64,000 nucleotides of DNA, from positions 309,001 through 373,000 of the forward strand of contig RPFO01002048.1 of NCBI GenBank assembly GCA_009746045.1, read 5' to 3'. This DNA is from Mesostigma viride. Taxonomy: Eukaryota; Streptophyta; Mesostigmatophyceae; Mesostigmatales; Mesostigmataceae. Positions 1 to 64,000 of this stretch are shown piece after piece (position 1 is the stretch's first letter; every line of letters begins with the position of its first letter). The notes under the pieces are model-generated. The model made no database searches. It worked only from the letters and a program-made list of their open reading frames with translations, and was not told the DNA's origin. The position numbers and the translations under genes are program-made.

Positions 1-415
1 TCGCCTCGACGCGTTGGCAGGAAGAATCGAAACGGTGATTGAAAGCATAAGTCCCCAACCCGCCCCCCCTACCCCACCACCTCCACCCCCACCCCCATCA
101 CCACCCTGCTCCATCTCCGCCCCCACCCCCGCCTGCACCCCCCTTTTCGGTCAACGCGCGCCCTTGGTCATCGCTACCTTCAACGCCCGCACGCTCCAGC
201 CCGACGCTGACCGCTGTCACTGCCTGCACAGTGACGACTGTCAGTGCCATCGAGTCTCCAATCTTATTGGTTTCTGCATCGACAATAATATCGCCATCCT
301 GGGAATCCAAGAACACAGGCGCACTGCATCGGCCCGCGGATCAACTGCCCTTGCTGCTGACGACATCGACGGCTGGCGGTTCTACTACGGAGGCGGCGAC
401 GGCACCGGGAACGGG
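1..415 (+). pseudogene. 5' fragment of a LINE endonuclease ORF
   Basis: An open frame from base 14 has a proline-rich N-terminus (residues about 15-35). It then reads VIATFNARTL and AILGIQEHR, which match the opening strands of the APE-type endonuclease of non-LTR retrotransposons; the E of QEHR is the usual metal-binding glutamate. GWRFYYGGGDGTGNGG follows. Homology stops where the gypsy-2 long repeat starts (about 416), so only the first ~130 residues remain and the rest of the endonuclease and the RT are absent here. The LINE piece at 35515-36260 is on the opposite strand and is therefore not simply the other half of this copy. I am fairly sure of the family assignment and have no evidence of function. 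Confidence 0.6.
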
Positions 416-1032
416 GGGATGCCTTCCTGCTTTTGTTGGCATGTGTGGTAGAAAGCCAGGACGGCAACTGGAATGCGGTTTCTATTTGCATGGTTCAGGC
501 AGCAAGATAGTTTTGGCATTCCTGGCTGGACTGACAAGTGTGGCGTGTGTCATGCGTGTGGCATGACGAATGGTCTGGTTCATAGTCGAAGAGGACTCTC
601 ACGCAGCGTGTAGTCTCTTCGAGTCTCTCGTTAGTGGCCTTCGTGTTTCTCCCTTTCCTTGGGAGCAAGGCCGGTAGCATGTCATGGAGCGCTGCCTAAC
701 TGCGGGCTCGTGAGCATGGAGTGCATCGATATTGAGACTATCAATGTGTTGTAATTGTATTAACTTTCTCAATTGATTCCGCATGTGCGGCTTCATCATC
801 GATCAGACTGTGCAAAGTGTGTGTTGTGAAAGCATTGTTCTATAGCAGGGGAGGCAAAAGCATCATCTTGCACCATCATCATTGTCGCAATTAGATTAGT
901 TGGAGCGTCTAGCTAACGCCCCAGCAAGGATAGTCAAATGCGGCACGTGATGGTACACAAGGGGATCAATAAGGTGGTCATCAGGCACGAGGGACAGTTC
1001 CTTGTCCTCGGCTGAGAACCCTCATTTCGTTA
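416..1032 (+). repeat. gypsy-2 5' long terminal repeat, 5'-truncated, plus leader to 1309
   Basis: Base 416 onward matches the reverse complement of the gypsy-1 long repeats (6250-7415 and 26992-28192). The match starts in the middle of the repeat, so the first ~600 bases are lost. This copy has an extra block of about 110 bases near 850-960 that both gypsy-1 repeats lack. The repeat ends in ...TTTCGTTA, and the leader then begins CTCGAAGAGACTACC, which is identical at the same place in gypsy-1. That conserved 15-mer is a candidate primer-binding or priming signal, but it does not look like the usual TGG-starting tRNA complement. TTGTAATTG near 750 could be an algal-type TGTAA polyadenylation signal (inference). 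Confidence 0.75.
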
Positions 1033-1309
1033 CTCGAAGAGACTACCTCCATCTGCAAAGGAACATTTTCATTTCAGCAAAGAGAGACGGTGTGCAGTTT
1101 TCTGGGGAAGACTAGCACACATAGTGGCCTGATCAACCTGTTAAGTCTTTCAGATTAGACCGTTGCAACTTAGTAGTACTTGTGGCAGTTTATGTCATAT
1201 CACACTAGGTCGGTCACAGCGTTTTTGGCAAGCCACGCAGGCTGTGCCAACACGGGCGTCGACACCGACGGGCTGGAGCTCTCCAGGGTCGATACCACCA
1301 TCAACATAC

Positions 1310-4227
1310 ATGTCAGGAACTGACCCCACAGCATCAGGCAGTGGTGGGTCAGCGCCGGCAGCTACGGGCGGTCAAGCAACTGACCCGCCCAGCGGTCGTC
1401 TCGGCACTAGTGCGGACACCGCTTTGTTAGGTAATGGAGCGCCTTCCCTTTCTTCGGCAGGGGACGGTGGTGCTCTTACCCAAGTGCTGCGCCTGCTGCA
1501 AGAGCAAGCGGCAGAGCTGGCGGCACTCCGAGCTCAGCAAGCGACACAGTTATCGCAACAGGCGACGCTTGTTGAAGAAACTGTGCGACTTGCTTTGGAG
1601 CGCGCGGAATCTACGGCTGAAGCGAGGCGTGCTACGGAGCGCGCTGAGCAACGGCGGCAGGCGGAGGCAACCACGGAAGCTGCACGCGCCTACCAAGCTG
1701 CGGCCCAACGCGACGCCGAGGCCAGGCAGGCTGCCGACGAGGAGGCCGCTGCCGAGGAAGCGCGGCGACATGAGGCGCTGCGCGACCAACGCGGGCACTT
1801 CGACGAAGAGCGCAGTGGGACAGGTCCACTACGCAACGTTGAACCCAGTCAGCCACGCGTCGGACCAAGCGGTCAACGGCGGGGCGACGGGGAAATGGCG
1901 CAGGATGACGAGCTGCAGCCGAACGTCGGTCGGGTAGGCACCCGGTCGACTGCCGACGCATCTTATACGCTGGGGGGGAACCTACGGGCACCCAACCAAG
2001 GCACGTCATCGTGGCGCGGCAGGTATGGTGCAGCCCCCAGGGGGGGAGCATCAGGTGGCTTGTTTAGTACAGGTCGGCCACCCATGACGGCGGCAGCAAC
2101 GCCGTTGGGTGGCACCGCAGGGCGGCCCAGGCTTGGCGGCACTCGGTCAGACTTCGGCTGGGGCGGAGTCGATCGGGAGCTAGCCAGCATACCATGGCCG
2201 GGGAGAGGGCGACGACGTCCAGCGACCCCACCGCATGCCGTACGGCGTGCATGGCGAATCCACTCGTGTGCCATCGCTGCCCAAGGTGGAAGCTTCGCGA
2301 GAAGTTCACCTCAGCAGGCACGGGTGCGACGTTAGAGGATGCCTATGAGCTCTTCCGAGCTCATTGTAACACTTATCGTTACGCCTCGGGGTATCCTCTT
2401 CGCCATGAGATGGTGATGGATTTTATCACCTCTTTTTCCATGACCTGACCAAGAAGGAGGTCCAGGTTTTGGTCCAGCATTACCGAGCGCTCGTGGACCG
2501 GTGTCATCGCACGGACATCTGGTTTGCGCTCACGGACATGGGCACACCGGATCTCAACTCGATCATCTTCGATGTCCACCCGGCAGAGCAGCTGTGGCAG
2601 CAACTGCGTCTGGAGTACCCAGTTGAGCACGTCAAGGCCATCGCGGAATGGAATGGAGCGTTCACCGTCGCCGCGAGGGTGAGGATCCGGCTTTCTCCCT
2701 TGACCGGCTCCTCGCGTTTGCGGGCAAAGTGCCTGATTATACGCAGACCAAGGCTTGCCGATTATGGCGGAGTGCAGTGCCCCTGCTGGCCATCGATCTT
2801 CCGGAGCCGCCCGGTGGGGAGTGGACTTTGGTGACTCTCTGTGCAGCATTCAAGCGGCTGCTCAGGAAGCGTGCGGAAGGCGAGAAGGGTATCTCGTCTG
2901 AGCTGGCTGAGATGCGCAAGAAGATGGCTGAGATGGAGAAGGCCATCGCGGTCAAGGGTGGCCAGCGGCTGCCTGGTGCGGGGCGCGGTGAATATGTCGG
3001 CAGTCAGGGTGGTGGCAACGCCGGTCACGGGGGCAGCGGCGGTGGCGGTCAGGGTGGCAGCGGCGGTGTCGGTCAGGGTGGCAGCGGCGGTGTCAGTCGT
3101 GGTGGCGGCGGCAGTGGCTACGGTGGTCGGGGTCGCGGTGGTGGTCGAGGCGGAGGCGGCCGTCCGCCGACATCGGATGGGACTCAGGAGGCGCAGGGCG
3201 TGCAAGGCGCGCTGGGCGCACCCACCCCGTCATGCGGTAAATGTTACCTTTGCGACAAGGATGGGCACCTTAGTCGCGAGTGTCCAAGCCGCTGCATGAA
3301 GCCGCATGGGTCAGACACGAAGTGGCACCTGATGAACAAGTGTCCAGCCGCCGGCATCAAGACGGTCCACTTCGCCGAGATGGCGGGCAAGACCGACTCG
3401 ATGGAAGCCCAGGTGGCTGCCATCAAGCATGGTGAGGAGGCGACGGCGCCCCCCAACCAATTCGCGACGGTGTACCGGAAGGACCCATTCTGGGCGCCCA
3501 TGCCGGGTGACGTCGAGATCAACGCTGCGGAGGCAACCAAAGGCAAGCAGGCACGCAGCCCGCTTTCTTTTCAGCAGGCACCCATGTTGCCTGCCGGGCA
3601 GTTGCCCGCGTCCTTTTCTATATGCCGCTGGCTGGGGTGCAATCTGCTTTGGAGCATGCGAACCCTGCTGGGCTGGAGCAGCGTAGGCGATTGGCGCCTG
3701 TGTACCCAATGCCGTTCATTGTGGACGTACCCATGTTTTCAGCACGGCAGGTGGTCGACACCTTCGGGCAGAAGGGGGTTGAGTGGCTGGGGTCGGTTGT
3801 GTCCGAGATCCAGTTGTTCGCAGATGGGCATTGCGCACCTTGCGCAATTCTGAGTCCGTCACCTACGGGCGTCAGCCGGTAGAAGCCGCAGTGCCCGTGG
3901 TGCAAGCGGGAGTGGTCAGCACAAGTAGCCAGCAGCGCACTAGTGCAGTTCCCCAGGTTCCCACGGTGGTTCCATACCCCAATGGTGAGCCTTCCATAGC
4001 GTTCCAAGCAGTTGGAGCCTGTGGAGATGTATGGAGCGACATGGTGACATGTCGACCGTTGGTTGGCGCAGTCAAGCTTGATAGTCGGGTGCTCAGCCGC
4101 TAGCCCATCAGCATAGACTTGGCCACCATGCTGAACCTGACCTACGAGAACGGTGGCTTAGTAGAAAGCCCTGTGTCTGTGTCAGGTTGGCAGGGTCCGG
4201 CTAGTAAGCCGTACGCTATGACGGCGG
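1310..4227 (+). pseudogene. gypsy-2 gag and protease start (frameshifted)
   Basis: Translation would start at the ATG at 1310. The first ~340 residues hold a Ser/Gly/Thr-rich head, then an Ala/Glu/Arg-rich coiled coil (DNA 1460-1800). The frame breaks near 2280. The capsid-like part continues in a second frame to about 2448 (WKLREKFTSAGTGATLEDAY), in a third from 2469, and in another from 2648. The last of these has a Gly-rich linker (3000-3160) and a CCHC zinc knuckle, CYLCDKDGHLSREC, at about 3240. Further breaks follow. The protease start near 4070 reads VKLDSR, where gypsy-1 has VKLDSG, and a stop follows, so the aspartyl protease could not work. The sequence is cut at TTAA 4228-4231 and resumes at 28221. 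Confidence 0.85.
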
Positions 4228-4231
4228 TTAA

Positions 4232-6109
4232 GGGGACATGACACCCGGGACTTTTTTGGCGCCAAAAAAGTCGGGACGGTACCGACGGACCGTGAAATTG
4301 TGGTGCACAGTGCGTGCACCGTGCGGAGGTGGCCATGGCGACATGCGTTCCGTTAAAATATGGCTAATGCGGCAGGCGAAAGGCCGAAAAATTAAGCCGA
4401 TGGTTAAAAGTGATGTTCTATTATGATGTTTCATAGATAGCCAGATCTGCACTATTTGCAAATTCGCTGCCTTTGTTGGTACAGATTTGCACGGGGGTCT
4501 CATCCAACAATTTGGCCGCGATGAATAATCTAGCATGCGTGCCTGCGACGGTAGAACTCGATATTCGTGGGTTGTATTGATGCAGTAAGAGCCGTTTAGT
4601 AACGGACACCATGAAAATAACCTAAGCGTCTTCGATCTGCGGCCATTTCCTGTCATTTCTAAAATGATTTCGTTCAGGCCTGCGCGAGCCGCGGTTAATC
4701 CATCATGGCTGGCTGGCTTTTCTTGCGCGCCTGGGTAGGAAATAATGCCGGCCGTGGTACGTTGATTTGCCGCATGTCACCGCCTAGTCTGTTTGCGCTC
4801 TTAGTGAACCTGGCATGAAACTTTTGGCGCCGTTTCTGGGTTCTTCTTGCTATTTTGTTCTCCACTTGTTGCAGTTGTGCTATCAGATTTTCCGCAGCTT
4901 TCAATGGTTTTCCTTACGCGCTGCGTATGCCATGCTTCCTAAAGCTACCCAGAATTGATCGGGCAGTTATCTGACTTTGCTACGCTTCCTGTATGGAGGT
5001 TTTCACACGGTAGACATTCTATATTGCGTAGTCAAGGACCCTAGCTGCCTGGGAGCGGCATCACCGTTGCAAGGAGCTGGCGAGCTCATAAACGCCTGTC
5101 ATGGCTCTTCAGCCTGCTGGAAAACAAGGTTGTTGTATGGAAGGTGAGAATATGTGAGTTACTTATCACATCTCCACCTGTTTAGCCTCCATTAAACATG
5201 GCTTGTACTTCCTAGATGACAGGGATCAGGTCGTTATGGCTATATGAAGGATGCACCTTTTATCCATAAGCGTCATGACATGGTGTTGGCTATGAGTGAT
5301 TCCCGCAAGCGGTCATACCTGCTCATAATGGTTAAAGAGTTGGTGGTTGTTTTCTTCAAGCATCTAGCATTTGTTTTTCGTGGTTCTGCCCCATTTGCAG
5401 GGGGCAAGCTTAGGAATGTGCTCATGGTATTGCCTCATGTCATGGTGCACAAAGCATGCAGGCTGGCAGCTATAACAAGATGTAATATGGGCAAACTAGG
5501 TCAGAATGACCTGTAATTTGGTGGCAAGCTTCGTGATACATTAATTTAATTAGTTGCACTTGTTTTGGCCCAGTTTGTGGTGGGCAAGGGTGTCTTTGTG
5601 GTGGTGTTTGAGCTCCAAACCACAAAAAGCGATCAATTTTTTTTTTCACATGACCATATTTCAATGTGGGTAAACGTGGTCAGAATGAGCTGAAACTTTG
5701 GGGCTGTGTGATTGCAACCCTGGGCCAATTTTGAATATAAGATTCGACCCCATTGCATGTGTCTATGATTTGATATATATTTTTTAGGCACCAAAAAATA
5801 CGTGTTTTGGGCTAAATTATTTCAATGTGTCTAAACATGCTTATTCTGACCTGCAAACTAGCTGGATTTAATGGCAAGGGTTGCAATTAGATGGGAATAT
5901 ATGATTTGGCCACATTGGGTTTGCCCATTGTTCTAGGGAAAATCGGCCAAAAATAGCGTCTTTTTCTATTTTTAGCACATAACTGCATGTCACATGGTGG
6001 GGGGTAGTACCCCCCCAAGTGGTTGGAAAAAATTTTTAAATCATATTTATGGTCCCCCATCATAACTGGATTTTTATCACATGCCTAGGTATGGTTTCCA
6101 GAAAAGTGC
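4232..6109. other. left arm of the piggyBac-like element, no recognised gene
   Basis: A perfect 24-bp palindrome sits at 4249-4272 (halves GACTTTTTTGGC / GCCAAAAAAGTC), just inside the TIR. At 5480-5880 three diverged copies of a roughly 170-base unit occur; each contains a form of 'ATGGGYAAACNNGGTCAGAATGA' with variations near 5485, 5665 and 5822. Short open frames are present, but none has a recognisable domain. Confidence 0.45.
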
Positions 6110-6250
6110 TGTCGCGTCTGCGTACCACAATCTCCGGCGCCACCATGGCGGCTGGCCATGCTCAGCTTTGGTAAAACCCAAATGAGCTGAGCTGACGTGC
6201 CTGCCTTAACTGCATGCCCGGTGGGGTGGGCGAGGACCTGTCCCATGATT
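6110..6250 (-). repeat. gypsy-1 terminal block B2, beyond the 3' long repeat
   Basis: About 140 bases, identical to 7418-7558. On the element's strand the block begins AATCATGGGACAGG and ends GCAGACGCGACA. It lies outside the 3' long repeat A2, where flanking host DNA would be expected in an ordinary LTR element. A short form of its last ~30 bases also closes gypsy-2 (35485-35514). Confidence 0.85.
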
Positions 6251-7415
6251 AACGAAAGGAGGGCTCTCAGCCGAGGACAAGGAACTGTCCCTCGTGCCTG
6301 ATGACCACCTTATTGCCTCCCCTGCTATAGAATAATGCTTTCACAACACACACTTTGCACAGTCTGATGATGAAGCCGCACATGCGGAATTTATTGAGAA
6401 AGTTAATACAATTACAACACGTTGATAGTCTCAATATCGATGCACTCCATGCTCACGAGCCCGCAGTTAGGCAGCGCTCCATGACATGCTACCGGCCTTG
6501 CTCCCAAGGAAAGGGAGAAACACGAAGGCCACTAACGAGAGACTCGAAGAGACTACACGCTACGTGAGAGTCCTCTTCGACTATGAACCAAACCATTCGT
6601 CATGCCACACGCATGACACACGCCACACTTGTCAGTCCAGCCAGGAATGCCCAAACTATCTTGCTGTCTGAACCATGCAAATAGAAACTGCATTCCAGTT
6701 GCCGTCCTGGCTTTCTACCACACATGCCAACAAAAGCAGGAAGGCATCCCGACAAATCTAAATTGCTACCCTGTTGCCGATCTCATCTCCTAGAGGCTCC
6801 GGCATTTCTGTCCCTGGGAATGTCCGGCATTGAGTCACGACCACCAAGGTCGAAGCATAATATCCTTCAAACAATCTGCACGCTCACACCTTGCGTGTGA
6901 GTGGCCCAGCAAACATTGCTTCTAATCTTTCCTTTCTAGAAGAAATCCCTTTGTAGGGCTGCCAGCGATTTCGCATTCATTCCAGCGATCTGGCTCCGCA
7001 CCGCAAATTTTCCTTTTCCATTTTCTGTCCAGTCCTCATAACGTTGACCCGCTATTCTACACCACAAAGACACCTGGCCTGTCAATAGCCTCGGCGCTGT
7101 TGAAGTCCAGCAGTCCAGCTCCAGCTCCAGCTCCAGCTCCAGCTCCAGCTCCAGCTGTCCACTAACTCGCGTATGATCCTCTCGACGCTGCGCACTTGTG
7201 CTGCCGTCCGCTCAAGTACGTCAGTGCTGCGCGCCCAGCCGTGCCTGGCCCGGCGCGCGCGCACGTGCACTTTCGTCCGCTCTTATGCTGCAAGTGCTAG
7301 TGTCCCCCCCCGGTCACTAGCCTTTGTCGAAAATGCGCAGAAAACAAATTCCTTGCGCACGTCACCGGTATTGTGCATAGTGGGCGCCCGGATGACATAG
7401 CTCGCGTCCGTGACA
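6250..7415 (-). repeat. gypsy-1 3' long repeat A2
   Basis: 1.17 kb direct repeat of 26992-28192. On the element strand it begins TGTCACGGACGCGAGC and ends CTTTCGTTA. It has about 8 AGCTCC hexamers (7115-7158), against about 14 in A1. CAACACGTTGATAG and a TGTAA-type motif (reverse strand of ATTACAAC near 6412) could supply the RNA 3' end (inference). Confidence 0.88.
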
Positions 7416-7417
7416 GC

Positions 7418-7558
7418 TGTCGCGTCTGCGTACCACAATCTCCGGCGCCACCATGGCGGCTGGCCATGCTCAGCTTTGGTAAAACCCAAATGAGCTGAGC
7501 TGACGTGCCTGCCTTAACTGCATGCCCGGTGGGGTGGGCGAGGACCTGTCCCATGATT
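7418..7558 (-). repeat. gypsy-1 internal block B1
   Basis: Identical copy of B2, placed directly before A2 on the element strand and separated from it by the dinucleotide GC (7416-7417). It contains no coding sequence and starts 27 bases beyond the PHD-finger stop codon. Confidence 0.85.
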
Positions 7559-7585
7559 CCCCCCCTCGCTGGCTCTCATGGCTCC

Positions 7586-8479
7586 TCACATGGCCAGCGA
7601 CCGTGCCAACACCACAGCAGCTAAGGAAATGGTGACGCTACTGGTTGCGAAACGGGCAGCGACACAAACTGGGCAAAACCACTGGCCCGCTGGCACGGTG
7701 GTGAGCGCTGGCTGCAAGCAGTGCATGTGCCACCCACAATTACAGTGATCACACAGCAACATGGTATCCCCCTGGTCTACGCGATGGCAAACCTGACACT
7801 GTGCGTCCTTGACCCGCCTGGCCGTGTGCGGGGCGAGGTCAGGCAATAAGTTGGGCAACGAACACGGACTGAGGTTGCTTACGTTATCGGTGGTGCGACT
7901 GCCGTCGACGCCCTCCAGAATGGCGACCCCAGATGGCTTGATGGCGACGATCCGCAAGATGGTCGGCCCCGCAGTCACGTCAAGAGTGTCGGTCAGCTGC
8001 GTGCGGAGAAATACGAACTGCCCCGGACGAAAATGCAGCTGACGGGCCATGTAAGCGCCCCCCCGGCGCTGAGCGTAGCGCAGGGTATCTCGGTGCTGGG
8101 CGATGAACAAGTTGTTCATGGCGATGGGCATAACCTTGCGGAAAGTAGCCGCCCGTGCGGTCACCTCAGCCAGAAACTGACTGGCGTTGTCAAACGCCAT
8201 AGGGGTGGGGTGTGCACTCTGCGCCTCCGTGGGGAGCAAGGGTGCGCGCCCAAACAACAGGAAATACGGGGAGAAACAGGCGAGCGACTCCTGGGGTGAC
8301 ATTCGGTAACCCATGGCTATCCACGCCAGTTCACGATCCCACATAGTGAATGATGCTGACTGCAGGCTCCACTTGCGCAAAGCCTGCTTGACAGTCTGAA
8401 CCAATCTCTCAGCCAAACCATTGGCCTGAGGATGCTCCCGAGAAGTGCGACGGTGATCAATGAGACATGCATCCAACAA
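7586..8479 (-). CDS. gypsy-1 integrase C-terminal half with PHD finger
   Basis: 297 codons. Residues 15-40 (REHPQANGLAERLVQ) carry the catalytic glutamate of the DDE integrase core. A GPY-type beta-barrel region follows (about 145-190, with RPGQFVFLRT and GPTILRIVAI). Residues 226-273 form a canonical C4HC3 PHD finger: Cys228, Cys231, Cys243, Cys246, His251, Cys254, Cys269 and Cys272, with the usual W-F before the last Cys pair. PHD fingers bind histone tails, commonly H3K4 in methylated or unmodified form, so this module could steer integration to marked chromatin, as chromodomains do in chromoviruses (inference). The frame joins the preceding integrase frame through a one-base shift near 8470. 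Gypsy-2 has lost this part. Confidence 0.88.
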   Translation of the reverse strand: MLDACLIDHRRTSREHPQANGLAERLVQTVKQALRKWSLQSASFTMWDRELAWIAMGYRMSPQESLACFSPYFLLFGRAPLLPTEAQSAHPTPMAFDNASQFLAEVTARAATFRKVMPIAMNNLFIAQHRDTLRYAQRRGGAYMARQLHFRPGQFVFLRTQLTDTLDVTAGPTILRIVAIKPSGVAILEGVDGSRTTDNVSNLSPCSLPNLLPDLAPHTARRVKDAQCQVCHRVDQGDTMLLCDHCNCGWHMHCLQPALTTVPAGQWFCPVCVAARFATSSVTISLAAVVLARSLAM

Positions 8480-9605
8480 TTCCTGAAATTCCCCCGAAAC
8501 TCCCCGCCCTGGTCGGTGACCACCTCCGCGGGGGCGCCAAACCTGGCGATGATGTCGGCGAAGTGCTTGGCGGTGGTGGCGGCCTGCTTGTCAGCAATGG
8601 GGATGAGCTCGACCCACTTGCTAAAACTTTCGACACACACCATGACATACTTGTGGCCATCTGCACTTTCATCAAAGGGCCCACACAGGTCTACGTGCCA
8701 GCGGTAGAAGAGCCCTCTGATGGGTAGGCTCATCAATTCTTTCGCATCGTGGTCCACATTGAACCGGGCCTTCACCCGGGCACACTGCGCGCAGCGAGCG
8801 ACGACCTGCGCGACTGTGGCACGCATGCCGTTCCACCAATAAGAGGCGCGCACTAGCGCCAAAGTGCGGTTACCACCCAGGTGGCCATACCGCTCATGGG
8901 CTTGCTGGACGATGGCGACCCGCTTGTGAGGCGGCGGCACCACCACTTTGCGCTTGCCGATCATTTTGTGGAGGACCCCGGCATCCCACGAGTAGGTGAC
9001 CGCCCTATGTTGCACCCTATTCAACTCAGCGTCACGCTGGGCTGAGGACCAATCAACCGGGGTGGGGGTGAGAGCTATCCCTTGGACCTGCTCCAACACA
9101 CGCCCATCGAGCCACACATCACCCATGTTGCATTCCACTGTGAGATGGCCAACCAACACCACCTGGAGTGCTAGGTATCGTGCCAAGGTATTGTCAATGT
9201 CAAAGGACGGAGAATTACCTTCCTCCAACGCGAGGAGGCCAGCGGCAGGGGTGAAGGGAGAAGGGTGAACTGCATTGCAGCTTGCCGCAAAGTCTGCGAC
9301 TGTATACTCGACTGCGCGCCAGTCTGCCTCGGCGTCGGCGTCAGCGAAGCCTGCAGCATTAACAAAAACCACAGACCCAGGCGAGCTCTCGGCCCCTAGG
9401 GCCCGCGCACCAGTGTTGTCAACAGTGGTTGGTAGAGCATACCTGGACAGGATGTCCGCGTTGGAGTGATCCACACCTGGCCGATGGACGATTGTCAGGT
9501 GGTACTCCTGAATGATCATTGCCCACCGGGCCAGCTTACCCGTGAGTTTGTCGCTGGTCATCAACCACAATAAGGGCTGGTGATCAGTGACAAGTGTGAT
9601 CGAAC
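8470..9605 (-). CDS. gypsy-1 RNase H end and integrase N-terminal half
   Basis: The frame opens with the last RNase H strand (TLVTDHQPLLWLM) and the tether VHRPGVDHSNADILSRY, typical of Ty3/gypsy. After a poorly conserved linker come the integrase zinc-binding region (HERYGHLGGN ... CAQC) and the catalytic core, with Asp in WHVDLCGPF and Asp in VVTDQGGEF. Two one-base shifts bound it: near 9600 (RNase H) and near 8470 (after GGEFRGNF). Both lie in or beside short homopolymers, so mutation and consensus error are both possible. The product joins cDNA to target DNA in the nucleus. Confidence 0.85.
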
Positions 9606-10313
9606 ACCCGCCCAAAGAGATATGGCCTGAAGTGCTTGATGGCCCACACAACGGCTAACGCTTCCCCCTCGTAGGAAGAGTACCGACTCTCGGCAGAGTT
9701 GTTACTCCGACTAGCGTACGCGATAACATGCTCGCGCCCCGCATTGTCCTTTTGTGCTAGCACAGCTCCTAGGCCTACCTTGGACCAATCGGTGTAAAGA
9801 ATGAAGGGCAGAGCATAGTCGGGGGCGCGTAGGATAGGAGCGGCAGTCAGTTCCTGTTTGATGGTATCGATGGCTCGCTGCTGAGCCGGACCCCACGCCC
9901 AGACATTGCCCTTCTTCAACAACTCAGTCAGGGGTTTGACTTTGGTGCTGAAATTCTGAATATATCCTCGATAATAGCCAGCTAGCCCGAGATACGCGCG
10001 CACCCCCGAGATGTCGATGGGCACTGCGGCGTTGCTGATGGCTTCCACTTTGGCTGCCTCAGGGGTCCGGCCACCTGGTACAATCTGATGACCAAGAAAC
10101 CCTATGGTCTGTTGGGCGAACTTGCACTTTTCAGGGTGCAGCCGCAGGTTGGCCTTATCTAGGGCGATCCGAACCTGATCGAGGTGAGCTAAGTGCTGGT
10201 CAAATGTCTCGCTAAAGACAATGACATCGTCTATGTAGCAGGCTGCAAATGGCAACCCTGCCAGCACCTGGTCCATGGCACGTTGGAACACCGCACTAGC
10301 GTTGCGATGTCCG
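9606..10313 (-). CDS. gypsy-1 reverse transcriptase (palm/thumb) and RNase H
   Basis: It continues the RT frame interrupted at 10313/17736. The catalytic motif YIDDVIVFS is about 20 residues from the start of this part, followed by NLRLHPEKCKF and FLGHQIVPGG of the thumb. It then reads AYLGLAGYYRGYI and the RNase H strands with D (YTDWSKVGLGAVL), E (YEGEALAVVW) and the run to YLFGRVF. An out-of-frame base near 9600 ends this frame before the last RNase H aspartate. All visible catalytic residues are intact. Confidence 0.9.
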
Positions 10314-10433
10314 AATCCCTAAGCTCGTCTGGATTTGTACTAGAACACTACTACAAATTGAGATTTTTCAAACTTTGTTATTTAGGGCCTCTCGTAAGTC
10401 CAAAGCATGTAGGTTATTGTCCCAACATGTTGT

Positions 10434-11235
10434 GACACCGTGACACCGTGACACCGTGACACCGTGACACCGTGACACCATAACGCTAGTATTTTACGAT
10501 TTTGTATGGTGTCACAAGGTAATGTGGCGCCCATGGGGTTGCAACAATGATATTACATTGCCCAGAAGCACTGATTAACATGAGGTGACATTGTGACACC
10601 GTGACACCGTGACACCGTGACACGATGGCACCATAACGCTAGTATTTTACGATTTTGTATGGTGTCACAAGGTAATGTGGCGCCCATGGGGTTGCAACAA
10701 TGATATTACATTGCCCAGAAGCACTGATTAACATGAGGTGACATTGTGACACCGTGACACCGTGACACCGTGACACCGTGACACCGTGACACCGTGACAC
10801 CGTGACACGATGGCACCATAACGCTAGTATTTTACGATTTTGTATGGTGTCACAAGGTAATGTGGCGCCCATGGGGTTGCAACAATGATATTACATTGCC
10901 CAGAAGCACTGATTAACATGAGGTGACATTGTGACACCGTGACACCGTGACACCGTGACACCGTGACACCGTGACACCGTGACACCGTGACACCGTGACA
11001 CCGTGACACGATGGCACCATAACGCTAGTATTTTACGATTTTGTATGGTGTCACAAGGTAATGTGGCGCCCATGGGGTTGCAACAATGATATTACATTGC
11101 CCAGAAGCACTGATTAACATGAGGTGACATTGTGACACCGTGACATCGTGACATTGTGACACCGTGACAGCATGATAGTGACAATATGACACGATAGCAC
11201 TAGCATTTCATGATTTTGTTGTTTAGTGCCACAAA
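10434..11235. repeat. higher-order repeat: about 115-bp unit alternating with (TGACACCG)n arrays
   Basis: Four near-identical unique blocks start with CCATAACGCTAGTATTTTAC at about 10478, 10631, 10815 and 11017, and a degenerate fifth is near 11190. Between them stand octamer arrays of differing length. Spacings of 153, 184 and 202 bases are explained by octamer number alone. This is a tandem array that expands at two levels. Confidence 0.92.
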
Positions 11236-11885
11236 GTATTAACGCAACATTAATGTATTATGCAACCATGTATAAATAAAAGAAAATTTATGAATATGAT
11301 GGATGACCAATAATCCCTATTACATGGCCTAGCAAACTTGCATCTGCCAACTGTGTCTCTCTGCCTCTTTAATATCAAATGCAAGATAAAATAATGTATA
11401 AATTAGCTTAAACTTACCTGACAATGATTTGCATACAGCTTTCTTTAATGCAGAATCTGGTGCCAAGCAAATGCCGTATCAAAACCATACATGCCCAATC
11501 TAATATGAACCATAATAATCGTGTTGCCCCGACTCGTCTACATCTTGCGAGTAGGGTGGCCTTTTCCGCGGTGGAGCCTGGGCATGTGCCTGGTTGTGGG
11601 GCCGGCCGGACGTGGGCGTTGTAGGCCCACGTCCCTTGCTCATCAAAATGACTATGACCCATGAAATGAGAATCCCTGGCTGCATAACCTCCTCCCTCAT
11701 CACTCATCACAGTGATGTTGCCAGTCTTGCTCCCCGGCGGCCTTGGGGATTTGGGGCCTCGGCTTTGTCTTCCTTGGAGATCTCCTTAGAGGGGGGGCTG
11801 CGGCATAACGGTAAGTGCCGTCATTGTAATGCTGCACGGGCTCAGGGTTCTCAACGTAGGTGGTTTGTTGCAATGTGCCGCGACC

Positions 11886-12503
11886 TCAAGGCTGATGTGT
11901 ATCAGCTGCCGACCCTTCGCCAGGCTGTGGATCGTACATGCCGGCATGGTATACATAAGCATTGGCCGCTTGCCTGCCAGCGGCAGTAGGCTGGGCATGC
12001 ATTCCTTGGTCGTACGGCGCGTACACACCGTGCTCGCCGTACGGTTCCCCCTCCCGATCCAGCTGCCTCGGCCCATCCATTGCGACTGCGCGCGCGCGTG
12101 GCTCTTGTTGACGGTGTGCTGGTTGCAGTCCTGTCACTTGGCCATGGGCCGCGCTGAAGCTTTCGCGTTGCCCCAACGCGGCAGGCGCAGCGGGCCGGCG
12201 AAGCTCCGTGCCAACGCCAGTGCTGGAGCTGGGTGCAGCACTTGCTGGGGTGGATGGCATTCTTCGTTGGTTCTCCAAAGCATTGACCCTCTCGGTCAGG
12301 GCCTTAACCTTGACGTACACGTGCGATTTCTTATTCCCCCGCCCTTCATCACCTACGGGTGTCCCCGCATCAACTGCGCTCTCAGTCTCCTCCCCCGTTG
12401 GCCGTGCTACGCCCGTTCCATCGTCATGCTCCGCACACAACGGTCTGAAAGTGCCAAAAAACAGCCTTATAACTCCTGTACGATGCAAATATTGTCGAAA
12501 CAT
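11886..12503 (-). CDS. unrecognised Ala/Gly/Pro-rich ORF in the 7.4 kb TIR element
   Basis: 206 codons without a stop on the - strand. The N-terminus is basic, a short heptad-like stretch (VKVKALTERVNALENQ, residues about 84-99) could form a coiled coil, and the rest is low-complexity (Pro, Ala, Gln, His). An acidic or GC-rich ORF of this size is easily spurious, but the reading frame has a plausible coding composition and sits inside a transposon of autonomous size. I do not recognise a family. It could be an exon of an element-encoded accessory protein. Confidence 0.3.
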   Translation of the reverse strand: MFRQYLHRTGVIRLFFGTFRPLCAEHDDGTGVARPTGEETESAVDAGTPVGDEGRGNKKSHVYVKVKALTERVNALENQRRMPSTPASAAPSSSTGVGTELRRPAAPAALGQRESFSAAHGQVTGLQPAHRQQEPRARAVAMDGPRQLDREGEPYGEHGVYAPYDQGMHAQPTAAGRQAANAYVYHAGMYDPQPGEGSAADTHQP

Positions 12504-12729
12504 GCTAGATCTTGGTAGGTAGCATGTTCAGGACACCAGTAGAAGGATTGCAACTTTCCGGACTTACCGGACCTCAGCTGACCTATTTTTGGCATTTCTA
12601 TTTTTAGCAGTTTTCCAGATTTTAATATAAACAAATACATTCTAATATGCAAATAAAGAGTTCTTGACCTGGCTGTTTGCAAGTAAGTTGATACTCATGA
12701 CTAATGACTGTACACAAGATCTGATGGTC

Positions 12730-13260
12730 ATCCAACCGCATTTGGTAACAAAATGCCACCAAATGCTAGCAAAAATGTGCGTTTTTTGTATTTTTCATCA
12801 CATTTCATTGCAGTTTCCATACAAGCTGTGCTCGGTTGAGGCTGGAAACTTGTAGGCATCTTAAACATCATTATTCTAGACATCCCACAAAAATTCAGGT
12901 CCATCATAGGGTATTTGATGTCAGTTTGCTCACAAATGTTACCAAAAATGCACGTTTTTCGTATTTTTCATCACATTCCATGGCAGTTTCCATACAAGAT
13001 GTGCTCAGTTCAGGCTGGAAACTTGCATGCATCTTTGCCATCATTATTTTAGACATTCCACAAAAATTCAGAACCATCAGAGGGTATTTGATGTCAGTTT
13101 GCTCACAAATGTTACCAAAAATGCACGTTTTTCGTATTTTTCATCACATTTCAGTGCAGTTTCCGTACAAGATGTGCTCTGTTGAGGCTGGAAACTTGCA
13201 TGCATCTTAGCCATCATGATTTTAGACATTCCACAAAAATTCAGGCCGATCATGTTCTAT
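12730..13260. repeat. three-copy tandem repeat, about 174-bp unit
   Basis: The phrase AAAAATGCACGTTTTTCGTA (or a close variant) recurs at about 12770, 12945 and 13117. Each is followed by CATCACATTNCA and GTTTCC(A/G)TACAAG. Copies differ at several percent of positions. No gene is seen here. Confidence 0.85.
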
Positions 13261-13670
13261 TTGGTAGAGCTATCAATGCCATACCTGCCAGTTTCCATTA
13301 CAAATTCTTACCCATGGATGCGAAACTGCCAGTGTGGAATATCAAGGAGACAATCTGGTCAACTCAAATAAGATGACTCACTAAAACATGGAAACCATTC
13401 ACGAGTGATGTAAGACAACCCGTCCAGGAGACATACATAAAAGTTCATTGATATAGACACAGCTGACAATATGCACATGTGGCCATGTGGATGCTCACGC
13501 AATTTCTATTATAGGGAGGAGCTTGCTGAACATAATATTGGCAGCTGTCGCATGCATGGCTAGAAAGGTCATTTTACACGTGCACCCACAGCATGCCAAG
13601 TAATGTAGTTGCAAATTACTCAACACGCGGCATGGCGCTGATGCGTTTGCGCGCCCTCATCTCGGTATCG

Positions 13671-13848
13671 CTAGCTAGGAGGTAGTGGCACCTCCCTGCA
13701 CAATCTCTGCCTGACCTTGTCAGCCTTCATGCACTGTGTCAACATGGACACCCCCACACCCTTGCCCTTGGCATCACAGCCAAGCTTTCGACGGTGGTTG
13801 GTGAAGCTCTTGGTGTCCTCCTTGCGCATGTGGTGCATGTGCAAGTTA
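13671..13848 (-). other. possible coding tail next to the microsatellite, unassigned
   Basis: A stop-free stretch of about 58 codons ends RLCREVPLPPS-stop. It has unbiased amino-acid use (LHMHHMRKEDTKSF ... GVSMLTQCMKADKVRQRL), unlike the repeat-encoded residues upstream. It may be a last exon of a gene inside the TIR element. Only the composition supports this. Confidence 0.25.
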
Positions 13849-13849
13849 C

Positions 13850-14009
13850 TAAGTGAGTGAGTGAGTGAGTGAGTGAGTGAGTGAGTGAGTGAGTGAGTGA
13901 GTGAGTGAGTGAGTGAGTGAGTGAGTGAGTGAGTGAGTGAGTGAGTGAGTGAGTGAGTGAGTGAGTGAGTGAGTGAGTGAGTGCGTGCGTGCGTGCGTGC
14001 GTGCGTGAG

Positions 14010-14065
<56 letters not shown>

Positions 14066-15272
14066 TGGTGGGTGGTGGGTGGTGGGTGGGTGGGTGGGTG
14101 GGTGGGTGGGTGGGTGGGTGGGTGGGTGGGTGGGTGGGTGGGTGGGTGGGTGGGTGGGTGGGTGGGTGGGTGGGTGGGTGGGTGGGTGGGTGGGTGGGTG
14201 GGTGGGTGGGTGGGTGGGTGGGTGGGTGGGTGGGTGGGTGGGTGGGTGGGTGGGTGGGTGGGTGGGTGGGTGGGTGGGTGGGTGGGTGGGTGGGTGGGTG
14301 GGTGGGTGGGTGGGTGGGTGGGTGGGTGGGTGGGTGGGTGGGTGGGTGGGTGGGTGGGTGGGTGGGTGGGTGGGTGGGTGGGTGGGGGTGGGTGGGTGGG
14401 TGGGTGGGTGGGTGTGGGTGGGTGGGTGGGTGGGTGGGTGGGTGGGTGGGTGGTGGGTGGGTGGGTGGGTGGGTGGGTGGGTGGTTGGGTGGGGGGTGGG
14501 TGGGTGGGTGGGTGGGTGGGTGGGTGGGTGGGTGGGTGGGTGGGTGGGTGGGTGGGTGGGTGGGTGGGTGGGTGGGTGGGTGGGTGGGTGGGTGGGTGGG
14601 TGGGTGGGTGGGTGGGTGGGTGGGTGAGGGAGTGAGTCCACGAGTGAGTGAGTCCACGAGTGAGTTCACGAGGGAGGAAGGGAGGGAGGGAGGGAGGGAG
14701 GGAGGAGGGAGGGAGGGAGGGAGGGAGGGAGGAGGAGGGAGGGAGGGAGGAGGGAGGGAGGGAGGGAGGAGGGAGGGAGGGAGGGAGGGAGGGAGGGAGG
14801 GAGGAGGGAGGGAGGGAGGGAGGGAGGGAGGGAGGGAGGGAGGGAGGGAGGAGGGAGGGAGGGAGGGAGGGAGGGAGGGAGGAGGGAGGGAGGGAGGGAG
14901 GGAGGGAGGGAGGAGGGAGGGAGGAGGGAGGGAGGGAGGGAGGGAGGGAGGGAAGAAGGGGAGGAGGGAGGGAGGGAGGGAGGGAGGGAGGGAGGGAGGG
15001 AGGGAGGGAGGGAGGGAGGAGGGAGGGAGGGAGGGAGGGAGGGAGGGAGGGAGGGAGGGAGGGAGGGAGGGAGGGAGGGAGGAGGGAGGGAGGAGGGAGG
15101 GAGGGAGGGAGGGAGGGAGGAGGAGGGAGGAGGGAGGGAGGGAGGGAGGGAGGGAGGGAGGGAGGGAGGGAGGGAGGGAGGAGGGAGGGAGGGAGGGAGG
15201 GAGGGAGGGAGGGAGGGAGGGAGGGAGGGAGGGAGGGAGGGAGGGAGGGAGGGAGGGAGGGAGGAAGGGAGT
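13850..15272 (+). repeat. 1.4 kb compound tetranucleotide microsatellite (GTGA, GTGC, GGGT, GGGA)
   Basis: Four tetranucleotide blocks run together without gaps: (GTGA)n 13850-13983, (GTGC)n 13984-14066, (GGGT)n 14067-14625 with a few one-base slips, and (GGGA)n with GGA interruptions 14690-15265. All Gs are on the + strand, and each block differs from the next by one base of the unit. Long open frames through it (HPPT or LPPS repeats) are artefacts of the repeat. Confidence 0.97.
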
Positions 15273-16226
15273 GGATCGGTCACTCACAGCAGTTTATTCC
15301 CACCCCAGCAGGGCCCCTCCCTCACATCCGGCTGCAAAATCTGCTTGATGTCGCTTCTCTCTAGAATAAGCCGCACAGCCCTGATGCGAGCAAACGGCTC
15401 GCCATCATACTGTCGCTCACTGATGCTTTATACGCGCTTTCCGTAAGATGAAAACATGACGGAAAAGAGAGACTCGGGGAAAGGGGATACGGTGAAATAC
15501 TTGTCTGCTACCGGCCGGGGTTTCAACAGCGAAGAAATTCGCACCTGAATGTGCACATACCACTCCGTCACGTCGACAACGGTCTTGCATCGCAATCGTT
15601 TCACAGACGCGGCAGCAAAAATTGCTGGCGGCATTGACATGCTCGCCGCAGTTAACGAACGTGCGGAGGTCCGTTTTAGCCCCTGACGCCACGGCGTCTT
15701 TGATGCCAAGAACGCCTGCAAAAGACACGATATCGGGCACAAAAGCACTTAAAAACGGATTACGGGTCTGCGACGCCTGGCCCAGCCTAGAAATTGGATT
15801 AAAAATCGCGCCAGCTCGGTTAAAGCAAACTGAGCCGGTAATGAAAAAAGTGCTTCGGTCAAGGCCTTAAAAACTAAAAACTGCGTCGGTTAGTGTCAAA
15901 AACCAGATGTTAGGGCGACTTTCATCGGGAAAATTTTTTGCTGCAGGTAGGTGGGGTCGAGAGAAAATCGGCGACAAAACAGGCACCCACCTGTGAATGA
16001 CGCCAAAATGGAAGGACTCCGCAGAATTTGTGGCGAAAAAAAATAACGGCAAGTAATATATGACCCTAGGAGCATACACTAAAATTTCCAGCCTCGATAC
16101 TGCCTTTTTATTCGCTAGCCATTCTTAGCTATCCTGACCAGAATGGCCGATGAATGGTTGATAATTTCCTCGGGGATTGAAAGGAAATACCTGCTGCACA
16201 CCTTGTGACATCGGTTGTGACACCCA

Positions 16227-16510
16227 TGTCTCAACATGTTTGTAGTTGGTTTGTAGTTGGTGTCTCGGTGTCTCAGAAACTCGTGGTCCGCATTGAGTGG
16301 GTGTCACGGTGTCACGACATCTGATTGGCCCGGTTCAGATTCGCCCCAAATTAAAAAAAAAAAAAACGAATTAAAAAAAAATTAAAAAAAAAACGAATCT
16401 GAACCGGGCCAATCAGATGTCGTGACACCGTGACACCCACTCAATGCGGACCACGAGTTTCTGAGACACCGAGACACCAACTACAAACCAACTACAAACA
16501 TGTTGAGACA
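16227..16510. repeat. perfect 117-bp inverted repeat with A-rich spacer
   Basis: Arms 16227-16343 and 16394-16510 are exact reverse complements. The 50-base spacer is almost only A with two GAATT-like breaks. Each arm contains the same GTGTCAC/GTGACACC octamers that form the subterminal arrays of the host element. It could be a fold-back MITE or a palindromic duplication within the 7.4 kb transposon. Confidence 0.92.
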
Positions 16511-16752
16511 CCGTGACACCGTGCGCTTTCACCCCGAATTCACGAGAGCGGCAGCGATGGTGATCGCTGCCAAATGAGGTAACATGGGCTAAACAACTCG
16601 GGCAGACCGGGCTGGCGTGACATCCCGGTCTGCCATGTTTTATTCCCCCCCCACATGGCGTGGGGATCTACGTTTGCCATCTGCCAACGTAGAAATAGAT
16701 GGGGAGGGGGGGGGACAAATGATGTTTGCAACATTGCCCAGTTGACATAGCC

Positions 16753-17130
16753 ATGGCGAGACCCGGCGTTTTCATGGAGCCCAGTGCGGGGGCGCTGGGT
16801 TGGCAGGTTTTGGGAATGTTCTTCTTGCTATTACTCCTGGGCGTCGTCGTGTTCAATATGATGGCGAGGCGCGGGGTCCGGTTATCTGCAGCCGCCGTGT
16901 TGGCGAAATGCACCCAGGATTCGTCCTTGGCTGCGGCACTTTGCAGGGACTGGGACTGTGGTTGTGGCCGCCATTGTTTGAGAAGCGTGCATTTCGAGGA
17001 GCTCAGGACGATGAGGACCGACATGTGGTCTAAGAAGCCTGCGGATCGGAAAGAGTTTATAAAGAACCAGCTTTTTCAGGCCGGCCAGGGAGAAACTGAA
17101 ATCCCGGCAAGTGATTTCATGACAAAGTGA
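16753..17130 (+). CDS. small Cys-containing ORF, possible transposase N-terminal exon
   Basis: 126 codons from the ATG at 16753. Residues about 18-38 form a single hydrophobic helix (VLGMFFLLLLLGVVVFNMM). A Cys cluster, CRDWDCGCGRHCL, at about 65-77 is followed by a charged helix (ELRTMRTDMWSKKPADRKEFI). A C-x-C-x3-C cluster followed by a Leu/Arg-rich helix is common at the N-terminus of several uncharacterised TE proteins, so this may be the first exon of an element-encoded protein. I cannot name the family. The element ends only 600 bases downstream, so the gene is partial at best. Confidence 0.3.
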   Translation: MARPGVFMEPSAGALGWQVLGMFFLLLLLGVVVFNMMARRGVRLSAAAVLAKCTQDSSLAAALCRDWDCGCGRHCLRSVHFEELRTMRTDMWSKKPADRKEFIKNQLFQAGQGETEIPASDFMTK

Positions 17131-17412
17131 TTTTGATGGTTGCTTGCATGCATATTAAGTGAGACAGCTATTCCTGGACGCATGGCGTGCCAACATATAT
17201 AAGTTGTTACCAGATATTAATCACATGCCCTATTGAAGCGACGTTGGACCGCATAAACGAGGAATGGCTGAACTTGTCATGACCCGGCAAGGTACCTACA
17301 CGCACAACAAGAATACATCAACATGAGACGATATATGGTGAGATGACCGAGATGTATGGAGAAATGAATGTCTCTACTAGGATTATTATGAAGGTGTATA
17401 CGTGGTATTTGC

Positions 17413-17612
17413 GGTGTCACGGTGTCACGGTGTCACGGTGTCACGGTGTCACGGTGTCACGGTGTCACGGTGTCAGAAGCATAGGTAAAACTTGCAATGA
17501 CCCATTGAATACATCATCCCCATTAATAATCACTGCATACCTGCAAAGATGTGTGTTTATATGCATTTTGAGGTGTCACGGTGTCACGGTGTCACGATGT
17601 CACGGTGTCACG
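17413..17612. repeat. right subterminal (GGTGTCAC)n arrays
   Basis: Eight octamers at 17413-17476 and five at 17573-17612 are the reverse complement of the TGACACCG unit of the left subterminal region. Inverted subterminal arrays often serve as transposase binding sites in TIR elements (family knowledge; the role here is inferred). Confidence 0.9.
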
Positions 17613-17735
17613 GGTCCTATGAACTTCCCCTTCCTCAGAGACTTAAGTGGAAACTTTAAATTCAATAAAATACAACTTTTCAAAATGAACTACAAATTGC
17701 GTGTTCTAGTACAAATCCAGACGAGCTTAGGGAAT

Positions 17736-17905
17736 GGCATGCGAACCCACTCGTACAGACGGGTCCCACCCCAAAAGGCCAGCTTGCGCTGATCTGCCTC
17801 TACGACCTTGATCTGATGGAAGCCGCTACGCAAATCTAGCGACGACACATACTTGACCTGGGGAGATATTTTATCCAAAACATCATCGACCCGAGGCATG
17901 GGGTA
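17736..17905 (-). CDS. gypsy-1 reverse transcriptase, fingers region
   Basis: Reads YPMPRVDDVLDKI, SSLDLRSGFHQI and LAFWGGTRLYEWVRMPF, the conserved RT blocks upstream of the YIDD motif. They align one-to-one with gypsy-2 (its residues 560-617). The frame is separated from the methyltransferase frame by one extra base near 17905 (AHT then a stop) and is broken at MPF by the 7.4 kb transposon. Confidence 0.9.
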
Positions 17906-19734
17906 CCTATCAACAGGCGGTGTGCGCGTTCAGCTGACGCAGGTCAGTGGCCATGCGCATACCTGTCCACTCGCCTGTGATGGTATCCTTCTTGGGTGCG
18001 ACCACCGTGGCAGCTGCATAACTGGAGGATGAAGCGCGGATGATCCCAGCTGCCTCTAGCTCTCGACAGTTAGCATCTACGAATTCCAGCTCAGCCAAGC
18101 TCAGCCTATGCTGCCGCCTGAATAAGGGCTGATCCGTATCTAGTGGGACCCCCATGCAGCCCCCGTTGTAGCACCCTAGTTCTTCACTGCTGAAAGCGAA
18201 TACTGAGCGTGCAGAATGCAACCAGTGCTCCATAGCCTTGCGTTGCGTGGCGGTGAGGTGCTCACCTATGGCCCATATGTGAGAGGCAGCAGGATCTGCG
18301 ACTGCGGCACTCCTACTGTCGAGACAAGGCCCCCGGACAGCGGCATCGTGGAAAAGGGAAAATGCGGCTACACCGGGTGTGACGCTCACCTGCTGAATGG
18401 CACGGACTGCGCGACCGACCGATTGCTGCAGGGTGGGCGCTCCAGCGAACACCGTGCTGGACAACAAGGACGTCATGAGGATAACGCTCCATAGTTGAAG
18501 CAGCCGCGATCTCCATGGCGACCCAGTGCCGCCGGACGCTGTTGGCCGGACACCAGCCGCGTGGGCACTGACAGGCGGTGGCGGTGTGGGGATATCTCCC
18601 CCACCCTGGCGCACTTGCATTGCGGCCCGCAGAACATACCCAACCTGGAAGGCTGACATGGCTTGCCCAACGAGAGACCACCTAGTGGCCTCTAAAACCC
18701 CCTCAGCGGCGGACGCCCCCACATGGAACCTCATGCTCACCTCCCGAAACTCAGCGGGCGGCTGCACCAACAAACCCGTACCGGTGTCCCATACCAAACC
18801 CTTGCCCCGGTCCCTGTAGGCCGATGACCCCTGGTAACTAACCAAGGTGGGAAGAGCGCACATAGGCTTACCTACGTGATTGACGGGCGCGTAAGGGTGC
18901 CGATCGGCGACGTCTACCCGCTGCGTGACCAAATGTGGTGGCAGCGCCACCTCCGCGGGCATGCCGTCGTGCTGTCGTGTGATCGCATCTACCACTGCCT
19001 GGATGATGGTGGTGAGTGCAAGGTTGGTCCAGAATGCGCGGTACCTGTGGGTGAGCCCGCCCAATCCTGCATTGTCGCACGTGACTGGTGCCCCTAAGAT
19101 GTCCACGATCTGGGCCCAGTCCTTCCTCACTACCTCGTGAGGGCTGTCGTCGGCCACCACGTTCTCAAAAAGATACGCTAGTGGCTGGTCCTGCAGCTGC
19201 TGCAAGAGTCCAACGACTCGAAGCAGATCCCAAAACAACCCGCTCCTAGGATCCGCAAGCCCGCGTCCTACGCCGGCCTGACTCAACCCTTGACATTCCC
19301 AGCCCGCGAGGACGAGGTCTATCCTCTTGTGCCGCCTCAAAAGGCCTCGCACATGAACCTCCCCAATAGCACGGATATCCTGAGGGCACTCCCCAAACGG
19401 ATCTGTCCACGCAGACGGAGGGAACTGAGAAGGATACAGGGCAGACAGCTGGGCACAGTGATGCCTATACACTGCCCGAGCGGTAGGAGACGGCTCTACG
19501 GCGATCAACGTGTGGCACGTACCGCCTGCAACGAGAAAGCCAGCCAGCCCCCCTCCCATCCCAGCAAACAATTCTAGCAATACAACCCCTTCGGACAAGA
19601 CCCGCGACTCTGCCACAACATCGGCACAGAAGTTACCTTCGGTTGTCGCGACAGCCACTTGGAACTGCGATTGCCGCGGGAGATGAGAGAGTTGTTGCTG
19701 CCGCACCGCGTTGGTGACGTGCTGACGCAAAAGG
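17906..19734 (-). CDS. gypsy-1 DNA (cytosine-5) methyltransferase and RT N-terminus
   Basis: One frame encodes a full C5-methyltransferase fold followed by the RT N-terminal region. Numbering from the apparent Met at 19757, motif I is LLELFAGMGGG (60-70, SAM binding) and motif IV is AGWECQGLSQAG (151-162, nucleophile Cys155). Motif VI is FENV (197-200), motif VIII is HRYRAFWTN (237-245), and motif X is WSLVGQAMSAFQVGYVL (360-376). The space between VIII and IX (about 246-300) would be the target-recognition region. A hydrophobic segment (LLQLWSVILMTSLLSSTVFAG, about 419-439) separates the enzyme from the RT part. The apparent Met and first five codons belong to inserted element B. Before that insertion the frame ran on from the protease (QARQALLRQHV), so the enzyme was part of a protease-methyltransferase-RT polyprotein. 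No inactivating change is seen in the motifs. Confidence 0.9.
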
Positions 19735-19738
19735 GCCT

Positions 19739-19930
19739 TGTCGCGTTTGCGTGCCATATCATCCTGGACTGGTCATTACCGCTACTTGGAATGCATCCAC
19801 TATCAGCAGTAATCATGTGTGAGATATGCCACCCAGGTGGCATATCTCACACATGATTACTGCTGATAGTGGATGCATTCCAAGTAGCGGTAATGACCAG
19901 TCCAGGATGATATGGCACGCAAACGCGACA
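19739..19930. repeat. 95-bp perfect palindromic arms (element B terminus)
   Basis: Arms 19739-19833 and 19836-19930 are perfect reverse complements around a 2-base centre (CA). A third copy of the same 95 bases lies at 20916-21010. The outermost eight bases are TGTCGCGT / ACGCGACA. Confidence 0.95.
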
Positions 19931-19931
19931 G

Positions 19932-20913
19932 AAAATGAGAATGAAAGGTGCGGTCCTTTATGGCACCGCCACCTTCATGACAGGCAATCCGGCCCAACCA
20001 GCCGATTCTTGAGACCATGCTTTATCATTAAAGCAACCAAAAGACATTTCAATTCCAATGAGATACATCACGAATTACAAAGAGTGTCGAGTTGTAATGT
20101 TGTAGTTATAAGAGCAGCTGTGAGGCCCCTTGGGTGACGCCACTGCAGGCCCCTTGTGGCGGCAGTGCGTGTGTTCCCGACCTAGTTCCTACTGGCATTC
20201 TTGCCAACGACGACCAGGGTGCCCGAAGGCCCTGTCCCTTGTCTCGTTCTCAGTCTTACACACATTCTTAACAAAACCAATACATTGTCATATCCGTCAG
20301 TCCATCCTCATGGCAACTGACTGCATGCAACCACTCACGGGGGCTGCTCCGGGCTGCTCGAACTATTTCACCCCATGAAGACAACAAACCAGTTGTGAGG
20401 GAGAGAAACGGACGAACAACGACCACCATGGTTCGTTGCTCATCCTTCTATACTGCTCAAAGCTCAAGCCTGGCGGCTGGCGCCACTAGCGCCACTTTAG
20501 ACATCAGCCAATCATAACATTGTCTAATTTCCGACAAGCTAAACTTCAAGCTTTATCTGTCAAGCGAACACAAATATACAAGGGCAAATCTATCGGCTAT
20601 GCCAGGCACCGCCTGGGGCTTCCTTGCATTTGTGTCTGGTGTCCCACGTTGAAATCCTGAAATTGCACATCTGCTCAGTGCCTCGCCGGCTTGCTGCGTA
20701 CCAGCATTCGGCAAACTGCCCTTGTGACGAATGTCAGTGAAATTCAGGTCCGCCCAAAAGTTCCGTCAGCAAATTCAGCGGACTTGGCGCGTGAGTACAA
20801 TTGAGATCCGCGGCGTCAGTACCGGGCCGCGGTATAGCAACCCGCACAAGGCTGCGGACGTCAGAATTACGCTAAAATCTGAATTGCGGACGTGATAGAT
20901 CACGGACGCGACA
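19932..20913 (-). repeat. element B long repeat A2
   Basis: A 982-bp direct repeat of 21360-23623 once the hAT-like insert (22136-23409) is removed from the latter. The two copies look essentially identical, so the element is young. On the element strand it starts TGTCGCGTCCGTGATC and ends CATTCTCATTTT. A short A-rich tract at 21120-21132 lies in the internal region between the repeats. Confidence 0.9.
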
Positions 20914-22135
20914 GCTGTCGCGTTTGCGTGCCATATCATCCTGGACTGGTCATTACCGCTACTTGGAATGCATCCACTATCAGCAGTAATCATGTGTGAG
21001 ATATGCCACCTCCCCCCCCACTATTTAGCTCACAACAACGTGAGAGCAAAAAGTGAAAGAAAGGCATCTCACACTAAAGAAGGAAGCCCAAAGAGGGCGT
21101 CATTCCAGGCAGCAGCAAAAAGAAAAAAAAAAAATCCAGCTGCTCCAAGATGCTTTTCCAGGATCAGCAACAACCTTAACATGCATGCTTTTAAAGGCTT
21201 AGCAATAACCCCTTCGATGGCTTTTTACCGGGAAAAGCCTAACCTCTTCAGATGCTTTTGAAGGCTAAGCAATAACCTTTTCCTTGTGCTTCCCTGGGTG
21301 AAGCAGGAGGAACATCCAGGCTGGCCGGACTGAACCCATCATGGGTTGTTCGTCCGTTTAAAATGAGAATGAAAGGTGCGGTCCTTTATGGCACCGCCAC
21401 CTTCATGACAGGCAATCCGGCCCAACCAGCCGATTCTTGAGACCATGCTTTATCATTAAAGCAACCAAAAGACATTTCAATTCCAATGAGATACATCACG
21501 AATTACAAAGAGTGTCGAGTTGTAATGTTGTAGTTATAAGAGCAGCTGTGAGGCCCCTTGGGTGACGCCACTGCAGGCCCCTTGTGGCGGCAGTGCGTGT
21601 GTTCCCGACCTAGTTCCTACTGGCATTCTTGCCAACGACGACCAGGGTGCCCGAAGGCCCTGTCCCTTGTCTCGTTCTCAGTCTTACACACATTCTTAAC
21701 AAAACCAATACATTGTCATATCCGTCAGTCCATCCTCATGGCAACTGACTGCATGCAACCACTCACGGGGGCTGCTCCGGGCTGCTCGAACTATTTCACC
21801 CCATGAAGACAACAAACCAGTTGTGAGGGAGAGAAACGGACGAACAACGACCACCATGGTTCGTTGCTCATCCTTCTATACTGCTCAAAGCTCAAGCCTG
21901 GCGGCTGGCGCCACTAGCGCCACTTTAGACATCAGCCAATCATAACATTGTCTAATTTCCGACAAGCTAAACTTCAAGCTTTATCTGTCAAGCGAACACA
22001 AATATACAAGGGCAAATCTATCGGCTATGCCAGGCACCGCCTGGGGCTTCCTTGCATTTGTGTCTGGTGTCCCACGTTGAAATCCTGAAATTGCACATCT
22101 GCTCAGTGCCTCGCCGGCTTGCTGCGTACCAGCAT

Positions 22136-23409
22136 TAGGGTTGTACCGAATAGTGTTCCGAATACCGAATATCCCCCGAATACCGAACCGAACACCGAAT
22201 ATGTTCAGTATACGGCGAACGGTCTGTCCGTCTGAACATATTCGGTATCGGTATCGGGAGGCAAGCTCTACTTCCGAATATGTTCGGTATCGAAATCGGA
22301 ACACCCTACTATTCGACGAATATATTCGTAGTTCCGAATATCGAATAGTAGTACCCCTACCAGCGGGCGGCGCAGCCTCCAGCCTCCACTCACCAGCTGG
22401 CGCGGTCATGCCTCCGCCGACTCAAGAGTTAGGCCAACGCCCAAAAGCTGAATGCACTATGCAGGGAAGGCAACTGTGCTCGTCTAAGTATTAAACACTA
22501 ATAATAAGTGTATCTCAATATATAATTATATAGGATGCGGATGGCGCTGCCTTCTATTCCCCCAACCACCGGCCTGACATCGTGGTGCTGGACTTTGAGG
22601 GGGGTGGCCGGCATCTGCTTATTGACGTTTCGGTGGCGCGGCCCTTGGCTCTTAGCCACGTGGCTGGGGCCTCCCTCACGGCAGGTTACACGGCGGACCG
22701 GGCGGAGCGGGCCAAGCTCCTGGCCTACGGCGACGTCGGGCACCATCGTGTGGTGCCCTTTGTCCTGGAGGAGTTTGGGGCCATGGGGCCCCTGACCTCC
22801 GCCTTCTTCAAGGAGTGTTGCCGGCTCCGGGAGGACCGGCTGGACCTGGAGGGCCAGCGGGCCCCATGGTCGGCGCGGACCTGGACGTCATATTGGCGTC
22901 AGCGCTTGTCGGTGGCGCTGACTCGGGCCATGGCGGACATCATGCTCCGCCGTACGCGGGCTGATTTTGCGGTGCAGCAGGGCTATTAGGTTCCTCCCGT
23001 TAGGCGTTTCCATTGGTCTTATCGTACTTCGTAGTATAGAGCTTTGACATGGCTCTGTATATAGGTTTATAGCTGGGCGTTTGCTTTGGTTTGAGTGATT
23101 TCACTCTGCTGTAAGTAATTATATTTTTAATATATAATTGATACAAAATAATTAATATAAGTCTCATTAATATAAATGATACAAGTTGTCTACCTAATAC
23201 GTTATAGTAGCTACTGTCGTCATTATTCGATCGGCGTCCGAATAGTTCGGAGAACTATTCGGTGTTCGATTCGGGAAGGGCCCTTCAGCTCCGAACATAT
23301 TCGGTATCGGTATCGGGAGGCTCCAAATATATTCGGCATCGGGTTCGGGGCACCCCCCTGGTCCGAGTATCCGATTCGGCAAGCCAAAACGCTATTCGGT
23401 ACAACCCTA
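22136..23409. mobile_element. hAT-like DNA element, 1.27 kb, with 8-bp duplication
   Basis: The TIR TAGGGTTGTACCGAATAG (18 bp) is at both ends. The duplicated target ACCAGCAT is at 22128-22135 and 23410-23417. The uninterrupted sequence exists in the sister repeat near 20685, proving insertion. An 8-bp duplication with TIRs starting TAGGG fits the hAT superfamily. Subterminal DNA is packed with TTCGGTATCGG-type motifs in both directions. There is no transposase; the centre is a captured coding fragment. Confidence 0.85.
22534..22989 (+). pseudogene. captured coding fragment, PD-(D/E)xK-like tail of a retroelement protein
   Basis: The frame begins right after TATAG, an acceptor-like site at 22533, and runs 151 codons to TAG. 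It reads RPDIVVLDFEGGGRHLLIDVSVARP. The P-D-I...(I)-D-V-S-V pattern resembles the restriction-like endonuclease core found at the C-terminus of some non-LTR retrotransposon proteins. AADRAERAKL-type helices and VPFVLEEFGAMG follow. GC-rich codon use contrasts with the AT-rich flanks of the element. It is probably an exon of another mobile element or host gene, picked up by the hAT-like element. The family assignment is tentative. Confidence 0.45.
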
Positions 23410-23627
23410 ACCAGCATTCGGCAAACTGCCCTTGTGACGAATGTCAGTGAAATTCAGGTCCGCCCAAAAGTTCCGTCAGCAAATTCAGCGGACTTGGCGC
23501 GTGAGTACAATTGAGATCCGCGGCGTCAGTACCGGGCCGCGGTATAGCAACCCGCACAAGGCTGCGGACGTCAGAATTACGCTAAAATCTGAATTGCGGA
23601 CGTGATAGATCACGGACGCGACAGCCT

Positions 23628-26600
23628 GCCGCGCTTGCGGCTGCTGTCGCGCCGCCCATGTGCTCTGCAATGAGGCCCGTCCCACCAGTGCTGTTGGGAT
23701 GCACGGCCGATGCTTATCACGCACAGCCCCCCCAGCTGCCGTGACCTCCCCCATCCGTACCTCCACCACCGCGTCGCGCAACCCAGCCTCGACCCGGTTG
23801 ACCGTCGAGACACGCACTGCCCCAGTGTCCGAGCTGTAGCAGCTCACTGGGATGCTTGCTTGGCGCATGGCGTCACCGTCTCTGTCAACGATGTACACCG
23901 CGCGGCCCTCCCACATGCGTACCTCGAGCCGCATGGGAAACATGACCTCCATGCCGACCAGCACGTCATACGATGACTGCTCGGTCACAATTAAGGGCAT
24001 TCACAGGGATGCAGGCCATGTCGGATGGCCTGAGCGGGTTGAGGATGACCATTACTTGGACCGCAGTCATGGCAAAGGGTTTAGCGGCAGGGCCCTGCCA
24101 GCCCGCCACGGACACATGACTGTCCCGCAGCCCGCCATTCTCCCTGGTTAGGTTGAGCAACTGGGCCAGCCGAGCACTGATGACGAGTGGCTGGGCCCCG
24201 CTGTCCAGTTTCACGACCAACTCATGGTCAGTACTGTAGACCACGTTGCTCAGGGGCTCCCCATGCCCCTGCGCCTGAAACGCCATTGCTGGCTCACCAT
24301 CCGGATATGAGGTGACAGTGGGTGCCCTAGGCACGACGCACGCCCGCTGCGCGTTGTCCAAGACACCATGAGCGACATGACCCACGACTACCGAAGCCGA
24401 TGCAGGGCGATGCCCAACAAATGTGGCTGTCTCAGCGTTGTGCAACCTACGGGCGTCCATTGTGTCAGCGTACCGCTGTACCTCTGACGCATGCGACCCG
24501 AGCACCTCCACGGCCCGCTGACCGAACCACTCGACCACTTGCCGGGGAGTGTATGCCGGCGTGTCCACGACCGATGGCATAGGGTATAATGGCAACAACC
24601 TGCGCCGCTGCTCTGCCCCAGCAGGATTGTCGTGTTCCAGGGTGGAGCCGGTCCGAGCGGGAGCCATGCGAAAGGACTGAGGCAACTGCCCCACAGTCTC
24701 ACTTGGCTGCCCCACCTGAAACGACGGTGGTGCACGTGCTTGCTTCCCGCGCGCGCCAACTGCGTGGATGTCCAACGCCATCACGTCGGCTGGCCGCCAG
24801 AAGTCCTCGTCCCTGTATTGAACCTGCGATCCCCCATCCTCCCTTTCACGCCCCCCCGCCTCGCCCGTCGGCTGAATGATGACCACCCCCGCGTCCACCT
24901 TCTTGTCCTCCACGTCCGCAAAGTGCACCCCCGGCGCTGGGCACTGCCCCGCCAGATGGGTTCGGACCGTTGCTGGGTGTGATTTCTTACACGCCTTGGG
25001 ACAATCACGTTTGATGTGCCCATCCTGACCGCACAGGAAGCAGCCCGATTTGCGCGCATCCGTCCTACCCGTCTGTGAGGACGTGCCCCCCCCAGCTCGC
25101 GTCGGGGCGGCAGCGTCCTTGTTGCCGCCAGCGGCGTTACCCTGGGTTGCATCATGCGATGAGGCGTTGCGAGACCCCCCTTGGTTCCTGCTAGCACCGT
25201 GGCCGCCTTGCGGGCGCGCTTGTCTTGTGGCAGACGACTCACCCGACTTGGCCTTGGTCAGCGCGTCGACCTTGGCCTGCAGCTCGGCCACCACCGTGCT
25301 TACCGAGATCCGGCCTTGCGCGTGTCGTCGCATCATGGCCCTGACCTCAATGCACAGTGACCGCAATCGCCACGGCTGGCCGTTGGGCGGCGTGGGCAGC
25401 TCCATCTCCTTGGAGCCTAGCGCTTGCAGCCATTTTTGACACGCCAGCTTTTCGGACCAGTCCTCCACTTCGCCGGCGAACTCCATGAGGCGCTCGTAAG
25501 ATTGCTCCGGGGTTTCACCCTCGGCTATCTTGAAACTGCGCCATTCACGCTCTGCCTTGATGGTCTCCACCGGGTATTCCTGGCGAAGGAGGTCCCACAG
25601 TTCCTCAGCAGGGTCGACACCATACATGATGTTGTCATAGTCGGGCTGGCCACGCCCGTCGAAGCCGAACCACACGTCCGTGTGACGCGTGTACAGCGAG
25701 ACCTCTCTCCACTGCTCCACCAGCCTAGCCACTCGCCTCAGCGTAAGGCCGTGAAAGAAGAAATGCATGTTGTTCATCACAAACTCATGCATTACAGCGC
25801 CTTGCGTAGTCATGTATTGCAGATCAATCCATGACTTGTACGCGTTGTAGGCCTGCGCCAGCGTGGCCAGATTGCCGGTTGTGGAGAACTTCTCGCGCAT
25901 GTCCACCCGTGGTAGGGTGGGCATCTTCGCGCCTTCAGGTATGAGGCGCACCCTTTGCGGGTACTGCACCCCATCGGCATCCTCCGGCGGTCGCTGAGCT
26001 GCGCGTCCCTGCGCCAGCGTGCTTGGGCGTGCTGCCTCCCGTACTCGGAAAGCCAGCGGCGTGGTTATGTCCTCCATGGGCGGAATGCGCCCGATTGGCA
26101 CACTTGACCACCGTGCAGTCGACCCGCCGGTCAGCGCCCCACCGCCTCGCCCAAACGGAATTGAGACCCCGCCTGGCAGCATGCGTCCTGGTGCACCCCT
26201 GCGTGGGTCCATCGCGCGCGCTAGCCCTGCCCCGTTCTCCTCGTGCAATCCGTCTCGCGCTTGATCGAAAGGCAGGCGCCTGGGCGCCAGCGTATACTCG
26301 CCCCGTGGCTGACCATCCGCCTCACCAAGCAAGTCGTGTTGGGTTAGCGACCCAGCCAAAACCCCCGGTTCCATCGAAGCCCTTCCCGCCGCATTACCTG
26401 AGGTTGGCGGCTGGTCCCGCTCCCTCGGCTCCGCGGTAACACCATTGGGCCCGGCATCGATGCCTGCCCGTCCCATGGTGTGGACTGCAGATGACGACCC
26501 TCTACGGCCACCAATCTGTCGGTCACTTCCCGCATTTGCAGCGCCAGTTGCTGCTGCAACTGTTGCGACTGTTGCTGCATCTGCGCTTGCATCTGCGCGA

Positions 26601-26757
26601 ACAGCGCCACCATACTCAGCGGCGCTTCTTGGTCGCGACTCCCACCCACTGCGGGTACGGCGGGAGGAATCCCGCCATTCGACCCCGGAGCGGACGTGTT
26701 GGCATCTGCTCTATTTGCATCCGCCATGGCTCGAGTCTGCGCTCGCGTCAGTGGCAT
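23628..26757 (-). CDS. gypsy-1 gag and aspartyl protease
   Basis: It starts at the ATG at 26757 (MPLTRAQTRAMAD) or 30 bases later. A Gln-rich coiled coil (QMQAQMQQQSQQLQQQLALQM) comes first. The frame shifts by one near 26440 and then runs 830 codons. A capsid-like region (REKFSTTGNLATL ... EWREVSLYTRHTDVW ... LWDLLRQEYPVE; DNA about 25900-25330) precedes a CCHC knuckle, CFLCGQDGHIKRDC (about 25045). The retropepsin part has VVKLDSGAQPLVIS (active-site D-S-G, about 24210) and, after a second one-base shift at 23966-24000, SSYDVLVGMEV. The frame then enters the methyltransferase. Gag packages RNA and the protease cuts the polyprotein. The two shifts could be programmed or mutational. Confidence 0.85.
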
Positions 26758-26991
26758 GCACCAGCTGACCGATGGGCAAAACAAGAACCAACAAGCCTAG
26801 GTTAGCCTGCCAGAAAAAGACAAGAGCCAGCAAATTCTGGCTAGTTCTATTTTCTTAAAATCTGTCTCAAGACACTTCCTTTACAAACTGTCAGCCAGGC
26901 CGTTCCCTGTACTGCTGATGGTTGATAAACACTAAAGCCAACGTCTTGGCTTCGAACAGAAGGAAGCAGACTACCGGGTAGTCTCTTCGAG

Positions 26992-28192
26992 TAACGAAAG
27001 GAGGGCTCTCAGCCGAGGACAAGGAACTGTCCCTCGTGCCTGATGACCACCTTATTGCCTCCCCTGCTATAGAATAATGCTTTCACAACACACACTTTGC
27101 ACAGTCTGATGATGAAGCCGCACATGCGGAATTTATTGAGAAAGTTAATACAATTACAACACGTTGATAGTCTCAATATCGATGCACTCCATGCTCACGA
27201 GCCCGCAGTTAGGCAGCGCTCCATGACATGCTACCGGCCTTGCTCCCAAGGAAAGGGAGAAACACGAAGGCCACTAACGAGAGACTCGAAGAGACTACAC
27301 GCTACGTGAGAGTCCTCTTCGACTATGAACCAAACCATTCGTCATGCCACACGCATGACACACGCCACACTTGTCAGTCCAGCCAGGAATGCCCAAACTA
27401 TCTTGCTGTCTGAACCATGCAAATAGAAACTGCATTCCAGTTGCCGTCCTGGCTTTCTACCACACATGCCAACAAAAGCAGGAAGGCATCCCGACAAATC
27501 TAAATTGCTACCCTGTTGCCGATCTCATCTCCTAGAGGCTCCGGCATTTCTGTCCCTGGGAATGTCCGGCATTGAGTCACGACCACCAAGGTCGAAGCAT
27601 AATATCCTTCAAACAATCTGCACGCTCACACCTTGCGTGTGAGTGGCCCAGCAAACATTGCTTCTAATCTTTCCTTTCTAGAAGAAATCCCTTTGTAGGG
27701 CTGCCAGCGATTTCGCATTCATTCCAGCGATCTGGCTCCGCACCGCAAATTTTCCTTTTCCATTTTCTGTCCAGTCCTCATAACGTTGACCCGCTATTCT
27801 ACACCACAAAGACACCTGGCCTGTCAATAGCCTCGGCGCTGTTGAAGTCCAGCAGTCCAGCAGTCCAGCTCCAGCTCCAGCTCCAGCTCCAGCTCCAGCT
27901 CCAGCTCCAGCTCCAGCTCCAGCTCCAGCTGTCCACTAACTCGCGTATGATCCTCTCGACGCTGCGCACTTGTGCTGCCGTCCGCTCAAGTACGTCAGTG
28001 CTGCGCGCCCAGCCGTGCCTGGCCCGGCGCGCGCGCACGTGCACTTTCGTCCGCTCTTATGCTGCAAGTGCTAGTGTCCCCCCCCCGGTCACTAGCCTTT
28101 GTCGAAAATGCGCAGAAAACAAATTCCTTGCGCACGTCACCGGTATTGTGCATAGCATGGGCGCCCGGATGACATAGCTCGCGTCCGTGACA
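26992..28192 (-). repeat. gypsy-1 5' long repeat A1
   Basis: A 1.2 kb direct repeat of 6250-7415. The main difference is the (AGCTCC)n tract at 27865-27930 (about 14 units, against about 8). The leader on the element strand starts CTCGAAGAGACTACC, identical to gypsy-2. The outer edge (TGTCACGG on the - strand) abuts the right end of the piggyBac-like element. Confidence 0.88.
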
Positions 28193-28220
28193 GCCCTTTT
28201 GGGGTGTCATGTCCCCTTAA

Positions 28221-28800
28221 AGTCAACGTGATTTTCAATCCGTTGCGCGCCTCTAGCATGACCACCGTGTCCGCGTATGCGCTGGTGGTCAACAAGTGTG
28301 GATATTCCGCACTACTCGGGGTGGATGTCCTTGCTCGCGCCATGGTAATTCAGGTGGACTATAGGGCGGAGGAGGCATCTTACATCCCTGATTGGGATGG
28401 GGCTGGCCTGAAGCGGGCCAGTGTGCCGGCCCGTCTCATGCTTCAGTTCTTCAGCCCGGGCTGCACGCCTCAACCCTTCAGCGGCTGCGGGCGTGGTGGA
28501 GGTCAGCATGGTGGAGGTACGGGCGGCGGGCTCATCGGCGTGGGACAAGCATCGGACGGTGCTGCCTCAGCCAACGGCGAGCATTGCCAAGATGCGCACG
28601 CAGTGGTCGCTGGATGCTGTGACGTCCACGCGGCAGCTGGCTAAGAATGCGCAAGTGGGTGACTGAAGCCGTCGTCACCATTCCTCAGATGGCCAGCCAT
28701 GGCCTCACTTTAAGGTGCAACCGGGTGTCTCAGATGGAGGCCCAAGGTAATTTTTCTGCTGCAATCTTATACCGCAGGCCCCTGATTTTGACAAGGGTGC
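28221..28800 (+). pseudogene. gypsy-2 protease C-terminal part and linker to methyltransferase
   Basis: Directly after the TTAA the frame reads VNVIFNPLRASSMTTV ... GYSALLGVDVLARAMVIQ. It aligns with gypsy-1 VMVILNPLRPSDMACI ... SSYDVLVGMEVMF and contains the conserved LLG turn of retropepsins. Later parts align in other frames (WDKHRTVLPQPTAS; MRKWVTEAVVT with gypsy-1 LRQHVTNAVRQ; QGNFSAA with EGNFCAD), so at least two frameshifts separate protease from methyltransferase in this copy. Confidence 0.75.
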
Positions 28801-28804
28801 GGTA

Positions 28805-31633
28805 GTGTTGGAACTGTTTGCGGGGATTGGAGGGGGCATTGCAGGCTTTTTGGCCGCAGGCGGCGTGTGCCGTAAACTCATCGCGGTAGAGCCATCGCAC
28901 AAGGCGCGTCAGGTGTACTTCAGTCACTGTGGCGTGTTGTCGCGAGAGTATCCCGCGCAGTTTCCGCCATCAGCATGGCGTGACCCGTTTGGGGAATGTC
29001 CTCAAGATATCCGAGCCATCGGTGAGGTGCAGGTGCAGCAGTTGTTGCGCAGGCATCATGCCATCGACTTGGTAATTGCGGGTTGGGAGTGCCAGGGCCT
29101 GAGCCAGGCAGGGCAAGGGCGGGGGCTAGCCGATCCGCGTAGCGCGCTGTTCTGGGAACTGTTGCGTGTGGTGGGACTGTTGCAGTCGCGTCAGCCCCAT
29201 CCGCCTGCGTATCTGTTTGAGAACGTTGTGGCGGGTGACAGCCCACATCAGGCGGTGCGGGAGGACTGGGCTACAATCGTGGCACTCCTGGGGGAGCCCA
29301 TCGTGTGTGACAACGCAGGGCTGGGTGGGCTCACGCATCGTTTGCGTGCCTATTGGACCAACGTGGCGTGTGCGACCGGTGTGCAGGCGGTCTTGGGGGC
29401 CGTAGCAAGGCAGCATCCGAGTGTGTCTGCGGAGGTAGCATTGCCTTCCCACCTAGTCACGCAGAAGGTGGATAGCGAGGATCGCCCACCGTATGCACGC
29501 GTCAACCGGGTCGGGAGCCCCATGTGTGCACTGCCGACCCTGGTCAGTTACCAAGGGTCGACAGCATACCGTGATCGGGGTAAGGGTCTCGTTTGGGACA
29601 CTACCACCGGTCTGTTGGTGCAGCCACCCGCAGAATTTCGTGAGGCCAGCATGGGTTTTCATGTCGGGGCCTCGGCGCTGCCGGGCGTGCTCGAGAGTGA
29701 GCGCTGGTCTTTGATAGGCCAGGCTATGTCGGTGTTGCAGGTCGGGTATGTGCTGCTTGCATCGGTTGCCGTGCGCCAGTCTGGGGGGGCGTCCCCAGCC
29801 AATCCGCCTCAGCAGGTTGAGGCGCGCGCAGCCAAACTGAAGCGCCCTGCAGCGACGGGGACTTCATCAGCATGGGGGTGGCGTCTGCGACAGGTGTGGA
29901 CTATCATTCTCATGACCGCCCTGCTGACCAGCACCGTGCTGGCCGGCGAGCCCACGCTGCATCGGGTAATACACCGTGCGGCACGCGAGGCTCCGGCGGT
30001 GGGTGTCACACCAGGTGTGGCAGCCTTTTCCTTGTTCCACGACGATGCGGCTAGGGCGCCGCATCTTGAGGCACATGCGGTAGCTGTGGGTGATCCCGCG
30101 GATACGCACCCCTGGGCTATTGGCGAACACCTTTCTGATGCGCAGCGCTCAGCCATGCTAAAGTGGCTAGGCACTGCAAGGGGGGCCTTCGCTTTCACAA
30201 GTGATGAACTGGGGTGTTTCAATGGTGGGACCATGCGTGTTCCATTGGACACTGACACTCCTTTGTTCCGACGCCAGCATCGCCTGAGTCAGGCCGAGTT
30301 GGATTTTGTAGCCGAGCAATGCAAGGAGTTAGAGGATGCCGGTATCATCAGGCAATCTTCCTCCAGCTATGCTGCTGCCGTTGTCGTTGCGCCCAAGAAG
30401 GACGCTATCACCGGGGCATGGACGGGTATGCGCATGGCCACCGATCTGCGGTTGCTGAATGCACACACACCCGTGGACCGTTACCCCATGCCACGTGTGG
30501 ATGATGTCCTGGATAAGATATCTCCTCATGTGAAGTTTGTGTCCTCGCTGGACCTGCGTAGCGGCTTTCATCAGATCGCAGTTGCGCCGGAGGATCAGCG
30601 GAAGCTTGCATTCTGGGGGGGCGGCAATTTGTATGAGTGGGTGCGCATGCCCTTTGGGCACCGCAACGCTAGTGCTGTTTTCCAACGAGCTATGGACAAA
30701 GTGCTTGCAGGTCTTCCTTTCGCCGCTTGTTACATTGATGATGTAATCGTCTTTAGCGCGACATTTGAGGAGCACCTGGCGCACTTGGAGCAGGTTCGCT
30801 TGGCTCTCGAGGAGCATAATATGCGGCTGCACCCTGAGAAGTGCAAGTTCGCCCAGCGGACCCTCTCATTCCTTGGTCATCAGATTGTGCCGGGTGGCCG
30901 GACGCCTGATGCCGCCAAGGTCGAATCCATTGCGCAGGCCGCCGTACCCACGGATGTCTCAGGGGTGCGGGCGTATTTGGGTTTGGCTGGCTATTACCGA
31001 GGTTACATTGAGAACTTCAGCAGCAAGGTGAAGCCCTTGACCGAGTTACTCAAGAAGGGGTGCGTGTGGGCGTGGGGTCCCGCACAGCAACGCGCCATCG
31101 AGACAATCAAGCAGGAGCTCACGTCGGCACCGATTCTGCGCGCCCCTGACTATGCTTTGCCATTTGTGTTATATACCGACTGGTCCAAGGTAGGACTGGG
31201 TGCGGTCTTGGCGCAAAAGGATGGTGATGGGCGCGAGCACGTTATTGCTTATGCTAGTCGCAGCAACAACCCAGCGGAGAGCCGGTATTCTTCCTATGAG
31301 GGGGAGGCACTGGCTGTGGTGTGGGCCATCAAGCACTTTCGCCCGTATTTATTTGGGCGCGTGTTTACTCTGGTGACAGACCACCAGCCGCTTCAGTGGC
31401 TGATGACCAACACCAACCTGACGGGTAAGCTCGCCCGATGGGCCATGATTATCCAGGAGTACCACATGACCATTGTGCATCGGGCCGGCAAGGACCATGT
31501 CAACGCCGATGTGCTATCCCGATACGCCATGCCTACCACTGTTGACCACATGCACTGGAGCCCGGGCCATGGGTGCCAAGGGCTCGTCTGGTTCTGTGGT
31601 CTTTGTGAACACTGGGTATGCGGCCGACGATGA
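28805..31633 (+). CDS. gypsy-2 DNA (cytosine-5) methyltransferase-reverse transcriptase-RNase H polyprotein
   Basis: 942 codons open, from a TTG just inside motif I; there is no ATG start because the frame was originally continuous with the protease. Methyltransferase: motif I LELFAGIGGG (2-11), catalytic motif GWECQGLSQAG (93-103, Cys96), FENV (138-141), HRLRAYWTN (178-186), motif X WSLIGQAMSVLQVGYVL (301-317). A hydrophobic stretch, VWTIILMTALLTSTVLAG, is at 364-381. RT: MRMATDLRLLNAHT (542-555), SSLDLRSGFHQ (580-590), YIDD (643-646). RNase H acidic residues are Asp792, Glu834 and Asp859. The enzyme would methylate cytosine at carbon 5 using SAM; target and activity are unknown. The ECQ triplet replaces the usual PCQ. 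The last ~30 residues are out of frame. It is striking that this whole block stayed open while gag decayed. Confidence 0.9.
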   Translation: MLELFAGIGGGIAGFLAAGGVCRKLIAVEPSHKARQVYFSHCGVLSREYPAQFPPSAWRDPFGECPQDIRAIGEVQVQQLLRRHHAIDLVIAGWECQGLSQAGQGRGLADPRSALFWELLRVVGLLQSRQPHPPAYLFENVVAGDSPHQAVREDWATIVALLGEPIVCDNAGLGGLTHRLRAYWTNVACATGVQAVLGAVARQHPSVSAEVALPSHLVTQKVDSEDRPPYARVNRVGSPMCALPTLVSYQGSTAYRDRGKGLVWDTTTGLLVQPPAEFREASMGFHVGASALPGVLESERWSLIGQAMSVLQVGYVLLASVAVRQSGGASPANPPQQVEARAAKLKRPAATGTSSAWGWRLRQVWTIILMTALLTSTVLAGEPTLHRVIHRAAREAPAVGVTPGVAAFSLFHDDAARAPHLEAHAVAVGDPADTHPWAIGEHLSDAQRSAMLKWLGTARGAFAFTSDELGCFNGGTMRVPLDTDTPLFRRQHRLSQAELDFVAEQCKELEDAGIIRQSSSSYAAAVVVAPKKDAITGAWTGMRMATDLRLLNAHTPVDRYPMPRVDDVLDKISPHVKFVSSLDLRSGFHQIAVAPEDQRKLAFWGGGNLYEWVRMPFGHRNASAVFQRAMDKVLAGLPFAACYIDDVIVFSATFEEHLAHLEQVRLALEEHNMRLHPEKCKFAQRTLSFLGHQIVPGGRTPDAAKVESIAQAAVPTDVSGVRAYLGLAGYYRGYIENFSSKVKPLTELLKKGCVWAWGPAQQRAIETIKQELTSAPILRAPDYALPFVLYTDWSKVGLGAVLAQKDGDGREHVIAYASRSNNPAESRYSSYEGEALAVVWAIKHFRPYLFGRVFTLVTDHQPLQWLMTNTNLTGKLARWAMIIQEYHMTIVHRAGKDHVNADVLSRYAMPTTVDHMHWSPGHGCQGLVWFCGLCEHWVCGRR

Positions 31634-32007
31634 GGAGGAGGCGTGGTGGCGCAGTGTCGAGTACTCTGTGGTGGACTTTGGCACCAGCGACGACCCGGTG
31701 CGGCCGTCGCCATTCACGCCATCCAAAGCTGTGTGCGCTATGGAAGAGGGTTGGTATCTGTCCTTTGACATTGATCCTTCTCTGCAGCAGCTGATCCGAC
31801 GCTGTGCAGGCTCTCTTAGCGCGTAGCTCTCTTGCTGATTGCTACACCGCTGATATCTGGCTAGATGGTCGAGTGTTGGAGCAAGTGCAGGGTGCTGTCT
31901 TGACTCCTACTCCAGTCGATTGGACTCCTGCTCAGAAGGCAACGGAGTTGAACAGGGTGCAGCACAGGGCTGCAACCTATGGTTGGGAAGATGGGGTTTT
32001 GTACAAG
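31545..32007 (+). pseudogene. gypsy-2 RNase H-integrase linker
   Basis: Two overlapping frames continue the polyprotein: GARAMGAKGSSGSVVFVN ... SFDIDPSL, then after a shift near 31800 DIWLDGRVLEQVQGAVLTP ... GWEDGVLYK. Both align with the gypsy-1 linker (ARALGAESSPGSVVFVN; VWLDGRVLEQVQGIALTP). The frame is cut at TACAAG by the TIR element at 32008. Confidence 0.8.
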
Positions 32008-32110
32008 AGTCGGTGGCCGCGAGTTTGCTCAGTTGGCCAAGGCATTCAAGTGAGCAAACTTTCGGCGCGCAACGCGCGGCTTGTTCAGGAACTACGGCAA
32101 ATCGAAAAAT

Positions 32111-32251
32111 GCCTAGGCACTTTTGGATTCGCCTAGGCAGGACTAGATCTCAAATCTAAAAATGCCTAGGCATTTTTTCCGTGAACTAGATCTGAACAGC
32201 AACGAATTGGTCGCAATAAAAATGCCTAGGCATTTTTAGATTTGCCTAGGC
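32111..32251. promoter_or_regulatory. five GCCTAGGC palindromes upstream of the transposon gene
   Basis: The 8-base palindrome stands at 32111, 32131, 32164, 32224 and 32244. Two pairs are exactly 20 bases apart, about two helical turns. Three sites are embedded in AAAATGCCTAGGCA(T/C)TTT. The gene's ATG is 185 bases downstream of the last site. A cluster of identical palindromes at helical spacing suggests binding by a dimeric protein, either a promoter factor or the element's own protein (inference). Confidence 0.5.
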
Positions 32252-32435
32252 ACTTTTGGATTCTCCGTCCTTTCTGAACAGCCGCGCATCAGTCGCAACT
32301 ACCGTTGTAGCGAGGCATTTTATGCGTGCTCGGCATTTTGGGTTTAACGGACTGCACTGCACTTTGAATTCAAACAGGTGAAAGCAACTGTTGAACACGT
32401 TTTAAGGTGAGATCGGTGGGTGAGAACAAGCGGAA

Positions 32436-34548
32436 ATGGCTGACACAATGGGCACCGAAACCATGCAATTATGCGGGGGTGGTTGCGAAAACATGGTTGG
32501 CCCAGTCCACAAGTGCACGTGCGGCAAGTGGATGCATGTTTTTTGTGGTGTCGGCGTGGGAGAAGAGGGTTTTGGACAGACAATTCTGTGCAAGGAATGC
32601 TGCGGCGATACGAAGGTCGCCAGGAAAGTCGCTCCGAATGACCTGGGCAATCAGCCTGATAGCGCGAAAGGAATCGACAAGAGGGCTGCTGATGACAAAG
32701 AAGCCCACTCTGATGGGGAAGAAGATGCTGAGGAGGCTGAGGATAGGGCCCTTCTAGCTGGGGACATGGCCATATTGGAAGGAACTGACCTTAACGAACT
32801 GGACCGTGCCGTTTTAAGTGGGAAAATGAAGCCCATGACAACTAAGGAGCAAGCCGGGACGGCGACCAATGTATTCAAGGGCACCAGAAAGCAGGTACAG
32901 GGCGAAGTATTTTTGAAATCAGGACAGGCTGCCTGCTGCGGACTTTCGTTTTGCGGTATATAGCGGTCATGCATTCGCGGGAACTCGCAGGTTTCTTTAG
33001 CGCAGCATCCTTCAGTTAGTGATTCCTTTTTGCACTTCAATCTCTGCGGTGCTGCCACCACGCGGGTTGCACAGGGATGTGCTGGAGATGAGGGAGGCGA
33101 CGGCGATGTCTATGCCAAGTGCGATGGTGATAGCGACGGTGATAGCGATGGGGATAGCGACGGCGATGGTGATGCCGATGGCGTCGCAAATCAGCAGCAA
33201 GATGGGAAGGCATCCGATACGTCCCATGAAACGAGAAATCAGGTAAAGAACGGCATAGTATGAAATCACGACATCGTGGCGACTTTAGTTAGTGGCTGTT
33301 TTGCAAATTTGTAAATTGCGGGGGGCAGCTTTCGACATGTTTCTTTGTTGCTGCATGTTTATATGTGCATGACGTATGTGCATTCATGCATTATGTGCAA
33401 TCATTCATTGGTGCTGCCGGAACGCGTTACTTGTTACAGGGATGTGCCGGATCTGAACAAGGCGACAGAGATGCCGACACCAAGGTCGATGGTGTCGGCG
33501 ATCACGTTGATGGTCAAACCGATGCCGATGCCAGTGACCATGGCCATGCCCACGGCGATGCCAAGGGCAATGAACATGGCCATCAACATGCCCATGGCAG
33601 TGGCCAGGGAGTGGCTGCGGGTGATGCACTGCTGCGTTCAGCTGACATCAACCAGGATTGTTCTGGGACAGCACCTACCATCGAGCGCGGCTCCATCTTT
33701 GCAAGTGCACGACCCCAAGCGACATACGTAGTCGTTTCAGTGGTTGAAGGTGCAGGCTTCTTCATGGCCAAAACCACAGTCTCCAACCTGAAGGGCCTTA
33801 AGCAACGCTCGAGTCAGCGCCCCATCATTGATGTAATGACCCCTGTGGTGTTTGTCAAGCTGCCCCTTGATGGCAAAGGCATGCCTTTCACCCAAGCTCT
33901 TGACGGAAACGGCAAGCCCTACGCGATGCCACCTGGGCCAGCTAGGGATGCCACCTTGGCAAATGGTGAAGGTCTCTTGGCCACGCTTGATGTGCAGCAG
34001 TTCTCCAAGTATCCGGCTGCGTTCTGCCGTGTGGGCAATGATTCAGCCCCTTTTCCTTTCGATGAGGCACCGGGATGGCAGTCTTCTCGCCCTGCAAAGG
34101 TGCCCAAGCTGGCATCACCTGTGCCAGCATCTCCAGCTGCCAGGCGTGCATCACTCACGCCAGGAAAGCCGGCTGCCCACAGGCGTGCATCCCTCGTGCC
34201 AGAATCGCCTGCCAAGCGTGCTTCACTCACACCGGAACTGCCAACTGCCAAGCATGCCCGCAAGGATAGAAAAGCATTCGTGGATCTTACGAACACAGAG
34301 ACGCAATCCAAGCCTACAAAAAAGCCTAAATCAGAAGACTCACTTGGTGGCATGGGCGACGACATCATGGGCAAGGGCAAGGGTAGCGAGGGCAAGGGCA
34401 TGGGCTGCACTGGCACGCAGGATGCCAACATGGGCATGTTTGGCATGCAGGGCATGAATAGCATGGGCACAGATGGCACGAGTATGGTTGGCATGGGTAT
34501 GAATGGCACGGGAATGGGTGGCATGGGCGGCATGGGCAGCATGGGTGG

Positions 34549-34582
<34 letters not shown>

Positions 34583-34590
34583 ATGGGCAG

Positions 34591-34651
<61 letters not shown>

Positions 34652-34652
34652 T

Positions 34653-34705
<53 letters not shown>

Positions 34706-34706
34706 T

Positions 34707-34763
<57 letters not shown>

Positions 34764-34912
34764 CAGGCATGCCAGGCATGGGGGGAATGGGGGGCATGGG
34801 GGGCATGGGGGGCATGGGGGGCATGGGGGGTATGGGGGGAATGGCAGGCATGGGGCCGGGCATGGGGGGAATATTAATGGGCATGGCAAACTGCAAATTA
34901 AAGGAACATTAA
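32436..34912 (+). CDS. transposon-borne zinc-finger protein, three exons, Met-Gly repeat tail
   Basis: Exon 1 32436-32892, exon 2 33075-33242 and exon 3 33441-34912, joined by two GT-AG introns, both phase 0 (CAG|GTACAG...CACAG|GGATGT; CAG|GTAAAG...TACAG|GGATGT). Exon 1 encodes a Cys/His cluster, CGGGCENMVG ... CTCGKWMHVFC ... CKECC (residues 13-57), reminiscent of a degenerate PHD or zinc ribbon, then an acidic stretch. Exon 2 is an Asp/Gly repeat (GDSDGDSDGD). Exon 3 has His/Asp-rich repeats, a folded-looking middle (YVVVSVVEGAGFFMAKTTV ... MTPVVFVKLPLDGKG), a basic Ser/Pro linker with RRASLTP-type repeats and a (Met-Gly)n tail. Exons 2 and 3 both begin GCAG(D/S)E and look like duplicates. 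Function unknown; it lies inside a TIR element and is probably the element's own protein. Confidence 0.65.
34480..34875 (+). repeat. coding (GGCATG)n hexanucleotide repeat
   Basis: About 50 units of GGCATG, with GGC-to-GGG and ATG-to-TTG variants, encode the Met-Gly tail of the preceding protein. The antisense strand is also open (Pro-Met repeat) only because of the unit. Confidence 0.95.
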
Positions 34913-35116
34913 GAATGGCACTACAAAAGTGCTTACAATATGTATCATGACTCAGCTGCAAATGGTGTGAGCTTGCATGAATTATTACTTGTTTCACTGA
35001 AATTATTCCAAGGAGTTGTTACAACTGGCATGGCATTTGTTTAGAATCAACGGCTGCCTCCCAAGCTCAGGCAGCCAGGAATTCAGGCTTTTGTACTAGA
35101 CCAGCGGGAATAAGGG

Positions 35117-35142
35117 GGGGGGGGGGGGGGGGGGGGGGGGTT
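35117..35142 (+). repeat. poly(G) tract, about 26 bases
   Basis: An uninterrupted run of G near the right end of the 3.3 kb TIR element. Its exact length in the assembly may be unreliable. Confidence 0.85.
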
Positions 35143-35281
35143 GACGGAATAATTGAATGGGCTAGGCCAAAAGGCTAATTGTATGCAGTTATTTCGTTGA
35201 TTTTACGTTACTTTGTGAGTTTGGCACCCAAGTGAGCAAACTCTTGGCCAACTGAGCAAACTTGCGGCCACCAGCTCCAAG

Positions 35282-35514
35282 CTGTTGGGCAAGCGCAGGG
35301 TGGTCGTCCCATGCACCGCCTGACAAGCGCGTTGCTATACAGTAGTGCAGGCGTACCACGAGCGGTATGGTCACTTGGGTGGCAATCGCACGCTCAGCCT
35401 CGTACGGACCAGCTATTGGTGGAATAACATGCGACACACGGTGGCCCAGGTAGTGGCCAGCTGTGTCCCGTGTGCTCGAACCGTGCGCCGGAGATTGTGG
35501 CACGCAGACGCGAC
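35282..35514 (+). pseudogene. gypsy-2 integrase zinc-binding region fused to the element's 3' tip
   Basis: Reads LLGKRRVVVP, then after a shift QAYHERYGHLGGNRTLSLVRTSYWWNNM ... CVPCAR (HHCC module). At about 35479 the coding sequence stops aligning, and the next 36 bases match the last bases of gypsy-1 block B (GCCGGAGATTGTGG...GCAGACGCGAC). The integrase core, any PHD finger and the 3' long repeat are therefore deleted. Confidence 0.75.
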
Positions 35515-36260
35515 GTACATATCGGAATGCCATACTTGGTCACACGCGGAGCCTCCACAGGCTTGGGGGTGGTCTCCTTCATCACTACTTGCCATCTATC
35601 CTTGCGCACCATCTGCCTCCATATTACAGACAAACCAGGAGGCTGCCCGGGGGTGAGCCCGTCACGTCTAGTGTAGCACATGTCCATGCCGAGTCTATCA
35701 CGAAAAGTCCACGGGTGGCGGCCCTGCCGCGCGCGGCCGGGGGCACGCCAGGTTAGGACATATCGCCCAGGCTGGGCGGGCTTGGTGCCAGCTAGTCTAT
35801 CTGAGGTATCTACCTGATCTGTGCGGGCCAGGTGCCCGGCTAGGCCCAGGAGTCTGTGCCTAATAATGTGGGAAACATAGGGCAAATCAGCGTACAAATC
35901 CTCATTACTAATGTGCAAACCAAAGGGGATGTTGAGGGCCTTGCGCAGCATCTTGGTGACGGCGCCGTCGAGTCGTTGCTCCAGCTCCTGCGTCAGTGCC
36001 CACGTCTCGGCGCCGTAGGTCAGGATCGTCAGAATGACGACCTTGAAGAGGTCACGCTTGACGATCCGGGGTAGGGCGGGGTTGCTCCACCAGCGGCGGT
36101 GGTCATGGAGGTGCGCCCACGCCATGCCGATCCGTGTCGTCATGTCGTCCTCGCAGTCGGGAAGCCAACTGCCGAGCAGCTTGAAGCGGCCTGAAGGAGG
36201 GTAGTTGACCTCGGCATCGTCTAAGAGGCGGAGTGTGGGCACAAAAGTCTGCACAAATCT
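35515..36260 (-). pseudogene. 3' part of a LINE reverse transcriptase ORF
   Basis: On the - strand it reads FVPTLRLLDDAEVN, FKLLGSWLPD, then WSNPALPRIVKRDLFKVVILTILTYGAETWAL, LDGAVTKMLRKAL and RHRLLGLAGHLARTD ... RHPWTFRDRLGMDM. These are blocks typical of the post-RT region of non-LTR retrotransposons (the YG(A/S)E(T/S)W motif). The upstream RT core is absent, and gypsy-2 abuts it at 35514. Upstream of about 36260 the similarity ends. Confidence 0.7.
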
Positions 36261-38204
36261 CGGTTTAGCCGAGAGTCCGGGCGTTCGGAATGAATAAACT
36301 TGTGTTAAGAAGTCGAAACACCATGGAAATACCAAGCATGGTGCCGCAGCAGACCCGAGTCTTGACGTAATAATATGTATGCCGGTTTCCAGGGTTTCCG
36401 CATGAAAGTTGGGTGAGAAACTGGAAAAAAAAACTACGTTTCCTTTGCCCCAGTACCTCAACAAACTCGTAGAAACCTAATTATCAACCTTTGAACGCAT
36501 CATCATGGTCGTGCCACCCTACAGCCACTGAAATTCGCGCGAAAACTGGCGAGATCTACCTGCCGCAATCGCCGTCGTCTTCACCTTCGTCCCGCGAAAA
36601 TGCCTGATTTCAGTGGTACATATTTGTTTGCAGCTGTCACAAAAAAAATACCAAAAATACCAGGATTTTTTCTTGAATACTACGAGATGTTTCTGACCTA
36701 TGTTGAAAGTTTCAGACCAAAAATCGCATGTTTAATAGGTTTGCCACGTGTCAGATTACAACGCGATACATCGCGTTCTAACCCTACAACGCGATGTATC
36801 GCGTTGTAAAAAAACACGGGTTAAATTAGACATTGTGCGAAAGGTAGCTGGTCAGCTCCACACGCACCACCTAGTATACATGACTAGGGCCTCAGAGCCC
36901 ATCATACACAACAAGAAGAAAGGGATCTGCCTGTAGCTTCCTTCACTCTTCTTTAGGTGCAGTACGCTGCCCTAACAGAACAGACCCCAATAGACTAGAC
37001 CATCATGTAGTGGAAAAAATTGCCTATATCAAGGAGACAACCAGCGCAGGCCAGAAATCGGGAGAATCCGGACCATGGTAGCTCGAGCCTGCCGTTATCT
37101 TTTCCGCGTTTTCGAGTCGTTCAGGATGATGAAGATGAATGGTGATGGAAATGTGTATCCTTGTGCATTGAAATTATGGCTGGCTTACGTGTACAGCGAC
37201 TAGATGACCTAGACGGTGGGGCCGGAAACAGCATGCTTGATCAGGGCGTGTGTTTCGAGCCTAACTGGCCGGGAGTGTCTAGTGGTGAGCACCATTGCTG
37301 CGATCGCTCTCCCACCATTTACGAGGAAATACCCGCAAATGGAAAACCACTGAAAAGGTCTAGCTAGTCAGTCATCACGTTAGCCATGCCATGATTCCAA
37401 ACGTCCAAGAACTGCACACGGTGCAAAGGCAAAAAGCCGGAGGATAGCACTTTCAAATGTGCGGCGGGAACCAAAAGCCCGCGGATGCCAGAAAACATCG
37501 TGTTGCGGCAGCGATTGCCTATATGTCCAGAAAGCCAAAAAGAATCTAAAAACATTCTGATTTGGCACGCCGCAAAGGTGAAAACCATTTGCGTTCAGTG
37601 CCGGTCCGCGGAAAACGCGGAAAAACGCTATCTGCAAATGAATCCAGGCCGGAATCGAACTGGGGACCTCTCGCACCAATTTTGCTGACTATAGGACGGA
37701 CGTCTCCGGATCCTAAGGCATCGCCAACTGACACCTACAGTCATCCGCAAAAGTTCTCCTTTCCGGGGAGTGATGCAAGCCTTTCGGATTTGGTACTAGA
37801 TAAATCATTCGAGATCTGTGTGTAGGAGTACTACACACGTGTCTGCACTCAAGACTTGTTCAGTCTCGAACCTCTCTAAAAACATTGTTCAGAATGGTTA
37901 GAACATGAGCTTTTTGGTGTTTTACGGTAACAGACCCTACTAAAACCGTATTATACAACGTACTCCGTATGATACATTGTAGTGATAGTACGCAATCGGA
38001 CCGCACTGGAACGTACCTATCTCTGCAACTGTTGTACAAATAACGTAAGACGAGCGTCGCAGCAAGCTCATGAAACATGACTCGTCCCAGAAGCCTGTAA
38101 TGAGATGCTTCTGTAAGGAGTACAGCAAACGCACATTGGTTACTGCAAACAACTGATGCCACCTTAACTACTGTTGAAACTTTGTTGCTGTTGTCTGAAA
38201 GTCA
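36261..38204. other. intergenic stretch, one palindromic hairpin, no gene recognised
   Basis: Unique, moderately AT-rich DNA. It contains the inverted repeat at 36756-36809 and, at about 37640-37700 on the - strand, a tRNA-like fragment (GGTGCGAGAGGTCCCCAGTTCGATTCC) whose T-stem does not pair. No convincing coding frame is seen. Confidence 0.5.
36756..36809. repeat. 22-bp perfect inverted repeat, each arm itself near-palindromic
   Basis: Arms 36756-36777 and 36788-36809 are exact complements with a 10-base loop. Each arm contains AACGCGAT-(AC/GT)-ATCGCGTT, self-complementary apart from its central dinucleotide. A poly(A) run follows directly. It could extrude as a cruciform or be a tandem binding site. 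Confidence 0.85.
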
Positions 38205-38304
38205 ATGCTAGGAAGCATGAAAAAAAGCTGACACCCTGATGTCACACGAGAAACAAAGGGCCGTCAACAAGAGCCTGATGCACAGCCAGCCTCGCGCCAA
38301 AGAT

Positions 38305-40659
38305 TTATGCATCCTTCTGGGCATCAGCAAACTGGTTAAAGCGGCAGTCGGCGGCGAAAATGCTTGTTGTGGCATAGTCGGCAGCATTGGCGTCTGGCGT
38401 CGGAAACTTGCCACTAGGGCCGAACGATTGGCCAAGGACACCGTGTACCACGCTGGTGGCGTTGAACTGCATCACCTGCAGGTTAAGAAAGTTCTTGCCC
38501 GGTCCAGCGCCAGCCTCCCAAAAGGCTGCACGCACCACCTCCACAGCTATCGCCACCACATCGGGAACCACAATGGTCACGCGGGTCTTTTTGCGAGAAA
38601 TCGTGACACCCGAGGGCAACTTTCTGATGGCATCACGGCCCAGCAACGGCTCCCCATTAACAGCCAGGGAGCCCAGAGCTGTCGCGTAGGTGACATCGGC
38701 ACTCAGAGTGGTGTCAACCAGGATGCGGTCATTGCCGTGCATGACGGCCACCTGGTCCATCCAGGTGCGAGCATCAGCCTGGGATGAGGCAAGAGCGTTG
38801 CCAGCGGTGGCACCCATGAAGCGAGCATTCACCTCGAGATGCTTGTCTGTCACGATGCAGTAGCTCTGGCCCATCATGCCGTTGAAGTCAAACTTTTCAC
38901 CTGAAAGTGTGGTGAAGTGGGGGTCCGACGTGCCGACAGCCAGGGCGAGAATCGCTGCCTGCAGGCTCAGGACATCCGTCACCTGTGCCAAGGAGCCAAA
39001 CTGGAGATTCAACCAGGATTGGAAAACCGGCAATGTGAGCACGTCCAGCACGGAGTTGCCCTCCAGACTAGTGGCCACGTGCACTCTCACCTCAAGGAGG
39101 AACTGCTGCGGGTCCAACTGCTGCAGCAGCTGCCTGCGGCGGGCGCCATAGTATTGCACACTGCCTCCAATCGCGCACCGGGGTATGAAGGGCAGAAAGC
39201 CTGACGAGATGGCATTCAGAATGGGCAGGAGGTCCAAGTATGCACTAGTGCACTGGTCCAGCGCGATAATGGTGGACACGAGCACAACGGTCTCCTTGAC
39301 ACAGGCGGCGGGCACACTGGCCACCAAGCCATCTGCGCTCTCTAGAAATTCACACACTGGGTTGAGAGTGTTGCAGAGGCCAAAGTCTTGGCTGCCAGGG
39401 GCCGGATCCAGATCAATGCAGAAAGGGTGCGTATTATTGCAGAACATGTCAATCTCGGTGATGGTGTCTGGGTTGAACTGCGTGGTGTAATCCAACTGCG
39501 GGAGGTTGTCAATGCACTCGCCGCAGAAGCTGCCAAAGCCTGTGTCCTCCACGCCAGTGAGTGTGGTAGGAAAGAGAAGATCGGCGCAGAAGGGTCTTCG
39601 CTCGCTACAGCCATAATCCGGAGGCGGGAGCGTCTCTCCCTGAATTGCAAGGGTATAGTTATTTTCACACGCAAAGCACCTTGGCTCCGACTTCAAGATG
39701 GCCGCAGCAAAAGGAAACTCGGCCAAACCCAACGAGAACCTCGTGGAAACGCACAAAGGCTTGTCTGCGGTGCACCCAGCCGCGGCCAATCTCACAATCG
39801 GGATATTTCCGAACGGGTCAATGGGATAAGGCAAGCACTCTGCACACCCGATTCCGACCATGCCTCTTAAATTGGGCACAAATGGAATTGGATACGGCGG
39901 GATGCAGACAGGTTTCTCAATGCTGCAGCCTTCGTCGATGCCCACCGCCACACTGTCGTAGCAGTCTGAGCAGTATAAGCCGAAGCCGTTGTCTCCGTCA
40001 TTTACCAAATCCACAAATTTATAAAACTCGTCTGGGAACAAGGGAATGTCAAAGCAGTAGGGTTTCACAGACGAGCAGCCCACGTCCACGTTGGTGCCTA
40101 CTGCAGAATCCAGGCACACTGCGCAATTTGACAGGGGTAAGTCTACAGGACTTAAGATGCTCTGGCCTTCCATTAAGCTGGCTGTGCTGTCGCTGCCCGT
40201 GTAGCAGATATATCCATCTTTGTATTCACGTGCAGAAAACGCAGAGAATAAACTGTCGCCATTCTCACAGCCGAGGTCCACCCCGGCTCCATCGGCCGAG
40301 TCGATGCAGGCGGTGCAATTTACGCCCTCATTGAAATCACCGTCGCTTGTGTCATGTTGTTGGTCATAGCAAATAGGGGTAAGAGGGTTGCAGCCGTAAT
40401 CCGTGGCATTGCCAGCGGCGCTGTCCAGGCAGACTGCACAAAAGTCAAACGGGCCACCGCCATCCCCCTGCTGAGCCGCAGAGCGGGGCGTGTCTTGGTA
40501 GCAGAAGGGGTAATCTGGGTAGCATCCTGTGTCCACGCCATCCACGGAGTCATCGGTGCAGCCGCCGGCTGCCGCGGGAACAGCAGCTGAGCTGTTGCCT
40601 ATAGCGGCCGCCAGGACAACGGCGATGAGGGTGACCAGCCGACCACGCGGCATCGACAT
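38305..40659 (-). CDS. secreted Cys-rich protein with C-terminal Root_cap-like domain
   Basis: 784 codons, no intron, starting at the ATG at 40659. A signal peptide (basic MPRGR then LVTLIAVVLAAAIGNSSAA, cleavage near residue 25) directs secretion. Residues about 33-430 hold eight repeats of the form CxxC-x(5-30)-GC-x(4-6)-P-x-C, for example CAVCLDSAAGNATDYGCNPL. A spacer with three or four further Cys follows. Residues about 573-745 read GTSDPHFTTLSGEKFDFNG ... YCIVTDKHLEVNARFMG ... TWMDQVAVMHG ... VHGVLGQSFG. This matches the order of conserved blocks in plant Root_cap/LEA-like proteins, which are themselves distantly like VWD domains. It is likely an extracellular matrix or cell-wall protein. 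It is the only apparently intact non-mobile gene that lies wholly within the window. Exact function unknown. Confidence 0.8.
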   Translation of the reverse strand: MSMPRGRLVTLIAVVLAAAIGNSSAAVPAAAGGCTDDSVDGVDTGCYPDYPFCYQDTPRSAAQQGDGGGPFDFCAVCLDSAAGNATDYGCNPLTPICYDQQHDTSDGDFNEGVNCTACIDSADGAGVDLGCENGDSLFSAFSAREYKDGYICYTGSDSTASLMEGQSILSPVDLPLSNCAVCLDSAVGTNVDVGCSSVKPYCFDIPLFPDEFYKFVDLVNDGDNGFGLYCSDCYDSVAVGIDEGCSIEKPVCIPPYPIPFVPNLRGMVGIGCAECLPYPIDPFGNIPIVRLAAAGCTADKPLCVSTRFSLGLAEFPFAAAILKSEPRCFACENNYTLAIQGETLPPPDYGCSERRPFCADLLFPTTLTGVEDTGFGSFCGECIDNLPQLDYTTQFNPDTITEIDMFCNNTHPFCIDLDPAPGSQDFGLCNTLNPVCEFLESADGLVASVPAACVKETVVLVSTIIALDQCTSAYLDLLPILNAISSGFLPFIPRCAIGGSVQYYGARRRQLLQQLDPQQFLLEVRVHVATSLEGNSVLDVLTLPVFQSWLNLQFGSLAQVTDVLSLQAAILALAVGTSDPHFTTLSGEKFDFNGMMGQSYCIVTDKHLEVNARFMGATAGNALASSQADARTWMDQVAVMHGNDRILVDTTLSADVTYATALGSLAVNGEPLLGRDAIRKLPSGVTISRKKTRVTIVVPDVVAIAVEVVRAAFWEAGAGPGKNFLNLQVMQFNATSVVHGVLGQSFGPSGKFPTPDANAADYATTSIFAADCRFNQFADAQKDA

Positions 40660-42323
40660 CGACCGTGGGGAGGGCGAATGGCCGCGTCTCCTTCGTAGGG
40701 CCGGGAGACCCCACGCCTTCAGTCTCGACTGAAGATGGCGAAGCCAAGCACGGTATTAGACCCGGTGATAAAGCCCGCTGGCCGCCTCACGCGAGTCTCG
40801 GTGCTTTGCGACCAATTGTGGTGGTCCAACACCTAACGATATTCCCATTATTATTGGTTAATAAAAAATCCGATGAAAGGCGACGCCGCCATGACGACAT
40901 ATGTTTAGATAGTTGCTGTACTGCATGCGCAATCCGATGTGCATCCGGAAAGTATCCATGCCGTACTTATATCTGGTAATGTGTAAGGCAGTCACGTGGG
41001 AAAAAACAACAACAACAATAACGCAGTCCAAGTCAAACAACAACAACAAGTACGCGGCAATGATGCTGACAAATTACCGTTCCCTTTCGTTACGGTCGTT
41101 ACCTAATCGTTATCCCTACATGTTCGTTACGTATCCCAACAACAAGGCATAACGTGTCTATTAATTAATTGCAGCTCATTAAATGCTCTGCATGTTCACA
41201 TCAGCTGCTACCGTACACCCCCAGTCTCACGTTTAAGATTCTCAGGACAAGTTTTGCGGGCTTCGCCCGCGACATTAGAGCTTGTACTTTTTGTGGCCGG
41301 TCCCCGGCCAGGGAGCCCCGGCTAGGGAGATGTGAGTCACCACGTACCTCCGTCGAGTGCCAAGTGGCGCTAGTCCCGCCAAGGAGCGCGCGCTAGCTTT
41401 AGAGTTTCGACCACAAGATTCATGGAGTGGCAAAAGGGTGAAGGAAAAAAATCTGACATGTAATGGGGGAGCTCTATGAAGGCTCGAACCTGGTACGTCC
41501 CGAATAATCGTACCTAAGATGAGCTGTGCCTTGGCGCCTGAAGTCTACGTAAGCAACTTATTGTGAAGTTTAACAATATGTACATTACTACATAGGGACA
41601 AACTGCGCAACCGCGCAGTGGACGGAGCTCGCGAACTACTTGCAGAGTTCAAGCTCCAGATTGACTGCTACCCCTGCACGGGAGCGCGATGCGCGCGGGG
41701 ATGAGTGACCTCGCCAACCCCGCAGACAGAAGGGAAAAATCGCTTACAGGCGGTGGAGCAGAGGAAAATCCACGTGTGAGCTTCCGGCGCGTTTGTAACG
41801 GGATTTCGCCAACAGAAAGTTTGGTCCAACAGCCCAAAAGTTTGCGACGGTTATATCTGGAGCTCGCAAACACAGGACATCGCAGAGTTTGGCTCCTGGC
41901 GCAATCTGGGCATACGGACCTCTGCCAAATGGCTCATCTGGATGTAACGCACAAAAACCCTCATAATATGGACGCCGTGGTTTGACCTTTTCGTGATTGG
42001 TCGCAACGAAATTTCGCGCAGCTCATTCGTCAAGCGGACTGTAAGTCGCGCCGCTGAGTGGCTGGAGCCGAAAGCCGTTCGAAAGAGTGTTAGCTAAAAT
42101 TGTGCCAGGGCTGCGTTTTACAAATTTTAGTATATATGTTGATCACGAGACCCTGGATTTTGAAATTTCAGGTTTAAGACCGCAGGGCTGGTTTTGGGCA
42201 AAACGGTCTTAAAGTTGGTACAAAAAGCTGCCAAGTTCCGGCCAGTGCCCAGTGTACAGACCACGAGCATCCGTATTGATATTTTTTTTTCGGGGAAATG
42301 GGCAGGGGGGCAGGGGGGGTGGA
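40660..42323. other. intergenic stretch, no gene recognised
   Basis: It includes the 5' flank of the secreted-protein gene, an (AAC)n-like tract at 41005-41050 and a short GC hairpin GCGGGC-TTC-GCCCGC near 41258. A C/G-homopolymer region at 42290-42320 borders the LINE. I see no supported coding frame, and no TATA-like box close to the secreted gene. Confidence 0.45.
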
Positions 42324-42626
42324 AAAAAACAAGAAATTTTTCGGGGAAATGGGTATATTTATTAGCCAGTTATGGACCAAAGAGGTGAGAGGGGAAATGA
42401 GTATCAGCGAATCCTAATGAAGGTGGGCACACACACGTGTGGCGGTGACAGGTGAAAGGCTAATAGGGCGCGTTATTAGACCAGGGAAGCCATTGGACCT
42501 GAGTAATGTCGCCATGAGGCATACTGGTGAATACCTGATTACGGCCCAGTAGATCATGAAAAAGCTGGAGCGGGCTGGGCTTGTCGTTATTGGGCCCTGG
42601 GTCCCACACCCTGTGTTGTTCCTGAG

Positions 42627-45600
42627 CTAACAGCCAGTAGCGGCGCATAGCCGCATTCCATAGGTATATATAAAGCGCCGGACTACGCCGCCGCGGGTAT
42701 ACTCCTCGCGGACCTTAAAGACTGTCTCGTTGCGTATGGTCCAGATCGCGTATAGCATAGTAGTGCGTAGCCATATCCATTCTGCTTGGGAAACTGAAAG
42801 CTCGGTCCCTGGTGTGCCAGCAATACCGAAAATGATGGTACGCACGCTAATTGGGAGAGTGGGTGGCGATGCCGTCCATGCGGCCCAGATGTTAATGAGC
42901 CACGTCCAAACCCCAGGGAGATTACAGTAAAGAAACCTGTGCTCAATGGTTTCACTAGGGTGCGTGCACAGGCATGATGCATCATGACCAAAACGCTCGT
43001 GGAGCGTAGCGCAGACCCCTATCGCCCTATGCATCAAAAGATGTTGTACATCAGTGGCCCTGCGGTCCACGAGAGGGTGGTCTACCGCCAGGGTAATCAT
43101 CTTAACCCAAGTGTAGCCCGGCCAATGTATTCCCCAGCGGGCTCGGCCCGGATGGGGCTGATGGTACGTATGCAACAAGATATCATAACCCCAATCTGCG
43201 GTGTACTCAAAGATACATTTGCTGGTTCTGATGTCCCCCTTGGTTAAGACCCATCCAAATTCAACCGGGTCCAGATGTAGTAGATCGAGCCGTGTGTTGC
43301 CCACGTGTAGCCATGTAATGCTCTCAACCGGGGATAATGGGTCCGGCTGGATCATGCAAGATCTTGGCACAGACCATGGGACTACGCGTATGCGGTGACA
43401 CTGGGAAGCTGGCGTGTACGCATATAAGGTGGATAGTTGATACAGACACCCATTGTGGCCAGAAATAGCTTCCAGCAGTTGTAGTTGGAGCCCCTCATGT
43501 GGCAGAACCGTCACGACTAAACCCTTGCACGCAGGCGTGACTCCGTCGGCGTAGAAGCTAACCCAGTCGCCGGTTATAATTGGCTTGCGTGGGGCAGTCA
43601 TCAATGCATGCCACGCAGCTGGTATCGCACTTATAAGAGTTTGCCACGCTTGCAGGGAGGGCATGTGGGAGACCCAAGTGCTGACCTCGTCGTAGCTGAG
43701 CCGTCGATACGTAGCGCCGTGCCCCAGGTAGAGGTCCAGCACCCTGACAATCGGCGGTGACGCGCGCAGAAAGCCATCATACGGGTTGTGTCCGTGGAGA
43801 GTGCCGAGGGGCTTGTTAGTAGCGTCTGTGATTAAGTCATTAAAAAAGAGTGGCTGCCGTGCCACCTCCTCTCGAGTAGTAGGAAAGACTAGGCGACCCG
43901 GCTTGAGCTTATTGTAACCTGTCCATATGCGCTGCCAGTACCATGGGAGTCCTTTGTACGAAATAAGGGTGCTGCCCAGTATGCCCGCCCCCAGTTGCCA
44001 CGAGGTGCCACTAGCATGGGTGGAAAGAGAGGCTAGCGTTTCACGTGCAAGCATGCAGCCAGGGTGTGTGTTAACTCCCATAAAAACGGATATCACTTGT
44101 TTAGCATACAGCGACCACAGACGCCATTGTATGTTGTGGAGCCCGAGGCCCCCGTGCACCCATGACATGAAGGACATCTCTCTGTTGATCCATCCGTGGA
44201 CCGTGTGGGAGATTAAGCCTTTCTGTTTCCAGACAAAATTGCTGCCAAGGCGTTGGATGAGCTGTGTGGTGGCATCATTGGGTGGGTGTGCTTGGCAATA
44301 ATACAAGACCTTAGAGAACAACAGTTGGTTGACGATCAGGGTTCGCCCTCGTAGGCTCATGCGGTGGACGGCCCCCCAGCGCCCTGCGGTAAGGAGAACA
44401 CCTGCAAGCTTGCCCACGTGGTTGGTTTCATCATACATGAAAGAACGTTGTTCAGCCAAGCGTCCCTCGGGTGTGCAGCCGATGGGACAATTGTGCAAAA
44501 GGTGGTGATCCCCCGGCTTGACCCAGGTCACAGCCAGGTTGGGGAGGGCGTAGCGTAGGGTGTTGGTTTTGCCGATATGCAGTCCCGTGGACTTGAGCAC
44601 ATTGCATCGTTGTTGTGTGGCAACAGAATAGGTAGTGATATTATCCATGACAGCATGCACTTCAGGCAGAGAGATACAAACATTTGTTGTGTCATCCACA
44701 TAAGCCGTTTGGAATATACCTTTACCGTTACCTGTCGGGAAGCCCCGAATGCGAGGATCGTTCTGGTGTAGCCAGTAGAGTCCTGCGTGGGCCAGGAGAA
44801 ATAGAATAGGGGACATGCAATCTCCTTGTGGTAGCGATCGTGAGCTAGCGCCGGTCGCTGACTTGTGTCCGTCTATTAGTAAATACCAAGCCAGGGATTT
44901 GATCATACCCATAATGACGGTCATGAGTTGTGGGCCAAATCCTAGTGCGGTTAGAATGTGTTCTAGGTATTCCCAGCACATACGGTCAAAGGCTTTTTCA
45001 AAATCCCAGAACAATATGAAACCCTCTATATCGTCGCGCCAGGCTTTTTCCACAATGTCCATGATGAGGGTAATGCTGTCGTTGATGTGGAGATTGGCCC
45101 TAAAGCCCACTTGCTCCGGACCAATGAGGAAGTCTAGGACGGTGTATAAGCGTCGTTGGATTATTTTACTGATGATTTTGTACGCTACCGTAAGGAGACG
45201 GATTGGGCGGTAGTTTTTCCATAGAGTCTTGTCTCCTTTTTTGTACAGTAAGATAAGCGCAGATTCAGCCCATCTGCCGCTCACCTTACCGTGCCGCCAA
45301 ATTTCAAGAATACATTCGTAAAAATCTATGTGTAGAAGGGACCAGAACGTTTTCCAGAATTCAATAGGCAGACCGTCGACCCCGGGGGCGCTACCGGTTT
45401 TGATGTGTTCCATAGCTGTGGTGGCCTCTTCCATGGAGGGGATTTGATCGAGTTCCTGCTGTTGAGCTGGTGTAAGGCGACGGGGAATGGCATGTAGGAT
45501 TTTTTGCATGGCGGCAGATGAGTCAGGATGGGGTTCGTTTAGAAAGAGAGCTGAGTAGTAACGGTGACCACTCTGTAGTATGGAGGTGATGTCTCGGTGG

Positions 45601-46868
45601 CTGCCGTGTTCGTCTTGGATTTCCGTGATAGAGGAGTGAGCTTTAGGGGTAGGAATCAGAGCAAAGAACTCTTTGGTCATTCTTTCTCCTACCTGGTGCC
45701 ACCACAGATTTTCTGAGTCTAGTGCTAATGTGTGACGCTCGAAACGTAGTTTGTCGAGTTCGGTCTGAGCTCTTTGAAGTTTTGTTAGTTCCGATTGATA
45801 CAGGGTAGGCTTCGCTTGGAGTTTATTCACTATGCGTTGGTAGTACCGATAGTCCTGTCCTTTCTGGCGGCGGATATTTTGTGAATACAGTTGGGAAAAT
45901 TCTAGAATGTTAGCTAGGCCCTCCTGCATCCAGCTGCAGCAGTCGGTGTAGCTACCCTTGCTGGCTCTCCACGACTGCCAGCGTGTCATGATCTCAAAGT
46001 AGTACTTATCGTCCGCGAGTAGGTGTTTGTTTAAGCGGGGAATGCCGGGGCCCCGGGCGGAGTTGGTGTGATGGGCAAGGGTAACGATGAGTGGGTAGTG
46101 ATCAGAAAAATTAACAGAACGGTCGACCGATGCGTAGCAAACTAGGTCCGCCCATGCGGGTGTGATGTAGATTTTATCAAGACGACGAGTAGTGCGTACA
46201 TTTAAACGTGTGGCCAGCCAAGTGGGCCCGTGGTCTCGTGAGCGGATGACATCCTGTAAGTTCAGGTCCATGATCTGTTTACTGAAGGCCGCTGTGCGTA
46301 TAGGGGGGTGTTCATCCAGGTCTATATTGAAATCGCCCATCAACACAATTTCGAACCCCTGTGAGATAAGGTCAGCGGCCATTTTGAAAAGGGAAGGGTA
46401 GAATGAGGCTTGATCCGTTGGCTCGGTTGGGGCATATACACTAATAATGTATCCCTTATTTCCTGCCCATGTAATAGACTGCCGCGTCCAACGGCCCTGC
46501 CATCTAGCCTCCGCTGTGTCGGTAGCTATAGCCCAGTCCTGGCATGTCAGCGTGGGGTTGGGAGGTTTACGGTATTGAATGAGGGCAGTGCCCCCTTGTG
46601 TACCGCGTGCCCATGCCCAACGGTGAACTGTCCTAGGTGCAAGTGCTCTAGCAGCTCTAAGGGCTGTGCGTGTGGCAGCTTCTTGGATTTTATGTTCCTG
46701 CAGTCCTATCCAAATTTCATGCGAGGGGCCCACGTAACGCTCGAGCAAGTTGTGCAACGCATTCGCTAACTCTCGGGTGCGGGGTATACGTTGTCCCTGC
46801 CCTGCTGTGTTTGTTCCGTATGTGTTCAGCCCCCTGACATTCCACGTTACTAGTGTGAGCTGGCTCAT
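42627..46868 (-). CDS. LINE ORF2: endonuclease-reverse transcriptase
   Basis: 1413 codons, uninterrupted. The N-terminal APE-type endonuclease carries LVTWNVRGL (5-13), IGLQEHK, YAPTEP, MGDFNIDL, DKIYITP and FSDHYPL (catalytic D-H near 230). The RT has LILLYKKGDKTLWKNYRPI, GPEQVGFR, FWDFEKAFD, LPQGDCMSPILF and the catalytic YVDD at about 720. A C-terminal Cys/His cluster, CLCTHPSETIEHRFLYC (about 1300-1316), matches the CCHC motif of L1-clade ORF2 proteins. It nicks target DNA and primes reverse transcription on it. It starts three bases after the ORF1 TAG (TAGCCATGA), suggesting stop-restart translation. All catalytic residues appear present, so it may be a functional enzyme. Confidence 0.92.
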   Translation of the reverse strand: MSQLTLVTWNVRGLNTYGTNTAGQGQRIPRTRELANALHNLLERYVGPSHEIWIGLQEHKIQEAATRTALRAARALAPRTVHRWAWARGTQGGTALIQYRKPPNPTLTCQDWAIATDTAEARWQGRWTRQSITWAGNKGYIISVYAPTEPTDQASFYPSLFKMAADLISQGFEIVLMGDFNIDLDEHPPIRTAAFSKQIMDLNLQDVIRSRDHGPTWLATRLNVRTTRRLDKIYITPAWADLVCYASVDRSVNFSDHYPLIVTLAHHTNSARGPGIPRLNKHLLADDKYYFEIMTRWQSWRASKGSYTDCCSWMQEGLANILEFSQLYSQNIRRQKGQDYRYYQRIVNKLQAKPTLYQSELTKLQRAQTELDKLRFERHTLALDSENLWWHQVGERMTKEFFALIPTPKAHSSITEIQDEHGSHRDITSILQSGHRYYSALFLNEPHPDSSAAMQKILHAIPRRLTPAQQQELDQIPSMEEATTAMEHIKTGSAPGVDGLPIEFWKTFWSLLHIDFYECILEIWRHGKVSGRWAESALILLYKKGDKTLWKNYRPIRLLTVAYKIISKIIQRRLYTVLDFLIGPEQVGFRANLHINDSITLIMDIVEKAWRDDIEGFILFWDFEKAFDRMCWEYLEHILTALGFGPQLMTVIMGMIKSLAWYLLIDGHKSATGASSRSLPQGDCMSPILFLLAHAGLYWLHQNDPRIRGFPTGNGKGIFQTAYVDDTTNVCISLPEVHAVMDNITTYSVATQQRCNVLKSTGLHIGKTNTLRYALPNLAVTWVKPGDHHLLHNCPIGCTPEGRLAEQRSFMYDETNHVGKLAGVLLTAGRWGAVHRMSLRGRTLIVNQLLFSKVLYYCQAHPPNDATTQLIQRLGSNFVWKQKGLISHTVHGWINREMSFMSWVHGGLGLHNIQWRLWSLYAKQVISVFMGVNTHPGCMLARETLASLSTHASGTSWQLGAGILGSTLISYKGLPWYWQRIWTGYNKLKPGRLVFPTTREEVARQPLFFNDLITDATNKPLGTLHGHNPYDGFLRASPPIVRVLDLYLGHGATYRRLSYDEVSTWVSHMPSLQAWQTLISAIPAAWHALMTAPRKPIITGDWVSFYADGVTPACKGLVVTVLPHEGLQLQLLEAISGHNGCLYQLSTLYAYTPASQCHRIRVVPWSVPRSCMIQPDPLSPVESITWLHVGNTRLDLLHLDPVEFGWVLTKGDIRTSKCIFEYTADWGYDILLHTYHQPHPGRARWGIHWPGYTWVKMITLAVDHPLVDRRATDVQHLLMHRAIGVCATLHERFGHDASCLCTHPSETIEHRFLYCNLPGVWTWLINIWAAWTASPPTLPISVRTIIFGIAGTPGTELSVSQAEWIWLRTTMLYAIWTIRNETVFKVREEYTRGGVVRRFIYTYGMRLCAATGC

Positions 46869-46870
46869 GG

Positions 46871-47509
46871 CTATGATATAGGGAAGAGGGGGGACAAGGG
46901 CGGGAGCAGGCGTACCTGGCTGGCGTCGGGGTGAGGGCGCTTGCCTTTTGATGCCGCGCCCACTGTCGCAGAGGTGCCGAGTTCCGCATCAGTGAGGTCG
47001 AGGTCTGTTGGCAGGCTGTCCGAGTCCTGGTCTGCTTCCCGCATGCCCCTGGGAGCGTGGTCGCTGGTGGGTGGGGCTGAGGCTGAAGGCGTTGGCGCGC
47101 CCGTCGAGGGGCGGGTCAGGGACTTGAACCGGTCGATGTCGATGCCTGACACGGCCAGCGCTTTGGCCAGTTTCACCGGGGCCCAACGGCAGCCGGTAAG
47201 GGGCAGCGCGTCACCCTTCTTGTGAGTGGTCGTGCAGGGGATAATGATCTGGATGGTGTGCCATCTGATGGTAGCAGTGGGCTCGATGGCCCGCGCACGC
47301 AGGGACGTGGTGGTGCTGTCTACCGTCACGATCTCGCTCATGCCCATGTCTCGCAGCTTCGTGGTGGCGTTCGCAAACATGTCTAGCGGCATGACGGGGC
47401 CGCGTCTGACGACAGCCCCCGTGGGTGACCACCTGGGAAGATATGGTTCCTGTGCCTCATTGAGAGGGCACAGGACGGTCTCCTGTTCCGCCGGGTAGGA
47501 AATCAGCAT
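46871..47509 (-). CDS. LINE ORF1 (5'-truncated)
   Basis: The frame is open from the edge of the target duplication. The first ATG is at 47509 (MLISYPAEQETVL), but homology probably began further upstream and was lost. The product is rich in Thr, Ala and Pro, with TIRWHTIQIIIPCTTTH (a beta-strand-like centre) and an acidic, disordered C-terminus ending before KGKRPHPDASQ. I see no RRM or zinc knuckle. In L1-like elements ORF1 protein binds RNA; that role is assumed here from position only. Confidence 0.55.
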   Translation of the reverse strand: MLISYPAEQETVLCPLNEAQEPYLPRWSPTGAVVRRGPVMPLDMFANATTKLRDMGMSEIVTVDSTTTSLRARAIEPTATIRWHTIQIIIPCTTTHKKGDALPLTGCRWAPVKLAKALAVSGIDIDRFKSLTRPSTGAPTPSASAPPTSDHAPRGMREADQDSDSLPTDLDLTDAELGTSATVGAASKGKRPHPDASQVRLLPPLSPLFPIS

Positions 47510-47566
47510 GGTCAGTTCCAAACCAAGCTGGGCGGTGCGCGGAATCTCCAAAAAACAAGAAATTTT

Positions 47567-48322
47567 ACATCATGCTGGATTCGAGTAGATCTCGCTAGAT
47601 CTCGCGAAAACAAGCATGTTTGCCACTAGTCGCAACCCCAGGGGGTCTCTAGGTTAGAAGTTACAGAGCCTCAAAAACGGTTAACTTAAAGGGTAGGTAG
47701 GTAGGGTGCCGGGCCGAAATGGGTTTTTTACAACAAAACACCTGGATTTTATGCTAACTCACTGTATGGTCGGAATTTGGAGATGGTCTGACGGACAAAC
47801 CAATAGAACTTGGCGAGCTGAACCCAAATCCGAGGTCAGAACTTTCACAGCTATCTTTTACTTACGTTGTAGGCCTTGTGTAAACCCATGGTGGCGGGTC
47901 CGCCACAGGCAGCCAAGCGCCCAGAGTCTGCCACGTGTTAGCAACCTAGCCACATGCTTCCCTTGCATCACGGAGCCTGCTGCAAGGCACGGAGCCTGCT
48001 GCAAGGTGAGGCAGCCACAGCAGGCATCGAGGACAAGGACCTAAGATAATTGCTGGGTCCGCCGCGGTGAGGGAACAACCGGCTTCCACGAACTTGGACA
48101 GGTTGGCAACCATCGGAGAAGCAACACTATTTTCCGGAATCCACATATAGCTGGCCCGGGACGGTGTCGAACATGGGGCCCAGGTGGTGTTGTCTGTCTC
48201 CAACGACTTCTTCAAATAGTCTGAGATATGAACAAGGCATGGCAGTACGATAGCCCATACCTTGTGAGATGGGTTGCGTCCTTGACTCGTTATGGCTAAG
48301 GAAAAGGGAAAAGGGAATTTGC
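47567..48322. other. intergenic DNA upstream of the disrupted gene
   Basis: It contains a short direct duplication, CACGGAGCCTGCTGCAAGG, at about 47969 and 47989. No gene or clear promoter motif is seen. Confidence 0.4.
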
Positions 48323-48846
48323 ATGACAGATGGGCCAAACGGTGATGAGGCGGATATTAGAAAGCTAGCATTTTCACGTCAATGCCCGCATTGCCTGAAA
48401 TCCATATCGTCTCCCATTTCCCTTCCTCATCTTGAATCGGCGTTCACCAAGCACCAGAATTCTAAAGAGTGTGTGAATGCCAAGGCCCAGAAGGAATTCG
48501 ATGCCGACAAAAGGAAGCATCCTGCACTGCTGCATGGCGCTTTCTTCAATCTATTTGCCAAGAAGCCACGGCAAGAGGGCGTTTCGCCCCCGCATTTTCC
48601 AGGTGCATTGCACGAGGGTGCACCGGATCCATCAAATGCGAGCACTGTTGGAAGTCTTGATCCTCCCCAAGCACCTGCGGATCGGGTACCCATCCCTTTA
48701 TCCGGTTTCATTGCTGGAGATGCTGCATGTGTATCTGTGTCTTCAGAGGAAGCACCGGACCACCTGGGAGATGATGAGCTTGTGAGCAGTCCCCTGATCG
48801 ACCGCCACGAGTCATTGCCCGTGGCACCTGCTTCCCAACCACGGCC
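48323..48846 (+). pseudogene. disrupted host-type gene, exon 1 first part
   Basis: The start is the ATG at 48323 (MTDGPNGDEADIRKL); an in-frame ATG at 48269 would add 18 residues. A Cys/His cluster, CPHCLKSISSPISLPHLESAFTKHQNSKEC (residues about 22-51), could be a BED- or C2H2-like zinc finger. A basic segment and a long Ser/Pro/Glu-rich linker follow. The frame is cut after QPRP by the copia element, which duplicated CGGCC. Joining 48846 to 59237 restores the frame (QPRPCAGFMMDVPD). I do not recognise the family. The finger and the later coiled coil suggest a DNA-binding or transposon-derived protein. Confidence 0.6.
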
Positions 48847-49447
48847 TGTTATATTGTGGGCTCGCAGTCACATAAAGTATTGGAATTTGGTTATGCTCGG
48901 AATTGGCTAAGTCCGGAGGTCAGCCGGCAGCGCCGCGTTGAGGTTTATTTGCTGGGCCGGCGGTCAGTGGGAATTTATGTGTACGGTCAGGCAACGGGTC
49001 GTAGGTTCTGGCTGTGGGCTATTTTGGGTTCTGGCCATTACCGTTCGTTCCGTGGGCAACCTTGGTTCCGTACCGTTTGTCCAGGCAAGCAGTGGGGAGG
49101 ATCTCGGTTGCGGTGCGTTATGTTGTGGAGTGTCGTTTGGGAATTATGTTGGTGTATTTCGGTTGGTTTGTACTTGGGTACGTTCTCAGGCCCACGCCGT
49201 TGCTCAGCGTTGGGTGAAGCCACAGAGCTACTCGCAGTGATGACCTACAGCGGAGCATTGAGTCAAAGCTGTTTGGCGGCGTGAAAGGCCGACACGCAGG
49301 AGAAAGCTTTGAATCACGTTGCAGCAAAATGCTGTCAATGGCCGACGTTGTCGACATGTCCGGGGCTGGGCGCTGAGCGAGTAATCTATTTTGTTACGTC
49401 TTTTTTTATTCGGAAATACAATACACTTAAAGAATTTTATTTTAACA
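48847..49447 (+). repeat. copia 5' LTR
   Basis: 601 bp, TG...CA ends, nearly identical to the 3' LTR. TGTACTAGGTTGGGG follows directly and is the position of the primer-binding site; I cannot match it to a specific tRNA. Confidence 0.93.
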
Positions 49448-49484
49448 TGTACTAGGTTGGGGCCGTAATTTTACAGCATAAAAC

Positions 49485-50713
49485 ATGGCAGCGTCAGCTG
49501 GGAGAAAACGGAAAGCAATTCATAGTGATCCGTCGACATGGGCCGCTGACCTACGAGCTGAAAAGGATCTGTTAGAACTATTTCGAAAGCGTGTAGGAAC
49601 CCTTGCTAGCGACGCACCCACGCTCGTAGTGCGTGACTATATAGAGAGAATAGAGGCTTTTCTGAAGGACCATGGTGAGAAGATCAGCAGTGTTTATTCG
49701 CTTTTCCGAGATGCCGGTTTGCTGAGCTGCGACAATTTCATTCTCGCATTTACTCTTCGAGCATGCAAGGATGAGAAGGTAAAACGGCGTCACATCCCAG
49801 GTAAGCTGCGTGAGGCGTTGTTGGAGTCGAAGGAGGGCACGACCTCTAGGCTATGCAGCATTTACACCTGGGTGCCACAACGGCCTTACTCACTCGATTT
49901 ACTCAGCCTTCGCAATTTGCGGAATGAGTCTGTGCTCAATGGACTAGAGGTGTCTGAGACAGCGGTGATAGACCGTTACGTGAGGATGGCCAAGGACCTG
50001 AATTTCCAGACTGTGATGGGAGCCCTGCGTGCAGGCCAAGCCAAGGATGACCTTACCAAGGCAATAGAGATCATTACCGGCCTGGTAGAAGGGGAGGAGA
50101 GGGACATGATTGCACAGCTGAGAGCCCAGGGCAAGCTGACCGAGTCTGGGTTGATGGCCCCTGCCCCTCCCCCAGCCGCTCCCAATTCTGTGCCCCTCCC
50201 TGCACCCTCTGTGCCAAGCACTGTTACCTCTGCCAAGCCACAGGATGCAACGGGCAAGGTTGCCGGTGTCAACAACAGCAAGCCTGCTGGAGTAGGCAAC
50301 GGTGGCAAGCAGCGTGGTGGAGGCCGTGCCCGTGGTGGTGGGCGCGGTGGCAGACGTGGGCTGTGGCAGGGCAGGCCATTGGTGCAGCAGCAGAGACAGC
50401 AGCAGCATTATGCCCCAGCACAGCAGGCAATACAGCCGCATTATGCTCACAGCCGCCGCAGCCGCAGCAGCAGTTTGCACAGCAGCAGCAACAGCGGCAG
50501 CCACAGAGGCAGGAGTCTGGTGCATGCTTCATATGCGGGAGAAAGGGTCACCTGGCACGCACATGCTACAATAGGCACGCTGACAGCATGCCAGCTCGCA
50601 GCAATAGCAATGCACAGGGCCCTGCCGTGTGTAACCGCTGCAAGCAGCCAGGACACTTTGCACGTGACACGCACCTGTGCCCGGCGGCCCAGAGTGGGGG
50701 CCGTAGGCAGTGA
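49485..50713 (+). CDS. copia gag with two zinc knuckles
   Basis: It starts at the ATG at 49485. The first ~270 residues are capsid-like and mostly helical (ADLRAEKDLLELFRKRVGTL ... ARAGQAKDDLTKAIEII). A Pro/Ala linker and an RGG-box stretch (GGGRARGGGRGGRRG, about 275-289) follow. A Gln-rich segment comes next, within which the frame moves by one base (between about 50360 and 50450). The shifted frame carries two zinc-binding motifs: CFICGRKGHLARTC (about 50526-50567) and CNRCKQPGHFARDTHLC (about 50634-50684). It ends at TGA 50711-50713. Gag would form the particle and bind RNA. The one-base shift may be a mutation or a sequencing error in the CAG-rich tract. Confidence 0.85.
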
Positions 50714-50717
50714 CTAG
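50711..50717 (+). promoter_or_regulatory. candidate stop-codon readthrough site between gag and pol (TGA CTA G)
   Basis: The zinc-knuckle frame of gag ends ...GGC CGT AGG CAG TGA CTA GGG, and the pol frame continues in the same phase without another stop. UGA followed by CUAG is a known leaky-stop context in several viral and cellular mRNAs. Single-stop separation of gag and pol with this context suggests translational readthrough as the way to make Gag-Pol. Confidence 0.55.
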
Positions 50718-53608
50718 GGTCCGGTGGTGAGGGTGAGGCAGCTGGTGATGTGCCAAATATGCGAGCTAGTGCGGGGCAGCACGGCTCGACCCCCCAGGCT
50801 AGCTCACCCCGCCTGGGTGCTCGCGTGGCAGCGCTAGATGAGAGCGCTGGTGAGGAGGGGGACCATGCAGAGCAGGGGGCAGTTGCAGTAGGGGATGAAG
50901 CACTGTCTCAGGGAACGAGGGAGAAGGGGGTTGGAGGAGGTACTGCAGGTGTACACACTGCAGTTCTGGACGGGCCACCGGTACGAAGGTCCTCCCCACA
51001 CCCGGGACCTCAGGCACAACAGTCTCAATGTCCATTGGAGGCAGGTGGTACACTCAGTGTACTTAACATGGCAATGAGGTTACACACACGGTTGGGTCAT
51101 GGCCACGCTGCAGAGCATTGGGCAGCATCACTGGGGTTTTCGGAGCTGGTGGCGACGTGCAGAGAGGTCTGGCAGAGGTGTAAGCATTGTCAGCGCAATG
51201 TGCCTAAGCCGCACAAGTTTCATGCACGTAGACCGGTGCTAGAGAGGGGCCCGGTGCAAGTGGATGTGCTCAAGTACGATGACAGGGAGTATGTGCTAGC
51301 GGTGGGGCGGTTCTCCAGGTTCAAGGCACTAGAGGTGTTGCCACGCAAGCACAAGGAAGAGCTGCTCACCAGCCTGCGCTTGGTAAAGGCCAAGTTTGCC
51401 GTGGTGTCAACTTTAGAGTGTGACCAGCAGTTCGAGTGTTGCATGAAGGAGCCGGGGTTTGAGCAGATTGTGGTGGCGGGTGCGGCAGATCACGAACATC
51501 AAGGGTTAGTGGAGAGACATATCAGGACCTCCAAGTTTGTGATGAGTGCTATGGCCAGGATGCGCTCGCTGTCGTACCGCGATCAGGCTCTGTTGTGCAG
51601 GCAGATAGAGGAGCACATGAATCACAGGGTGATGGTCAGGGTACATGTGGATGGTGAGGAGGTAGCCGTCACGCCCCATGGGTTGGAGATGGGCCTGCTC
51701 CCGCTGGAGGCGGTAGAAGCATACCGTGATTGGCTGTGTGACCGGTACCTCAGGCTGGTGGACATGGACCTGCGCAGGGGTGATGTGTACGTGCCTAGCG
51801 AGGGAGCAAGGGTGTGGGCGTACCGGGAGGGAAGTGCTTTGGAACAGGGTTTGTGGGAGGGCCCTGTTGTGGTCAAGTCAGTGGACGGTGACCACATGTT
51901 GGCGAAGGTTGGGCGTGAGGACCGCCGCTTCGACCGACTACTGGCGTGGAAACACTTGCGGCCGTACTACGAGGGGCTAGGTGCGCCAGCAGACCTGCCC
52001 CATGAGGAAGGTGCGATGGGCTCCAGCGCGCAGGCTGGAGGTGAGGCGGGGGACCCAGGGACGGCCGCAAGGGGGGTGAGAGAGGAGACGGGGCCTGATC
52101 AGCCTGCGCCCTCTCTTCCGTCGGATGGTGGGTTGCCACTGTCCAATGGCGGTCCAGCCAGTGTGGGACCAGGCGGGCTGGGGGTTGCCCCTTCCGCTGA
52201 TGGTCAGGAGGTGCAGCGCGCGACAATGTTTGCCCGTGTCATTGAGCGGCTGCAGGAAGCCCGGCGGGCAATCGCGGAACGCGAGCAGCCGGGGGGCACG
52301 TTACCACGGGCCGGCGGGGCGGGCAGGCCGTCGGCTGTAGGTGGGGCGCCTCAGGCCGGCGAGGGAGCCGTAGGAGGGCCACCACAGTCCAGCGAGGCCA
52401 ATGCAGGGCCAGCCGCAGGTGGAGAGGCACAGGCCGGCGATGCTGGCGCATCGACCGCAGGTGCGGGGCTACAAGCCGATGGCGCTGATGGGTCGGCTAG
52501 CACCCGGCGCGAGTCACTGAGTGGCGGTGATGGCTCCGAGGGCGGCGGCGACGTCGCAATGGAGGCTGGTAATGAGGTAGCCTCGGTGTCTAAGCTAGTG
52601 GATTTTCAGCAGGACGGGCTGGCTGGGTGTCGGTTGGAGGTGGATACTAATGCGGTGGTGTGCTTGCTAGGTGAAGGGGTAGCTAGGCACTTCCCGCTAC
52701 AACCGTCCAAGTGGAACTTTGTGGAGGACTTTTCTGGGGTGGTGCGCATGCCGGTAGTGGGCGAGGTGATGCTGACCATTCTTGGGCGTGACACTCCTTT
52801 CTGCGTGCTTGAGGGCTATGATGGGCCGGCGATTCTGGGGCTGCCATTTCTTAATCACCCTGATGTTGTGATCCAGAGCTCTAGTTTGACCAGGGAGGGC
52901 CATGGGTCGATAGAGTTGGAATCGTACAAGGCAGTGCAACCTCTCAGTCTCGTCTCAAGCACCGTGGCTAGGCTAGCAGCACTGACAGGGACAGAGGGTG
53001 TGGCGTGGGGAAAGGATCTCCCGCCAGCGGTAGACCTGGTCATGCCTGCGTTGTTGCATCCATCCAGCATCGGTATTACCAAGCGGGACATCGCTGCACA
53101 TTCTCCGATTGGCTATGAGAGGCTGGTACTAGAGATGTCGACGCAGAGTGGTTTCTCCAGCTGGTGGTGCGCGTTTCACAGGGCGCTGGAGGAGTGGCAG
53201 GGGTATGGTGTGTGTGAACCAATGGACAGTGTGCCCAAGGGGGCCAAGGTACTTCCTCTCAAGATGGTGTTGTCTCACAAGGTAAAGGCTGGGGTGGAGG
53301 TATGCTATGTGAGGCCGGTGTCGCAGGAGTTTTCGGGAACCAGTGAGCTGGCCAAGGAAGAGCTGTACACCCCAGGCCTGGCGTGGGATAGCTTCAGGAT
53401 TATCACCATGCTGTATCTCGGTTTCCTGGATGAGGGCAAAGACTATGGGTGTGCGTCTATTGATGTCAAGCGTGCTTTCCCTAACTCTAGCGAGGAGGTG
53501 GCGCGTGAGGTGTGGGAAGGCACGTCACCCCTGGTGGTCCAGACACCCTCGTTTTGGATGGAGGAAGTGAGGGCAGAATTCATGGGCTTGTTGAAGGCCA
53601 TAGAGGGA
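50714..53608 (+). CDS. copia pol, first part: integrase, protease-like domain, RT start
   Basis: Residues from the GTG at 50750. A disordered 100-residue head precedes the zinc-binding module, LHTRLGHGHAAEHWA ... CKHC (about 111-146). The integrase core has Asp in VQVDVLKYDD, Asp in TLECDQQFE and Glu in HQGLVERHIRT. A long Ala/Gly linker (about 415-610) follows. It leads to a retropepsin-like domain: RLEVDTNAVVCLL (about 628-640, D-T-N in place of D-T-G), a flap-like VVRMPVVGEVML and GPAILGLPFLNH (about 700). The RT begins at about 800 (AKVLPLKMVLSHKVKAG, SIDVKRAFPNS). The usual copia order is gag-protease-integrase-RT; here the protease-like domain is after the integrase. The frame is interrupted at GLLKAIEG by a TIR element. 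Confidence 0.85.
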
Positions 53609-54466
53609 CTGCATTGCATTACCGAAAGAGGCAACATTCGTTTCCCTTGAAAATTCAAGTACAACGGACGGCGCGCAAATTTCAGCGTACGGACTGATCC
53701 AGGACCGGATCGACCAAACCCGATCTGCCCAAATCTGCCCAAATCTTTCACTTCACGAGTCACTACCGGATCTGTACGGCACCTGCGGGCCGACTTCCTG
53801 ATTCCGTGGACTCCGAGCATAGAACATTTTTTTCTGAGACGGCAGGCTTAGTCTTTAAATTAGACCAACCTCGGGCAGTGTTCGATGGCATGGAAGCTCT
53901 TGCTGTCGTTTAAACGGCGCTGTCAATTAAGTCTGTTGGTTTTTAATTTTGACAGGACTCGCCCAGCATGTTTTCCGCATGTTTTTAGCTCCAGGAATTA
54001 TAACAGCTGTAATATCACCAGTGGAATGCGGGAGGGGAGGTCGGGCTTAAGGAAAACTTTCTTTCGTTGTCATGCCACCATTCAAGCTCCGTGGTTACAT
54101 GCACGACAGTGTAAGGCCCCTTCAAGAGAAGTTTCTGCGATCATAGACCGATAGTGCGCCACCGGTACTGGTAGAGAAATTTCATGCGTTTCTTGGAACG
54201 CCTATAGGCTTAATGACGGCTAGGCAAACGAGCTACTATCTCGCCCCGGCTAATCTATGAAACGTAAGTGTGCCGCCTTTCCCGTGCGCTTGCAAGTGTG
54301 GGGATCTCAGCGGGTCATTCGTTGTCACGTTTACGAAGCGTCTACCCATGTGTTCCATGGCAAACGCGGTGTGCCTGGCATCCGCAATGTGCTCTGAGCA
54401 TGGGTGTGTTCGGCATTGGTCTCGGCCGCAGCTTGTCAGGCCCTGAGTCGCGATGCACGAAGCACG

Positions 54467-54500
<34 letters not shown>

Positions 54501-55053
54501 ATGACTCTTTGTGTCCGTAGCCAGTGTTGCCGCTTTAGTTCTGATGTATGACTTGCATCGCAGCACTTTGATATCAACACGGCTCACATTACCAGATTAC
54601 TAGCAACACTGGTTACATGTTGCAAACTGCATTGGTATACAGATAATATTACAAATGCAAATAATCTGTACATAATATACAAAAGAGATGTCAATAATCT
54701 GCATTGAAGAAGATGCAGGTGTTTGACTGTGCATGGAGGCAAGAGCTGCTTGTTGATAGCAGCCACCGCCATGGGCTATGTTGTGTCGCTTTCACATATA
54801 TTTGCCCATCGTCATTTTCTTCAGCGCTGTAGTGCATGATGGCAGTGCCACAACAATCCATGCCAATGATTTGTCATGATGGGGGGAAAGGATGACATTT
54901 CTACCTGGCTGTTTGACACGTGCATGCTTGACTCGCTCACCCAGCCACTCCCTCCCTCACGCACCCACGCAAGCAAGCACACCCACATCCACACTGTCCC
55001 ACACACCCAAGCACGCACACCCACCCACCCAGACAGCCAGACACACACACATG

Positions 55054-55129
<76 letters not shown>

Positions 55130-57080
55130 CTCCACCCACCCACCCACCCACCCACCCACCCACCCACCCACCCACCCACCCACCCACCCACCCACCCACC
55201 CACCCACCCACCCACCCACCCACCCACCCACCCACCCACCCACCCACCCACCCACCCACCCACCCATCCACCCACCCACCCGCCCGCCCGCCCGCCCGCC
55301 CGCCCGCCCGCCCGCCGCCCGCCCGCCCGCCCGCCCGCCCGCCCGCCCGCCCGCCCGCCCGCCCACCCACCCACCCACCCACCCACCCACCCGCCCACCC
55401 ACCCACCCACCCACCCATCCATCAAACATGCATGCACGTCTAGTGTCTCTCCATTTGAGCACCTGTCCTTACACCCCCGCAGTGGCAGCCAAGCGAGGAA
55501 GCAACCAAGGGACCAAGCGAACCCCCCAACTGCCCGACATCACCGGAATGTACCGTCCGGAATGTTCGTATGGCACGTTAATTGCACAAATACCTGCCCC
55601 ACATTTTCTTCAACGCTATATAATGCATCATCGCAGTGCCACAACAATCTGGGCTCTGAGATATTGAATCATACGGGGGGGGAAGATGACAGGCATACCT
55701 GGATGTTTCACACGTGCATGCCTGAACGGCACATGGATTATGAAACAAATTGAAAGCACGGGCGCACAACATCAACCAATATCATAACTTATTTTACTGT
55801 ACAAGGTAATGTTCATTGGTACCACATGCATTACTGGACAACTTTGGAGTTGGGTTTGATATGGCCTGCAGGCTATCTATTGTGAAAACTGCAAGGCATG
55901 CTGGTATGGCTACTAAGTGGAACACCATGAATGGAATCCCTAGGAACACCAAGCCTAGTAATGTAAATTACAGGTGGCACAACTGGCACACACCACATCG
56001 TGGCAAATATAAGCCTGGACTGCAACAGATGATGGCATTTTCCTGTTATGGCATGGTCGATCGGAGGGAATTTTCAACTTTTAATGCCGATGGACAATGT
56101 GAAAGTTATTCCACATAGGGCGGCCCGGCACTCAGCTGCTAACGTCTAGCTGACAACAAGCTTCACGGCCGAATCAGGGATGCAGCGTCCACTATTAAAC
56201 CAAGGCATATGAAAAAAAATTCCTGCACAACGTCGGCTTACCGATGGTTGTGGTTAGCATGCGTGAACAAGAAGATTGTGTGGTTTGTACGCCAGTCTGA
56301 TCCGGCGACATGGCAGTGGCTGCCGGCCAGCACATGCGCATGCCATTCGACATGCTGAATGGGGGGCTGTGCGTTAAAATCAAAATGAACATGACAAACA
56401 TCTCATGTAAGAAATTTATATACAGCTTTCTGTCTCAAGCCAAAAAAGGGTGTGTCGTCATGCAATATATCAGTCCTGCCAGCCATAAACCTTAACTCCT
56501 AATCTGGAATTCACAATTGGCTTGTTTGAATCACACGCATAAACAAAGTAGTCGACACATGTCTACGGAAGCGGCATTTTGAACGTGAGATTGGATTGAT
56601 TCGCCGTTTGGTTAGTAAGTTTCCCAGACTGCCATCGCTAGCAAATTTACCATGGCTAGCAGGTGCTGCGGTGCATTTTTTTGCTTAGGCAACGGGACCA
56701 TTTTTCTTTAGTCTAGCGCAAAAAAGGCTAAGCATGGGCGGGTCGACATGGCGTCGCATGGGCCGTGAGGCCGGACTTGAACGGACGATAGTGTTGTACT
56801 AGTTCAGGCTGAAAATGATTCCACCGTTTTCCTTTTCTGATTCCACCGTTTTTCCTTTCCGATTCCTTGGATGAAATCTGGCCGAATCAGACAGAATAGT
56901 TCCTGCGGTGCCAAAAGGGCGGTTACGAAAATGTGTGGCTGGAGTTTGTGCGAAGGGTAACTACTTTGACTGGTGCGCACTTGAAACTAGTCGGCATTGC
57001 TAGATGCCGCGGGGGTACACTCCAACTTGAAAGCCGGACGTCTTGGGGGTCAAGGCCTGGCTTTCGGTAATGCAATGCAG
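53609..57080. mobile_element. 3.5 kb non-autonomous TIR element in copia RT
   Basis: The 20-bp perfect inverted ends are CTGCATTGCATTACCGAAAG (53609-53628; complement at 57061-57080). The flanks rejoin as RT codons (AIEG + SASIVW). No clear target duplication is visible. The interior has no recognised gene. It carries a (GT)n tract near 54468, the C-rich microsatellite at 55060-55425 and a diverged ~110-bp direct duplication (about 54832-54930 and 55607-55725) flanking that microsatellite. The superfamily is unknown. Confidence 0.72.
55060..55425 (+). repeat. compound (TC)n-(CCCA)n-(CCCG)n-(CCCA)n microsatellite
   Basis: (TC)n 55055-55126, (CCCA)n about 55134-55280, (CCCG)n about 55281-55362 and (CCCA)n 55363-55420. 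All Cs are on the + strand, so the - strand has long GGGT/GGGC runs. It resembles the tract at 13850-15272 in a different transposon. Confidence 0.95.
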
Positions 57081-58142
57081 AGTGCCTCGATTGTGTGGCG
57101 TATCACTTTGATGCGTGCTCTGTTTGAGCTGATGACATTCGAGGTATCCCCGTACGACCCTTCGTTGTTTGTGGCACAGACTCCCTCAGGTCCCTTGTTT
57201 GTACAATTGCATGGGGATGACCTGCGAGTGGTAGCACCCCGTGCTGTTCTGCATCAGTTCTATGCAGATCTCGCTAAGCGTTTCCCTGTGGGCGAGCTGC
57301 AGGTGGTGGACCAGCAGACTCCGCGTGTCTTCTGCGGTGTAGTGCAGACCCTGCGAGTGACGTCTGGTAGGCATCAGATGCACCTGGGTATTCCTGACAA
57401 GTATCGCGAGGAGCTGATGGGCTCGGTGGATGAGCTGTGTGGTAAGGGCCTGTGGAGCCGCCTGCGTGGCAAGCTAGGCTGGATGGCGGCAGTGTGTGCG
57501 CCCGATCTGGTGGTGCTGAGTAGGACGGTAGATGACGTGTTGTCGCAAGTCCATCCGTCGGTTGTGAGGCAGTATGTGGCCGAGAGCCAAGGTGTGGTGC
57601 TTTCTGGCCTGTCGGTCTCTCAGCCCGCTGTTCTTCACTGCTTTGCAGATACGTCGGGTGAGGGCAGGGAACTGACCAAGCTGAGGGCACGGATGGGTGG
57701 TCTGTTTGTGCTCTGTAACCCAGGGGGTCGGGGATCGCTGTGTGGGTGGTATTCGAGACTGTGCAGGCGTGTGGCAGTTGGCTCTGACACTAACGAGTGC
57801 CGTGGTGTGTGTGAGTGTATCAAGGCTTCACTGTACCTCGAGCAGTTCTTGCGCTGGATGGGCAAGTGGATGGGTGTCCGTTTGGTGCTGACGACAACTG
57901 TGCATACGGATAGCCAGCCGCTTGTGAGCTTTATCCTTAACAGCTTGTCCAGGACGCGTGACCTCGATTTCCTGCTGTTGAAGGAGCTGTCTTACGCGGT
58001 GAGCGTTCTCCATCTGCCGGGGAGGCTGAACCCGGCGGACGCGGTGACCAAGCTGTTTGCAGCAGCGCGAGAGCAGTATCGCATCTTGCGGATGGTGATG
58101 GCAGGTTCTCTTGGGGATCTGCGGGAGTTGTTGGTTGTTTGA
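57081..58142 (+). CDS. copia pol, second part: RT palm and RNase H
   Basis: It continues SASIVWRITLMRALFELM ... YDPSLFV. The RT catalytic motif reads LHGDDLRVV: both aspartates are present, but the usual Y-V before them is H-G. The thumb follows (ADLAKRFPVGEL ... FCGVVQTL). RNase H shows D in LHCFADTSGEG, E in SDTNECRGVCECI, D in TVHTDSQPLVS and the closing GRLNPADAVTKLF, the classic copia ending. The stop is at 58140-58142, then about 490 bases of non-coding DNA to the 3' LTR. Confidence 0.88.
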   Translation, partial: SASIVWRITLMRALFELMTFEVSPYDPSLFVAQTPSGPLFVQLHGDDLRVVAPRAVLHQFYADLAKRFPVGELQVVDQQTPRVFCGVVQTLRVTSGRHQMHLGIPDKYREELMGSVDELCGKGLWSRLRGKLGWMAAVCAPDLVVLSRTVDDVLSQVHPSVVRQYVAESQGVVLSGLSVSQPAVLHCFADTSGEGRELTKLRARMGGLFVLCNPGGRGSLCGWYSRLCRRVAVGSDTNECRGVCECIKASLYLEQFLRWMGKWMGVRLVLTTTVHTDSQPLVSFILNSLSRTRDLDFLLLKELSYAVSVLHLPGRLNPADAVTKLFAAAREQYRILRMVMAGSLGDLRELLVV

Positions 58143-58628
58143 GCTTGGACCCTGTGGAATTTTAGCCTGTGGCCAATTTGAGAACGTTGTTTGGGCCGGG
58201 GTGATCCTTATGCCTGCCCTATACTGATGGTGACCCGGCACGGTTGGATAATTTGCTCCATAATTGATTTGGTGGGGGAGTGTCCTTGGTTGAGGACTGG
58301 TGCGGTTGGAACGGGTTTGTAATGTGTATGGGTCGTGTGGGTGTGCCGGGGTCAAGGGTGGTCGTTTAGATCAGTCTTGTATTCTCGCTTGCTTACATGA
58401 CTTACTTCAGACACTGGCAGTATGTGCAGGGCGTGAATGGGCGCCAAGTTAGAGGGGTTGGAGCTCCCCTAGTACATAGCGTCTTGTGCGTACTGTCTCC
58501 GAGAGTGTTTGTGAGTAACCCTTGGGTGGTGGTGGATATTGTGAGGATTGTTGGCATGTATGTTGACTGTGGGTTGTGGTTAAGTGGCCGAGTGGTGGAT
58601 GTGACTGCTCGAAAGAAAAAAGGGCTGG

Positions 58629-59231
58629 TGTTATATTGTGGGCTCGCAGTCACATAAAGTATTGGAATTTGGTTATGCTCGGAATTGGCTAAGTCCGGAG
58701 GTCAGCCGGCAGCGCCGCGTTGAGGTTTATTTGCTGGGCCGGCGGTCAGTGGGAATTTATGTGTACGGTCAGGCAACGGGTCGTAGGTTCTGGCTGTGGG
58801 CTATTTTGGGTTCTGGCCATTACCGTTCGTTCCGTGGGCAACCTTGGTTCCGTACCGTTTGTCCAGGCAAGCAGTGGGGAGGATCTCGGTTGCGGTGCGT
58901 TATGTTGTGGAGTGTCGTTTGGGAATTATGTTGGTGTATTTCGGTTGGTTTGTACTTGGGTACGTTCTCAGGCCCACGCCGTTGCTCAGCGTTGGGTGAA
59001 GCCACAGAGCTACTCGCAGTGATGACCTACAGCGGAGCATTGAGTCAAAGCTGTTTGGCGGCGTGAAAGGCCGACACGCAGGAGAAAGCTTTGAATCACG
59101 TTGCAGCAAAATGCTGTCAATGGCCGACGTTGTCGACATGTCCGGGGCTGGGCGCTGAGCGAGTAATCTATTTTGTTACGTCTTTTTTATTATTCGGAAA
59201 TACAATACACTTAAAGAATTTTATTTTAACA
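58629..59231 (+). repeat. copia 3' LTR
   Basis: 603 bp, paired with 48847-49447. The only difference noticed is in the T/A run TCTTTTTTTATTCGG versus TCTTTTTTATTATTCGG near the end. Confidence 0.93.
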
Positions 59232-59236
59232 CGGCC

Positions 59237-59438
59237 ATGTGCTGGTTTCATGATGGATGTACCTGATCCTCTCTTGGCCATCGCTTTCCAGGAGCTGAAG
59301 CCGAATGGCTCGTTTATCTTCAAGGGGGCGTTCTTCTCATCATCTTGTGAAGGCGTCCTTGCAGATTGTGGAGGGGGCACTTGCGATCGCTGCGCAGAGT
59401 TGCAATACAATGGCAAGCTGAAGCTCCTTGAGGCCAGG
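59237..59438 (+). pseudogene. disrupted host-type gene, exon 1 second part
   Basis: After the duplicated CGGCC the frame continues CAGFMMDVPDPLLAIAFQELK ... SSCEGVLADCGGGTCDRCAELQYNGKLKLLEA and ends at AG|GTATGA, a GT donor in phase 2. The C-x6-C-x4-C-x2-C group may bind zinc. It joins in phase to the exon at 63452 (AG + G = Arg). Confidence 0.6.
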
Positions 59439-59485
59439 TATGAACTAGACCGATGCTAATTGGTGCGATAATATCATGAGATAGA

Positions 59486-61627
59486 ATCGGATTTCTCTGA
59501 AAATAGTTTATTAAACAGAATGCGGGAAAGAAAGGGCCGCCACAACCTTGTGGCTGTACATGCAGAGAGGCTTGTTAGACGAATGGGGACGACTTGTTGT
59601 TTACCGGGGAATCCTACTGGCAACTAGCTTTGCCTTTTGTAAGTCAGGCGCCGTTTGTTTGAACGGCCGGTCATGTGTGGAATGCTGACGGAAGTTGCGT
59701 CAAAAAGCTGTAATAAAATCTGATGTAACCAGCACTCACCAATTGATTGGTGTGCTGCTTGGTTGGGTAGTGTGTTCAGGGTTGCATTCGAAGAGTACAC
59801 ATGGCCTGACAGCTCAGACGTGTGACAGATGAGCTGGCTGGCTGAATTATTAAATTGTCAGCGTTAGGATATTTCTGGTTTTGCCATTTTCCATTTTGAC
59901 GGTAGGCTTGATAAGCATGGTCGGCGGGTTGTGACCCGTAATTGTTTCTTTGAATGTGCTCACTGAAGCAGTATGAGCGGCCTCGCTGCTATGGCGGCGG
60001 GGCTAAAGAAAATTAGGCATAGACCCCGTCCTTGCCTGCTATGAAGTCGCGGGCTTTGCGACTTCACGGCAGGTAGGGGCGGTTTGAACGGAACGGAAAT
60101 TTCGCGTTACCAATGTGCCAAGTGGTTCTGGTTGGCACCTTGCTGGGCAGCGTCTCGGTGGTCATAGAAAGTGGGCTGGGCGCCCCGCCCCGGCTGCTGG
60201 TGATTCCAGCAGCGGAGCCAATCATGTCGACTAAGAAGTCCGCAGCTAATGCGGAAACTGTGCGAAGGTCAATAGATTAATTTGGATTCCATGAGACTGC
60301 GCTGGTAGTCAGTCAGCGGCCCACAGCCTAGGGCGCTGCATGGCGCTGCCTTCGGCTTGGTGCGCGGCCCTTTTTTGTTATGGGCCAGCGAGGGATATAA
60401 GGGTGACGCGCGGCCGGCTAATTTCTTGCGTTCCGGAAGAAAATATATTTGCAAAATTCCCACAAAAGGAACTGAGTATCGGAAAGGCGTCTCGGCTGGC
60501 AGTGGCAGTGCCTGGCCTTGTCGTCTCTCCCTGCTCAGCACCCGGCAGGTAGCGGTTCAAACCCTGGTGGCGTCGGAATGCGAATTTTCTGGGTTTTTAT
60601 CTGGAATAATATTTTGCTGAGGCGGCTCCGCGGATTCGCTAACCTTTTATTGTCGGGCCCCTTAGGGGGTTATTATAGCCTTGTGCGGGCTGAGTCGCCA
60701 TGAAGGAGATGTTGCGACACGCCCCACTTTGTGGTCTTTTTATGGAAGCGGCTACCCTCGAGGCTGCCTGGAAGAGGGGGGGGGATTCTTCTTCTTTTCT
60801 TTGTTCACTGTTAATAATTGGGGCAACAGTGATCCTATCAAGTTTTGTTTCCTGAACGGCGACAGTGCGGGGGAGGAGGGCAATGGCGCCAGGGACTGGG
60901 GTGGATCGGGGGGCTCTTGCTCCTGCATGCGAGGGAGACGAGATGACTACTGCCTTTGGCAGGGGCTCTACTCATTGTTTTCAATCAAATGCTGGTTTTC
61001 TTGGGAGCTCAAGTGTCATAATCGGATTTCTCTGAAAATAGTTTATTAAACAGAATGCGGGAAAGAAAGGGCCGCCACAACCTTGTGGCTGTACATGCAG
61101 AGAGGCTTGTTAGACGAATGGGGACGACTTGTTGTTTACCGGGGAATCCTACTGGCAACTACTAGCTTTGCCTTTTGTAAGTCAGGCGCCGTTTGTTTGA
61201 ACGGCCGGTCATGTGTGGAATGCTGACGGAAGTTGCGTCAAAAAGCTGTAATAAAATCTGATGTAACCAGCACTCACCAATTGATTGGTGTGCTGCTTGG
61301 TTGGGTAGTGTGTTCAGGGTTGCATTCGAAGAGTACACATGGCCTGACAGCTCAGACGTGTGACAGATGAGCTGGCTGGCTGAATTATTAAATTGTCAGC
61401 GTTAGGATATTTCTGGTTTTGCCGTTTTCCATTTTGACGGTAGGCTTGATAAGCATGGTCGGCGGGTTGTGACCCGTAATTGTTTCTTCCCACCCATCCC
61501 ACCCTTGGGGGGCTCTTGCTCCTGCATGCGAGGGAGACGAGATGACTACTTAAACCTGCCTTTGGCAGGGGCTCTACTCATTGTTTTCAATCAAATGCTG
61601 GTTTTCTTGGGAGCTCAAGTGTCATAA
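59486..61627. mobile_element. element C: 2.1 kb split-direct-repeat element in the intron
   Basis: Layout on the + strand: A1 59486-59950, internal 59951-60907, B1 60908-61021, A2 61020-61488, short spacer, B2 61507-61627. A copies start AATCGGATTTCTCTG and end AATTGTTTCTT. B copies start GGGGGGCTCTTGCTCC and end AAGTGTCATAA; B2 has about seven extra bases. B1 and A2 overlap by one or two bases. The internal part has a hairpin at about 60037-60077 (CCTGCTATGAAGTCGC / GCGACTTCACGGCAGG) and no recognised ORF. No target duplication is evident. It is the same A1-B1-A2-B2 layout as gypsy-1 and element B, with unrelated sequence. Confidence 0.75.
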
Positions 61628-63326
61628 CCCCTAAATGGGCAGAAATACTGCCGATGCATCGGCTGTAACTTCACAAATTTGCAAACCAGATGCCATCCAA
61701 CCCACCCATATCCAATGGCTGTCCTTGGGGGCCAAGCATGTCCATGAGTTGCCCTTCGGGTTGGTATATCACAACCTTACATAAATGCAGGGTAGGCCAT
61801 GTATAACTGCCGTCAAAGTCAGGGGGGTCAAGACGAGCGTTTTCATTTTTGGTAGAATGTGCATTTTGAATTATGTTGTAAGAGCTAGGCACCTACCACT
61901 TCAGGGATGATAAACAATAAGTTGCTGAACAGTTTGAGCCATTGGGGTCATCATTTGGGTGGGTATACCAGCAGTTACACCCAGTACAGCCCATAGGGGC
62001 ACCGTTGGTAAAAAGCAACCAAGGGGGTAGGAGTGGGCATACTACCTACTAATACCTACTAATATGGCCCCCAACCATGCCACACAATACATTTCCCTTC
62101 CACAATGATGGGGAAACATAACTGCATCATCACACTGCCCTTACATGGCACCTATGTGCAGGTGCCACCTTGTCCATGCACGTAGGTAACGTGGTACGGA
62201 TACCCTACGCAAGGCATGCATTCTAGGAGGCAGCCACCAACAAACTAGTGATGTTAAGCCTATTTCAGCTTGCCCTAGCAAGGATAAACTAGGCCTCAGC
62301 TGCTATAGCTTGCCAGGTGATGGCCAGCACACCTGGTGGCACATGCTGACAATGGGAAGCTTCTACTCACCGGTTACATGCTTGATGATGCCACAGAGAC
62401 CAGCCAACTGCCTCACACTCATGCAATATGTGTGTGGGAAATGTATAACAAACATATATGGAGGTATTCAAACCCATACAGCCTCTAAAACTTATCACCA
62501 TCACACTGTGGCAGGTCAACTGACTGAGGGAAGCATCTAAGAAGGGTGTTTTAGAAAGGGGCCAGGCCAGGGTCAAGAAAGAGCATGAATAATGCAAAAA
62601 GAATGTGCTACACAAGCTAGAACGTATATATAAACGTCAAACATCGATTGGAAAACGATGATTAAGCTTTACCAGGCATGGATGGCGTTACCTTGGCCCA
62701 GGCGGTGGCCGCAAAATGGCGCATTTCGGCACACCAAAGTTGTGCAGCATGGTCGCTGGATTCGGCGATTTCTGGCCACCCTTGCACGTTTACGACTACC
62801 ATGTATCATAAAAAGTACAAAGAAACCAATATATCCTTTAACATACGCCGGAAAGGTATTGCTGTCAACGTTTCTATCGTCCGGCCTGAACGCAGTTTTT
62901 TCCAGCAAGAACGCTGCCGACACCTATCAAATGGCATTCCCGCGAACCAAAAATTGGCCTGTATCATCTTTAGGACGTATAAAATCAATTTCCTGAGTTT
63001 GGTCAGAAAATTCGAACGAAAACGTAAATGCCATGCGTGGGCGCAAGCCGCCATGGCCAGGTCGTCGTTTTCCGGAATGCACGTTGTACGCGAAAAAGTA
63101 CCCTGACCCCTTGTACTTTGACCGGCCAGAACACCTCTATAACTTTGTCAGAAGTATGCAAACCCTAGTACCATGCTGTGAGGAAAATTATAAACTTTCG
63201 ATCTTCTCAGCTAAACTTTTCCTAATTCTCAATAGATTTCGCGGCATTTGGTCCCCCGAGAAGGGGCCGACGTGTCGGCTGTAACTCAGTTTTAGGCGGA
63301 AAATCGGCAGCCAGACCATTTAGGGG
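61628..63326. mobile_element. 1.7 kb TIR element with ATAA duplication, in the intron
   Basis: The 11-bp inverted ends CCCCTAAATGG / CCATTTAGGGG are flanked by ATAA at 61624-61627 and 63327-63330. Just inside, both ends carry a diverged TGCCGAT...CGGCTGTAAC segment. No coding capacity is recognised. The left ATAA coincides with the last bases of element C. Confidence 0.6.
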
Positions 63327-63451
63327 ATAACATGCCATTTCTTTAAACCATGTCTTATAATTCTTCCTGTTATGTGTAGTCATAATGAGGAAAGACTCCT
63401 TTTGACTTTTTGCCCCATGGTGTTTACTTTTATTGACTATGTCACATGCAG

Positions 63452-64000
63452 GGGTCGACTGGCAGCCAACGATCCCGCCTTGGAGAGGGTCAACTACAAG
63501 TTTCTCTCAGTTCGACAACTGCGGGAGAGACTGGAAGAGCTGGCTAGACAGAGGAAGGAGTGGAAGCTTGCGGATCTCAATGTGTCCAGGCGGGTTGCGT
63601 TCTTGTCAAAGCAGGTTGACATGGACCAGCAGTTCATGCTCGCAATTCGCGACAATAGCGTTCCAAGGATCCGGCAGCTTGTTAGCGTTGCGCTACGACG
63701 TGGGCGCAGTGTGCAGTTTATTGTGCATCAGATGGGCCAAGCGATCAAGGGACTCTACCATGCCAAAGGTTTTGCCTCCGATGACAAAGCGCGCGATTTG
63801 GGTGCCCTTGTGGCAGCCACTGGGGGCGGCAAGTTGCTTGCAGCGTTAAACAAGGATGGGTATTTACCTGCCAGAGCTACACTAGGTGCGCACCGACCCA
63901 TTTTGGAGGTATGGACAGGCAAGATGTCGGACCTGCCAGGCTTGGTTCGGAGAAACGTTGAGCTTGTCATCATTAATACACCTCTGGGTCAGACGGCGAA
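63452..64000 (+). CDS. host-type gene, next exon (runs off the window)
   Basis: It opens after GTCACATGCAG|GG with the codon completed from the upstream exon. It reads GRLAANDPALERVNYKFLSVRQLRERLEELARQRKEWKLADL as a coiled-coil-like helix, then SRRVAFLSKQVDMDQQFMLAIRDNSVPRIRQLVSVALRRGRSVQFIVHQMGQAIKGLYHAKGF, a helical segment. KARDLGALVAATGGGKLLAALNKDGYLPARATLGA and RPILEVWTGKMSDLPGLV follow. It is open to the window end (183 codons). I do not recognise the family with certainty. The zinc-finger first exon, coiled coil and this helical region would suit a transposon-domesticated or nuclear protein. Confidence 0.65.

Follow-up and report, generated by a model that had tools for sequence, protein, structure and literature searches.

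Two nested gypsy elements and their repeats

The window (the whole 64,000 nt stretch of Mesostigma viride DNA analysed here, within which all feature coordinates lie) contains two Ty3/gypsy retrotransposons, gypsy-1 on the − strand and gypsy-2 on the + strand, and gypsy-1 is nested in gypsy-2, since the block 4232–28216 that splits gypsy-2 contains gypsy-1. This block has TTAA at either side, and in another genomic copy, L120, positions 4231 and 28217 are continuous, so that 3247–4231 and 28217–32007 form one uninterrupted sequence there. A second insert in gypsy-2, at 32008–35277, has CAAG at either side; within it are a long frame of GM repeats and a frame with a SCAND3-like zinc finger. The gypsy-2 gag and the N-terminal part of its protease (2278–4231, +; tblastn and continuity in L120) are severed by the block from the C-terminal part of the protease (28217–28609, +; open frames, a tblastn match to the gypsy-1 protease at 28430–28609, and the L120 junction), whose frame differs from that of the methyltransferase (MTase) domain at 28790–29785 (+). 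Downstream are a linker (29786–30305, +), which aligns in both window copies and is also present in copies L119, L120 and L126, and then reverse transcriptase (RT) and RNase H at 30308–31540 (+; PF00078, E 1.4e-27; PF17917, E 5.4e-39) in the MTase's own frame. A hydrophobic, signal-like stretch lies 3′ of the MTase in both elements (29894–29944 in gypsy-2, 18444–18494 in gypsy-1) and is conserved in the three subfamilies described below.

gypsy-1 encodes gag, protease, MTase, RT, RNase H, integrase and a C-terminal PHD finger, and is interrupted twice. Its gag, with a zinc knuckle (23966–26710, −; PF00098, E 9e-06), runs at its end into the protease (LDSGA), the second part of which is at 23628–24000 (−; open frame and tblastn). 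Element B (19739–23623) follows between protease and MTase, with GCCT at either side and two direct-repeat pairs; with its TGTCGCG...CGCGACA ends it calls to mind a short relative that shares the split layout of gypsy-1. Beyond the MTase domain (18597–19592, −) lie the first part of RT (17733–18074, −, start approximate; stop at 17910–17912), an insert at 10316–17733 with identical inverted ends of 33 bp, the second part of RT with RNase H and integrase (H2C2 and rve; 8317–10315, −), and the PHD finger at the integrase C-terminus (7664–7798, −; PF00628, E 2.2e-09, residues 264–308 of the frame 7586–8587). Neither window copy is whole: gypsy-1 carries two inserts, changes frame within protease and has a stop codon in RT, and gypsy-2, split by the block and by the insert at 32008–35277, reads its protease in another frame than its MTase. 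No match came from Rfam and tRNA scans of the whole window. Elsewhere in the window, long repeats with 8-bp spacing are present at 13.7–15.3 kb and 54.9–55.6 kb, mutually inverted.

gypsy-1 has no plain LTRs. Its parts are in the order A1 (28194–26989, −, at the 5′ end), coding region, B1 (7558–7416, −), A2 (7415–6247, −) and B2 (6250–6108, −, the outer 3′ end); A1 and A2 align over 1206 columns with one mismatch and three gap openings (97.0% with gaps), and the 143 bp repeats B1 and B2 are identical. Copy L119 is laid out in the same way, with an A repeat exact over 1,128 bp (pieced from separate matches) and B repeats exact over 92 bp, the outer B2 being shortened, and the A-coding-B-A-B layout is thus present in gypsy-1 and L119; in L120 B was found, and a second A was not found within the stretch fetched. 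Upstream of the gypsy-2 gag a partial A-type repeat (416–1047, +), which matches L120 too, is 97% identical to the gypsy-1 A repeats over 442 columns, although the MTase–RT parts of gypsy-1 and gypsy-2 are only 68% identical; recombination between subfamilies is a possible explanation.

The methyltransferase domain and its place in Pol

The earlier note claimed from motifs I, IV, VI, VIII and X that both elements carry a complete C5-cytosine MTase upstream of RT, and profile searches confirmed that both copies have such a domain between protease and RT: PF00145 (DNA_methylase, cut-off 22 bits) matches the gypsy-1 frame 17910–19769 (−) with E 1.2e-10 and 41.8 bits and the gypsy-2 frame 28751–31630 (+) with E 2e-11 and 44.4 bits. 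Aligned over 348 positions, the two domains have the same residue at 252. On the + strand the gypsy-2 motifs are at 28808–28837 (I), 29081–29113 (IV, GWECQGLSQAG), 29213–29230 (VI, LFENVV), 29333–29362 (VIII, THRLRAYWTN) and 29699–29731 (X, ERWSLIGQAMS), and the five corresponding gypsy-1 motifs lie between 19577 and 18654. The C5-MTase fold and motifs I, VI and VIII are present. C5-MTases usually have PC(Q/N) in motif IV and GN in motif X, and the phage relatives of the gypsy enzyme (below) have these usual letters (PCQ and GN); the gypsy enzyme has WECQ in all three subfamilies, the Cys being kept and Pro replaced by Glu, and GQ in motif X (Asn to Gln). Both replacements are found in every copy that can be read in frame (gypsy-1, gypsy-2, L119, L120, L122, L124, L125 and L126). 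The word "complete" thus holds for the domain as a whole, though not for each of the textbook motifs. We know of no activity for the WECQ variant of motif IV, and because of the replacements in motifs IV and X catalytic activity is not to be assumed.

A single open frame of 960 residues holds the MTase and the RT/RNase H of gypsy-2. The proposal that the gypsy-1 protease–MTase frame becomes continuous when element B and one GCCT are removed agrees with the phases, as a matter of arithmetic: these 3,889 bases bring the phase of the protease (24000 mod 3 = 0) to that of the MTase (19772 mod 3 = 2). Evidence that the MTase is part of the polyprotein, as the same note had argued, comes from copies elsewhere in the 439.9 Mb assembly (2,243 contigs). 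L120 has a 2,074-residue open frame with MTase, RT, RNase H, H2C2, DDE integrase (rve) and PHD finger (its CCHC zinc knuckle falls below the cut-off), L119 has a 1,642-residue frame with the same order from the MTase onward, and 29 of the 101 scored RT matches, L120 included, are in 2,074-residue frames. The MTase is thus in RT's own Pol frame in gypsy-2, L120 and L119. RVT_1, RT_RNaseH, Integrase_H2C2 and rve occur in that order in the L119 and L120 frames, as in Ty3/gypsy elements, and the integrase D, D and E motifs can be seen by eye in the copy frames; these two frames have the rve core and lack the recombinase domain of DIRS elements. Protease was located upstream in both copies by tblastn to gypsy-1, with no Pfam protease match.

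The PF00145 search of the genome gave 127 rows, with 123 of 415 candidates scored, and at least 58 of these rows, gypsy-2 included, are gypsy-type by score and profile range (gypsy-1 itself is absent from the row list). Fifteen of the 58 loci were fetched (3 to 10 kb each), all of them chosen as MTase matches, so they are no test of MTase-less copies and the tblastn match to the gypsy MTase in 15 of 15 is expected. The linker or RT lies directly downstream in 11 of the 15, and the other four (L121, L127, L130 and L131) are truncated or broken up in the 3–10 kb fetched; all five 10-kb loci have an upstream gag or protease match. The earlier note had named copies lacking the domain as evidence against its reading, and a search with RT as query bears on this. 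The best 101 of 3,861 RT candidates were scored, and all are near-identical to gypsy-2 (one is gypsy-2 itself). In a small sample of these close kin, four copies chosen by RT for their deviant frame lengths (L139–L142), all four hold MTase sequence, L142 its second half only. L139 and L140 have a common frame break between MTase and RT, and 20 of the 101 RT rows have the same frame length, 1,041 residues; a dependent form may have spread, or the break may be an artefact of assembly.

Subfamilies, selection and affinity of the methyltransferase

The readable copies fall into three subfamilies: A (gypsy-2, L120 and L124), B (gypsy-1 and L126) and C (L119, L122 and L125). Their MTases are 75% (A–B), 66% (A–C) and 66% (B–C) identical, and their RTs 83–88%. 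Fourfold sites, counted at codons agreeing in the first two bases, differ at 85 of 130, 80 of 123 and 82 of 116 positions for the same three pairs and are near saturation. MTase dN (NG86) is 0.21, 0.28 and 0.31, so that the domain evolves faster than RT (dN 0.09–0.13) and slower than the linker (0.32–0.45); dS of the MTase is saturated or ill-determined (2.6 in one pair, no value in two), and exact ratios can therefore not be given. Nonetheless, 66–75% amino acid identity in the face of near-saturated synonymous sites points to purifying selection in all three pairs. The MTase was probably acquired once, before the three subfamilies split, as the agreement of the three subfamilies by itself suggests.

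A single-sequence search against solved structures found the tobacco DRM chain 4onj as the best match (E 5e-05), with DNMT3A not listed, and a two-row profile found DNMT3A as the best. A profile of four gypsy MTases matched DNMT3A at 7.2e-11 and DNMT2 at 5.1e-05 (the latter with an approximate DNMT2 sequence). A structure model from two sequences reached a pLDDT of 37.9 and was too weak for use. Patterns made from the two window MTases alone gave no confirmed match (0 of 34 in viral_contigs and 0 of 48 in genome_contigs), and tblastn with one MTase found 241 records from phages and 3 from plasmids; identity stayed below 60% throughout, and no record covered 80% of the MTase. When the alignment was widened with phage and plasmid enzymes, 498 of the 600 matches listed in viral contigs were confirmed, and 80 were kept. 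The phage DNMT3-like methylases (41 loci) have the same motifs as the gypsy MTase, including R-x-R-x-YWTN, whereas they are free-standing, have SPCQ, lie in no retroelement and are 22–29% identical to gypsy-2.

In a 31-row tree (columns filled in 70% of rows; two host rows added; plasmid_L008, plasmid_L006, gyB_L126, own_dcm_L104, L105 and L090 left out) the gypsy MTases fall in a clade with 18 phage enzymes and DNMT3A, with support of 99/91.9, but the phage rows are best matches, so this closeness to phage enzymes is partly a product of selection. In an earlier 35-row tree with long-branched plasmid rows the gypsy clade was unplaced. A clade of gypsy MTases and DNMT3A alone is not rejected (p-AU 0.265) on the 31-row set, which has no representatives from K. 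nitens or Symbiodinium and no plant DNMT3 or DRM; grouping the gypsy MTases with host DNMTs fits worse (p-AU 0.037), and grouping them with the alga's own Dcm-type enzymes also fits worse, yet stays above 0.05 (p-AU 0.086). Fold comparison and tree thus put the gypsy MTase with DNMT3 and the phage DNMT3-like enzymes, a predicted affinity.

Proposed role and known retrotransposon-borne methyltransferases

For M. viride NIES-296 a genome of 441.8 Mb, assembled into 2,363 scaffolds, has been published, in which LTR elements abound and 5mC occurs mainly at CG (PMC6947507, in the part consulted), and the available text of PMC10991848 gives Mesostigma as without DRM. In our host survey, which scored 123 of 415 candidates and in which introns split genes, one locus (L135) is DNMT1-like, with a BAH match below cut-off, and this gene could maintain CG marks. 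No DNMT3-like host locus was found among five further loci fetched, two of which are readable as MTases. These three observations (the DNMT1-like locus, no DNMT3-like locus among the five, and the published absence of DRM) are the grounds for a bolder picture, in which the host has a DNMT1-like enzyme and neither DNMT3 nor DRM, the gypsy Pol is the sole DNMT3-type source and writes new CG methylation, and the host would only copy it; we regard this as improbable. The survey also brought up a second, Dcm-type MTase (L089–L118) in frames of about 300 residues, in dozens of rows with many equal scores on small and some large contigs, which has the look of a further repeated element, perhaps a viral one.

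Given its position between protease and RT, the shared frame and the long selection, the MTase is likely to act in the replication cycle, and self-methylation of the cDNA would be the likeliest such role. The explanation that we favour, at a probability of roughly 0.55 as a whole, is that a Ty3/gypsy family gained a DNMT3-type MTase as a fixed part of Pol and methylates its own new DNA with it. From a Pol in the order protease, MTase, RT, RNase H, DDE integrase and PHD finger, the MTase would enter the particle together with RT and methylate the freshly synthesised double-stranded DNA, with CG as the probable target, either ahead of integration or during it; the PHD finger may help to select chromatin for insertion, the host DNMT1-like enzyme would then maintain the mark, and the new copy would thus arrive marked like resident DNA. 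Self-methylation has been proposed by its authors for SymbioDIRS (PMC5890265, as far as the available text goes). CpG depletion was sought in the copies and not found: observed/expected CpG is 0.82 and 0.84 in the MTase–RT parts, 0.78 in L119 and 0.85 in L120, and 0.79 in the window, while TpG/CpA is somewhat raised (1.32–1.50 in the same sequences vs. 1.29 in the window). Since CpG is not clearly below the window value, the copies bear no clear footprint of self-methylation.

That same lack of CpG depletion would fit an enzyme acting on RNA, either the element's genomic RNA or a tRNA primer, and the MTase does adjoin RT; for SymbioLINE-Dnmt the authors suggest an RNA target, and no DNA activity was seen in yeast (PMC5890265, in the portion available). 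The gypsy MTase is nearer to DNMT3 than to the approximate DNMT2 sequence (7.2e-11 against 5.1e-05), however, and we think an RNA target quite unlikely. The Glu beside the catalytic Cys and the Gln in motif X, common to three subfamilies, raise the question of whether the domain is catalytically dead (WEC for PC) and persists in Pol for DNA binding or for structure. We consider this unlikely, as the Cys, the Glu of ENV and both motif VIII Arg residues are unchanged between the window copies and the 41 phage enzymes, and have stayed so through near-saturating synonymous divergence, and DNMT3A likewise is without the motif X Asn (in a sequence matched over 1–301 to DNMT3A chains). A dispensable hitchhiker, with many related gypsy lineages free of it, seems very doubtful in view of the purifying selection in three subfamily pairs and the MTase sequence in four of four RT-chosen copies, albeit copies closely related to gypsy-2; any MTase-less sisters would lie outside the best 101 of 3,861 RT candidates scored, all of which are near-identical to gypsy-2.

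Retrotransposons with a DNMT3-type domain have precedents. The earlier note mentioned retrotransposons with captured MTases in dinoflagellates and a streptophyte alga, in agreement with the available text of PMC5890265, and PMC12344493, citing that work, speaks in the part consulted of DNMT3 carried by Copia-type LTR and DIRS elements in streptophytes and dinoflagellates. The suggestion that the position in pol and the lineage may be new is weakened by KnitGypsy-Dnmt3 of Klebsormidium nitens, which according to the available portion of PMC5890265 carries, within its Pol frame, a domain of DNMT3 type under purifying selection, with repeats as in DIRS (A-coding-B-A-B) and domains as in gypsy (Figure 4 legend); that enzyme had no activity in a yeast assay, a result its authors call inconclusive. 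The Mesostigma elements resemble it as streptophyte LTR gypsy elements with a DNMT3-type domain in Pol, DIRS-like repeats and purifying selection. They differ in that their MTase is a long branch beside phage enzymes and DNMT3A and only possibly inside DNMT3, and, set against the text description of KnitGypsy-Dnmt3 only, in WECQ, the integrase-terminal PHD finger and the many copies. The SymbioDIRS-Dnmt3 and SymbioLINE-Dnmt elements of Symbiodinium are alike in bearing a cytosine MTase under purifying selection, in Pol in the DIRS form, but use a tyrosine recombinase and are non-LTR, respectively, whereas the Mesostigma elements have a gypsy-type DDE integrase (PMC5890265, in the same portion). 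Chromodomain gypsy elements (chromoviruses; PMC3605345, in part) likewise have a chromatin reader at the integrase C-terminus, which here is a PHD finger and not a chromodomain.

We found no publication on DNMT-bearing retrotransposons in Mesostigma in the open-licence literature, which does not imply absence from print. The family has many near-identical copies, and in some of them the terminal repeats differ little or not at all. This indicates that recent insertions exist in which methylation at birth can be read, and the question of what a retrotransposon gains from carrying a DNA methyltransferase becomes directly testable. The Mesostigma family is a well-supported addition to a rare, already known type of element, and as a second streptophyte gypsy with a DNMT3-type domain and split repeats it hints that the lineage is old and reaches beyond Klebsormidium.
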